From assembly GCA_003024785.1 (NCBI GenBank), contig PUQB01000076.1, forward strand, positions 505,936 to 569,935: 64,000 nucleotides of DNA, read 5' to 3'. The DNA is from Selaginella tamariscina (taxonomy: Eukaryota; Streptophyta; Lycopodiopsida; Selaginellales; Selaginellaceae). The stretch's first letter is position 1. Each line of letters begins with the position of its first letter. Shown piece by piece: positions 1-64,000 of this stretch. The notes under the pieces are model-generated. The model did no database searches and was not told the DNA's origin. It worked only from the letters and a program-made list of their open reading frames with translations. A program made the position numbers and the translations under genes.

Positions 1-1446
1 AAGAAAGCTTAATTTTTGTAGGCTGCCTGACAAGGGGATACAATCCATAAGCATCTTAGATTTACATGGAGACAAGAGTTCCTACTATGTAATCTTACTG
101 CTGTCTTAGTAGACGGCAAACGTGTACGATTGGACAATAAGGAACGGGATCTTGGAATAATTTTGATTCAGGTTCAGCTTCACATACCTACCACCTACAC
201 TATATCGAAGGCTACGAAGCGCAATCATCTCATCAGTTGATTTACCAATTGTGAATAATAGTAATTATGACCTGTGCTTTGATAGAAGTTACAAAAACTT
301 GGGTCCCTTCCCACATATTGAGCTTGAGTTTGAGTCTGGTAAGGCCGTTATGATCCCATCTTCGGAAAATTTTTTGCGCCCTCCAGCTGATAACAACCAC
401 ATAGTTTGTCTTACTATTCTTCTAGCATGAATCCATCAGTGGGCTATCTGATGCAACGGGGTTTCCATGTGCTTTTGATAATGAAGCTTCAAAAATATAT
501 TTTGTACCAGCTACATGTGATGACCTCTAAAGGCATGATCTAATAATAAATAGTCTGATTCCGATACATAAGATTGTGCATGTTTGTATGGATTAACCTA
601 CAAATATATAGATATGTGATTATAGATTCACTATATGTATATATTATTCTAGTTAATAGATATCAAACTATTGAACAGAGAACTGCAACTTCTTTTTAAA
701 AGAATATTTTTAGAATTTTCAACAGCAGAGAGTAGAGGTCTTCTCATCATGTCAAGCGAGTCCGTAATTGTTGTGTGCTCTTCTGTTTGTTATTTGGTAG
801 TTCTGTCGTTTATTTATTGGTGGTAGTATTTTCTTTTTACTTTTGTTGTTGCAATACAGCAAACATTCAGCAATTGCACCATTTTGCGGAACGTGAAGGT
901 ATAAATCGGCATTTCGGTGGGCAAAGCTATTTTTTAAAGGGACCGAGTGGTCTTGACAATGTCCCCATCCACAGCCACGTAGTGAGTGGTCCTGACAATA
1001 TCCCCCACCACAGCCGCAGTGGACGTGATATGTTACTGCAAGTCCTAGATTGTTAACTTTTAAGATAGTGTTATTGTGGCCCAAGTGCATATCTGCGAAT
1101 TGGGGCCTCATTCAACCTTATCGGATCTAGGTGAATCATGCTATTGTTTAATAAAGAATTCAGTGGTTTTAAGTCATTAGGGAGGTTGAGAATAATTAAA
1201 TTAAAGTCGTACTCACTCGCTTCTTCAAGAAATTGTGTTTGAGAATCTGATGTGTGACATTCGATGACAAGACCTTGTAACTTCTTGTATGGCTACTCCA
1301 CTCCAAACCTCATCAAATACAATCTATGCCCATTTCCTCAATGTTAAATACAGTCAAATCATATTTGCTATGAGCAGCTATCAATGTTGGATGAATAACA
1401 GAATGTTGTCATTGATGTCCATTGTCTTTGCAGCCATTTGCAGTCA
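1..1446. other. Left flank with no supportable gene
   Basis: AT-rich sequence before the target duplication of the Mutator-like element. The short open frames around 750-1110 are on opposite strands of the same stretch, have no recognisable domain and look like chance frames. I see nothing convincing in it. Confidence 0.6.
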
Positions 1447-1455
1447 GTAATTATA
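1447..1455. repeat. 9-bp target site duplication, left copy
   Basis: GTAATTATA directly abuts the element's left terminus. The identical 9-mer lies immediately outside the right terminus at 9754-9762. Confidence 0.9.
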
Positions 1456-1493
1456 GGGTCTCGGCGAAAAGGAGGCTCCGGCTCGGGAGGCTT
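1456..1493 (+). repeat. Left terminal inverted repeat of element A
   Basis: An imperfect repeat of about 38 bp that pairs with 9715-9753. Shared blocks are G(G/A)GT(C/G)TCG at the tip, then GGAGGCT about 15 bp in, then a GC-rich block ending GGAGGC. Confidence 0.85.
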
Positions 1494-1499
1494 CATATC

Positions 1500-1610
1500 T
1501 AGTATATTCGCGGATATTCTAGGTTATTCTAGCATATTCTAGAATATTCTAGAATATATAATTTTTAATATGCCGACTGGCTTAATATATGCCGACTGGC
1601 TTAATAAAAC
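1500..1610 (+). repeat. Left subterminal repeats of element A
   Basis: Several tandem ATATTCTAG-type repeats (about 1515-1555) are followed by two direct copies of TGCCGACTGG (1571-1580 and 1590-1599). The right end carries the same two classes of repeat in mirror order. The TGCCGACTG core is also the repeated motif of the central array, so it may be a protein-recognition site. Confidence 0.75.
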
Positions 1611-1632
1611 ATTATCCTAAACCCTAAACCAT

Positions 1633-4600
1633 TTATCCTTGTAGCACCGGTGGGTCATGAACTCTGTTGCAATTCACCAGCAAACGGTGGACCTCCATCT
1701 CACTGAGCGATCGCCTTTGTAGAAAATATGTGACGTCCGGGTTCAAGCCAAGCACACGGCTATAGACGAAGTACATGTGTACACATGGGCTCCAACTTTT
1801 GCTCTTCTGAAATGTAGAACAACTGCATGAAGGATAAGTATTAATAGTCACCTTTGCAGAGTCATTTCCTGCCGACACAACGAAAGCCTCCTTCCGTCCT
1901 CTAGCTGTCACTTCAACATTTCGCACACAACCTAAAAACGTCTTGGCCTTGCGGAAATTCTTCTCTTGTTCCTTAGACATTTTTGTTGGAGTCCGGACCA
2001 TACGTCCTTCGAAAGGTGGAATTGTTGTAGATCCAGCTCCACGTGGTGGCGATGGTGTTTTGTCCTTCTGACCCTCATCTACTCTTCCTGCCATCCCCTG
2101 TAAACCTTCCAGAACAAAGCCTGCATCCTGTAGTTCTCTGACCTCCTCACTTGTCAGCTTCGTTTCCTTGAGCACAGGCCAAACCGTTGGTGGTGTTGGA
2201 ATTCGTGACCGAAGAATTTTGCCGTTTGGCCGCGTGAAACACCCTGAATCTTTTGGGCAGAACCACATCATCTGTTGTACATACTCCTCATTCCCCAAGG
2301 CATCAATGTACATTCGTTTTCCATAGAATCCTGGTGCTGGCACTCTGCTTGGATAACCGATTGGTTTTCCACACAGAGCAGTTCCTTCCTGATTCATCCC
2401 CAAACACTTAACCTTACTGGATGCTCCGATTCGTCTGATGGCCCACTCTGTTTGAGCAATCTCTCTCTCCGAAACCTCTTCGAACCTTAACCTCTTTCTC
2501 CTGTTGTTTTGGACCACCCGCTCTGTGTACTCTACATCATGTCTGTGTGAACGTCGAGCATCAGACTGTTCTGTTCCTGTGACTGTTCTCCTAACAGTTT
2601 GCACTCGAACGTTAGTGGTACTCGTGAACTCCGGGCTGGTCAAGTGTTCCTCGCCTTCCACCAGATTGATAATTGTTGATGGAGATACACTTTTCCCCTC
2701 AGAGAGTTTGCGTTGCACTCGTTTCAACAGAGTTTCCTTCGAAGGCCCTGACCCTGTATACCTCCCTTCTATTGCCGCTTTCACCTTCGCACTCTGCATA
2801 ACTGCATCGGTGAGGTCTAACATTGTCGCCTCCAGCAGTGGTACTCTTTTGGCCAATCTTGCTCTTCTTGCTCTGCGTGAATCACTTCAGCATTGTTTGT
2901 AGTTGGAACGCTCGCGAGTCCTTCTTCTGTCATGTCTCCCAGTTCCGCCATGGAGATGTGGTCCTCATGCCTGATCCACCAAGACAGCCATGTCTTCAAA
3001 GCTCGAATGTTTGACGCTCGTCCTTCCCAAAAAGACTCGAGAATTGCCAGTTGTTCTTTCTTAGATTGTTCATTCAGTGCTGCAGGCCAGGCACGAGCAA
3101 GCTTCATGTGTTCTTCGCGATGTTCTTCTGCGATCCATTTCTTTGTCACCTGACGCACGGATTGCATAAAGTGAAACAGACAGCTTCTTTCCCTCCCTTT
3201 CATCTTTGCTCCGTTGTTGAATACTTGGCGCAAGGCTATCCATATCGCTCCAGCCTCATCCGACATGAAACCAGCAAAGTTGACATTCTCCAAACCCTGC
3301 TTCTTACAAACCTCTAGCATTGTGTTCAAGAACTTCAGCACTGCAACATTATCTTCGCGGCACATATCTGCGTAAGCTATAGTCACCATGGATCTGACAC
3401 TGCAAGAGAGCGTTAGATAACGAAGATTAGAAAGTGTTATGAAGAGTTTTACAACTTACAATGGGTCATAAAGGTGTATTCCAATTGTCGCCCAGTCTGG
3501 TATGCGGTGCGTGTGGTCCAGAACAACCCATTGATCATGAAGGTCTCCTCCACTTTGACACCTTCTGATGTACTCAACTCCTGAACCCGGTCCCTCAACT
3601 GTCATTTTGAAGATCAGAGGCTGCTCCTCAGCACCATGCAGTTCCATCCCTGGAACATGTATGACGTGAATGAAAGGTATTGGCAGCTTTGTCTTCAGCT
3701 CCAGAAGACCCTCGTAACCCTCTCTAAAGTGTGTCTCCTTCTGTCTTGATTGTGTAATCCAGTCCCGAGTCCTAAAAAAAGGTCACGTCAGTGTGTAGAG
3801 ATCTAAAGAAAAATACCTTCGATGGTTTGTTAGAGGTTCAAGTTTTGAGAGTAAACCAGTGTACGAGACTTCTCCTTCTTCCTTGAAAAGTTCTTCAAAG
3901 ATGAGCTCACGCGCGGCTTGAAACTCAATCACTCGTTGATTGGTTCGCGGACTGCTCTTTACCACGTTGCTGACACTAGATCTGGCTCGCTGAACGTTTG
4001 AAGCTGACACTGAGGGGCTGACTGGATGCTGATGAACACCTCTGTGAATGAACAACCTTGTAAAAGAAATGTCGTCTGGCAGAATGTAGTACACATAAGC
4101 CGGACAAGTGTGCACCAGCAATGGCTCCTCTCCACAATCTTACATTTTATGCCTATTACTTTGCCTGTCTCAGTTGTCTTTGCCTTCTCCACAGCACCCT
4201 TGAAGTGACATTCATTTGCTTTCTTCTCAAAAGCCAAGTAGGGGCAGGTAGGATTGATGCATTGGAGATGTCCGACACATGAACTTCGACTGACTCGCGC
4301 CGGAACATGCCAGTGTGTTGTGCTCGGGTGTGTCCAATGGTAGCAGCCATCCTTGCGATTCATCCCCGAGTACTTCTCTGTGCTTTCTGTCTTAGGGGGA
4401 AGTTCGAAAATGACATTTCCATTGTATATCTGCGGTAGTTCAGAGACTCGTTTAACTTCAGACGAACCAATGAGATCCTTCCCTATCCTACATTTGTCTG
4501 CTCTTAGAAGACACACCAGCATGGATTCCTCACGCTCCTCTGTCCGCAACCTGAACAACGGGCCCTTTGCCGGGCACAATGTGTAAAAGACAAACTGGTT

Positions 4601-4795
4601 TGATGCATTGCCTTCTGGTAACAACTCCACATCTTCTCCAGAACTCGCAGAAACTGACATCAATTGAACCACATGTATACTGAACCAACAAGGAATGTTG
4701 AAAGCAATGTGAAGATCATGTTCAAACACAAAAGCATTTCCATCTTCATCGACTGGGAAATCTTTGTCAATGCCTTCATAGGTAACTCTGGCCAT
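1633..4795 (-). CDS. MULE transposase with SWIM zinc finger (apparent frame breaks)
   Basis: This is the transposase of element A, expected to act in the nucleus on the element's inverted ends. The start is the ATG at 4793-4795. GT-AG introns at about 3816-3772 and 3459-3400 join three exons in phase. The N-terminal part has Cys/His-rich segments (CINPTCPY; later HRGVHQHP) like the WRKY/GCM1-type zinc fingers common in MULEs. The core has the first catalytic Asp in VVLDHTHRIPDW, the second in GFMSDEAGA, and a C-x2-H (CLFH) downstream. The C-terminal exon ends with a SWIM finger (CSCS...PCVHMYFV). Reading frame appears to shift near 4130 and again near 2880 inside otherwise conserved sequence, so the copy is either slightly broken or mis-assembled. 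It is transcribed divergently from the methyltransferase-like gene. Confidence 0.85.
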
Positions 4796-5340
4796 GACAA
4801 CGCAAGGAGAAAGCTCGGTGGTTTAGGAAAGCAAAGCAAAAGATTAAACACACTTTCCTTACCAAAAAAAAATTACAATCGTTAACAATAAACGTGAATA
4901 CACGTTTGTATATAATTAATTCTATGCTGCCCAGTTCACAGTGTTCTTAATGATGTCCTCTCTAGTATCACCGATTTAATTTAATTTCTACCTTTTATGA
5001 TTTGAAATATCTTCACATTTACCAATTATTCACATATTTTAAAATAAACCCTAAATATTAATGTCACATTTATTCCGTAGGGTTCACTGTTTTCATTGCG
5101 GCTAGGGTTTTTTGGTAGATAGGGTTTACTGTTTCCATTGCGGCTAGGGTTCTTTCAATCTCAGATCTGTTTCCACTGCGGCAGATCCAGAGGGTTTCTT
5201 CAATCTCAGATCTCAGAGTTACGGTTTCCACTGCGGCGCCATCCATTTCGACTCGATTCGTGCAGCGCCCAAGTATAACAATGGAGATTTCTGTGCCGAT
5301 TTAGATTCTCGGCACCATCCTGCTCAGCCGGCGGCCACAA
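4796..5340. promoter_or_regulatory. Divergent intergenic region with direct repeats
   Basis: This segment lies between the two head-to-head genes of element A and should contain promoters for both. From about 5085 to 5240 there are four imperfect direct copies of a GTTTCCATTGCGGC-like block, two followed by TAGGGTT and others by TCAATCTCAGATCT. No clear TATA box was assigned. The role is inferred from position. Confidence 0.5.
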
Positions 5341-6257
5341 GGTATGTGTAATTTCTGTATTTTATGATTTGCTGCTCAAAGTATTTCTTTTTCCAGAGAT
5401 ATAGGGTCTTCTTATTTGTGCCGACTGAGAGCACGGCACCATCCTGGTTCAGTCGGCAAACACAAGGTATCGTCGATTTATTTATTTTTTTCCTTGCGGC
5501 TCAAGTATACGTGTCACAATGTTTTTTTTCAGAGTTAATGGGTCTTTCCATTTGTGCCGACTGAGAGTGACGGCACCATCCTGGTTCAGTCGGCAAAAAC
5601 AAGGTATTTTCGATTTGTTTTTTTTTTGCTTTCTGGCTCAAGTATTCGTATCACAAGGTTTTTTTTTCAGAGTTAATGGGTCTTCCCATTTGTGCCGACT
5701 GAGAGTGACGGCACCATCCTAGTTCAGTCGGCAGCCACAAGGTATGTTCGATATATTTATTTTTTGCTTTCTGGATCATGTATTCGTATCACATTGTTTT
5801 TTTTCAGAGTTAATGTGTCTTCTCATTTGTGCCGACTGAGAGTGACGGCACCATCCTTCTTCAGTCGGCAGCCACAAGGTATTTTGAATTTGTTTATATT
5901 TTGCTTTGCGGCTCAAGTATCCGTATAACAATGTTTTTTTTCAGAGTTATAGTGTCTTCCCATTTGTGCCGACTGAGAGTGACGGCACCATCCTTCTTCA
6001 GTCGGCAGCCACAAGGTATTTTGAATTAGTTTTTTTTTTCTTTGCGTCTCAAGTATTTCTTTTAAAACAGTTAATGGGTCTTCCCATTTGTGCCGTCTGA
6101 GAGGGACGGCACCATCCTATCTCAGTCGGCACCATTATCTCTTCAGTGCCGTCTGACAGAGTCGGCACAAACTATCTCAGTCGGCAGGTTTTTTCTTCTA
6201 CATCTCTCTGCCGACTGAGAGGGTCGGCAGCATCTAGCTTGAGTCGGCAGCCACAAG
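5300..6257 (+). repeat. Tandem array of exon-like units with TGCCGACTGA/TCAGTCGGCA inverted repeats
   Basis: There are five regular units of about 137 bp plus diverged units at each end. Each regular unit has a T-rich tract ending in CAG, a 70-71-nt block, then CACAAG followed by GTAT (AACAAG in the third block). It therefore looks like a small exon between a splice acceptor and donor. The blocks are 5397-5466, 5533-5603, 5671-5741, 5808-5878 and 5945-6015; a first diverged block ends at 5341 and a longer compound one spans 6071-6257. Each block carries TGCCGACTGA and, about 20 nt on, its inverted copy TCAGTCGGCA. I count six exact forward and seven exact inverse copies in the array. The array ends directly upstream of the intron preceding the methyltransferase-like start codon, so it probably forms a spliced 5' untranslated leader. 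Confidence 0.85.
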
Positions 6258-6332
6258 GTTAGTCATCTTTGTTTGTTTTTTTATTTTGACTCCTCATCAA
6301 TTGACTTGTGTGTTTCTTTCCAGAGTTTCAAA

Positions 6333-9300
6333 ATGGTGAGAGCTTCAAAACGTCTACTAGAGACTGCGCCTGATGAAGAGCCACGGGAAGAGAAGAGGAT
6401 ATCGAAGCAGAAGCGAGGCAAGAGAGGAGAACCATCTAATGTAGCAAAGGAGGATCCTCCAGTGACTCAGTCTGGAGTAGTAGCAGTTGAGCAAGAACAG
6501 CCTCCACCAACAATCACAGATTTCCCGGAGAGCTCGTCGCAGTTGCCTCCTTCATCCGCTGAGGTTGCAGTCCTGAACGAGCAAGTGCAGATGACAGAGG
6601 CAGCTGAAGCTAGCGAGGACGACTTGGAGGAGGCAGTCAGCAAAAAGAGAGGCCGCGGGAAAGCTGATTCAAAAGGCAAGAAGGCGAAGAGCGATAAGGA
6701 GCCGAAGGAGTTATACAGCATACCGGCGAGCCTGCATTTGGAGAGCTCAGCAAACCTGCTCGACAAAATTACTATCAAGGGACTTGGTGATCCTCCTGAT
6801 GTGCCCATCTGCAGAATACATTCCAACGAGGTGGTTCGACGAGTGAACCCAGGGGACTTGGACAGGCTGGTGTCATCGTTGAAGAAGGCTGGTTATCTAC
6901 GCAACACGGCCTTGTTCATTCTGTCCATCGGAGATCGACTCACTGCTGAGGAGCTATCGGAGCTGTCGAAGGACACGATTCAGTACGAGCAGCACCGGTC
7001 TTTCGAGCAAGCTCTTACTCAGCCGGAGTACAAACAGTGGGCTTCAAGGCTCTCAAACAGGAAGTTTAGCTGCTGGGACGGGAACCATAGGCTACAGGCT
7101 TTGCAGAAGCTGTACCGAGAGGATGCAGAGGACAACCAGCGATGGGCTATTCGCGTTCGATCGAGTTTCATCTCCACGGAGAACCTCGACATTCTTCAAC
7201 TGGTTTCGATGTTCCAATCGATTAACATGTGAGTATTTTCTTTTCTTTTTGTTAAGAGTTTAGACTTACAGTTTCGTTGAACAGATCTTCAGCAACATCT
7301 GTGGAAACAACGCTACCACATATTCTCCTCGCTGTAAAGGCGGTCTGCACTAGTACAGAAGGAACTCAGAAAATCCTCGAGTCACTCACGGAGGTTGATC
7401 GTCTTGAGGTGCGGAAGTGGAAGGAGAGTTCATCAGGAAAGACGGCTTGGCATCCTCTTCCGAACCTGATCTGCGCAAAGATACTTTTCAAGGTAACCTC
7501 CGATTTAATTTATAGGAAAGAAATTTTTAACTTGTTCTATGTGCAGAACGAGATCGACGATGATCTCGACAGAGCAGTCACCAGTGCTAAGGGCAATCAC
7601 AGGTTGAGGTGAACCTAAGCAGCTAGTGTACAAGAAGCATGACAAGCGTATGCACAAGTTCCTCTCCATCATAGACCCAGACTTGGGGGAGGAGTGGTTC
7701 CAGAAGGTGACAAACATCTCTCATAAGCAGTGTCGCTGGATGGGCATTGAGAAGCTGTATGCGATGTCAAGGGCGAAGATTCCAAACATGCTGCGACTCC
7801 GATACCTGAACAAGCTCACCCGTCTCGAATCCAAGGCAGAACAACAGACACTTGGGCTACCGGGCATGCAGGACAAAGAGTGGATCAAGTGGTTCACCTT
7901 GGACTTATATTGGAAGGCTGTGCGCGAGGAAGCCATTCAGATCCTTAAGGGGTTGCGAGAGGATGGTGAAGAAGTTGGAACGGATGTCGACTTCATGAGC
8001 TGGTTTGACGAGATGAGAATTCGGAGCAAGTGCCTGGTCTTTCAGCCCTTCCATGACTGCATACGGTTCACTTATTCGATGGAGCCGAATGAGTTTCTGG
8101 AGCGTGAGGAATCTGCGCGTCGGATGATATGGAGGTAAGCTTTCAATCCAGCATTGCTACTGTCTGACTTTGTGTTGCAGGTTCATACTGGCGAAGCAAA
8201 TGACACCGTCCCATACGATGAAGCTGTGGACAGATCATACAAGCGAGCCTCACATGTGGTCGAAGAGCAGAGGAGCTCTAACACCGTTCGAACGGGAGCA
8301 TGTTCCATTCTGGCTCGACTGTCCGTCGCAACAGCCACCAGCTTGGGAGAGCACACTATTCGACATGCACGCCAATGATCTACCAGCGATTGTTTGGGAG
8401 CCAGAAGAAGTAGAGGCTATCAAGAAGAGCAAGATGAAGAAGACGGTGCGGAAGACAACTACACCTGCAAAGGGATCGGGAGCGGGACCAAGCTCTTCTA
8501 CAGCACCTCCGCCGGCATTCGACTTTACAATCAATGAGGTACAGCCACTTGTAGCTAGTTTGGACATCAAGGACGACCTGATGACCTTCATCCCGACCCT
8601 GGCTGCATCCCGTGGATCCTACGACCTAGCTGTGTGCGACATGGAGGAGATGAGCAGGTCTTTCTTCGAGCCAGGTGCTTCCCAGACAGAGGTGTACACC
8701 AAGCTCCGAGAACAGGTTGACAGACTACATACGGTTGAGTCACAAACGTTGTTCCAGGAAGTGGTAGGTGAATACGGCTTCAACCTCATCATCCTCGACT
8801 TGCCCAATGAGCTTGTATATGGAGGTGCTAGCATCAACAAGGACATTGTGCAGCTAGATCCGGTGAAGTTTGAGGAGGCCTTGCAGTTCAGTGGAATGCA
8901 CTTGGCAGCGAGTGGTTTCATGGTCGTCTTCGCGAGTTCTCCTTCTGTTTCGGCGGTGATTCAGGCGGCTGCAGTAATCAACTTGGAGGTTGCAGGGACT
9001 TACAGCGTCTACCGTGCACGAGGCTGGGGATACCGTGACAAAATTAAGGTAAGCTAGCTATTCAAGTTCAAGTTTAACTTGGTCTATGTGGCAGGATAAC
9101 TTGTTAGTTCTCTTGGTGCTGCAAAGCTCTGAGAAGAAGTCGAAGAGGCCAAACCCTCTGGCGTTGACGAACACGATCCTCGTCGACACTGCCGACCGTT
9201 ATCAGGAGGCTTGGTAAGGAAGTGCTTTGCTATGTTTATCCTAATGGAAGATTGTGCAGGATTATGATTCAACCGAAGAGTGTTCGACTCATGCAGCTTT

Positions 9301-9557
9301 TGATCGAGCGTCTCAGTAGACCTGGCGACCTAGTCTGGGATATTGGTTCCGGAACCGGGTCATCATTGTTAGCTGCCGTCGAGCTCGGAAGGAATATTAT
9401 AGGAACCGAGAAGAGTTTCGAACTCTCTAGGTTGGCAACAAACAAGCTTGCAGAGAACATTAGACCAGAAGAGTTACCTACTCAAACACCTCCACGTCCA
9501 AGCGTAACTGGTGGTTCGAGAACTGCAGCTTTACTTAAGATGAAGAAGAAACTTTAG
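6333..9557 (+). CDS. ParB-like domain fused to N4/N6-type DNA methyltransferase-like domain
   Basis: A six-exon gene of element A, roughly 990 residues. The start is the ATG at 6333 (MVRASKRLLE), just after a CAG acceptor at 6323. Introns 7229-7284, 7493-7546, 8135-8180, 9049-9094 and 9214-9259 all have GT-AG ends and restore phase. Residues 1-125 are charged with basic nuclear-localisation-like runs (KQKRGKRG, KKRGRGK). Residues about 155-265 resemble the ParB/sulfiredoxin fold: VPICRIHSNEVVRR, a helix, then CWDGNHRLQALQKL, matching ParB's G-x-R-R/H-R-x-x-A motif. The C-terminal half fits a beta-class amino-methyltransferase: a motif-IV-like strand NLIILDLPNELVYGG before the cofactor motif LVWDIGSGTGSS and IIGTEKS, preceded by PKSVRLMQLLI. 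The usual DPPY is DLPN here, so catalysis is doubtful. One apparent frame shift lies near 7605-7612. ParB-methylase fusions are known in phages and bacteria; this gene was probably acquired from such a source. Confidence 0.8.
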
Positions 9558-9635
9558 CTAATGTATATTGAGTAATAAATTAAGCTAATATAAAAAAAAT
9601 TAAAAAAGAAATACAACAGTTTTAATAGAATTCTT

Positions 9636-9711
9636 TTTTGCCGACTGAGGCCAATACTGCCGACCAGAAAGAATATTCCAAAATATTCTAGAATATTCTT
9701 GAATATTCGAG
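9636..9711 (-). repeat. Right subterminal repeats of element A
   Basis: TGCCGACTGA (9639-9648) and a second TGCCGAC are followed by AATATTC-type repeats and then the terminal repeat. This mirrors the left subterminal order and repeats the motif of the central array. Confidence 0.75.
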
Positions 9712-9714
9712 CCC

Positions 9715-9753
9715 AGGCCTCCTGGGCCCCAAGCCTCCAAAATGGCGACACTC
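9715..9753 (-). repeat. Right terminal inverted repeat of element A
   Basis: The partner of 1456-1493; the tip reads CGACACTC just before the 9-bp duplication. The AGCCTCC block is the complement of the left GGAGGCT. Confidence 0.85.
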
Positions 9754-9762
9754 GTAATTATA
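9754..9762. repeat. 9-bp target site duplication, right copy
   Basis: GTAATTATA, identical to 1447-1455. The flanking host sequence then repeats itself (a TAATTATATCCCTTCAAGCA block at 9755 and again at about 9780), so the target site lay in a short local duplication. Confidence 0.85.
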
Positions 9763-12700
9763 TCCCTTCAAGCACAACGATAATTATATCCCTTCAAGCA
9801 ACAAGACAGAGTTAAAAGGAGGCAAACCCCGTGTGCTACCAACTCTAGAAATAAGACTAATGCCTTTGTTAGAGTCACAATCTACTTCTTTACCTTTGTT
9901 TTCAAAACTACTTCCACCTCCTGGGGTTGCTATAACAATGATGCTAAATCATTGATGTGTAGACTTGACTCCCATGTCAAAATTTCACTCTCCAAAAAAG
10001 TACAGCCAGAACAGTACGTATTGCCACTAGAATGGGGTTAAAGAAGTCATTTCTTACTCCACATTGAGGAGAGCTTATGTGGTCCATTTAAAGTGTCGTG
10101 GTTATATGTTTGGAGCAACATCCTTCACTATTACAAAATTGCAGTAGATATAAAGATTTTGAAAATTAAAAATGATAACATACTTCTAAAGCATCCTCCT
10201 CATGGACTTGTCGTATAAAAGAAATATTTGGGCTTCATGAGAAGGTGAAGTGAATACACTCAAGAAGCAATTGAAACATATTAAATATGTTTCAATTGGT
10301 CTTGTCTTATCAAATTAATTATAAAAGTCTTCTTTTGTGCCAATGTTATCACTGTCTTAATAAAGGTTCTCCATAATTTTTTCTAAAGTCTTGCTCTTTA
10401 TTAAAGACAATGAATCACTTTAACCACTCATTGTCTCAATTCTAGGCAATTTTAAAGTTTATTACTCATCTTTTTGTTAAGGTGACCGAACTTGTTCATG
10501 TATCAACTTTGTAAGTCATTAGTGATCCTTATCTTTAATAATGCGTACAGTTTCTTTAGCCCCGTCCACCAACCTAAGGGGATGCTTGTGACCTTGTGAA
10601 ACTAATCATCACCCAAGATGGGGTTGATGATAAAGAAGAACTTCATTATGTGCTTATTGTGTTTTTTTTTACACTTATTGCTTTGCATTGGTTCTACCCT
10701 CGTGCTTTCCTTGAATTGTTTCAACGTGTTTTCTCTAAGTCTTTCTTGATTTCATTTTGGAAATGTAAATGTGTTGGGAATTAAGAAAAAATAGTAAAAG
10801 TGAGTCATTGAACATGATCTTTACACAAATTTAATAAAGAATATCAAATCGACTTCTCTGCTGCACTTTTCTTTCACGTCCAATATTGAAACAATCATTC
10901 TTGCTTGAGAAGGGTAAATAAAATTACACCCCCCAAAACTTGAAGTACTACTATCACTAGGTATTAGTGATTAGCTCAAATGGCTTTTTCTTATATTAAA
11001 TTATTTTCAACTTTAAAACATTTGAGATGAAAAGAAATTAATATAAATTAATTTAAATCTTATTTAAGTTCAATGCTCCATATCTGCCATAATTTAAAAT
11101 TTAAATTCAATAGCTAAGATTTAATTATTATTTTAATTAATGATAAGATTTTATAGTTAACCTAGTTAGCCAACTAGTAACTAGGGTAACCAAGTCGTCT
11201 AATGTGCCATGAAAATTGGTGGGTGTAACTTTTATTTACTTAGAAGCTAGGATATTTGTCATCCCTCCATGCTAGCACAACATGTCTTAACATCAATAAT
11301 ACATGTGGTAGTGTAGTCTCAACAAAGTGGCAAATGAATTGCAATATATAAATTATTCACACAATGTTAATTAGTTGAATCATTTACATGTTCATATATT
11401 TGAACATGGTGACAAATTGGAGATCATCTACATCTGATTTGCGCATGAAACTAATCGTACCAAATTGCCCATGTTTCTTATCTTGCACTTCCATTACCTC
11501 CTTGTATAGCTTTTTGCAAAAGCTTGAAGCATGAAGAAAGAATGATAATGCTTTAGCCCTGTCATGGGGATATGTGTGGACACACCTCTTTGGTGGGGTT
11601 AATGCATGAGCTTATCTAAGTCTCATGGGGAAAATCCTAAAGTCTACTTATTCTCTAGGGTTTGGAGGGTAGAGTACTTAGGATAGAACTTAAGTCTCAT
11701 CCTATATGAGTTTAATCCATAAAGAATGATGTTTGAGTAAGCAACAAACCAACAAATTATATATATTTATTATATGCATGTGCCCTTTGTAGGGCTTCAT
11801 ACAGTATGCAGTAAAGCTTACTTTAAAGTCATTGGATTTGCACCAAAGCTAATATGAATAGTGTGCTGAGCAGGAGGTGTGAAATCTATGTCAGTGTCTA
11901 TTGCTTATCATTGTGTATGAGTTATTCTTCTTCTTCATCCAAGGTATTGTTTTGTCCTAAACTTTTGGCAATGGCAGAGTGAATTTCTATTGTGAAAGAA
12001 GTGGAGTCTTAGAACAAAAATCAACTCTTCACCTTCTTGCATACAAAGTTTGGAGCTGACTTAGAGGTTAAAAACTACTTAATGATAAGCAGATTAGGGG
12101 ATATTCATTCCTTGAGATGACTGAATCTCAGTGGAAGGAAAGCTGGGGTTTTACATGGCATTTGTTGGAGGAGCACGGAAGATCCTAAGTAATTGTGTTT
12201 CTTTGCCTCTCACTACTATAGATATTATCAACTTCCAGCTCCTTTGTTGTAGGCAGAGGTGGTTTTGCTGCATGGGGTGCTGTCGTATGGCAACATATGT
12301 ATGACAAGCTCCTAACCTCAGCATAGTGTCATATGATTCAATCCAATAAGAGAGCAGGGCTCTTTCAATGAACGACTTGCACTTAAAGGTTAGTATATTT
12401 GTCCCACAATTCTCTAAATACAGATGTAAACTATATATATAAAGTTATACTTAATATATGGAATCCCTATATGCCTAGTTGTTAATTGTCTACACATAAC
12501 ATGTAAAACACATGTTATATGCATTTTATAAATTATGTAATTAAAAAATCCATTAAAATGTATAAACTTAACATTGTTCTTGTAGGAGTGCGGTTTCACT
12601 ACTATACATGACATAATGAAATTTAATACAAAGATCATTCAGGAGGAGGATGTCGGCACCTTTCCAATGTACAATATTGTGTATTTCAAGTGGGCTTCAA

Positions 12701-13060
12701 CCCTCCAGTGTCAAAATCAGTCGTTGTTAAAATGCAGCAACCAGAGAAAGCAGTTAGTAAGTATTCTCATGTCTCGAATGCAAGATCTTCACTTCCCTGA
12801 GTTTGATAATCATATTGTTCCCACTGAGCATGACTGGGTGAGCTCGAAGATCAGTCGGATTATAGGTGGCAGAAGAAAATCGGCCTTAGGTATTTTAATT
12901 CTTTAATACGCACACTCACATACATATTCATGTACACATATTTACATGTATACATGATGATTATTATATCTAATATACACATGTATATGGATATAGCCTT
13001 TCTCACATGCATGGTCACTAAGGCACACGTTCAAGATCAACATATAATATGGGTATTATA
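9763..13060. other. AT-rich spacer, no clear gene
   Basis: AT-rich sequence with scattered short open frames. The best of them (12616-12906, 96 codons, plus) has ordinary-looking composition but no domain I recognise and no convincing splice partners. It could be a relic exon of a decayed gene or transposon. No RNA gene or structured repeat was seen. Confidence 0.5.
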
Positions 13061-13069
13061 TATGTATGT

Positions 13070-14490
13070 CAGAGTTTTAACCTAGAGGGCTAACACATGG
13101 TAACACGTGGCCGCAAGTGGCTTTTCAGCGTCAAATCCTGTGTGAGCAACACTAAGTCTTCCAAGACAACCCCAAGAGTCTAATAAGATGCCTAGTTAAC
13201 AGAAGACTTAGAGTTCTACCTAAGTCCCCTAGAATGACCATCCTTGACCCTAAAGGATATCCCAAAGTAGCTTTAAGATCTTGTCCCAGTAGACCTAAAC
13301 AAGCTCATGCCTAACCTCACAAAGGAGATGTGTCTCACACATGCCCCGTGATAGAGCTAAGACATCGTCACTTACCCCCTTGAGGATCACCTCATCCGGG
13401 AGTCAACCCCTTTAGGGCGACAAGGGGGTACCCTGAACCACGACTAACCCTAGGGGTTTGAGTGGCCAAGTTATACCCTAGACTTAGGGATAGTACTTAG
13501 TGAGGACACGAGTGTGCGCCATTGGCAAACATGAGTGTTCTACTAAGCAAACCCCTAAGGCTAGGTTTGGATAACCCTAAATACATGACCTTGCGAGTGC
13601 TTTACGAAAGGGCTTCTGCTAACAAGTTTAGGTTGTTCAACCCTGGATTTCAAGGAGAACACTCCTTAGCCAAGTGTGCCAAAGCACACCTAGTTATGAG
13701 ACCTTGAGCAAATGCCTAAGGCTTAACACCCTAGTACGAGTACAAACATGCCTGTTTACTAGAGTATCCAACCCTTTGGTGACAATCCCACGACACAACC
13801 TCAAAGGGCGTGCCTCAGGCATTGTATCATATAACGTTTAGCCTAGTGTCACATCTCCATGTGACACTACCTTCCATGATGTGGCTATCATGCCATAGCC
13901 TTAGACTCAAGAGTTGCACCAAATGCCAACAAATGTGGCTCCTAAATGCCAACTCTATAACCCTCAATTATCCCTCAAGACTCGGTAAGGAAACCTGTCA
14001 ATTAAGAACCCTGACCACAGTTGGACAAGGACACGAACGTGCCTTGCTTAACTGTGAGCGTTTCTCTTAACTTGACGTGGAGGAGGAGGCTAGAGACAAG
14101 CCTCACCTCTGCTCTTGGAAGTGCATTCCCACAAGACCTCCCAGGCATGGATTTGCCAACGTTAAGGTAAGCACCCAAAGGTGGGACGTACCCCTATCAT
14201 CTGGAAGTTAGTGCAGCACAACAGAGGGTTAGTCTTGACGACACAAGCTAGAGTTTGCACCAGGAGAAGAGTAACGAGCTCAATTATGAATTCAGGAACC
14301 TTCACTCCTACATACTCTACCTTATTATGTGACGGAGCCCCCCCCTTTTATATGTGTAAGTGGTTGGCATAGAATGCCAACACCTTAGTTAATGAGATGA
14401 GTTTGCACACTAACCCCTACCCTAAACCTACCCAAGGGGTGTGGGTTTTAGGGCGTGGTTAGGGCAACCCTAGGTACACTATTCGAGCAT
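13070..14490 (+). repeat. LTR-like dispersed repeat, copy 1 (fossil)
   Basis: A moderately GC-rich, non-coding block rich in CCCTAGG/CCCTAAGG-type runs. It shares long collinear similarity with 56440-57660 (for example AGTGAGGACACGAGTGTGCG and the block around GGAGGAGGAGGCT) and, in its second half, with 17684-18500. The length of over 1 kb, lack of a gene and dispersed copies suggest a solo or orphan long terminal repeat of an LTR retroelement, now an old fossil. The open frames inside it are not genes. Confidence 0.55.
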
Positions 14491-17400
14491 TGGAGTTCCT
14501 TAGTATGCTGTTTAAGGCCCGCAAGAGACTTGACAACTACTAGACAAATGGGAAGGCTACTTTGGGACATGTGTACTACTTAAGCGTCGAGATGGAAACT
14601 TTCCAGATGTGAAGATTTGCATTGACACAATATGGACCTATGAAGATGATTCTTCAGGTGCCACTACCCAAGCACCCTGAGAGGCATCGGCTCCATTAAT
14701 GTTGGGGTGAGTGTCTTATACAATGTTATAACATATAATATGTGTCTACAATATGTGTGTGCGTGTGTGTATTCACAAAATGGTGTTACTAAATATATAT
14801 GTAATAAGTTAAAAAACATTATAGTTTGAACTAACAGTATGTATATATGAACATTTTCATACATAACATTAAATATAGATATAGATATACATATTTAAGA
14901 CATGTAATTGGACAATGTAAGTATATTTTATGCCTTATATATGCATATATAAAACCTGGTATATTTCATACATTTATAAATGTACGGACAGTTCATAGAG
15001 ACTCAACAATGTACATACACAAGACATATATACATATATAATATATTAAGTATAAACGATACTCTCTACACAACTTTATTACACACACACATGGTCTCAA
15101 TAATATCAAATAAATAAGCTATATTAAATTTATGTAGCATTAATATTCATGTGTACTTTATGCATTTAGCTTAAACACATATATATATATATAAATATAT
15201 AATATAAATAATATTTATATAATTAAATAATAAATATATCATATAATGTACAAGTAACTGCATCCAAAACGTGATTAAATTATGCAAGCACTAAGTATTC
15301 TATGTATCACATGTACTCAAGTGAATAAGATTTTCTTTATGAATTTCAGTTTAAATATAATATAAAGAAAATGTAAATATAATAAATTTGTATACATTAT
15401 GGTTTTACTTAAATTATAAATATTAATTATATAAATTACTTATATACTTATACTAATGACTTACATATAATATATATAGATGAAGTTAAGCTTTATTATG
15501 TATATAAAAATGTTATTTTATTTATAAAAGATATAAAAATTATAATTATATATTATAATCTATATGAGCAATGTATCATGCACCATATATTCTTCTTATT
15601 TATTGTAATAAGTATATTTAACCTTAAATAAAGAAGGCATGTTAATAAATACATTCTTTGCATTTGAGTGTGTTTTCTTGCAAGAGATAATATGGCATCC
15701 TGAATGCCTCACTACCAGCACAAAACATGACCAAGCTTTGCAGAAGCTAGAGACAATGATTGATGATTCTACATTGATTGTAAAAAAGCGCACAAGAATA
15801 ATTTTGAATTGAACACACAAACCACTAGTGATGAATTAGAGGAAGAAAGGCAAGTGTCAAAGAAGACAAGGGGCAAAGGTGGGCACATGGAAGAAGACCA
15901 TTGTTGTGTTTCTCCATACAAAGTGATAACAATGAGTTAAAATTAGTCATGTGCATGTTTTAATATTATATCATTATAGAAATTAGCTATGTCATACATG
16001 GTAATACAAGTGGAAACTTTGGAAACCAATGACCCCTCATGGAATAAAAGGGTCACTATTAAGGAATTAAAAGGTATAAATAAATTAACATACGTTTAAT
16101 TAGTTATCTAATATGCAAAATTTTGCAGAGTACCAACGATATGCTTGCCAAAGGAATATAAGTTCTTCGAGCTTCCCGTATATAAGAAGGCTTATCAAGA
16201 AAGGAATATGGATAATCAGAATAACTACTTGTGATAAATGTGTAATGTAGAAGAAGGCAAACATTATTGGCACCCCAACAAGCTTCATTCTCAGACATCT
16301 GGCAAAACAACCTTGGTCAAGAAAGCGAAGTTTGCCTCTTAATTCAACAAATGACCAACTAGATATGCAGCAGACAGAGAAACTAGGTCTGAAAGCAAGC
16401 TCTTGGAAGAATTAGAGGCTTTAAAGTATGTTACGTTTTAAGTTTTTATCCTATCCAAACTCACATGCCTTTTGAATAGGGTGGTTTTCATATAGTTGAT
16501 GAGGTTTACCTCATGAACTCAGAGCTTGGAATTGTAGCCTCGGTATTGTAGTGGAACCAGATGAAGCACTTGCAAAAGTGATGGCTAATTTGAAGGCCAA
16601 AGAACCAGCTAATAGTGATTCCATTGATTGTATAGAACCTGATTGTGAGGCTGTGGAACTAGATTACAGCCATAGTTCATCCTTGGAGACATTGATGGAT
16701 GCAATGGAAAGGGGCATTTGTGTTGTGGCTAGTGGATGGTTTGCGTTACAAAAAAGATTTTGAAGCCAAAGGTAATAAATAAACAGAAGGTAACAATAGT
16801 AAGAAGGAAACAAGTACTAAAGAAGATCTCCCTGGAGTTGTATAAGGTCAGATATTTATATGCTCTAAATCATCTACTTTTTATAACACTTATATGCAGT
16901 TGCAAGGGACTGGAAGGATATGCTTAGGAAGCGACCCATTCGGGACATCAAGGAGGTGGCAAGCATTTTGTTAGGTAAGCTCTAGACATCACAAGTAGCA
17001 TATCTTATACTTCAGTCAATGCACTCATGTAGCACCCAGCCATGCTCGTGTCAAATGTGAAAATGGCTGCAGTTGAGCTAGACCAATTTAGGCCCAACAC
17101 CTTTACAATAGTTCATAATGCGAAGAAAGATGAAATTATAAGATAGTTTGTAGAGGTTGCTATTGGTTCTAATCTAGTACAAATTCACATGTCCAAAACT
17201 GGTCACAGAGAGGAAATTGGGTCACTGGCATAAATGCACAAAAGAAGGCATGGGAAGAGGAGAGTTGCAACACCTTCTATGACATAGATTGAAGTTTGTT
17301 ATATGGAGTTTTATAGTTGAGTGTAGCGATGTAGTAGTAGTTCGTTTTTATGTTATATATTAACATATCATAATGAAAATTATTGTAGAAAAGGTTTATA

Positions 17401-17683
17401 TATGTGCGTGTGTAAAAATTGAATGACCAGCAAAGTGAAAAATGAACATCACTTTTCTCTAAAAGTCATTCACAAAATATTCATTTCTCAAACTAAGACT
17501 CATCAAAATGAAGGTGTATAACAAATATCCTTTTTCCTTACAAGACTATCTAACACAAGTGAATATCTACAAGGACTAGATTGGAACAATTATGTGAGTG
17601 TTCACTTTGGACCCTTACTTTAACCATGAAATCAAGGTCTGAAGTGAATATCTACCACATTTTTCAGGTTTTCTATGCATGAC
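14491..17683. other. AT-rich spacer with decayed coding traces
   Basis: Mostly AT-rich. Between about 15660 and 17300 the base composition rises and short plus-strand fragments with plausible codon use appear (for example around 16551-16763 and 16900-17260), separated by intron-like AT-rich segments. I cannot name the family. It is probably a decayed host gene or transposon gene. Confidence 0.35.
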
Positions 17684-18500
17684 ACAACCCCAAAGGGTGT
17701 GCCTCGAGTGTTGTACCATGTTCGTCTTAGTCTAGTGTCACATCTTCATCTGACACTCTCTTCCATGACGTGGGCTATCATGCCATAGCCCTTTAAATTC
17801 AAGAGTTACACCAAATATCATGAGCATAATTCTTAATTGCCACTCATACCCCTTAGTGAACTCTTAAGAACTGGGTAACGAGAACCTGTTAACCAAGATC
17901 TTACCCCATAGTTGGATAAGGACATGGATATGCCTTGCTTAATTAGAGTGTTACACTTAGCTTGATGTGAAGGAGGAGGCTGGAGACAAGCCTCAACCTT
18001 TGCTTTTTGGAATGTGCAATCTGATGAGACCTCTCAAACATGGATTTGTTAATGTTAACAGTAAGGGTGGGATGTACCTTAGTTAAGGCGGCACAAAGAG
18101 GGTTGTGCCTTAACGACATAAGTTGAGCTTACATTGTAGAAGAGTAACGAACTCAGTCATGAACCTAGTAACTCTCATATTACATACTCTACTTTATTTA
18201 TGTGACAAAGCCCCCCCTTTCTTATGTGTAAGTGGGTTGGCACGGAATTCCAATGCCTTAGTTAATTAGATGAGCTTACCCCTAAACCCTACCCAAGGGC
18301 TCCCTAGGGTTAGGTCAACCCTAGCTATTAACATGTCAAATTCATCTGCATTAACTAATAAGCCTAACTAGGACGTCAAAATTAGGAGAGAGTTTTTTAA
18401 ATGGAAATGTTAGCTTCACCTAGAGTTTTTTTACAAATACCTAATAACAATATAACAACAGTCAACCTTCAAATAAAGGGTCCAAGTCATAATAAAAATT
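17684..18500 (+). repeat. LTR-like dispersed repeat, copy 2 (fossil, partial)
   Basis: Collinear with about 13790-14490 and with about 56770-57660, including CATCATGCCATAGCCC-like and GGAGGAGGAGGCT blocks and the tail TTACAAATACCTAATAACA. It lacks the first several hundred bases present in the other two copies. Confidence 0.55.
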
Positions 18501-20649
18501 AAATGATAATCATTCTTTTGTCAATAAATAATTAATAAGTAATAAATCATTTGTTATTAACATAACATTATCTTTTTTAAATTATAAATTTCAATAATTC
18601 CAATCGACAATTGTATAATGTTCACATTTACATACATCCACACACATAATTAGAATATATATATATATAATACACACACATAGCATATATACCAAAGCAT
18701 AGTGCTAAATGAATAAAGTAAAATGTTATAACACGTGTGATAAGAAAAATCTTCATTTTTCTATTTCATTTATTTTTATATTTTATAAATTATAAAAAAA
18801 GAAATAAAATGACTCATCATACCCACATGTTTAAGTAATTATTAGTGTGAACATGTTTTAAAAGTTTTATAATTGATTTACATAATTAAGCTATAATGTA
18901 TTATTAAAATTATACTATTTCATCTATATATATCGGATATGTAAAACTATATAGATCTGGTTGTGGATGTGTAATTGCATTGTTATATATATATATGTTT
19001 ATATGAAAGATAATATCTTAATTGATTAATTTATAGTGGTATAAATGTATTATGTGTATACACACTCTTAACATAAACAAACATATATGTATTTCTATTG
19101 TAAAATATACATTGATTTACTTAATGTACATAAAATATTTCCCAAGAAAGGAATCTTAAAATATTAAGTAATATTGAATATTTATATAAAATTTAGAATA
19201 TTTCTAAAAAATTTAATCAGGCTTAAGTGGGATTTATCTCATTGAAGTCCATGAGGGCAATAAGGCTTCAGTGAGATAAATCTTGCCCGTGGTCTTGATC
19301 CCATATAATTGATAGAAATGAATACTCTATACATATATAATCCGCAAACATACTCATGTTTATGAATTGCTAAACTCTTAATTATATGTATACGTATGTG
19401 AAATGGAAGAAAAACTAATCCATTAAGCATAAACCCATCAACTCATTTTCAGAATCAGTGTTATTATATAAAAGATACGGTATTAAGTTATATGTACATT
19501 TGCTAAAGTAATGTCATACAAAAGAATAATAAGGATATCATTTCTATGTATAATATAAGGACACACACATACATACATAACAATGTAAATACACATACAT
19601 TTTATGTTCAATAGAAATGGATTTATCATTTGTGTATATTAAAAATGTATGTTCATGATACATTTATACATATTATATACATATACATATATAAACAATA
19701 CACATCCAAACACTGTATGTTATACTGAACATTTCTAAAAAGTACTTACGCGAGATGGTCCAAGCTTGAAACCCATCAGAAACATCAAGTGCGAATGTAG
19801 ATGGCTCCCAATTGTTGTCGTGTAGATTTGCTGCTGTCATGCCCTAGCTGCTTCTATTAGCCTTAGCTCTTCCTGCATTACCACTCGCTACCACCGCCGC
19901 CATTTTCACATAGCCCTAACCTTAATCAACATAATCCCTAATTTCACATGTATATAAATATATACGTGATGTGATAAATGTAATTGTATGAGAAATGTGT
20001 ATGTATAAATGTAGATGATGTAAATCTATAAAGATAAATATATTTAAATATATGATTTATAAATAATATAGTAAATGTATATAAGATATATGTACAATAG
20101 ATATATTTGAAGTATGATTTAATATAATACAATAAACCCAAATATACACATCCACAACACTACATCAAAGTTTATTTGCATATAATTTTTTAGAGGTAAG
20201 GAAAGGTGAATATTAATGTATGTGTAAGTTAGTGTGTGTTTGAGTGTGTATATATGTTTATAATAGTAATGGAGGCTTTGTTGGCACAATATTAATAACA
20301 ATTTCAGAGAAAGTTCTACTCCCTCTTATGTATATTGATATACATCTTTATTAAAAAGAAAAATGATTAAATAGTATACATGTTTACTCAAAAAATGACA
20401 CATACATTTCAAATACATACATATATATATATATATATAAGAAAGATATATATAATAAAGAAATATTATACATGCACGTTTCACAACATAACATGCTTGA
20501 GTGCTTTGTGTAAATAAAATTAAGTTAATTATGAATAAGATACCCATTCATGTATAATATAAATAAACAAACTCAATTTGTTTAGTGTTATTAATAACAA
20601 AAGTTTTAGGTTTAATACATTAAACCCTAAATTAGATACTATATTTGAC
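18501..20649. other. AT-rich spacer
   Basis: Long AT-rich stretch with TATATA microsatellites. A short GC-richer patch at 19745-19935 contains, on the minus strand, a 19-codon ATG frame beginning with an MAAVVASG-like peptide. It resembles a first exon or transit-peptide start, but nothing downstream supports a gene. Confidence 0.45.
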
Positions 20650-20652
20650 TTA

Positions 20653-21466
20653 GGCCCACTTTCCATTAGCGGGTGGTTATTTGGCCGGTGGTAAATTAAA
20701 ATAATGCCACGTCATTAATTATTACTACCACTGTGGTTTTCCATTAGAGTGGTTAATTGAATTAAAAAATAAATTAGTAGTGCACAATTTTTATTTAATT
20801 TATTATTATAAACATATATATACACATACATATGTAATAAATGTGCACCTACTCAATATTTTTAATTAAAAAAAATATATTAAAACTCTAACTTTCATTG
20901 TTTATTTTTTATATAGAATCATTAATTATAGTTTACTAATGTCTTTTTATATGTGTGTATAACAATGTACACACACACACACAATATATATATATATTAT
21001 ATATATATATATATATATATTACACAACATGTGAGTGTGTTAAGAAAAAGAGAGATCTACAATAACTTTATTTCTTTCTGCAAAATAAGTATATCAATTA
21101 ATGTGTCTATATATATATATATAATATTCTTATATGTAAATGAGTGATTTTTTCATGTTTGCTTTTATTTTAAAGTTCTAATTTATGATTTTTTGAAAGC
21201 TAAAAAAAGTAAAAACCTAATTTCATTAATCTTGATACACGTGTCATTCAATTATGCCCCGGTAGCCATACAACCGGGCAAAATTGCCCGGTTATTAGAC
21301 TACCACCGAAAAAAGCCATGTAGTGCCACATAAGTGCCACATAGGTGCCATATAGATTATAAATTATAAATAACCAGCAAGTGGAAAACCAAACCCATGG
21401 TAGAATAAAATTTTTTTAATTTTGATTGGTTGAGGCAATTAACCACCCGCTAGTGGAAAGTGGGCC
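20653..21466. mobile_element. PIF/Harbinger-type MITE (non-autonomous)
   Basis: The ends are inverted copies of about 27 bp beginning GGCCCACTTTCCA(T/C)TAGCGG. The element is flanked on both sides by TTA (20650-20652 and 21467-21469). A 3-bp TTA/TAA duplication and GG(G/C)CC-type tips fit the PIF/Harbinger (Tourist-like) superfamily. The 814-bp interior codes for nothing. Near 21272-21293 it has a GC-rich inverted repeat, AACCGGGCAA then TTGCCCGGTT. Confidence 0.85.
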
Positions 21467-21469
21467 TTA

Positions 21470-24400
21470 TTAAACACTTGATTAATGTTTTATATGTATA
21501 ACTGTGTATTTAATAGGTTTAGAGTTACTACATATTATACATTTGTTTATTATGTATTTTATTGTGTTATGAATTCCAGATTATCTTCGTGTGTATATAC
21601 ACACACACAGAGATAAATGTTAAATGTAAACCCTAAACACAAAAGAAGTTCTAAACTCACACGTTCACACACTTAACCACATTAACTTGCACATTATTCA
21701 TTTCTTTCTCTCTTCATTATTTATAACTATAAAAATTATTGCCAGCATACTTTTTATATAATAATAAGAGTAACTCTCTTTTCTTTCATAAAGACTAATA
21801 TTTACTAACTAATTCCTATCATTACATATACATTCCTTCCATTAAGGGTATAGGTGATATATTTTATGTTTGATATGTGTGGGTAAACCCCTAAACCCTA
21901 AACAATTGTGTCACATTATTGTAATGATAAATATTTATACATTAAATTTTACCATATATCTTATTTATTATACAGTTATTTTTATACATTTTAGTTTACA
22001 TTCATTTTTCTTTAATTGTTACATTTATTAAATTTTTACATTAACATTGTACAATATTTATTTATATTTGTTAAATTTTATACATTTACATCATAAAATA
22101 TTATACAACATTGTACACTATAATGTGTTCATTGTACAATACGTTATCATTAATTTTAACATAATATTGTATAATATGTATTCATTACAGTAGAAACTTA
22201 CAAAGATGCCATTCACAATCATTCAAAAACACCATTCACACTAAAAATAACAAGTGAATTCCAAAGTGGTATAATAATATTTTATAATTTCATATTATGA
22301 TATATTTTAAAAGCATATATATTGTGTGAGTATACACAAACATATGTATGTATATGTGTGTATGTATATATGTGTGGTGTGTGTATATTCTATGTGTATG
22401 ACTGTTAAATGCTTAACACAATCATGTATTATATATATGTATATGTACGTGTGAGTACTAAGAAATATTATGAATTCTTTAAAGAAATTAAAATTAGAGA
22501 ATCTATTAGATTTGCTTTTTAATTCAGATAAATCTAAAACATTAACCATTCGGCCTGATTATACAAGTTATTCAACAATGTATCTTTAAATATTTAATAT
22601 ATAATTTTTCACCACAAATCCCATTTTTCTCTATGACTAATTTTACAATCATTATTCTTAGTCTTTCAAAATGAATTTTTAATTTCTAATCTTAATTGAA
22701 TCTTTTGCATATTTATCTTCGTTGTATAACCTTAATGTTGTCAATTGTGTAGAAGAATATCCTTATATTCCTCAATATTGTCATTTGTTAGAAACATTAA
22801 ACTTGTGACGATCGATCCCGAACATTAAAAGTCAATGTATAATGTTTTGGATGCTTTTAAGACTCATCATTCTAGTCTTTACTTTCAATGTTGCTTTAAA
22901 GATACAAGGATTGTCTCATCTTGCTTTTCTAGCTCAACACAAACGAAATTATAAATCTTTAAGTTTATTCTAATGCAGCATATGTAACTTCAGGAAATAA
23001 AAAAAGTATTTGAGTAAGTAAGTGAGGTGAATTTTTTTACAACATCTATGCAAATTCTTTTGACGGAAAAGCTCACTGTAATATTAAGAAAGACTAGATA
23101 TCAACAAAGACTACCTGGAGTGGCTTGTGATAAAGAAGTTTTTGGTGATTCTAGTGATGTGTATCCATTGGAAGATTATTAAGAACATATATAAATGATG
23201 ATTATCCCCTTAGTTTAATGTTTGATGTGGCACTTCAATTGGTTGGTAATAATTATCTCGTCATTGGCTATCTCTGCAATGTCTATCATTTCATCGTTGA
23301 CTTTCTTTGTAACCTCCATCATCTCGTCATTGACTTTTTCTGCAACTTTCATCACTAAGTAATGAGCTTGCACATATCTCCATGCGTTAAAATGACCTCC
23401 TCAATGCTAATTTGTGCATCTAGTTGAACCTGTGATTAGGGACTCCTCTTCTTTTTGCATAAGTGAGGTGACATGACACTAGTTAAGTGCATTTTATTGC
23501 TCTTTATTATCGCATTACATAAAGGTTTGATTTGGAGAGGCTCATTTAAAATCCACTACTAAATCATTGTTGCACTTTAGAAATTGATTTTACTTTTCTT
23601 CTTGGACTTTTTAATCTTAAGAAAATTAATATTTCAAGTGGAAGTGAAATTCCTCCAAATAACAATCTATATTTCCATCTCATTTGCCAGACTAAGAAAA
23701 TGAGATTTAAAAATTGCATCTTTTAATGAGAGGGATAAATCTTGTAAAGCATTAGACACCTCAAACAATTCATTGAAACATATTTTAATTATCTCCACTA
23801 GAATAATGTCTTCACTGACATTAATGTTAAAGTCATGTATGAACTTTGTTATTATGACATATGATAAAAAAATTTTTGTCACAATTTCTCTTACCTCATT
23901 CGCCTAATGAATATCCTTGCTTTCCATTGTTATGCTGCCTTTAAGAAAATATCATAAGTTGGAAAGATAATTTATGAATGTAATATAATGTTTACATTGA
24001 TAAAGTTGTGACTCATAACAAAATATACATGGTAAAAATTATTTTATATTATACTCATTTAAAACTATGTATAACTCTCTTTTAATTTATCTTCCACTTT
24101 ATTACCTTTAAAATCAATTTTTGCCGTGGTTGTTAACATCATGATTCATTACTAAATAATGTTTCTATATAATTTATTTCTTTACTATTTGTTGGGGCTG
24201 TGACTTTTCCTTTGTTAACTTAATTCTCTCTTTGAATAAGAGGACGATCCAGACTCCTTTTTAAATTAATTTTTAAACGAGGCACTATCACAAATGGAAA
24301 ATATATAGGATGCAGTATAGTATAAAAGAATATGAATACTAATTAATGTAATAAAATGGGAATTAATTAATTTGATATCAAAAAGTCATTTTCTTACTTC

Positions 24401-25490
24401 TATTAATTATCATATACTCATATTCTCAATGTATTTTATATGTATAAGAGAAAACTATATTATATATATAATATATTTATATGTGTTCATTAGCACATCA
24501 AATTAAGTCATAATTATAAATCAAATAATAAAACTACATACACACACATATAAACATACACGTGTATATTTTAAGTTTATATTTATAACATAAATGTGAA
24601 ACGTGAAGTCCAGGCAAAGTTTGTCTTTTCAATTTAAATAAATTAATAAAGGTATTTAAAAAAGTTAAATATTTAATAAATTCATGATATATATTAAAAC
24701 TCATAAAATACAAATATAGACATGTATCAACTAATAAAAAATATATACATTTATATACACATATGCATGTGTTTTAAAAGCTATATAAACATCGTTTATA
24801 TTTAATACTTGAATTGTAAGTAATCGAAAGTAAATAAAGATAAACAATATATTATATACAGATTATCTTATACGTGTTCATAAACATAGAAAAGTAATTA
24901 GTAACATAAATTAAAAAATTAAAATGTTAACTTACAAATATTAAAAAATACTTGTGGAGAATACATATGTACACACACACACACACCACACACACATATA
25001 TATACATTTTAAAATTGACAAGATATTGTTATATAATATATTAAACTAATGAGCTATATAATAAAATACATAAATGTATACATACATTTAGTTTGTTCTT
25101 GAAGATTATAAATTTATATTTACAACATGTGATTGCTTTAAAAGGCAAATTAATAAGCAATGCATGTCATATAATGCAGTGTTAAACCTTATTATTAATA
25201 TTAAATTAATATATATTATTAAAACTATATATGGCTATATATTAGATAAAATCATATAGTATTATGTATAATTAAAATATGTTCATAGTGTGTTTATTAA
25301 TATTATTTTCTTAATTATTCGATGTTTGTTTTGCACACATATATAAACACAATCATAAATTTATATATACACATGCACACATGCATTAGAAGCACTTACA
25401 GAGACACGTATGCACACACATGCACATTGCCCTAAACCAAACTTGAGAAATTATATGTTGCTTCTTTATTGAAAAATATCATGTTCAACG
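21470..25490. other. Long AT-rich spacer
   Basis: About 4 kb of AT-rich sequence with CA/TA microsatellites, a CCCTAAACCCTAAAC run near 21893 and no coding region I can support. Small frames (22307-22549, 23667-23882) look like chance. Confidence 0.5.
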
Positions 25491-25499
25491 CATGTATGA

Positions 25500-26240
25500 T
25501 TTATATGTACTCAGTCTGTGTGTATGTAACACATTGAATTTACACATGTAATATATATGTATGTCTGTGTGTATATACATGTGTATATATATATGTGTAC
25601 TAATATATGCAATGTGTATGATTTTAATTTGTTAACACTCTCTCTCTTCTTTCATACATACATAGTGTCACTATGCATAATCCCTTTTCTCATACATACA
25701 CACCATGCATGATCATGATTCATATATGTAACCTGTCTCTTCTTTCATACATACACACCATGCATGATCCATAATATGTACTGATGTTTACAATATTATG
25801 TATTATGTATAATGTATATATGTGTATAATATGTGTATGTATATATGTGTACTAATATATGCAATGCGTATAAAATTAATTTTTTAAACACTCACTCCTC
25901 TCATACATACACACCATGCATGATTCATCCTAACCCTAAACCCTAAACCCTAAACCCTATGTAACACATTGAATTTACACATGTAATATGTATGTATGTC
26001 TGTGTATATACACGTGTGTATGTATATGTATGTACTAATATATGCAATGTGTATGATTTTATTTTGTTAACACTCTCTCTCTTCTCTCATACGTACACAC
26101 CATGCATGATCCATGTTAATATGTATTGTCTCTCTTCTCTCAAACATACACACCATGCATGATCCATAATATGTATTGTCTCTCTTCTCTCATACACACA
26201 CACCATGCATGATCCATAATATGCTTTGTCTCTCTAATAT
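25500..26240 (+). repeat. Tandem repeat cluster with CACCATGCATGATC core
   Basis: Repeated blocks contain TCTCTCTTCTCTCATAC, then ACACACCATGCATGATCC, then ATAATATGTATTG. Three near-identical units of about 50 bp run from 26070 to 26235. Looser copies lie at 25640-25780 and 25895-25925, with a longer repeat of the ATGTATGTCTGTGTGTATA type at 25500-25620 and 25955-26060. Confidence 0.75.
25929..25958 (+). repeat. Interstitial telomere-like repeat
   Basis: About four CCCTAAA-type units in a row, the Arabidopsis-type plant telomere motif. It is embedded in the tandem cluster, too short to be a chromosome end. Confidence 0.8.
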
Positions 26241-26569
26241 TAGTATGTACTAATATGTATGTATGTCTATGTGTATAATACTATGTGTGTATATATGTAT
26301 CGCTGCACGTGAAACTTTAACACTCTCATGGACACACACATGCATGATTTTTATTCTTGGGGTGTATGTGATACACCCACGCACACGCACACGTTGATAA
26401 TATAATGAAAGAATATTCGTTTAGGGTGAATCTATAGTTTATTCTTTTTAAGGTTTAAGTATATTCTTAGAAGGAATATTTGATTAGGGTTAATATATAT
26501 TCTATTCCTTTTAGGGTTTAGGTATTCCTAGGGTTTTAAGAAGCAAGGCGGCGGAGGCGGCAACTGTGA

Positions 26570-27006
26570 GATCTCTCTCTCACACACATGTGAGATCTCT
26601 CTCTCTCACACGCACACTCCTGAGTTTATTTATTTATTTTTATTCACATATATATTTATATGTGTGTATCTTAATAATATAATTTAGATCTCTATCTCTC
26701 GCACACACACACACACTCGTATACATATACACACACAGATATATAATATATCTTTGTGTGTTTGTGTTTGTGTATCTATATAATTTTATTAATTTATTAA
26801 TTTCATCTCTTGCACACGCACACACACTCATGTTTATCTGTATGATTTTATTTGTTTCGCTCACACACACATACTCACGATATACATATACACACACACA
26901 TATATATATACCTATATACATATAATATACATACATATATTATGTGTACCAGTATCTGTATAATTCTATTTATTTATCTATCTTTCGCACACACACGCAC
27001 ACTCCT

Positions 27007-27086
<80 letters not shown>

Positions 27087-27533
27087 GTGTGTGTGTGTAT
27101 CTGTATAATTTTATTGTTTGTTAATTGTATCTCTTGCACCACACACACACTCCTATATATATATATGTGTGTGTGTCTTTGTTTATCTGTATGATTTTAT
27201 TTGTTTCACACACGCATAACACACGATATACATATATGTATATATACCTATGTACATATATACATACATATATTATGTATCAGTATCTATTAATTTTATT
27301 TATTTATCTATCTCTCGCACACACACGCACACTCCTGTATATACATATACATATATATATATATGTGTGTATGTGTGTATCTGTATAATTTAATTTATTT
27401 AGCACACACATACGATATACATATACATATGCATATGTGTGTGTATCAGTATAATTTTATCTGATTTGTTTATCTCTGGCACACACACGCACTCTCCTAC
27501 ATACACATATACATATAGATATATATGTGTGTA
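26570..27533 (+). repeat. Microsatellite-rich higher-order repeat
   Basis: Five to six units of roughly 110-170 bp. Each has a CTCTCGCACACACACGCACACTCCT-like block, then TATATA/CATATA runs, then TGTGTGTATCTGTATAATTTTATTTATTT. Unit starts lie near 26690, 26810, 26985, 27130, 27315 and 27475. Long open frames here are repeat artefacts. Confidence 0.75.
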
Positions 27534-28693
27534 GCAGCGGGATTAATCCCGCCTCTATATGGTTAGACCCTTCAGGCAGGCTATTCGGTTAGCCTCATGA
27601 GCGGCGGGATTAATCCCGCCGGCCATGGCTTGTGTGTTGGGCCTAGGCGGCGGGATTAATCCCGCCACCTACGCATGCCTTGCGCGGAATCCGCAGGATT
27701 TATCCCGCCGCCAATGGCTTGTCCGAAGGGTTTAGGTGGCGAGATTAATCCCGTCGCCTAAGCATGCCCTGTGCGGAATTCAGCGGGATTTATCCCGCCG
27801 GCAATGGCTTGTCCAAAGGGTTTAGGCAGCGGGATTAATCCCGCTGGATTCCGCGTAGGGCATGGGCGTCCGACGGGATTAATCCCGCCACCCATGGCTG
27901 CGTGCTGGGCCTAGACGGCGGGATTAATCCCGCTGCGTACGCATGCCCTGCACGGAATTCGACGGGATTTATCCGCTGCCAAAGGCCTGTCCGAAGGGTC
28001 TAGGTGGCGGGATTAATTCCGCCGGATTCCACGCAGGGCATGGGCGTCCGGCAGGATAATCCCGCCACGTACGCATGCCCTGTGCGGAATCCAATGGGAT
28101 TTATCCTGCGCCAAAGGCCTGCCTGAAGGGCCTAGGCGATGGGATTAATCCTGCCGGATTTTGCACAGGGCATGGGCGTGCAGCGAGATTAATCCCGCCG
28201 AATTCTGTGCAGGGCATGCGTGGGAGGCGGGATTAATCCCGCCGTCTAGGCCTAGCATGGAGGCCATGGGCAGCGGGATTAATCCACCGCACGCCCATGC
28301 CATGTGCAAAATCCGGCGGATTAATCCCGCCACACATGGCATGCGAGAAGGGCCTGGGTGGCGGGATTAATCCCGCTGAGCCTTCAATGCCTGTGGACGA
28401 ATGAATCCTGCCACCCTTCTTTTTTCTCCATTGGTGAGTCGGACCAATCCCAAACGTTTCTGTCTGAGACGAATAAGGTTACAACATACCAATGGAGGGA
28501 CTGAAAAGGGTGGCGAGATTCATTTCAACCATCTTACATGGTGGGCAAGATTAATCCCGCCGCCTTTCTAGAGCCCCTGAAGGGTGTGCCAAATAAATCC
28601 TGCCCAGTTCTCTCTAAGACCAGAAAGGTGGCGAGATTAATCCGCCCACTCTTTCAGGAGGCATTGAAGGGTGGCGAGATTAATCCCGCCGCA
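27534..28693. repeat. Phased array of GGCGGGATTAATCCCGCC palindromes
   Basis: About 25 perfect or degenerate copies of the 18-bp palindrome GGCGGGATTAATCCCGCC, some with a TTTA centre. Centres of copies 2 to 19 (27609 to 28366) are spaced 42-46 bp, mostly 44-46, and spacers alternate between two types (a GCATGCCCTGTGCGGAAT-like one and a GGCTTGTCCGAAGGG-like one). This gives an approximately 90-bp two-palindrome unit. Copies 20-25 (28400-28690) are more degenerate and less evenly spaced. This is GC-rich sequence in an AT-rich neighbourhood. Confidence 0.9.
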
Positions 28694-28804
28694 CCTTCCA
28701 TGTGAATATATATGTGTATTAGTATATATAAGTTGCATATCTCATTTTATTTACTTTTATCATCTTATCATAATATTTCGAGTAAAAGCTAGGAATCTAT
28801 GTAA

Positions 28805-28891
28805 AACTGTCCAGAGCTCACATTTGTGGTGGTTCTAAAACGAAATGTTATCTTTCTTTTGCACTAGCACAAATGTGAGCTTTGGACAGTT
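28805..28891. repeat. Foldback hairpin, 24-bp arms
   Basis: Arms 28805-28828 and 28868-28891 are inverted copies with one mismatch, separated by a 39-nt loop. It lies between the palindrome array and the coding start of the element B gene. Size and near-perfect pairing resemble a small-RNA precursor or a leader hairpin; function is unknown. Confidence 0.7.
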
Positions 28892-29033
28892 AATTCCGTC
28901 TACTTCTCTCTGTGTATTATTTTTGTATATTCGGGTTTATACAAGTGTGTGTGCGTTTTTATATGATTTGTATTCATAGTGTATTATTTTGCAGAAGGAC
29001 GATTTAATTAAACAAGGAGATCGAGTCATTAGT

Positions 29034-32000
29034 ATGGAGTCGTCGTCAAATTCTGGGTAAGAATTAAAATAAAATCTGTTATACTCGGATATGTGCTTGA
29101 ACTAATCATTTTTGTATTCAGATGTGGAATTGAGGTGACATTAAAGACGAGAGCAGGAGAAGAGATGGGCAGGGGGATTCTGGAATCAACTTGGCCATAT
29201 TTCAAACTAAACGGGAAGCGCATTGGAACAACCATGGTTGCTGTCAAACTAACCTCTGTCACATCGCATGGACAAGCAAAACAATGGAAAGTGTGTGCTA
29301 GTCAAGCATCCGAAAGCATGCTGCGAACCCAGATTGAACGATGCTCGACACATATGCCTTGTTCCATCCAATGTCACGTTCTCGGATCCAGAGGTCGTCC
29401 AGTTACAACATTAATTTCGGGTGGTTTTGTCGACTTGTGGATAATGACGTTCACGTGTTCACTAATGATGTTGACCTTGGAGTTCTTCTTCAACTCAACG
29501 AAAGCCCATCTATGGAGGGGATCCACTGGATGTCTACTTCGAAGATCTTCAGACTCATCGAGTAGGTGTATTGTCAGGAGATATTGCTTCACAATACAGA
29601 AAATCACAAGTGGAGCAATCGTCCCTCTTCACATTGAAGAAGAACACAGCGACATCATAAGGAGATTGAGAGGGTGGCTTGGTCTCAGGTTCTTTACAGA
29701 TCACGTTCAATTTGCTTAGAAATTTGGGAGCTGGAAGAGTGTGCCGAGAACATTAGAACAGCATCAATCGGGGATCACACATGTTGATTCGGATCGTAAA
29801 GAAAATCTTCGTTTTGTCAGCTGCACCTGTGGCATCCCATGCTGCAATAAGCCACAAGGAAATGATGTTGGATGATAGGATTTACAGTGTAGGGTTAAGT
29901 ATTGCAGCGTCAACCCAAACTTCAATTACAGGCCACTCAACCAGGAACGTGTAGCTGAGCTCATGGAGAAGATGAAGGACGACAATTCTTACACCGTTCC
30001 ACATAATGCTGTTTTGTGCCATACTACGAGAGAAACAAAGGCGCTGACAAAGTGTGGATCACAACACCGGAACAAATGAGGAAGATTCAGACGGAGAATA
30101 GAAAATCTTCAAGTACTACATCATTAGTGGCCAGCACACAATAACGGCAGCCCAACGACTTCTCGACGAACACAACAAAGGAACGATGGCAACAAAACTT
30201 TCCGAGCATACCCGTGAGAAGCTGACGAAAAGATCGGCGTTTTTAGCGAAGCCGAATCTCACAATCGAGCAGTACCATAAGTTATCGGCGGAATGGGACG
30301 CTGCAGACACCAACCACTACAACAGCAAAATATGGGAGAAGTTCAAACACACGCGAGCCGTGTGGGAATCTCTTCAGCGACCACAAAGAGCCGCAGGGAA
30401 TACACAATCTGCGGATACCGGGTAAGCAAATTGTTTGGGCGGGATTTATCTCGCCGGTATATTAATCTGTCTTTTTTCTCAGAGAGTTGAAGAAATTGTA
30501 GCAGTTGATTTTGCCCAGGTGGGCGGGAAGGAAACATCCTTTTTGATGATGTTGATTTCTTGTCCCGAGATAGGATCTTTGCCAAATGGTTGGGGATTAT
30601 GGAATCCTTTGCAAAAGGAACACTGAAGAAGAAGCAGACAAGTGAAGGGAGCCCTCAGAGAAGTCTGCAAAGAAACCCAGTAAGACGCCGAAGGCTAAGT
30701 CTGTTCAATCTATAAAGGATGTAGACAACGATTTCAAGCTCACATGGTTGAAGCCTTTAAATGGAACAACGATGGAGGAGATGGAAGTCTTGGCTGATTT
30801 GGTGATTGATGGCAAACTACAGATTAACAACAGCAGCCCACCTCTCCTTTTCATCTCAAGGCAATGGAGTTGAAGACGGTCAGGCACTTCAAGGAGTGGT
30901 TGGGAATACACTGCCACAAACTGGGTTGGACCTCGCTTCAACATACGAAGAGGTCAGCAAATATTTGCATGTAAACGATGATATGCTTGTCGAATGGGTG
31001 AATCAATCGGAAGATCTGGGCAAGAATCTATTGCACGCCAACGCCAAAAAGGAGAACATTGCGATGACGCCTTCTCTTATGGCAGTCCTTCAGCAGCGGA
31101 GAACCGAGTTGAACCTTATAAAGGAGGATGCTACGAATCACGACAAGCCCTACAGATGTTTGTTGTTGGATTCGGAGACTTTATGGGGTACATCACTGCT
31201 TGTAGGAAACCGTTTCAATTGTTCGTGATGGATCGGCGGGTGTCAAAAAATCCTTCGACAGACAGGACACTAGAGGATTTGGTGGAGAAACTTAGCCGTG
31301 CAAGCATGTACAAAGAAGGTATTTATTATTGAATTCATACTTGCACTCTTGACTGATCTACGTTTTCAGGTATTTATTTCTTGATTCTTGCTCATGTCAC
31401 CGATACTTTGCCTTCGCCTTTGCCAAGAGAATAAACATCGTTGGACAGGATTTTATATGAATGATGCTGATCCGAAGTGCATTGATTCGTTGTTCACTTG
31501 GTTGTTAGGAATGCGCCAAACAATTTCAAACTTCCAAATGACTGGCCAGGCATCTGTTTGCACTCCAACGGCCCTGAACCTCCATCCGATACACCGATAT
31601 GAGAGTGACGTATTCGGCAATGTACGTTATCCAAACATTACAAGTCAAGCGGCACGGAGCATCGTCAACTTGATCAGGGGTCCTCACAGTGATGCGTGGG
31701 TTTTTGACTACTGCACTAGGGGGTCCGTCTTGAAGGAGTGTTACCTTCGGATACATGTGTGTTTGCCGTTGAAAAGGATAAGACCATGGTTGAGGACCTG
31801 AACAAGTGGATAGAGAGGTCTCAACTGACTACCCCAACGAATCCATAAAGGAGTATTTGAGAAAGTTCCCTCCGATAAGTGCGATAGCTCTGAAGACGAA
31901 TCTGGTTCAATGTCGGAGTCTGAGGACGAACTTCAATCAGATATTAGACCGGAAGTTATCTCGAGGAGTACAGAACATTCACACACTCCATTACCCATGG

Positions 32001-32108
32001 AAACATCAATAGAAGACAGAAGATCTTGAACCATCTCACAAGCGGCTTAGACCTTCTTCGCCTCACTCAGAAGGTAATAGCGAAGAAGAATTGTTAATGA
32101 GTTCTTAG
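29034..32108 (+). pseudogene. Element B ParB-like/methyltransferase-like gene, copy 1 (several frame breaks)
   Basis: The start is ATG 29034 (MESSSNSG), after which a GT-AG intron (29057-29121) joins in phase to CGIEVTLKTRAGEEMG. Another intron at 30422-30482 contains one copy of the element's palindrome. A ParB-like segment lies at about 29900-30180: NYRPLNQERVAELMEKM and, further on, YYIISGQHTITAAQRL, the same layout as ParB's R-P...I-x-G-x-H-R-x-x-A-A. Downstream, CLLLDSETLWG (about 31150-31185) sits where a motif IV strand is expected. VFDYCT-x-GS, then EKD-type residues (about 31693-31780), match the cofactor motif seen in element A (WDIGSGTGSS...TEKS). The tail is acidic and ends at 32108. 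The reading frame is interrupted several times, so this copy is probably dead. As in element A, DPPY is not preserved. Expected site of action is nuclear DNA; activity is unproven. Confidence 0.65.
30437..30457. repeat. Intronic copy of the element B palindrome
   Basis: GGCGGGATTTATCTCGCC lies within the intron at 30422-30482, nearly 1.8 kb downstream of the main array and matching its TTTA-centred variant. Confidence 0.75.
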
Positions 32109-32376
32109 AGTGACGAATAGTTGTAAATGAGTGTAACATAAGGCATTTTTGTATATTTCGTTTATATTTGTACAGAAAATAAATTCTCAAGGATTAATGA
32201 AGCTTTTAGTTCAAACATGGGTCACACATTAACAAGGTAAATAATATACCTTGATAATTTTAAGGTCAGCTAATTATCATTTTGCAGATGTAATGAAACA
32301 TTGAGAACATGGATTTTCAGCATTGCCATGAGGTAAGAGAGGGGTTTGGCGACAATTTCTTGTGCCACATGTCAGA

Positions 32377-33516
32377 ATGACAGAGTTCATGCAGGAAATG
32401 GATAATAATGCAGCTCAAAACATCGTTACCATGGGGCCACTTCAGTTTTTTCATCATCATTTTATTGGCTTCAGTTCCGAAATCAATTTCTTCAGCGCAT
32501 GCAATATCTGAATCTTGTAAGGATGATGTACAATTAAATGATGAAGGGATAGGCAACGAGATAGTGGCAACGGATAAATGTGAAAGGGAGCAAACAAGTG
32601 ATTTGCAAAGTATTCAAGAGGCAACGCTATCCATGTTACTCATGGCCATATTGTGTTGTTGGATGTCAATGGTGTTCTGCTTCATCGACAAAGGCCCGAG
32701 GATAGGAAAAAAGAAATCAAACAAGGAGATTTCATTCCTTGTCATGGTAAATTTCGATATGATATTATTTTTCGTCCAGGGTTGGATCGTCTCTTTCAAA
32801 AGCTTAAGGAGATGGGTGCGCTTGTGGGGATTTGGTCATGCATGCAGATTCATAACTTAACACCGCTGTTGAATTTGCTTAAGAAACATTGTAGTGTTGC
32901 AGAAGAGGTGATTCGTAAAGATTGGATTTTTGACCAGCGAATATGTTATAAACCTCTCGAATTTCACAATATAAGAAAGGAAAGCAAGCCATACTTCTTC
33001 AAGAATGAAAGAATAATTGGGACTGGGGAGATCAGTCGCTTAAGGATAATGAAGAACGCATATCTTAGTAGTAGACGACTCTCCTCAGAAGGCTATGCTC
33101 AACCAAAACATTGCTTGTATTCATCCAATCACTTTCGATCCATATTCTGATACCGATATCATGGATGAGCTAGTGAACTACTTGGATACGTGCCTCAGAA
33201 AGAAGAATCTCGAAAATTTTTGTGAGCAGTATCCACCGTATCAACATTTCCTGAAGCTTTTCTTTCTCGTGATTTGAATTTTATAAAATGAAGGATAGCA
33301 ACCGGGCGCTTTATAATATTATTCTTAAGGAACGTCAGTTTTTAGATGAGCCTTTATGCAGACCTTCTTATCACATCTTATGTATTAACAAGGATGGCAA
33401 CTCCCAATTGCATTCGTGAGAGTGTTAAGTGGTGGCAACAACATCAAGATATTGACCAAAATGATTTGATTAATCCGGAGAGTGATGATTTAGACAAAAT
33501 GAGAGATTTCTGTTGA
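32377..33516 (+). pseudogene. FCP1/NIF-type HAD phosphatase-like gene, element B copy 1
   Basis: The start is taken at ATG 32377 (MTEFMQEMDNNAAQN), conserved in the second copy. A HAD/FCP1 homology region runs from about 32650: VLLDVNGVLL at the place of the catalytic DLDET motif (the first Asp is kept, the second is Asn), then FRPGLDRLFQKL and GIWSCMQ. In the other copy HILVVDDFPQKA matches the conserved C-terminal DD motif. FCP1/SCP enzymes dephosphorylate RNA polymerase II C-terminal repeats; the Asn substitution makes activity here uncertain. A conserved tail (MKDSNRALYNIIL...) is continuous with the phosphatase frame in copy 2 but out of frame here. Several frame interruptions make this copy likely dead. 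It follows the methyltransferase-like gene on the same strand in both copies that keep the region. Confidence 0.65.
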
Positions 33517-33539
33517 TAGAAGAAAGTATTTATAAAAAA

Positions 33540-33819
33540 TTAACATGTTGATAAGAAAATGATTTCATTTGTAATTATGTTTGATAGTATTTCTTCATTA
33601 TTGTAAACTATTTTTAGAATAATATGAATATTCTAAGATATTTTAGGAATATTCCTTACTAAGTAAGGTTATTGAAGGATTAATTAATTAATTAATTAAT
33701 ATTTAAGGCTTAATTACATATTAATTAAATTAATAATTAAAACTTAAGTATTAATTAGTAATTTATTTTATATTCCCATTTTCACGTATCATGCCCACTT
33801 TAGTTACCAACGTGCATAT
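33540..33819 (+). repeat. Conserved 3' terminal region of element B
   Basis: Shared by all three copies (33540-33819; complement of 60583-60890 and of 63455-63760). It contains GAATATTC repeats, the palindrome CCTTACTAAGTAAGG and (TTAA)n runs, and ends CCCACTTTAGTTA(C)CAACGTGCATAT. The GAATATTC subterminal repeats recall those of element A. Confidence 0.8.
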
Positions 33820-36095
33820 GTTAGCCCTTCGAGTTAAAACTTTAATAATATGGGTAACATCCCATCATGAACACAGAGAGTGAGAAGGGCATGACTTCAC
33901 AAGAGTGTCCCCTTATTAGAAGCCACAATGTTGGACCTTACAGACAACGTTTTGTAGAGTGTAAAGTGAAGGCAACATTAGAGAGAAGGTAAATAGGTTA
34001 TGGATCTTCCAAGTACATGCTTATTGATAGAGTTTGTCAAAAATTATTAGCAAAAAAGTATGTGTTGTCATTTAGCATTGTCAACCTCATTTATAAGAAG
34101 AACACATAGCAAGTTTTGAGTTTACTTCATCAACTAATGTTCATGTTATACCATGCATAGAACATCTACTGGTGCAGACAACACTAATGAGCCCCGTTCA
34201 CATAGACATGACATTCATTATACAGAGTAGGTAATTCTAAATTCCATGAGGAAGAAACTCAAATTTTATGATGTATATAAAAGAAATCTACACTCAACAA
34301 TCTAGGGGATTAAAAAATAAAATAAAAAGTCAAGTCAAATAAAGTTTTGAGTCTTACAAAAGTAGGGGAACTCTTTACAACCGCTTGATTGGGTATTCAC
34401 AACATGTTCTTGCTCCGAGATTCTTTGATACAAGGATGCTTTCAGGAACATAGAACATGTAGCAAATAATGTGGTTTTGTTCTCACAATTGTCCTTATGT
34501 AGGTTCCGTCATATGCAGGTTGTCTGAAGTGCCTAATGTGTGACCTATTTAAAAAAGAATAAATTTAATTACAAAAGAGGTGAAAGTTCTTTATGAAGTA
34601 AGCTTTAAGTTAGGGGGATGATCGACCAATAATATGCATAGCTGCCACACTTAGAGAAAAGACTCCCTTGTCGGTCATTGTAAGTGCTTTACTATAATGG
34701 TTGTTCGGTGAAACCCTCAATAAGATGTCAAAAGAACAAGATAAAAAGTATAACTAAGAAAAAATTATTAAGACATATTAGTGGTATGGAAGTGGTGCAA
34801 CATGGAAGTTAATAAATGTTCATTGTCTCATTTGGAAGTTAGATGGTGAAGGTTGTCATGATAACATTTTTATGCTATACATGTAAGCTTTCAAAATATA
34901 AAGAGTGAGAGCTCGTGATTGCACATGTACTTTTGTTTATAATTGTGTATTTATTTCTTTCAACAGTGTGTTTTAAGTAACAATGAGGTTTATCTCTTGT
35001 TGACTATCAAAAGAACAATGAATCTTTAGTTATTGGATCTTTACAAGTTGATAAGTAAGTGCTCAATTTAATAAATGGATTGCACTAAATATGCTTTTTG
35101 TTATTGCATATGTGAATGACAAGATTCACTTAGATTGGCAGGTTTTTCTTTTATCTATTTAAACATTAATTTAAGCTTAATTTGGAGAATATAATGCCGA
35201 CGAATATGTACATTCACTACATAAATACGTTTTTCATGAAATATTCTTGGCATATGCAGCAGAATATTAGGAAATATCCTAAATAATTTATGAGCCTCCT
35301 TTACTAAAGTCTCAATATTGCCAAGACCCCTTAGAGGTAGGAAAAGAGATATTACACAAACCCATAGGCATGTTTAATAAAAAGATATGCTATTTATTTG
35401 TTTAATTACATTAATTATGCTATTTAATCATTATCTATTTTAACATTCCTCAGTCGTGTTTAATCAATGTTTATGTAAGCAACAACAATAACATAAAATA
35501 AAAGCAATCTAGTGGTATAAAACATTAATTTGGACGGGTAAATAATAATATTACTTTAATATACCAGTTATATATTATTGAGTACAGACAACATGATATA
35601 TAATGTACACACACACACAACACTATTATATATATTATATATAATATAGATATATGGATGTGTTTAACATTTTTAATTAGAAATAAATACAAAAGATTTG
35701 AATGAATTTATTAAGAACATGTCCATATAAAATTAATTTTATTATTCAAGAAGTTTTGAATTATTCAAATTGATATATATGTACATTACCCATATAGATG
35801 TGTGTGTAATGTATCTATATGGGTAATGTACATATATGTCAATTTAAATATTAAATAATTAATAATATTCTATTGTTAAATATATACATACATGTGCTGC
35901 CCTGCGCGGTGGGTGGTTGTGGATCGTTTCTACATTCTATAACTATGCCAGCAGCCTCAATGTTGTGAGTAGTTAACTAAATGTATACGTGTATATATAT
36001 AAACATATTAAGTATTCAAAATGAGTTCATATTCTGAGTTGAAGTCAAAATCACATCGTTTTGATTCTTAGGACGTATTAACACGCGTCATGAGG
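33820..36095. other. AT-rich spacer
   Basis: No gene supported. It contains (CA)n and (TA)n runs near 35600 and the foldback at 35767-35845. Confidence 0.5.
35767..35845. repeat. Foldback hairpin, 33-bp arms
   Basis: Arms 35767-35799 and 35813-35845 are inverted copies; the inner 25 bp (ending ACATTACCCATATAGAT) are perfect, with a 13-nt TG-rich loop. It could be a short foldback element or a small-RNA precursor-like structure. Confidence 0.7.
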
Positions 36096-36099
36096 TTCC

Positions 36100-36640
36100 A
36101 CAGGAATATTCTATCTGACATTCCGTTGAAAAATATACAGCGATTGACGGCGACTATGTGAAAAGCTGTCACAACTAAGCAATTAAGTTAATTCTGTATA
36201 AATAATACTAAATAAAGATTAAATTAAGCTAAAATGGTACATATCCGTTAGTTTCGTATCCCTTTAGTTTCACATTGTAGTTGCTTTTATAATATTTGGT
36301 TTGCTCAGTTTCACATTATACGCTAGGAAGTTCACATTTTCTTTATGTTATGTACATTCCCACATCATCAGAAACAAATTAAGCAAAGAGGTATATATTC
36401 GGCAATATAAATCTATAATCTAAACACAATAAGATCAATAAATCTAAAGAAAATGCATATATTTTTGTCAATTCAGATTTTAATCTACAAGACACTTATA
36501 TGTAATGATTCTTCTATATATTATTATAAATTTATGTTTTTTTGGCAGGTTTGATATGAGGCTCTTATTTCGATTAAAACAATTTATGCTCTGGTATGAA
36601 TAACTATGAATGTGTATGTGTGGGTGTGGGTGTGGGTGTG
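36100..36640 (+). repeat. Duplicated segment upstream of the CRINKLY4-like gene (copy 1)
   Basis: Collinear with 39745-40205, sharing blocks such as AATTAAGCTAAAATGGT, TTTGCTCAGTTTCACATTAT and ATCA(T/C)CAGAAACAAAT, in the same orientation. It precedes the receptor-like gene and may be its promoter or 5' exon region. The second copy has no gene behind it. Confidence 0.7.
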
Positions 36641-37043
36641 TTTGTATGTGTGTGTACAAGAGAGATGTGTATTTTGTAGGAGATGGTCAACCCATAATAA
36701 GTCATGTTGTGGTTTAATGCGTGCCATCTGCTAAAAACATTGTTTTCCATGAAACATCAGTTCTCTTGTAATATGTTATGGCACCTCATTCATGTACACA
36801 CACACCATATGTAATCTCATCTATTGCTAATGATTAAGCCACTAATTTTAGAATTTATTTGTATGTTATTCCACAGATTTGCCATATGCTTGTGTACGCG
36901 TGTAGATGTATCTGTTGAATGTAAGGTGCTGTATATGTAAGCCCGTGTGCGTTGCATGTGTGTGTGTGTGTGTGTGTCTGTGTGTTATACAAGCCAGTCA
37001 AGTCTCTCTATTTAAATAGTTACATGTGAGCTACTTTTTTCAG

Positions 37044-38190
37044 GTTTACTGTGTGTTTGATGGTGATGAAGAGAGCACAAGGATTTGGCTACATGAACAC
37101 CCTGGCCACTATGTGGGATGGCAGCATGATTTCAGTTCGGTATGTGTACTTGCAGCTGACACGGGAGTCCTACTTTGCTCAGGAGACATGTCGGTCCAAC
37201 CACCTAATGCATCCTTATGGGCTATGAATGGAGGAGGACACTTCTCATGTGGCTTGTTGGATAGGGATCGCACTCCCGTGTGTTGGGGAGAGCCTCCTGC
37301 TAGCAACGTGCCTACCGGATTGCAGAAGATGAGCTACTCGATGATCAACTGTGGAGGGTGGCATGCGTGCGGTATAAGGTCCGCAAGTGGGAAGGTTGAC
37401 TGCTGGGGGGGAAACGAATATGGCCAGAGTGTTCCACCGGATGTACCGATGAAGACCATTACTTTGGGCAAGAATTTCAGCTGTGGGCTTGGATTAGACT
37501 CCCGTGCAATCTGCTGGGGGGACACAACAAGCTTTAGCTATGACACTGACCAAGTGTTTCACTCCATTTATGCTGGTAGTACCCATGTTTGCGGGATACT
37601 GCCTACATCCCAGACCTCAATATGTTGGGGATCGAACAATGGAGGGGAGTCTTCTGTACCTTCTGGCGTGAGTTTCACTGCTCTTGCGCCGGGATCGACT
37701 CACACATGTGGTGTCAAGCTTGAGACACATGAAGTTCTGTGTTGGGGGAGGATCATATCTGAGCCAGTTCTTCGGGGAGGATTCAGTGTCATATCTTCAG
37801 GAGATGAGTATGCTTGTGGGATGAAGATCGATCCACCGGGAAATATGTTATGCTGGACCGCCAAGACAGTTTTGGCTGCTTATGCTGACTTCAAGATCCG
37901 ACAGGTAATATAAAATCACACATTTAGGTTTTAGAAGATTGACGCGTGTGTTACATGCACAGGGCATTTGCGTTGATACGTGTGAGGATGGTGAATTCAA
38001 CATAGCTACAAAGCATTACCGGCAGCTAGGTTGTAACATATGTGTTCCCTGTTCCCGATGCCCTTCCGGATTCTCTCTTATTAAGAAATGTGGAGAGAGA
38101 AAAGACACAATTTGTACTTCGGATGTGCCTATTCCAACTCCACCACCACCTTCAGGTTACCATCCTCAAGCTTGGATAGTTCTGCCTTAA
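37044..38190 (+). CDS. CRINKLY4-like receptor ectodomain (crinkly/RCC1-like repeats plus TNFR-like Cys region)
   Basis: This encodes an extracellular-type domain like that of CRINKLY4/ACR4 receptor kinases, which sense signals at the plant cell surface in epidermal development. The coding exon begins at a CAG acceptor (37043) and the intron 37905-37962 joins in phase. Six repeats show the family's C-G...C-W-G pattern (HFSCGLL...PVCWGE; HACGIR...VDCWGG; FSCGLG...AICWGD; HVCGIL...SICWGS; HTCGVK...VLCWGR; YACGMK...LCW). The second exon has a Cys-rich TNF-receptor-like segment (GICVDTCEDGEF...CVPCSRCPSGFS...KCGERKDTICTS). Translation stops soon after, with no transmembrane helix or kinase. A short hydrophobic stretch in another frame just past the tail could mean a lost membrane segment. 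The first exon with a signal peptide was not found. It may be a truncated gene, a pseudogene or a secreted form. Confidence 0.75.
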
Positions 38191-38650
38191 CAATGGCACT
38201 AGTTATCATTGTCTGTTTGTTATAGATGTTAACGTATATGTATCCTCTTAACATATTTATAGCGCTTTTCACTTATTGGCTCATACGGAATATAATATTT
38301 TTACTAAAATAGAAGTTAATAGATGGTATTAGTGTTAAATATTAGGATTAGGACGAAGGACATTAACGTTAGCGTGGTTTCTTGAAGGTTTCTCACCTTC
38401 TTATATCTCGAGGTTATGTATTATAGTGCACTCGTACAGTAATACTTGCATCAAATGCTCTAGTTGATTGAGATAACAATCTAATTATGTTTTAATAAAA
38501 TTTATGTTAAATTTAATAGAAGGCAATGAGTTATCACATTATAAATTACACTTGGGCAGCATAATTAACATGGATGCTCTAGCAAAAATCCAACATAGTC
38601 TTTACCCTTGTAAACATGGTACATATTCTGAATTTTATTTAAAACATAAA

Positions 38651-39334
38651 TTAAAAGCAGATAAAAAAGCATAAGATTACCAGGGTTGAAGTGAAGAATT
38701 TAGACCTTGCATCACTGCTATTGCTTGTTCTTATTCTCTTTTTAGCAAGAGAATCCCTTCGAATAAGCTGTTCTTGAACATATTCTTTTGGATAGTCCCT
38801 AGCACCCCAGATAGACTGGGCTTTCAGGATATCAGTTCGATCCAATTGGCGTTTACATACATATATTTGGTATGGAAACATAATAGACTGTGTATCATTC
38901 GAGTGCTTGAGTTTTAAAATATGACCAGTTTCATGGAGTGCTGCAGTCTCTACGTCGTACATATCGGGGTCCTCATGATCGCACCTTGTATACCAGTTGT
39001 AACGAGGATTAAAGTGTATAAAAGAGGACTGAACATCAGCATGAGCAAGACTGTTAGGATGGAAAGGCCAGTCGTCTGTTACGTTCTCCAGATGCAATTT
39101 AATGTAAAGCCGGTGGTCTTCATCTATGCTAACTTCAGTGAAGTTAACCTGAATAAATTTACTCCATGTTTGAAATGCATTTGACACTGCAGTTTCAAAA
39201 TCCTCCTGAGATATTGTTTTTGGCAATGGGCCAGATTCATCAAAGGCATACAAGAAGTCCTTATTATTATCTGTGTAGTTGTATGGTTGTAGTAATGAAC
39301 TACAGTTGGTAGGGACAAACGCTGCCACCATCAC
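38651..39334 (-). CDS. Plant matrix metalloproteinase (matrixin) catalytic domain
   Basis: A zinc endopeptidase of the matrixin (M10A) family, normally secreted or GPI-anchored at the plant cell surface. The 227-residue frame contains a matrixin-type start LYAFDESGPLP, structural segments (HADVQSSFIHFNP), the zinc motif HETGHILKLKH (His 134, 138 and 144, Glu 135) and the Met-turn SIMFP about eight residues on. The C-terminus ends in a hydrophobic run (STLVILCFFICF) after a Ser/Asn-rich linker, as expected for a GPI-anchor signal. The usual N-terminal signal peptide and cysteine-switch propeptide (PRCG) are missing; they may be on an unseen upstream exon or lost. The usual Gly residues of HEIGHLLGLGH are changed to Thr and Lys at three places. 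It is convergent with the CRINKLY4-like gene. Confidence 0.8.
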   Translation of the reverse strand: MMVAAFVPTNCSSLLQPYNYTDNNKDFLYAFDESGPLPKTISQEDFETAVSNAFQTWSKFIQVNFTEVSIDEDHRLYIKLHLENVTDDWPFHPNSLAHADVQSSFIHFNPRYNWYTRCDHEDPDMYDVETAALHETGHILKLKHSNDTQSIMFPYQIYVCKRQLDRTDILKAQSIWGARDYPKEYVQEQLIRRDSLAKKRIRTSNSSDARSKFFTSTLVILCFFICF

Positions 39335-39744
39335 AATCGTTAAAAATTATAATTGTTGCCTTCATACTTTGGAATCCCTAACGACCTAACTTTCTTTAAT
39401 ATTCATAAATTTACCTTTTCTGAATACCCTTTAGAAATTAAAGGCATAGAAGAAGATAAAATAGAAGGACCGTGTGGTGTATGATTCCAACCCTTTTTAC
39501 ATAATCTCTTGGACAAGGATCGCTATATATCATTTTAAGTTAATCTGGGAGCTACCTTAATATAATTTAATATTCAAATTATTATTATGTATAAGTTTAA
39601 CTAAGCATATATTAATAATGGCTTTAGTAACGCCCATTAGACAGTGAATAACGAAGATGAGGTACTAGAGATTAATCACTGCACCTAGTTAATCTCTATA
39701 TGTATAAATCTGATTATGTAAAATTAGTTCATATTTTTATTTCG

Positions 39745-40205
39745 CTGGAATATTCTATTTAACATTCAGTTGAGAATCACTAGAACGCAATTAAGACTAA
39801 ATAGAGTTTAAATTAAGCTAAAATGGTGAATGGAACAACTCCTTTAGTTTCACATTTCAATTTTTTACTTCCTCAATAGTTCATTTGCTCAGTTTCACAT
39901 TATCTTTATTTACACTACTTGCTCCTGCATATCACCAGAAACAAATCAAGAAAAGAGGTAAATAACCTATATGACTAAACATATTAAAAGACGTGTTTAT
40001 ACACCGGTTTTATAATTTAAATTGTTAAACACAATAAGATCATTCAGATCAGATTCTAATAAACAAGACACTTATAGAAACTTATGTAACGATGCTTGTA
40101 TATATATTGTATAATATTTATGTTTCTAGCAGGTATCTCGGATTAAACATGTTTATGCTCTTCTAATTATGCTAAGAATATGACTGTGTATGTGTGGGTG
40201 TAACT
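39745..40205 (+). repeat. Duplicated segment (copy 2)
   Basis: Second copy of 36100-36640, shorter and diverged. No receptor-like gene follows it within the next 2 kb, only AT-rich sequence. Confidence 0.7.
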
Positions 40206-42140
40206 ATTTATATACTTATATAAAAAAAACACATGCATATATGCATGTAAATATAAATACATATTTTTGTTGTCAGATTTGGACATAATGATATCTATTG
40301 GTAATGAATAACTAAACCTGCCAAGAGCATAAGAATATAATTGTGTATGCGTGTGTGTGCTGCTTAATGTTTTTGTATCCATACCTGTTGAATGTATTTC
40401 ATATGAAAGGTGTGTGTGGTGTGTGTAAGTAAGTAAGTAAGAGAGAGAGACAGAAGAGCCAGTCAAAAATTAGAAACAGTTAACCTTCATTCTTAATCTA
40501 ACACACATTTTATAAAGAGTTTATTTAATGGCATTATATTAAGCATCTTATTATATATATATCATCATACTCAATAAATATAATAAAATATGAAAGATCT
40601 AATTGTCTTATTCAAAAAATTATATTTTAAAAAGTTTCTTAGATTACTTCTTTCTTAAATTAAAAACATAAACAATCAAAGTATTTCAAAGGTGTGTATG
40701 TGTGCGTAATTATAACGATATCCTTATAAATATACATTCCCTTTCCATTTCCATTTGAGATTGCGTAAACTCTCTTCACACCTAATGCTTTCGAAATGTC
40801 CTTAATTAAATATTTTTTTCTTTTTGATATGAACCTAATAAAGCAAATTCTTTAATGTACATTTAAATTTGTGTGTCTCAAAAGTTTTCTCCTATGATAA
40901 ATTTATAAGAAATTTTATGTTTGTAACTCTATCGTTTCAAATCGTATAATCCCTTTAAAAAAATTGTAATTAACTCCTAGTACATATTGAATTTGTGAGA
41001 TGGGTCATCTTTATTGCTTTCTATTTAAGATATGAGATCTTCATTATCAAAAATGACAATGCATCAGTAACTGCTTACCCATGCAAATCGACCGGATTTA
41101 AATGCATACATGCGAATTAGTCAGATATAATGACTCTAACCCAAGAAGCTTTACACGTAATCTGTCGTCTTCATATGAGATTCCATGTTAAATTTCAAAT
41201 TAAATGTCTTGTCAAAACTTCACTGAAGCATATTTTATTTTTTAAAGTTATAAAGACCTAGTATATAACACAAAATGTTAATTTATGAATGTAAAAAGTC
41301 AAGTTTATCCTTTGATAATTAATAGTCAAGAAATAATTTTTGAGTAAATGTTAATTTATAAATAAATTATATACATGCATACATACACACACATATATAT
41401 GTATATGTATACATATTGAAAGCAAGGTTAAATTTGTTTTCAAATGGAATAATTTAACAATATTAATATTTATCTTATTTTAAAATTTATCTTAATAATA
41501 CGTTTACGTATATATGCATGTATACATGAAGCATACACATAAACAAACATATGTAATTCATTGCATATAATATACATGTAGTTATGACAAGATCTTATAT
41601 CTATCAATCTATCTATCTATATATCTATATCTACACGCACACATGTATATGTGTGTGTATTCATATAATCTATACTATATACATAAACTGCTACTTGATT
41701 ATATTTATATGAGTTCTTCCCTGCGTTACACACACATAGATGCAGAACACACGTGTATTTATTTCAATTACACATTATATATATATATATATATACGTAA
41801 TACATAAATACACACACATGCATATCCAGGATATCCATACATATGTATGTATAGGGAGTTATTTAGATTATGAATAAACTCAATCTTAAATAAAAGTAAA
41901 ACAACTGAACGCGCTCTACAACATGCCCATGTACATACACCATATATAAAAGAGAGAAGTAACAGTTCACCTTGATGTATACAATGACGTATTTGTATAT
42001 ATTAGATCGTATATATGATATACTAACATATATCGATAGTATAAGCTGAGAGAGAGAGAAACTTTGCTTGTTCTTCTTCCCCTCCATAACATAATTAAGT
42101 AAACCAATTTCATACACACGCTTTATATTAAGCAGCTATA
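40206..42140. other. AT-rich spacer with microsatellites
   Basis: (TA)n, (ATCT)n and (CA)n tracts, with no supportable gene. It ends at the 3' side of the ankyrin gene. Confidence 0.55.
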
Positions 42141-42146
42141 TCTTTA

Positions 42147-45100
42147 TTAAACTTTACATCCTCTCTCAATCCTCACTTGAAATATCGATGCGGTTCTCCT
42201 TGGTAGCGAACGGTTCCTCCACAGGCCATTGTCCCAAACATAAGAATGAGCATAACCACCTGATAACAAAATGTGAGCGGATTGAGTTGCGCTGCTTGGT
42301 CCGGTAGCTTTGATGGTAGGTTGATTCACTGCAGAATGTGTTGGATCGATCCTGCCCTCTCTTTTAGTATATCAAGTTAAAGTGGCAACCTGCAGAACAG
42401 CCTGCGTCCAACGGCGTCTCCTTAAACTCCATGCACTGTCAGGTGTAAGAGCGTGAACAGCCTTGCCAACAGCCTTGGCAAATTTGCCTAGCATGTATAC
42501 ACAAAAAGATCCTCCAAGGAGTGTTGTGGCTATCATGTTAGCTCGTAGCTTGATCACCTCCGATAACACTGCAAAGCCAGCCGATGAACAAAGGTTATAG
42601 AGATAACAAGGAAGGCAGCAGCTCGAACTAACAGCCTCCTAATACGCTCGACGAGTGCCAAATCGAAAACCACAACATTGGGTAACACCCCGATGACCCC
42701 AGCCAGAGCACTGGCCATGCTGAAAAAGAAGGACAAGCTATTGAACACCCTGGATTTGGGTCGAGGTTGCTCATGGGATACTGAAGTGGGGGTTGTAACA
42801 CGCCAGAAAATGGACGGTTGCGATCAAATGCTGCTCCAACCAAGATTGCATTGAGTGCATCAATGTACATCTCCCGATCCCTCTGCCGGCTCTCGTAGTA
42901 CTTATCCCACTTGAGGTAGTCCAGCATATCATCATATCTATTGCATACGAGTAAGGTAGCTTTCCAAACCTGTCGACCACGTCCCGCTTGCGCCTTGGGT
43001 CTCCACAAAGCTCCTTGACTATCTCCTTCTCACCGAATATAACTGCTCAGTGTAAAGCTGTCCGGCCAGTGCGATCACCCACATTGTTGGGATAGCCCTC
43101 TAGCACCACCACATGCTTGCTGGATTCTACTATGCCTGTGTCTTTAGTTTTCGGCTATCTGTTGTTTTATGGACTGAAAGCTCGTTAATGAATCTTACGA
43201 TGTTCGTTTTGACTCGCTTGAATCGCCTATGATTTTGGATCTTTTTACTACTTCCTGTGTAGATTCTTGTGCATGGAGTACTTCTGCTCGGTGGAGATGT
43301 GCCATCCAGTAAGCCAAAGACACATCATGCACCAAATCAAAGATATTTTCAACCTTGAACTTATCCACCCACCTTAGGTTCTTGAATTATCTTCTACTAT
43401 CTTCGTTAGTTCAGAGTTGTTAATCATCGTTCTAGAAAATAATTCAGATTGCAATATATCATGAACCCGAGACGGTCGCATTATTTCACCAAGTGTCTCC
43501 AAACACTAAGCTTTTTTTGTCCCCACTCTGCAGCAGCCCTCGAAACTGGACTCTAGTTGCTTATAAAGCTCCTCATTTTCTTCCATTATTGCCGAAAATT
43601 TCTCTGCCACACTCACCCTACTTTTGTCGAGATTGGCACGCATAGCAGCAAATTCCAACGGTCGAGATCGATGCAACAACTCCTGCACAAATGTTATGTC
43701 GTCTACCTTTTGTAACTCATCTGTAAGATTTGAAGCTGTGGTAGCATTACCATGGGCAGCCACACATGAAATCAAACTCGGACTCAGTCTGAGTTTTTCC
43801 ATCATAGACTCCTCGCACTGTCTCCTGGCATGCAAGATCCAAAAGTTCGCCATCGAGATTCAGATGATCTTCAAGAAACTTCTAGACGTCATCTGTAAAT
43901 GGATTCTTTCCTTTGCTAATATGGGCAAGCAGCAAAGTTTTTCAATACCCGACAAGAACGTTCCTTGTCATCAGGGTGATGACCTAAAACTGAACCAAAA
44001 CCAAGGCGCTAGGTTTTCTACTTTGTCTTTTACTTCTAAATCAATTCGGTCCTTGTTGTTCTTTCTACTCCTAGTAACCAGTGAATAGCCTCTTCGTTGC
44101 CATTCCATGCGGCATAATGTAAAGGACTAAGACCAGCCAAGCCCGTTACCTGGTTAATATTGTAGTCTGTTCTGAGTGAATCACTTACAAGCTGTAAAAC
44201 TTCTTCAGATGCGCTTCTAGCAGCAAAATGCAATGGTGTCAACGCCTGCATTATCCTCTTGAGCTGGATCAGCACCTTTCTCCTCAATTAGATATTGAAC
44301 CAGCTTGTAGTTGTTTTGTGCTACAGCAAAATGCAAAGGTGTTGTCCGTACCAATTTAACTTTGTTGACGTTGCACGATGAACCAATCACATCCAACAGT
44401 TGTTCGACAATATCAAGATCTCCTCCAATTGCAGCTGCATGAAGAGCAGTGTTACCTAGGAACAACTTGTCATGGGTCATAATATATCTTTAATTTTGAC
44501 AGTTTCTTCAGTATTTGATCGAGCAAAGTCCCCACCAAATACTTGTTGTTTAATTCACAAACAACATGCAGAGTGCGACCCTTGTCGAAGAATATCTGTA
44601 AATCAATGTGTGAGCATCATTTCAATATTATGTAGCTTAGTCACATACCTTTCAATTCTGCACCTTGATATTCATTAGCTGAGAATAAACTTTTCAATAT
44701 GTCTCCCCTCCACCAAACAGAAGCAGCTAGGTGTATGGGTGTGCATTCACTTGATTGCCTTGACTTAAAAAGGTCGCGACCACCTATCTCCACAATCTCC
44801 TCGATCATGTTGCTCCTACCGAACCAAACAGCAAAGTGAAGAAGGTTGTCACCATCCTCATCTGCCTGTTGAATTGCATCCTTGGCTTGAGCACCCAATT
44901 CTTGCATCAATATTTGAAAAATGTCGCTATTGCCATACCATACAGCTTCATAAGAAGGGTCCAGTTGTGTTTATCCTTTTTAAGAATCTCTTCATTTGCT
45001 CTGTCACCAACCTTATCTACGAGTGTCTTGAATACACCCACATTGCGACTTAGAATTGCTCCACGTAGGAATGTTCTGCCATCTAAGTCTTCTTCAAGTA

Positions 45101-46156
45101 TTATATCTTGGGCATGTCCACCTAACTTCCATAAGATTAAATTTACCATGTCAATGTTCCCATTCTTAACAGCTAGATGAAGAACTGTCTCTCCCGCACA
45201 TTCTTCTCACCGATGATATTGCGTGCTTGACTACCTAGAGCAGTAGTCACAACCTTGAGAATGTCAAACTGATCAGAAGTAGCAGCTGCATGAAGCACTG
45301 TGTCACCTTCACGATCTTCTCACATATCACACCTTGTGTCATCACCAAGCTTGCCGAGCAATACTACGAGAACATCCTTCTTCCCCTCAAAGACAGCTAC
45401 ATGATGAACATTACTGTTGTATTTGTTTTCTGCTGGATCGCATCTTTAGAACCTTGATCTCCTAGTCTCTCTAAGAGAAACTCCACAATGCTAACACTAC
45501 CGTTCCAAGCAGCTGTATGAAGGATTGTGTCACCATAATTGTCTTTCTCACTCATTTCATAGTGATCGCTCAACCTAGACATTATCTTCGTCTTGGGCTT
45601 GATCACCCAATTTAGAGAGGAAGATCTCGGTAGCCTTCAAATTACCAATCTTGGCAGCATTGTAGAACTGTCATGTTGTCATTGTCCTCAATGAAAATCA
45701 CATCCGCTAGCTGATCCTCCAGGAAGTAAACCAACACCATAAAGCATGTCCACATCTTTCCTCAAAACAGCCATATGGAGCACTGTGTGGCCAAATCGAT
45801 TTGGTTATAAATTCCCTCTTTTGCAGTATCACCTAGCTCATTCAAAAGAAACCTTAGAACATCAACAGTGCTGGCAACATGAAGAACCGAGTCATCATCG
45901 CCATCCTTTTAAGTATTTTCGTTTTGACCTTATCGCTCCCAAGCAAGGCCTTCACCAAGCTTAAATTGCCATCCCTGCTTGCATGGTGCAATTCAAACTC
46001 GTCCTTAGTAAGGTCTGACACCTCACCGTTCGAGCTACAGGAGTCATCCTCATCAAATTGCAGGTCAAACTGATCTGAAGAGTATATAAAACATGGAATC
46101 AGTAATTAAATTATGCATAATCTAGATATATTACCTTCTGAATTGTAGAGGGCCAT
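42147..46156 (-). pseudogene. Ankyrin-repeat/PGG-domain membrane protein gene, apparently broken
   Basis: Proteins of this type (ACD6-like) have N-terminal ankyrin repeats and a C-terminal PGG transmembrane region, and act at membranes, often in stress or defence. The start ATG is at 46154-46156 (MALYNSE), followed by an intron (46134 down to about 46080). Ankyrin signatures follow along the minus strand: LHHASRDGNLSLVKALL; TILHTAAWNGSVSIVEFLL; NLLHFAVWFGRSNMIEEIV; TALHAAAIGGDLDIVEQLL; SPLHYAAWNGNEEAIHWLL. Near 42640-43000 are REMYIDALNAILVGAAFDRNRPF and FSMASALAGVIGVLPNVVV, the PGG-type membrane part, with more hydrophobic segments to 42370. The frame shifts repeatedly between these blocks, so the gene is a pseudogene or the assembly carries many small indels. 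The 43506-43853 segment (coiled, LDKSRVSVAEKFSA) links the two halves. Confidence 0.7.
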
Positions 46157-46159
46157 GGT

Positions 46160-47480
46160 AAATTGAACTTGTGATTAATAAGAATGGTAAATTGATCTTG
46201 CGATGGAAGAATGTACCAAAACTCTCAATGAGACAAATTGCTGCAAATGAGAATGTGATATATCCAAGTTGATAACTATCACTGATTTATGCCAGAAAAA
46301 TGTGAGCAATGAGTTGATTACCTTATTTAAATACTCGACTATATCCGAATTCCAACTTCAAAGTACTGTTGAATCTTTGTTTTTCCCCTTTTTAAAAGGT
46401 TAAGCTTTTATTTTTTTATTCTTTTTTGTTTTTCAAGACGAAGTTCCTTTATCTTTATCTTAAATTATATGATTTGTACGTGTGTGCGTGCATGCATGTA
46501 AGTAGTGTGTTGAAAAAGAGAAGAGAACTTGTGACACTAGCCTTTTAACATGATTAAGTATTACTTCTATTAACGTGAATTCTAATTTGTATTTTTAAAT
46601 GGTTGTTGTCTCAGCTTGGAATATTAGTTTAAGATAAGTTATTAACAGTTTGAGAAGAAGCTTGATTAAATTTATATATTATTATAAAAATTTGATGTAA
46701 CAACTGAACATGAAATCGTCCAAAGCAATTGTGTAACTTTAGTATTAGTAAATTTATAATCAGCAGTTTAATTTTAAAAGAGACTCACTTAATAAATTAT
46801 CTTTGCTTATTACATGAATATTCTGAACATTATAGACAACATAAAATCTTAGATATAAACAAAATGCCTAAATAAAGCTAAAACATCTATTCAAACTCTG
46901 TACTAAATTTAGTTACCTATCATAAGTGTATTTTATTGTCAGTATTGTTTTGAGGGCTTACATCTTTATGCAGAACAGATTTATTATAGGATATATACAA
47001 TATCAAGTTGTATTGCAGGATAAACCATACACTTTATGATGGATAATTTTAAAATATATAACATGTGTAAATAACTATCAATTAATAACTCACTCCGATT
47101 GATTGTGCTATAGAACATTTGTTATATCATACTTCGGTTTGGGTAAAGACTTAATTCTTACTCACAACCCTAATACAGAGCACCAACGCACCAGACATTA
47201 TATATATATATGCAAGCACTTACATATTTACATAGTTAAATCTGACGTGTGTTTATGTATGTTTGAAATATACTGTACACACACTCACACACACAGATAT
47301 AAATATATATGTGATGTGGCTTGTTAGTTTATCTATACCAATTATTGTTTTTATCATTGTTCATACTTTCGCCTAAAACAGTGGTTTAATTATTACAAAG
47401 CTGAGTTATAAGTTGTTTCTATGGATTTAAAATAATATTTTTATAAGATTATAAATAAATATTTAAATATTCTTAAAATG
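46160..47480. other. Spacer between ankyrin gene and retroelement fossils
   Basis: AT-rich. It probably includes the ankyrin gene's promoter near 46160-46400. No gene seen; the frame at 47103-47327 runs through a CA microsatellite. Confidence 0.5.
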
Positions 47481-48124
47481 TTTATAAATTCTGTAGCTAC
47501 TCGACTGATGCACAAAAGGTTGGCCTTTTGGCATCCTTACTAAGTGGATCTCCACGGGCTTGGGTTGCCTCCTTGCTGGAGCGTGACGACCCATGATGGA
47601 CGACTTTGAAGGATTTGTAACTGCTTTTGAAGCCTGTTTTGGAGATCCTGATAAGTACCGTTATGCATGCACGAAGTTACGGAAGCTCACACAAGGATCT
47701 CGACTAGTTTCCGTCTATGTATCCGCTTTTCAGCAATTTTGCACGAACATTCCATGGGACGAGACTGCATTGATTGAACACTTCCGTTTGGGGTTGAGGG
47801 ATGACGTGAAGGACCTTCTCCTTACGTTACCGGATGCTCAAACATTAACGAAGATTATGCAACAAGCCGTTTCGCTGTGACAACCGTTTATTCGAGCGTC
47901 GTCGGGAAAAATCCCGTCAGTAGTTCCTGCAAGCTAATCCTGCAGCTATGGCATATGTTCCTGCGACACCTTCTGGAGTAGTCCCTATGGAGATTAAGAA
48001 ATACAAGCGTGGTCCACTTTCCAGCTGCGGAGAAGCAACGTTGTTGCGGTGAGAACTTATGTTTGTATTGTGGTGAAACAGGACACAAGGTGGCAGAATG
48101 TCCTGCTAAAGCTAGGAAGTTGTT

Positions 48125-48600
48125 GTGTGTGTGTGTAGAGTGAGAGAGAGAGAGACATTTCACACAGCTCAAGAAATAATAAAATAAAATATAAATAAAA
48201 TTGGGTTGTGTTTTATTTTTTACTTAGCAACCATGATTTTAATAATAGAGCCTTTGCCAATCTGGTGTATAGCCACCACAGCATCCCCATGGTTACACAA
48301 GCCTCTATTTATTGCATGCCTTAATGCTACCCAATAATCTGGTCCATCGAATCTGCATCAGCGGTCGTGGGTGATCCCTCCGCCAGTATAGGCACCAGCC
48401 CCTATAAACACACAAAACTTGATGCTTATATATATGTGTGTTGTGTGTGTGTGTCTATATATATATATAATATATATATATATGGATATGTATATAGTTG
48501 ACACTACATACATACGCGCCATACACATGCACGCGTACACGTGTGTGTGTGTGTGGGTGTGTGTACCTGCAAACAAGGCTGGCCTGGCAGAGAATCAGCA
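48125..48600. repeat. Microsatellite-bearing insertion inside fossil 1
   Basis: (TG)n, (GA)n and (TA)n tracts plus unrelated sequence interrupt the gag-to-protease region. Confidence 0.55.
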
Positions 48601-49189
48601 GTGCTAGACCAGCTTAGACTATCAGCTGTCCAAACAGGAACAACAATAGAAGACGTGTGAAATTGAAGCTAAAGTTCAATGTCCACTTTGTCTAGGAGAC
48701 GCGAAGTTGAATGATGTGCAGGCTCCATTGGTGTTGCTCATACCATTCCATCACTCAAGTTTCCTGTACAATTCACCTCAACGATTGAGAGCTCAAGGAG
48801 TTTGCCTTGTTAGACACTGGTGCAAATGCATGCTTCATGGATGACACTTTGCAACTCAGCATGGCATTCCAGTGGTGAAGTTGAAGCGTGCAGTTCCTGT
48901 AGAGGTGGCCGATGGTCGTCTAATGCTTCAAGCGTAGTTACTCATGCTACACACCTCTCTTTGCAGTCATGGCACATTTAACTGTTCGATTTCCTTCAAC
49001 TTGATCAAGACTCGGTCGACTCCCATCGTTTTTGGGCATGCCATGGTTCGTGGTTGCAAATCCTCAGATCGACTGGAGGTCTAGGACGCTCACGTTTTTC
49101 TCGTCCGGCAGCCAGGATCAATCTTGTACCTTCCTACGTGCAGGATACATCCTTAGTGTTTGAGGCAGTACAAGCTTTAGGATTGACCA

Positions 49190-49960
49190 TGCATGTTCCT
49201 GTATCAGAGTTGAAGACTCCTCCTCGACAGGATCCATCTTTTGTCAGTTTGTCAACACATTCTCATGCTCTCCCAGTTCGCAGTTTCCTGTACAGAGTTC
49301 TTCCAATCCTGTATCAATGTTTGAAGACTCCTCCTCGACAGGATCCACCTCCTGTTAATTGTCAACACATTTTCAGGCTCTCCTCAGTTCGCGGTTTCCT
49401 GTACAGAGTTTTCCAATCCTGTATCAGTGTGAAGACTCCTCCTCGATAGGATCCACCTCCTGTTAGTTTGTCAGCACATTCTCAAGCTCTCTTTAGTTCA
49501 CGGTTTCCGAAGGTTCCTCCTCGACAGGATCCACCTCCTGTCAGTTTGTCAACACATTCTTAGGCTCTCCTCAATTCGCGATTTCCTGTACAGGGTTCTT
49601 CTAATCCTATATCAGTGTTGAAAACTCCTCCTCGACAGGATCCACCTCTGTCAGTTCCTTAGCACATTCTCAGGCCCTTCAATTCACGGTTTCGAAGGTT
49701 CCTCCTCAACAGGATTCACCTCCTGTCAGTTTGTCAGCACATTCTCAGGCTCTCCTTAGTTCACGGTTTCCTGTACAGGGTTCTTCCAATCTATATTAGT
49801 GTTGAAGATTTCTCCTTGACAGGATTCACCTCATGTTAGTTCCTCAGCATATTCGTAGGTTCTCTCCACTCCTGATTCACCTCATGCCAGTTCCTCAACA
49901 CATCCGCAAGCTCTTTCCACTCCTAATTCACCTCCTATCAGTTCATCAGCACTACAGGTT
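49190..49960 (+). repeat. Minisatellite within fossil 1
   Basis: About six to seven diverged tandem units of roughly 90-130 bp. Each has ACTCCTCCTCGACAGGATCC, then CAGTTTGTCAACACATTCTC, then CTCAGTTCGCGGTTTCCTG. Unit lengths differ by internal loss. It occupies the place where the polymerase core would be expected. Confidence 0.75.
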
Positions 49961-50212
49961 GCTCCTCCTGCTTCTCCTTCTTCCGCTCCTATAGTACAGG
50001 ATCGTCTCCAGCATCTTCGTCAGGTACAGGATGATCTCCGGGTTTATCTTCAATACTTTGGTGGATTGGAAAGGTTATTTGCCTACTGATCGCACTTGGG
50101 AACCTGCATCCAACTTACTCCATGCTTCTTCCAAAGTTGCTGCTTTCCATCGGCATTATCCTGCTAAATTAGGTCCCAAGACTCATGGAACTTGTCCTTA
50201 AGGAGGAGGTGC

Positions 50213-50815
50213 TGTCACAACTCGATACAGGATGCAGGATTCCGGATACAGAATACAGGATACAGGAACGGGTTCCATGATATACCTACAGGATATGCCT
50301 GCAGGATACTCCTACAGGATATTCCTACAGGATATACCTATAGGATATGCTACAGGATATGCCTAGAGGATAAGGGTCACTATTCTTAGCTCATGACTAG
50401 ATTATATTCATGACCAGATTAGCTTGGAGTTGTGAGCATAAAAGCTCCGACCTAATTGTTGTACAATCAATTACTATCAACACCAGTCATCCTACGATCA
50501 TTCTTGTTCTTGTCTTGTTTGTATCTTGTTCCTTGCCTCCTGCTCTTGTCTTGCTCTCGGATCCTGTCCTGCTCTCGGATCTTTTCCTGTTCCGGTCTTA
50601 CTCCTGAATCCTATTCTGCGCCTTCCTGTCCTGTTCCTGTCTTGTTCCCAGATCCTATCCTGTTCCTGTCTTGCTCTTGGATTCTGTCCTGCACCTGATC
50701 TTGCCCTGAGTTCCTAGTTCCTATCCTGCTCCCTATCCTGCTCCTGGGTCAAGCCTTCTTGTTTCTCGGAATCCTGCTCTCTTCCTGGTTCTTGGATCGT
50801 GGCTTAACACCATTA
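50213..50815 (+). repeat. LTR-like segment of fossil 1 with internal short repeats
   Basis: Begins TGTCACAACTCG just after a purine-rich tract and ends near CACCATTACA. It contains about ten ACAGGATAT-type short repeats (50222-50375) and then a CCTG(C/T)TCTTG-rich degenerate repeat (50510-50790). The LTR assignment rests on position and TG/CA ends only. Confidence 0.5.
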
Positions 50816-50846
50816 CAAATGGAGGATTTCGATTGGCATTACAGGC

Positions 50847-53800
50847 TTGAACAAGGAAGAAGAAAAACTTCTATTCGAAAGTAATCCAGACCTCATAGAG
50901 ATAGCACAAGCGGATTTATACCAGATGACGCCGGAAGAAGAAAACTTGGAAAAGACGGCTGCTAGTGATCAACAACAGCAACATATGGATACTCTCGGAC
51001 TAACAGATAAGTTTAAACAACCTTTGCAACAACAGTTACAATTCAAGACTAAGCATGAATAGAGAATACGGACTCAACAAAAATTAGAGATTACTACAAA
51101 TGAGAAGACTGAAGAAGTTGAAATTAAAACAAGTGAATATGGACCATGAAAAGTACGAATAGCAGTTGATCTCGAGCCGGAATACCGAAGACAGTTGATA
51201 GCAGTATTACGTCAAAATGCGGATGTTTTTGCATGGAGCTATGAGGATCTTAAGGGAGTTCCACCCAATTTGCACCCATAAGATAGAACTATTACCACAT
51301 GCAGTTCCGAGGAAAAGCAAGCATATCGAATGAATCCAACATTTTTAGCGAAAGTGAGAGAAGAAGTGGACAAGTTATTACAGGTCGAATTCATATATCC
51401 AATTGAAAACTCACAATGGTTATCACCAATAGTCGTAGTCAAAGAAGAATGGTAAATTACGTATCTGTGTCAATTATAAGAAGTTGAATGATGTAACAAA
51501 ACGGGATACGTACCCAATACCATTCACGAAGAATTGTTGATACAATAGTGGACATGAAATGTACTCTTTTCTGGACGGATTTTCAGGATATAACCAAGTT
51601 CAAGTAGATCTGAGGATCAACCGAAAACGGCATTATTAGTCCTTGGGGTACATATGCGTATCGCGTTATGCCTTTTGGGCTATAATGCACCATTTACCTT
51701 TCAACGTTTGGTTAGTGAAACATTCCGGGATTATTTGACCACGTTTATGAAAGTTTTCTTGGATGATTTTAGCATTTATGGAGCACAAGATATACACCTG
51801 GACTATTTAACAAAGTGTTTTGGAAATGCCATTGAACAATATAGCTCTTAATCTAAAGAGTATTTTCTGTGAGATCAGGGATTTTGCTTGGGCACATTAT
51901 ATGCAAGGACGGAATAATGGTGGATCAAGATAAAATCAAAGTCATACAAACAATGCAACCTCCTAAAGACGTAAGCAGTACGACGGCTTTTGGGAAGATG
52001 GGATATCATCGAAGATTTATCAAAAATTATGCAGCAATAGCGAAGCCATTAACTATGCTTTTGAGGAAAATGCAACCTTTCAAATGGGATGCGCAATGCG
52101 AACAGAGTTTCAATACACTAAAGCAGGCATTAATGAAAGCTCCTATTTTAGAGTCCAAATTGGCAGAAGGAGTTTCATGTACAAGTGGATGCATCGTCAT
52201 ATGCTATTGGATGTATATTAACGAAACACAGGAGGACGAAAAGATCGACCATTATATTACGCAAGTGGCGGTTAGCACCTGCAAAAGAAAATTATACGAC
52301 TACGGAAAAGGAAGCACTTGGAATGGTTTATGCAGCAAAGAAATTTCGACATTATTTGCTAGCAAACAAAGTCAAGTTTATTGTGACCATCAAGCTTTGA
52401 CACATTTGTTAAGCAAGACTAAGCTTCAAGGAAGATTAGTACGCTGGTTTTTATTATTACAGGAGTTCGACTTTCAAATCATCCACAAACCAGGCAAATT
52501 ACACCAACAAGCAGATTTCCTAAGTCGTATTACGAATGAAGAAGAAGGTGTTGGCGTGAATGATGAATTACCAGATGCTAACTTATTCCAGGTACAACAA
52601 GAACAACCACCAAAGCATGGAAATTACGAAGGATATCTTCAAGATATTGAATATATTTTTAACTATGGAACAACACCAGTCAAGTACGCAACAATGCAAC
52701 AGCGCAAACAACTCATCTTACATGTAAGCCATATTGTATGGTGTCAGGTATATTATACAAAAGGGCAAAGAAAAGTGTTAAGGAGATGTGTGCCAATGAA
52801 GAAGTTCACACCGTATTATGGAAGCTCATTCAGGAGAACATGGTGGACATTTTGCAGAAATTTAACAGCAAAAAAAATTACAGTCTGGATTATGGTGGCC
52901 CATGTTATTCAAGGATGCATCGAATATTGTCAAAATGTTTGAAGTGCAATGAACACCAACCAGCTCCACACCATCAAGTCAACCATTACATCCAACGGAA
53001 CCATTAGCTCCATTTATGAAATGGGGAATGGATTTTATGGGACCATCAATCCTAAAAGGTAGCAAGAGGAATCAATATATATTAGTACTCACAGACTATG
53101 TTACTAAATGGGCAGAGGCTATCACATTACGGGATTGCGCGCAACACGGGTAGCTAAGTTTATCTACGAAAATCGTAGTACGATTTGGCGCTCCAATGGA
53201 ACTTATCAGTGATCAAGGAACTCATTTCGTCAACAATGTCATCAAAGTACTCTGCAACGAATATTTGGTAAAGCATTACACCTTTACTGCGTATTATCCA
53301 CAAGGAAACGGACAAGCAGAGGCTACTAACAAAATACTGAAGACCGTACTACCAAGATAGTAAACACCAATCACAAAAACTGGGATGAAAAACTTCCATC
53401 AACATTATGGGCATATCGTACTACGTATAAGTGGCAACAAAGTTTACTCCATTTCAACTTACATACGGATTAGAAGCTATTACGCCTATAGAGTATATCA
53501 TACCATCATTGGGATGTCACTCGAATACGGCATTGGGGAAGCAGAGCAAGTTAAACAACGACTACTACAACTTGAAAAACTTGATGAGAAACAACAGCAA
53601 GCAGTTTTTATATAAAGCAATACAAACACGCATTAAGGCATGGCACGATCGATTACACCGAGTACAACGACGACCCATATTTCAAATCGGAGAAATGGTA
53701 TGGCATTATCAAGGAAATCTTCGACCGATTGGTCATAAATTCAAGTCCAAATGGTATGGACCATATATAATTACCGACATACAAGACAACAACACTGTCA

Positions 53801-56245
53801 CTCTGATGGACGCTACAACACGAGTTTTACTTACAACAAATACGAATCGCATACGGAAATATACATCTAACAAGCCAGAGGAAGATCTCAACACTGATCC
53901 GGAGTACGAACGGCACGATATGACGGACCCAGAAGCAGTTGCACTAAACAATAATACGGAATACGATCAAAATCGTAAGTCGGAACAAGACCTAGAAAAA
54001 CATGTGGCCAGATGGAGAGTGGACGTCAGCAGAATCTTCTCGAAACATCGACAGGATAACTCACATGAGCGAATGACAAAATCCAAGAAGCGACAAGTCC
54101 CGAGGAATACAAATCCAATGATAAGATATTCCCTGCCAAATCTATCAAAAACCAAGAAATTTACACACCCACCCAATCAGATTTCGACACGTGGACTGCT
54201 TTGCAGAAACTGCCAGACCATAAATTTTCGGAGTATAAGTTAAGGGGCACTCTTCCGCACACCAGCACTCATTAGGGTTTTTCAATTCTTTTTTAGTTTC
54301 TTCCTCCTTCCCATCTTCAAGTTCTTCCTCTCTTTCTTCCTTTGTTTCACGGGCACATATGGAATCCATGGACGAGTACACAGATACGACGAGTACTTCG
54401 GCAACAGGGATCAATATGGTGTCTCAATCAGAACCGGCGGTTTCAATTCCACTTACGCCAGTGCTTTATAGGATTGTCCGTCCGGCACCAACACTGATTT
54501 CAAACATACGCGAATGGATTCAGTGGATGCAGCTAGAGCGATATTTCGAACATTCGTGCACAAACGATTGGATCAGCAAGGTGAACACTTAGTCGACCAG
54601 GCGATCAAGGCATATATGCCGCAATACAAGGCTTTACAACTACAAGGCGGCGCATTTGTGTTTACAAGTAAGCTCATTCAAGATGTTTTTCAATTTCCAG
54701 AACCAGATATCTCTTATGATCCGATTCCGCAAGTTAACACATACGTGCATCATTACACTGATAATATGGACAAGTTTCGGCAAAAGCAGAAGACGGCGAA
54801 TATGGCACCAACATCGATTCTGTGCAAACTGCATAAGGGATGTATTAAGGTTATCACAACTGCGTTTGCATTCCGTAAGACGCCAGCTGGATTTAATAAG
54901 GAGATCGGGTATGCCTATCATCAATCTGAGTAGGGCTAGAAACCGGATTGGGGGGAGCTAGTCATCGTAGGGCTACTACGTGAGTTGAACACGCTGCACA
55001 ACCCCAAAAGTAAGGACAAGGAGACAACAATATTTCCAGTGCTTCATCATATTCTCACAACTCTCAACATTACGTATGCGGATTTAGCACCCACAGGTAC
55101 ACCGGTACTCACCTCAAGGATAGGCTTTTGGTTAGGTCTAACGAATTAGTACCTGGATAATGTATTCGACGTCCGTAATTTGGATGCGCCACTACAACCA
55201 AAGTCGAAGAAACGACCACGCATGCAAGTGAAGAAGCCAGAGGAGATGCAGTCAAAGGAGCTCGAAATTGTACTCGAGTTTCTGGAGGACGACGAAGACG
55301 ATGATCGGGTATTGCAGAGGAGACCTTTACCACGAGCAGACTAGAGGAGGATGTGGAACAAGCCTACAGCATCAACTTCGGTACCACACACAGAGTGCGA
55401 AGACACAGCACTACTAGATCGCAATCCATCCACAGGACCGACTTCCACAACACCCATGGATATGAGGATTTTGTACCGTTCAATAGTAACGGGTCCTACC
55501 ATAGTTCCGTCACCACCATCGGTGCAACATCAAAGTACGGCAAGTACATCTACTCATATCATACCACCACAGGTAGTATCTCCAGCACAGCACGTACGAG
55601 AGTCAGTAGTACGACAGTCAGGGCAAGAATCGGATTCAGTAAAATCGACACCTGGACAGACTACCAAGAACAACCTCCACGATAAAGACCAGCACGAGCA
55701 GCAGCCCTACTCACCAATACAACAGATGGGTCATCACGCTTCGGATTGACAGGAGTGAGACATCTCGAGGAGTTCGAACCGCACTCATGACTAGACAGCT
55801 TCACCCGGACTCCCACCACAAGACCCACCATAGGATACGACTCTCGAAGGTCAGCTTTCCCACCTTCGCAATGTCTTTGATGGTATTACACAGCAGGTAG
55901 CACTTCAACACGCGGAAGCTACTTTCAGTCAGCAGCTTCATGACCGCTGCAATATGCTTGACAAGCAGTTCTTGGAGTAGTTGAATATCATACGCCGGTT
56001 GTACGATCAGAACAAGGTACTCATGGACACAGTACACACATTAGTTGATCAAGTCTGTAACATCCATGAGAAGATCAGTGAGTTCAATTCGACAGCAACT
56101 CCAACATCTGACGACGCGGACGAAGTACAGAAGTTACGCGAGGAGAACCTCAAGTTGAAGAACTTCATCGGTTCTATGTGCGGAAGTGCAGGCACATTGT
56201 AAGGTTGCATCGGGGCGATGCAACACTTCCAATCTGGGGGGATGT
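50847..56245 (+). mobile_element. Ty3/Gypsy fossil 2 (Tat/Athila-like) with an extra 3' ORF region
   Basis: A decayed retroelement with recognisable reverse transcriptase (around 51150-51850), RNase H (about 52100-52560) and integrase (about 52800-53560) sequence. The phrase DVFAWSYEDLKGVP is typical of Tat-like Gypsy elements. A further non-pol coding region follows the integrase (about 54359-56200), with a segment rich in Thr/Ser/Pro and a coiled-coil end; extra 3' ORFs are known in the Tat/Athila group. A GGGGGG purine tract at about 56237 marks the 3' end of the internal region. Broken in many places. No complete LTR pair was seen. Confidence 0.75.
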
Positions 56246-56439
56246 TAAGAGCATAGTTAGACATTGGTAGAATTTCTTGTTATTTCATGGGCAATATAAT
56301 GGGAAAATATCAAAAATAATATAATATTGTGGAAAACCGAGAGTGGGAAGAATATATCGGAGTACAAGTTACTGATGCAATACCGCAATACGGGGCATCA
56401 CCACAATACGATATCAACGAAGTATGGCATTTTCGGATA

Positions 56440-57660
56440 AGGATAGGCCAAGTCATACCCTAGACCTAGGGCTAGTACTTAGTGAGGACACGAGTGTGCG
56501 CCGTAGGCGGACACGATGTTTTACTAAGTAAACTCCCTAAGGCTAAATTTGGATAACCCTAAGTACATGACTTTGCAAGTGCTTCACAAAAAGGCTCTCG
56601 CTAACAAGCTTAGGTTGTTCAACCCCTAGATTCCAAGGAGAACACTCCCCTAGCCAAGTGTGCCAAAGCACACCTAGTTATGAGACCTAACCTGCCTCGA
56701 GCAAATGCCCAAGGCTTAACACCCTAATGCCAACACAAGCATGTCTGTTTGCTAGAGTATCCAACCTCTTGGCAACAAACCCAAGACATAACCCAAAGGG
56801 CATGCCTTGGGCATTGTATCGCGTGACGTTTAGCCCAGTGTCACATCTCCATGTGACGCTGCCTTCCCGTTGTGGGCTATCATGCCATAGCCCTTAGATT
56901 CAAGAGTTGCACCAAGTGCCACAAACATGACTCCTAAATGCCAACTCTAGAACCCCTTAGTGAACCCTCAGGAATTAGGTAACGTGAACTTGTCAAACAA
57001 GATCCCATGCCCACAGTTGAACAAGGACATGGATGTGCCTTGCTTGGCCATGAGTGCTACACCTAGCTTGACGTGGAGGAGGAGGCTGAGACAAGCCTCA
57101 ACCTCTGCCTCTTGGAACGTGCATTCCGACAAGACCTTCCAGGCATGGATTCGCCAACGTTAAGGGTAAGCTACCCCAAAAATGGGACGTACCCCTGTCA
57201 TCTGGAAGTTAGGGCGGCACAACAGAGAGTTGTGCCTCGACGACACAAGCTAGAGCTTGCACCGGGAAAAGAGTAACGAGCTCAGTCATGAACCCAAGAA
57301 CCCTCACTCCTATATACTACCTTATTTATGTGACAGAGCCCCCCCATGTTTTTCTGTTTACATAAGTGGGTTGGCATGGAATCTCATTCCCAGAGGAAAT
57401 ATACTTGGTGAGTTAATTAATGACTCATTAACCCCTAACCTTACCTGAGGGGTTTAAGGCGTGGGGTTATGTCAACCCTAAGGGTGTTTCTACCCATATC
57501 CGACTTGCCAAACTCACCGGAACCACCTAAAAACCTAACTGGGATACAAAAAACCAGGGTAAGAGTTTTCTAGATGGAAGTGCTAGCTTCGCCTAGAGTT
57601 TCTTATAAATACCTAATGACACCCGGCCGTAGGTAACAACAGTCAACGTCCAAAGTAAAA
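56440..57660 (+). repeat. LTR-like dispersed repeat, copy 3 (fossil)
   Basis: The longest collinear match to copy 1 (13440-14490) and to copy 2 in its second half. It begins about 200 bp after the end of Gypsy fossil 2. Whether it belongs to that element or is an independent solo LTR cannot be settled here. Confidence 0.55.
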
Positions 57661-58100
57661 GAGGAGTCATAGTAGAAACTATGACACCTTCTGCAGTAAC
57701 ACAACTCTCCACAACTGTTATTTGAGCACAACCACAAGTACATGGCATCCTCTTCCTTCTTAGCAAGAACATAACCTGTGTCTGTTCTTCCAACCACATA
57801 TTCATCTATGATAGCTCGAGCTAAAGCATTTTCTCCTCTCATTCGGCAATAAGCCATCCTTGTCCATTAACTTAACAAGAAGAGTTTTTGAAAAGAAATA
57901 CCGGTTCATACTCCTGCCAAAAGTGATCTCCAACTGTTTCTTATAGGTGCTTACAACAGTGAGATCACAAAAGATGCGCTCAAATTTGTAGCACCAAAAC
58001 AGATCATGGTGCCTAAATCTGTAAAGTAAAAACTTACATAAGCAAGTACATATGTGTGTAAATGTTCTATATATTATTCTCTCTTGTGAATATCGGTGTA
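57661..58100 (-). pseudogene. Unidentified decayed coding fragment
   Basis: Minus-strand sequence with good codon texture: MAYCRMRGENALARAI, then a Cys-rich stretch CSNNSCGELCYCRRC, preceded by FGRSMNRYFFSKTLLVKL. The Cys spacing suggests a zinc-binding fold, but I do not recognise the family. It may belong with the minus-strand fragments at 59024-60530, separated by microsatellites. Confidence 0.4.
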
Positions 58101-58109
58101 TATTTACTG

Positions 58110-58807
58110 ATCTCATTTTCAATGATGTGTGTGTGTAACTTGGGAGCTGTGTGTGTGTGTGTGTGGAGAGTAGAATAAGTGTTTGTGTGTGTGCAGAGGT
58201 AGAGAGAGGCCAATACACATGTTTATGTGTGCGGGAGAAAGAAAGCGTAAATTACATGTATGTGGGGAGCTAAAATACCTTTTTGTGTCTGTGGGAAGGA
58301 GGGAGATGCATTCTCTCTCTCTCTCTCCTCTGCGTCCCTCCACACACACACACAAACACATCTGTGTGTGTGTGGAGAGAGTAGAATATGTGTTTGGTGT
58401 GTGTAGAGATAGAGAGAGAGTACTCTCTCTCTCTCTTGCTCTATGTGTGTGTGTGGAGAGTAGAATACATGTTTGTGTGTTCAGAGATAGAGAAAAAGAC
58501 TAATATGTGTTTATGTGTATGTGTGGAGAGAGTAAACTATGTGTTTGTGTGTATGGAGACAAATACCTGTTTGTGTGTGTGTGGGATCTCTCTCTCTCTC
58601 TCCACACACACAACATGTCTCTCTCTATGTGTGTATGTGTGTGGAGAGAGTAAAATACGTGTTCGTGTTTGTGTGTAGAGATAGAGAGAGAGACTAATAC
58701 ACATTCATGTGTGTGGAGTGAGAAAGAGTAAAGTACGTGTTTGTGTGTATGTGGAGCTTTCTCTCCTCCCTCTCTCTCTCTCCCTGTCTCTCTCCACACA
58801 ATCACAT

Positions 58808-58853
<46 letters not shown>

Positions 58854-58905
58854 CACAATCACATGCAAACACGTATCTCTCTCTTTCTTGTGGTGTGGGG
58901 GTCAC
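58110..58905. repeat. GT/CT microsatellite cluster
   Basis: Repeated GTGTGTGTGGAGAGAGTA, then GTTTGTGTGTAGAGATAGAGAGAGA, units of about 60-110 bp, ending in two (CT)n runs that are each followed by CCACACAATCACATGCAAAC (about 58793 and 58851). Open frames here on both strands are repeat artefacts. Confidence 0.8.
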
Positions 58906-59023
58906 CTATATATGTCATTGATAACGTGGCATGCACCAAGTAAGTGGTCCAATATACTTTGGTTAGCTCCATGTAGTTGATGTGTACGTCGTCTCCATGT
59001 GTGCAGCAATGTCCTTGTATTCT

Positions 59024-60530
59024 CTAGCCACTCAATAGACCATGTCTTCTAGAGAAATCAAAAAATACTCTTGACAAATCCGTCACAAGCCGATTTATGT
59101 CCGCTTGCTTAGAACTTAGTAAATCATGATGCACATAGTCAACGTACCAACGGAGGAAATGCTCATGCTCATTTGCTCTTATGAAGCTCAAACGATCATG
59201 TGGATTGTCTGGAGCTCTAGAAGTTGCTTTCATGTTGCGGGTACGTGCAATCTTAAAGTCCTCAATCCTCTTTCTAGATCGAATGACTGAGTGTGCTAAC
59301 CTTCTCTCTTCAGCAAATGATGCTCTATTAGCTTTTAGGCATGCTCCCAAAGACCATGTGTGCATCATATCGATAACTATATCATGCAACAAGTTCAATC
59401 CTTGGGTATCACATAAATTTAATATTGCTGGTTGTCCTCAGAGCCATGTTGATGCTTGTCCCAAACTCATCCGATGAAGTTCATTTTGCCACTGATTGCA
59501 TATCAAGCGCTGGAATGCACATGTGAACTCCCCTTCTATGTCTACATACCTCGACCTTGTCTGACTGTTGTCAACTGCACATCACCGACATGGATAATGC
59601 CCACCTGTAAGTAGTTTAGTATAGTATACCATACAAACCAATAGATACTTACATCGTGAAGTCTTGGTTATTTCACACTGGGCTATATGATCTCTAGCTA
59701 CTGCCCTTGTGTGTAAAGTTCTGCTCCATATGGGGAAGGCTCGGGTCCACCTTGCCAGTAGTAGATACATTCACTCCATACAAAAAGATATTGTTCAGAT
59801 CATCTGATATAATCTTCAAAAAGATGTCATACATATCCCTACTAGTTAGGAACACTCCCAACTGGCGCAAAGATCATTGGGAGTATGAAATTAGTCTTTC
59901 CCAAGAAACTGTCAGTCCCTCCATTAAGTATTGCCACACTCCATGCCATAACACTTCGTACTCTGGTATCGTCGCTTGGAAGCCATCCATGTGTAGTAAT
60001 AGTGCAATGTTGTGAATGTTACCCATTACACGTTCTAGTTGCTAGTTAAACCCTTGCTTACAATGGAGACAAGTTAACCGAAAGAGATCACTTCGAATGG
60101 TCCTCTTCTTCTGCACAACATCATGTTCTTCGGGCCAAGCTGCATAGCTAGATCTACAGCTCAAACAAGTTACCGGGAGAGTCCAGTCCTTGTCAGATCT
60201 AAAAAATCTTGGTACTTCCTCCATTTTGAGCCATGCCACACTTCTGGCATAACATCTGGCATTTGGTTCTCATGTTTGTCTTTCCAAGTTGAGTTGTCTT
60301 TCCAAGGTGTTGTGTACTCATTGATGACAGTGTTGCTGCCAGCCATTTGCTGAAGTCTTGGCCCTACTGGTGTGTGAAGAAAATTGACTGCATTCTTTCG
60401 GGTTATGTCACAAGTTGGGCACTTCTCATCATTGGATCATGCTACTTGGACATTTTCATCTGCTACATCCTTAAATACGTGTGGATTGGCCACATTGTGT
60501 GCTGTACCTTCATGGAAACATGCGGCATAC
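59024..60530 (-). pseudogene. Unidentified decayed minus-strand gene, probably transposon-derived
   Basis: Several minus-strand segments have coding texture but interrupted frames. They include CLSCRSSYAAWPEEHD followed by LTCLHCKQGFN (a C-x2-C...C-x2-C zinc-ribbon-like pair), MYDIFLKIISDDLNNIFLYG, and ADINRLVTDLSRVFFDFSRR near the end. A Cys motif KCPTCD lies upstream near 60410. I do not recognise the family; Cys-rich starts are common in transposases, so a dead DNA transposon is my best guess. It abuts the 3' end of element B copy 2. Confidence 0.4.
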
Positions 60531-60889
60531 CTTGTATGTATATATAGTATATATTAGTTATTGTATACAAATACACATGCATATATGCACGTTGTAACTA
60601 AAGTGGGCATGATACGTGAAAATGGGAATAAAAATAAATTACTAATTAATACTTAAGTTTTAATTATTAATTAATTATTTAATTAATATTGTAATTAAGC
60701 CTTAGATATTAATTAATTAATAAATTAATCCTTCAATAACCTTACTTAGTAAGGAATATTCCTAAAATATTTTAGAATATTTATATTATTCTTCGTTCTA
60801 AAAATAGTTTATAATAAATTAAAAATACTATCAAACATAATTACAAATGAAATCATTTCCTTATCAACATGTTAATTTATTTATAAATA

Positions 60890-62058
60890 CTTTCTTCCTA
60901 GCCATACAGAGAAATCTCCTCATTTTGTCTAAATCATCACTCTCCGAATTAATCGAATCATTTTGGTCAATATCTTGATGTTGTTGCCACCACCTTACAC
61001 TCACGAATGCAATTGGAAGTTGTCATCCTTGTTAATACATAAGATGTAATAAGACTAGGTCTGCATAAAGGCTCGTCTAAAGAATGACGTTCCTTAAGAA
61101 TAATATTATAAAGCGCCCGGTTGCTATCCTTCATTTTATAAAACTTAAAATCACGAGAAAGAAAAGCTTTAGGAAATGTTTGATACGGTGGATATTGCTC
61201 ACAAAAGTTTTCGAGATTCTTCTTTTTTGAGACACGTATCCAAGTAATTCACTAGCTCATCCATAATATCAATATCAAAATATGGATTGAAAGTGATTGG
61301 ATGAATACAAGCAATGTTTTGGTTGAGCATAGCCTTCTGAGGAAAGTCGTCTACCACTAAGATATGTGCATTCTTCATTATCCTTAAGTGACTGATCTCC
61401 TTATGAAGCCCAATTAATCTTTCATTCTTGAAGAAGTATGGCTTGCTTTCCTTTCCTATATTGTGAAATTCGAGAGGTTTATAACACATTCGCTGGTCAA
61501 AAATCCAATCTTTACGAATCACCTCTTTTGCAACACTACATGTTTTTTAGCAAATTTAGCAACGGTGTCAAGTTGTGAATCTGCATGCATGACCAAATCC
61601 CCACAAGTGCACCCATCTCTTTAAGTTTTTGAAAGAGACGGTTCAACCCTGGACGAAAAATAATATCATATCGAAATTTACCATAACAAATCTCCTTGTT
61701 TGATTTCCTTTTTCCTATCCTCGGGCCTTTGTCGATGAAGCAGAACACCATTGACATCCAACAACACAATATGGCCATGGTAACATGGGGAGCGTTGCCT
61801 CTTGAATACTTTGCAAACTCACTTGTTTGCTCCTTTCACATTTATCTGTTAACACTATATCATTGCCTATCTCTTATCATTTAATTGTACATCATCCTTA
61901 AAAGATTCAGATATTGCAGGCGCTAAAGAAAGTGATTTCGGAACGGAAGCCAATAGAAATGGTGATGAAAAAACTGAAGTGGTCCCCATGGTAACGATGT
62001 TTTGAGCTGCATTATTATCCATTTCCTGCATGAACTCTGTCATTCTGACATGTGGCAC
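60890..62058 (-). pseudogene. FCP1/NIF-type HAD phosphatase-like gene, element B copy 2
   Basis: A counterpart of 32377-33516 that keeps different parts intact. Recognisable segments are FRPGLNRLFQKLKEMGAL, GIWSCMQIHNLTPLLN, DWIFDQRMCYKPLEFHN and HILVVDDFPQKAMLNQN, the last being the conserved DD motif of the FCP1 fold, followed by an IHPITFNPY segment. Here the phosphatase frame continues into the MKDSNRALYN tail, showing that this tail belongs to the protein. The motif near the first catalytic Asp is out of the main frame in this copy. Likely non-functional. Confidence 0.65.
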
Positions 62059-62322
62059 AAGAAATTTTCGCCAAACCCTCTCTTACCTCATGGCAATGCT
62101 GAAAAATCCATGTTCTCAACTGTTTCATTACATCTGCAAAATGATAGTTAGCTGACCTTATATAGTATCAAGGTATATTATTTACCTTGTTAATGTGTGA
62201 CCCATGTTTGAACTAAAAGCTTCATTAATCCTTGAGAAATTTATTTTCTGTACAAATAAAACGAAATATATAAAAATGCCTTATGTTACACTTCATTTAA
62301 ACTATTCGTCACTTTAAAGAAC

Positions 62323-63454
62323 TCAATTAAACAATTCTTCTTCGCTATTACCTTCTGAGTGAGGCGAAGAAGGTCTAGGCCGCTTGTGAGATGGTTCAAG
62401 ATCTTCCCGTATCTTCTGTTGATGTTTCCATGGGTAATGAAGTTGGTGAATGTTCTGTACTCCTCGAGATAATTCCGGTCTAATATCTGATTGAAGATCG
62501 TCCTCAGACTCCGACATTGAATCAGATTCGTCTTCAGAACTATCGCACTTATTGGGAGGGAACTTTCTCAAATACTCCTGTAATGGGTTTGTTGGGGTAG
62601 TCAGTTGAGAACCTCTCTATCCACTTGTTCAGGTCCTCAACCATGGTCTTATCCTTTTCAACGGCAAACACACATGTATCCCGAAGGTAACACTCCTTCA
62701 AGACGGACCCCTAGTGCAGTAGTCAAAAACTCATGCATCACTGTGAGGACCCCTGATCAAGTTGACCATGCTCCGTGCCGCTTGACTGTAATGTTTGGAT
62801 AACGTACATTGCCGAATACGTCCCTCTCAGCTATCGGTGTATCGGATGGAGGATCAGGGCTATTGGAGTGCAAACAGATGCTTGACCAGTCATTTGGAAG
62901 TTTAAAACTGTTTTGGCGCATTCCTAACAACCAAGTGAACAACCGTATCGATGTACTTTGGATCAGCATCATCATATAAAATCCTGTCCAACGATGTTTA
63001 TTCTTCTTGGCAAAGGCGGAGGCAAAAGTATCGGTGACATGAGCAAGAATCAAGAAATAAATACCTGAAAACGTAGATATCAATCAAGAGTGCAAGCATG
63101 AAGTCAATAATAAATACCTTCTTTGTACATACTTGCATGGCTAAGTTTCTCCACCAAATCCTCTAGTGTCCTGTCTGTTGAAGGATTTTTTGATACCCGC
63201 CAATCCATCACAAACAATTGAAACGGTTTCCTACAAGTAGTGATGTTACCCCATAAAGTCTCCGAATCCAACAACAAACATCTGTATGGCTTGTCGTGAT
63301 TCGTAGCATCCTCCTTTATAAGGTTCAACTCAGTTCTCCGCTGCTGAAGGACTGCCATAAGAGAAGGCGTCATCGCAATGTTCTTCTTCTTAGCGTTGGC
63401 GTGCAATAGATTCTTGCCCAAATCTTCTGATTGATTCACCCATTCGACAAGCAT
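62323..63454 (-). pseudogene. Methyltransferase-like gene, element B copy 2 (C-terminal part)
   Basis: Minus-strand counterpart of about 30983-32108. It contains MLVEWVNQSEDLGKNLLHAN, YRCLLLDSETLWG (motif-IV-like position), an intron near 63065-63110 by analogy with copy 1, IYFLILAHVTDTFASAF, and an acidic SEDESDSMSESEDD tail ending at 62323. The N-terminal ParB-like part is missing. The frame is interrupted in the middle. Confidence 0.65.
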
Positions 63455-64000
63455 ATATGCACGTTGTAACTAAAGTGGGCATGATACGTGAAAATGGGAA
63501 TATAAAATAAATTACTAATTAATACTTAAGTTTTAATTATTAATTAATCATTTAATTAATATGTAATTAAGCCTTAAATATTAATTAATTAATTAATTAA
63601 TCCTTCAATAACCTTACTTAGTAAGGAATATTCCTAAAATATCTTAGAATATTCATATTATTCTAAAAATAGTTTACAATAATGAAGAAATACTATCAAA
63701 CATAATTACAAATGAAATCATTTTCTTATCAACATGTTAATTTTTTTATAAATACTTTCTTTCTATCATACAAAGAAATCTTTTCATTTTGTCTAAATCA
63801 TCACTCTCCGGATTAATCAAATCATTTTGGTCAATATCTTGATGTTGTTGCCACCACTTAACACTCTCACGAATGCAATTGGGAGTTGCCATCCTTGTTA
63901 ATACATAAGATGTGATAAGAGAAGGTCTGCATAAAGGCTCATCTAAAAACTGACGTTCCTTAAGAATAATATTATAAAGCGCCCGGTTGCTATCCTTCAT
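63455..64000 (-). mobile_element. Element B copy 3 (3' end, runs off the window)
   Basis: The terminal region and C-terminal tail of the FCP1-like gene (MKDSNRALYNIILKERQFL..., 63746-64000, minus, open to the window edge). It begins exactly at the ATATGCACGTTGTAAC terminus shared with the other copies and directly abuts truncated copy 2, same orientation. Confidence 0.85.

Follow-up and report, generated by a model that had tools for sequence, protein, structure and literature searches.

Structure of the element and abundance of its family

The window, that is, the whole stretch of 64,000 nucleotides from Selaginella tamariscina that was analysed, contains at 1456-9753 a Mutator-like element (MULE) of 8298 bp, flanked exactly by a perfect 9-bp duplication. 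Its two genes, a transposase and a second gene termed PBM, are transcribed divergently. The features are as follows:

1447-1455, no strand: left target-site duplication GTAATTATA, an exact 9-mer repeated at 9754-9762
1456-1570, no strand: left (transposase-side) end, a short terminal inverted repeat (TIR) and a GAATATTC-rich arm (inverted repeats I1/I4 with 9670-9709)
1571-1596, plus: two TGCCGACT sites, left end
1633-4792, minus: transposase gene, DDE-like with CxxH and a SWIM-like zinc finger; start at 4792, frame interrupted in the window copy
4793-6332, no strand: shared divergent promoter region, between both start codons
5388-6131, no strand: 137-bp tandem array in the promoter (TRF, 5.5 copies)
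6333-7228, plus: PBM exon 1, containing WDGNHRLQAL in a ParB-like segment; from motif and splice sites
7285-7492, plus: PBM exon 2, from splice sites and frame; conserved in family B
7547-8134, plus: PBM exon 3, the LGEEW middle region common to Adiantum proteins
8181-9048, plus: PBM exon 4, methyltransferase (MTase)-like half, motif IV = DLPN
9095-9213, plus: PBM exon 5
9260-9557, plus: PBM exon 6, SAM-binding motif DIGSGTGSS (PF01555 positions 164-219)
9639-9664, plus: two TGCCGAC sites, right end, oriented as at the left end
9665-9753, no strand: right (PBM-side) end, a GAATATTC-rich arm and TIR, from inverted repeats and other copies
9754-9762, no strand: right target-site duplication GTAATTATA, an exact copy of the left 9-mer at 1447-1455

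These boundaries confirm the element that an earlier note on this DNA had observed, with GTAATTATA exact on both flanks and inverted ends at the termini, though these are short and imperfect. The terminal inverted repeats, GGGTCTCGGCGA / GAGTGTCGCCAT, lead inward into the GAATATTC-rich arms and are present in other copies too, as is characteristic of a MULE.

The family to which the window copy belongs (family A) is large and young: all 150 scored matches, from 1063 candidates, are 96-100% identical. The first 20 of the 150 listed places were fetched, the copies being selected via the PBM gene. All 20 loci carry the element, the transposase part aligns in 18, and blastn found both ends in 15 of these 20 other copies; in 5 of 21 copies the stretch does not include both ends. 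With a tolerance of up to 4 bases in the position of the ends, the 9-bp duplication expected of a MULE is perfect in 13 of the 16 copies with both ends, all 13 differing in sequence, while L017 matches at 8 of 9 bases and L018 and L019 have none. Since 20 of 20 loci carry the element and 13 of 16 copies have precise, distinct duplications, the element is not a chance arrangement; it is a very abundant, recently active transposon.

The transposase gene

The minus-strand gene had been described as a SWIM-type MULE transposase. A DDE-like gene with a SWIM-like match is indeed present, but that match (E 0.0072-0.011) lies under the Pfam cut-off, and the MULE transposase Pfam models give no match to the window transposase. 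Read by eye, LDHTH, SDEAG, CLFH and NNAEV form a pattern, similar in family B (see below), which we take to be the DDE/CxxH signature of MULEs; conserved Cys/His pairs in the N-terminus are likewise seen by eye in an alignment with the family B copy (L044). Of 7966 candidates scored in a search for homologues, none reached E <= 0.01. Some other copies have an open frame of 607 aa that is interrupted in the window copy, whose 212-aa frame recurs in four other listed copies.

The PBM gene and its two halves

PBM consists of six exons (6333-9557, plus), divergent from the transposase, with GT/AG at 5 of 5 introns and with the motifs quoted in the earlier note. The methyltransferase profile suggested there also finds its target: PF01555 (N4/N6-methylase) matches PBM at E = 6.3e-9, passing the cut-off and including the SAM motif, over only positions 164-219 of 221. 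The closest solved chains are amino-methylases, e.g. MboIIA (E = 4e-4). Against phages, whole PBM gives 681 records at E <= 10, and the 20 listed rows, with a smallest E of 7e-3, all fall in the MTase part. The SAM motif DIGSGTGSS is kept in families A and B. The catalytic motif IV of amino-methylases is (D/N/S)PP(Y/F/W). In PBM it reads DLPN in the window family, L044, L031, L034 and L041, NLPN in a relic in the window (L030), and a variant in eight other loci (one mostly gapped); Adiantum protein P0002 has CHLPT. Catalytic DPPY/SPPY is absent from the window copy and from 13 of 13 loci read. Active DNA marking by PBM, which the earlier note had considered possible, is unlikely because these loci have DLPN or one of its variants as motif IV, never DPPY.

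The ParB assignment is one of motif and register only, the profile tests giving no significant match. The motif WDGNHRLQAL, which had been read as ParB-like, is there, but the assignment itself stays putative: PF02195 has no match in the protein, and a scan of the entire genome at E <= 10 likewise yields 0; the control gives a signal in 11 of 14 genomes. Pfam, PHROGs and NCBIfam profiles yield no significant ParB match in PBM. HHalign places the segment in the expected register against solved ParB domains, at a probability of 0.6% and a pairwise P of 0.099, and its score is reached by 9/200 and 8/200 column shuffles in local mode and by 169/200 and 162/200 in global mode; SopB relatives were too alike for building a ParB profile. 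By tblastn the segment has one match in phages (E 2, a primase) and none in plasmids, and of its PDB sequence searches one was without match and the other returned two unrelated chains (E 0.049 and 5.9). Viral contigs gave 21 pattern matches, 0 of them confirmed, and the three phage methylases scanned for a ParB fusion are plain methylases.

Conservation of the gene pair

Among the 150 listed PBM matches, 51 have a listed transposase match (150 listed) 2.3-4.8 kb upstream in divergent orientation, as compared with 2 pairs that are arranged otherwise within 7 kb (among 150 listed each). Both genes recur in the same layout in family B, a second abundant family known from a single copy read (L044), its exact ends not found. 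Between families A and B, amino-acid identity is 56% for PBM and 57% for the transposase blocks, and PBM has a dN of 0.38 with dS saturated. Within family A, the nonsynonymous/synonymous ratio of PBM is 0.65-0.68 of neutral (P 0.016-0.03); that of the transposase is near neutral (0.90, P 0.40), so that the selection signal within the family is modest and confined to PBM. Because family B has retained the same two-gene layout at saturated dS, we take PBM, on these sequence comparisons, to be an old, selected core gene and not a captured fragment. The pair in the copies and in L044 also bears out the idea of an element-encoded protein with a methylase-like half that moves together with the transposase.

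The TGCCGACT and TGCCGAC sites

TGCCGACT is the only 8-mer that recurs at each end and in the divergent promoter of families A and B alike, which is new here; 0 were common in 200 shuffles. TGCCGAC occurs 24 times in the window, 22 of them within the element (2.4 expected per whole window), and 28 times in L044 (0.7 expected); 16 TGCCGAC/GTCGGCA sites cover a wider stretch of the promoter, 5419-6249. The promoter arrays of families A and B are unrelated repeats, of 137-bp and 39-bp units, respectively. All seven end sites have one orientation, a count taken over four end regions, and those in the promoter arrays point in either direction in family A as in family B. A short motif clustered in noncoding tandem arrays, a VANC-type property, is therefore present in the element, and the one-way orientation of array motifs that also belongs to that type is seen in neither family. 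The TGCCGACT sites were not mentioned in the earlier note.

Proposed function of PBM

The same 8-letter signal at both ends and in the shared promoter suggests that the element brings its own helper or anti-silencing system. Our best reading, held tentatively and at slightly less than an even chance, is that PBM is a sequence-specific activator or anti-silencer comparable to VANC and TnpA. The MULE lineage has long carried two genes transcribed outward from one promoter region, the transposase and PBM, and PBM, a ParB-like/methylase-like fusion, would be a trans-acting accessory protein with sequence specificity. We infer that PBM, or a PBM-transposase complex, would recognise TGCCGACT within the promoter arrays as well as close to either end, and that this DNA would thereby be held open against host silencing, permitting element expression and transposition; the methylase half most likely binds cofactor or DNA without methylating. 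The joint movement of the two genes, their shared layout in family B, the PBM selection ratio, the excess of sites and their placement, the uniform direction of the end sites, and the precedent of VANC, whose short motifs stand in tandem arrays of noncoding MULE DNA, favour this reading; against it, the transposase could be the binder, its own ratio within family A is near neutral, PBM has no ParB profile match, the array sites are bidirectional where VANC motifs are described as one-way, the uniform direction at the ends comes from four end regions, and family B is represented by one copy.

That the transposase itself binds TGCCGACT, and PBM is a helper of another kind (a clamp on DNA, or a factor for integration as with mudrB) rather than the recogniser, is a rather unlikely but substantial alternative. 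In its favour, a transposase has to work at the ends, close to which sites are found, and the N-terminus of this one has the Cys/His pairs noted by eye above; maize MURA lowers TIR methylation (PMC10398659), and mudrB is apparently required for integration (PMC6446971). Yet the end sites are direct, which also argues against a simple inverted transposase site, and the majority of motif copies lie in the promoter array. An unlikely extension of the accessory-protein idea is that a eukaryotic transposon has turned a bacterial-type ParB-methylase into a catalytically silent site-specific clamp, which would load at TGCCGACT arrays, palindromic or repeated, that would serve as a parS-like 'centromere' at each end and in the promoter, spread over the element, and keep it unsilenced or synapsed; if so, a ParB-like loading system would operate inside a eukaryotic transposon.

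The version raised in the earlier note, in which PBM has N6-adenine or N4-cytosine methylase activity and thereby marks or shields the element's DNA, we consider distinctly unlikely: the PF01555 match, the MboIIA-like nearest chains and the SAM motif retained in both families speak for it, and such activity has been proposed in print for algal relatives (PMC12477816), but motif IV, including CHLPT in P0002, is never DPPY or SPPY in the sequences read. It is very improbable that the array acts at the RNA level, each 137-bp unit being a repeated 5'-UTR mini-exon with hairpins regulating PBM; family A units do have, by eye, an acceptor-like T-run with CAG and a donor-like CAAG|GTAT, but the 39-bp units of family B are without such signals yet keep the motif, which also lies at both ends. 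PBM as passive cargo, a host gene fragment newly captured Pack-MULE style, is scarcely credible and was rejected. MULEs tend to take up host gene fragments (PMC6446971), but two families share the gene in the same position at saturated dS, and one Adiantum query found no closer host gene: 4 of 150 scored candidates (of 545) pass, at 28-29% identity, the best lying about 0.65 kb from a listed family B PBM match.

Comparison with known systems

ParB-MTase proteins in algal transposons have already been published: Sola1-1_Ec32 of Ectocarpus has a ParB-MTase accessory gene, and similar green and red algal transposon proteins are cited with it (PMC12477816), so the premise that such fusions are bacterial and phage proteins is outdated. 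As described there, Sola1-1_Ec32 resembles the present element in a ParB-like and N4/N6-MTase-like protein encoded on the strand opposite the transposase of a DNA transposon; it differs in being a 21.5-kb Sola transposon from a brown alga, whereas the element here is MULE-type (9-bp duplication, SWIM-like transposase), 8.3 kb long and high in copy number, and has a changed motif IV together with a conserved array of sites. Algal genomes had suggested that ParB-like/methylase accessory proteins of transposons may modify their own DNA; the element adds a case rich in copies, for which there are selection data and a candidate binding site and whose catalytic motif speaks against methylation, and it makes accessory-protein function directly testable.

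VANDAL21/Hiun, Arabidopsis MULEs with VANC (PMC5735166, PMC10398659), are similar by description in their separate accessory gene and in short motifs in variable noncoding tandem arrays. VANC21 motifs are arrayed one-way, whereas the array sites here face both ways; VANC motifs vary between families, whereas the core motif here is common to two very diverged families; and the protein here is ParB/MTase-like. If the VANC/TnpA-like reading is right, PBM would represent a second protein family doing the job of VANC in Arabidopsis. Spm TnpA and MuDR MURA are described as element-encoded proteins that lower the methylation of their own element, and maize MuDR mudrB as a second gene in a MULE (PMC10398659, PMC6446971). 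Bce_0392, a bacterial ParB-methylase (PMC5512222), likewise unites ParB-like and adenine-methylase-like parts in one protein, but is described as a nicking enzyme, whereas PBM is without a ParB profile match and has an altered catalytic motif. DNA-modification enzymes of other families are carried by DNMT-bearing retrotransposons, whose DNMTs are reported to methylate, by Dam-bearing DIRS elements (PMC5890265), and by TET/JBP-bearing fungal DNA transposons (PMC12730594).

Three fern proteins, P0001 and P0002 from Adiantum capillus-veneris and P0003 from A. nelumboides, have a ParB-like WDGNHRL segment and an LGEEW middle, at 22-24% identity to PBM. A weakly MTase-like tail is found in P0002 (PF01555 E 0.26) and, by eye, in P0001; both differ from PBM in an added FCP1-like phosphatase domain.

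One-base differences of the window copy and older relics

The frameshifts of the window copy are not family-wide; compared with most of the sampled copies it shows a few one-base gaps. It departs from the column majority at five places, each by one base: one of these (in the transposase) occurs in no other sampled copy, three recur in one or two further copies, and the last, common to 8 of 15 copies, is therefore no defect of the window copy. In the exon blocks, distinct one-base deletions and insertions stand at 78:12 (single copies) and 17:1 (two or more copies), and L017 has 11 indels with 0 substitutions. Since deletions outnumber insertions and the L017 indels come without substitution, many one-base indels point to assembly error, not provably for those of the window copy.

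Decayed relatives of both genes lie outside the element:

1104-1390, minus: decayed PBM relative, 3' MTase-like part (tblastn E = 1.2e-13, two pieces)
9885-11533, minus: decayed PBM relative, 5' part of the same disrupted gene (tblastn E = 4e-4 and 1.7e-11)
33883-35002, plus: decayed transposase relative (33883-34299 by tblastn, E = 8e-15; further pieces as far as 35002 with lax settings)

Lax tblastn settings alone add a third weak piece of the PBM relative at 998-1057, and at lax settings the piece 9885-9974 has E = 1.8e-4. The decayed transposase is perhaps of the same older element as the PBM relic, a link drawn by inference; a candidate far end of the relic near 35.2 kb, considered as a matching end, is at chance level, with 43 of 500 shuffles reaching it and other tiles scoring higher. 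The element is inserted inside a decayed relative of its own PBM gene, which the earlier note had not reported.

Element structure and surroundings

The Mutator-like element proposed in the earlier note is genuine and its limits are exact: it occupies positions 1456-9753 of the window, with the 9-bp duplication GTAATTATA on its left and right and short inverted repeats at the ends, followed inward by GAATATTC-rich arms. The divergent six-exon gene, termed PBM (ParB-like/methylase-like), is present on the plus strand with GT/AG at every intron. The transposase gene is likewise present, on the minus strand, while the match behind its assignment to the SWIM type is weak (E 0.0072 in the window; copy L010, which has a 607-aa frame, gives E 0.011). 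Insertion of the element split a decayed relative of PBM on the minus strand, and the window contains further repeats.

Features of the window
1456-9753: Mutator-like element; transposase minus, PBM plus
1104-1390 and 9885-11533, minus: decayed PBM relative
33883-35002, plus: decayed transposase relative
30981-33819, 60575-61134 and 63447-64000: LTR-like repeats of 92-97% identity, with one copy in inverted orientation
27605-28244: GC-rich tandem repeats around GGGATTAATCCCGCCGCC
13464-14375, 17678-18477 and 56446-57659: dispersed repeat family, 70-83% identical

Outside the element, the window holds only two TGCCGAC sites, one on the upstream side of the relic PBM at 12652 and the other, at 35195, directly past the relic transposase, and the relics together with these sites fit one old element split by insertions; the end alignment was not significant. 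The inverted LTR-like copy stops some 60 bases short of the transposase relic.

Family A and the pairing of its genes

Searching the genome (300.7 Mb, 1391 contigs) with a 56-aa PBM peptide returned 1063 candidates, and all 150 that were scored showed 96-100% identity, 139 of them 100%. The window element is therefore one member of a large young family, family A. The first 20 of the 150 scored places were fetched (L010-L029), a sample picked via PBM and hence blind to the number of transposase copies lacking PBM; the element was found in all 20, with main blocks at roughly 92-99.6% DNA identity, and the transposase part aligned in 18. The main copy starts at element position 3419 in L012 and at 4598 in L021. 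The L021 copy is a derivative 7.7 kb long, flanked by a perfect 9-bp duplication; it has PBM, and no transposase part aligned in it. The earlier note had suggested searching related plant genomes for further two-gene copies and took their recurrence inside 9-bp duplications as support for a functional pair; such copies exist in the genome searched here: both ends lie inside the stretch in 16 of 21 copies (window copy counted), 13 of which have perfect duplications, all different, while L017 matches at 8 of 9 bases and L018 and L019 show none. From these shared copies with differing duplications it follows that PBM and the transposase transpose as one unit. Among the matches listed (150 PBM, 150 transposase), 51 PBM matches have a divergent transposase 2.3-4.8 kb upstream, and other arrangements within 7 kb amount to two pairs.

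Compared with the column majority of sampled copies, the window copy carries five one-base differences (one private, three also in one or two other copies, one in 8 of 15 copies), part of which may be inherited. Its short 212-aa transposase frame recurs in four other copies, and a 607-aa frame is found in many among the matches listed. All six PBM exons are indel-free relative to the majority in L024 only, among 21 copies. Distinct one-base indels comprised 78 deletions and 12 insertions restricted to single copies, and 17 deletions and one insertion in two or more; in L017 there are 11 indels without a single substitution. Many of these indels look like assembly error, and the assembly may retain uncorrected long-read indels. 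Several fetched copies have more indels than substitutions.

The PBM protein

The ParB-like half claimed for PBM is seen in motif order and register, and the PF02195 profile found no match in PBM. The residue order CRIxxNExVRRV ... LxxSxKKAGY ... WDGNHRLQAL resembles the ParB N-domain by eye, and hhalign against three solved ParB domains gave the expected register at a pairwise P of 0.099 and a probability of just 0.6%, with 9/200 and 8/200 column shuffles (most in global mode) performing as well as PBM. On such sequence comparisons, the ParB identity of the exon-1 half is a lead, not a result.

The methyltransferase-like (N4/N6) half is upheld as a profile match and not as an active modifying enzyme. 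PF01555 matches the last quarter of PBM (E = 6.3e-9), and among solved chains amino-methylases, MboIIA for one (E = 4e-4), match best. Family A and family B, a diverged second family, both have DIGSGTGSS as motif I. Motif IV has the canonical form (D/N/S)PP(Y/F/W); in PBM it reads DLPN in the window copy, L031, L034, L041 and the family-B copy L044; the relic in the window (L030) has NLPN, the remaining eight of 13 loci read have a variant (L036 among these mostly gapped), and none of the 13 shows DPPY. Lack of the aromatic residue speaks against methylation of bases, and cofactor binding by this half may persist.

Protein-database relatives came from maidenhair ferns only, one match in one search and three in the next (about 8000 candidates scored in each). 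The Adiantum capillus-veneris protein P0002 has CHLPT at the motif IV position and a weak PF01555 echo (E 0.26). A phosphatase domain of the FCP1/NIF type (PF03031) is present at the C-terminus of P0001, from the same fern, and of P0002 (E 2.4e-12 and 4e-14, respectively). ParB-like/MTase transposon proteins as such are already known: PMC12477816 describes one in Sola1-1_Ec32 of Ectocarpus and cites others in green and red algae. Among the papers listed by our literature search, which covered few subscription journals, no MULE is named as bearing a ParB-like/MTase gene.

Age of the gene pair

A second query, the decayed gene from the window flank, yielded 794 candidates, and 117 of the 150 scored share one identical score (identity 43%), as expected of another abundant family (family B). 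Its single copy read, L044, has the same layout as the window element, with the transposase on minus, PBM on plus and an array between. Between the families, PBM is 55.7% identical over 977 codons (dN 0.38, with synonymous sites saturated at 0.85 differences per site) and the transposase 57.4% (dN 0.36; 420 codons of the first two of three blocks). Divergence is similar in both genes, and the pair is old. Within family A (21 copies), the nonsynonymous/synonymous ratio of PBM is 0.65 of the neutral expectation (P 0.016), 0.68 without the part at the exon 1 end that contains the peptide used to select the copies (P 0.03), and 0.66 without the whole of exon 1 (P 0.03). For two transposase blocks it is 0.90 (P 0.40), selection not being evident at such depth.

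TGCCGAC sites and possible function

New in this analysis is the TGCCGAC site. The window has 24 of these sites (2.4 expected), 22 of which fall within the element, and L044 has 28 (0.7 expected). Most family-A sites lie within or adjoining a 137-bp array in the divergent promoter; those of family B lie mostly in a 39-bp array in the same position, unrelated in sequence, and blastn between the families found no similarity in promoter or ends. TGCCGACT is the sole 8-mer common to both ends and the promoter of the two families, family B being represented by one copy with approximate end limits; 200 dinucleotide shuffles gave no common 8-mer. The seven end sites are all on the PBM strand, and array sites take both orientations.

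Across the genome, the palindrome AGTCGGCATGCCGACT of family B was counted 1142 times (reversed control 0), and all 50 sites listed lie 2.6-3.0 kb upstream of listed matches of the uniform family-B group, on 8/8 contigs. The family-A unit, at one mismatch or fewer, occurs 588 + 546 times (control 0); among the matches listed, 20 of 31 clusters grouped by eye lie within 4.5 kb of a PBM or transposase match, and for the other 11 no such match is listed. Site counts per copy were drawn from the 14 copies whose duplications match at 8 or all 9 of the 9 bases: promoters hold 12 to 22 sites (11 copies with both gene starts located). The flanks hold four, of which L015 has three and L017 one, and pieces of further copies lie in these flanks as well.

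Proteins of VANDAL (VANC), Spm (TnpA) and MuDR are reported to act on their elements' own noncoding DNA and lift silencing, and the present layout resembles theirs (PMC5735166, PMC10398659); arrays of VANC targets are likewise described as variable (PMC5735166). By analogy, PBM, alone or with the transposase, would act on the element's own noncoding DNA and lift silencing. We tentatively favour PBM as such a silencing-lifting protein, a reading that is quite possible and short of probable, over the main rival, the transposase as sole binder, which is less likely.

The 137-bp units at 5388-6131 of the window contain an acceptor-like T-run with CAG and a donor-like CAAG/GTAT (slash, junction), and resemble repeated leader mini-exons.
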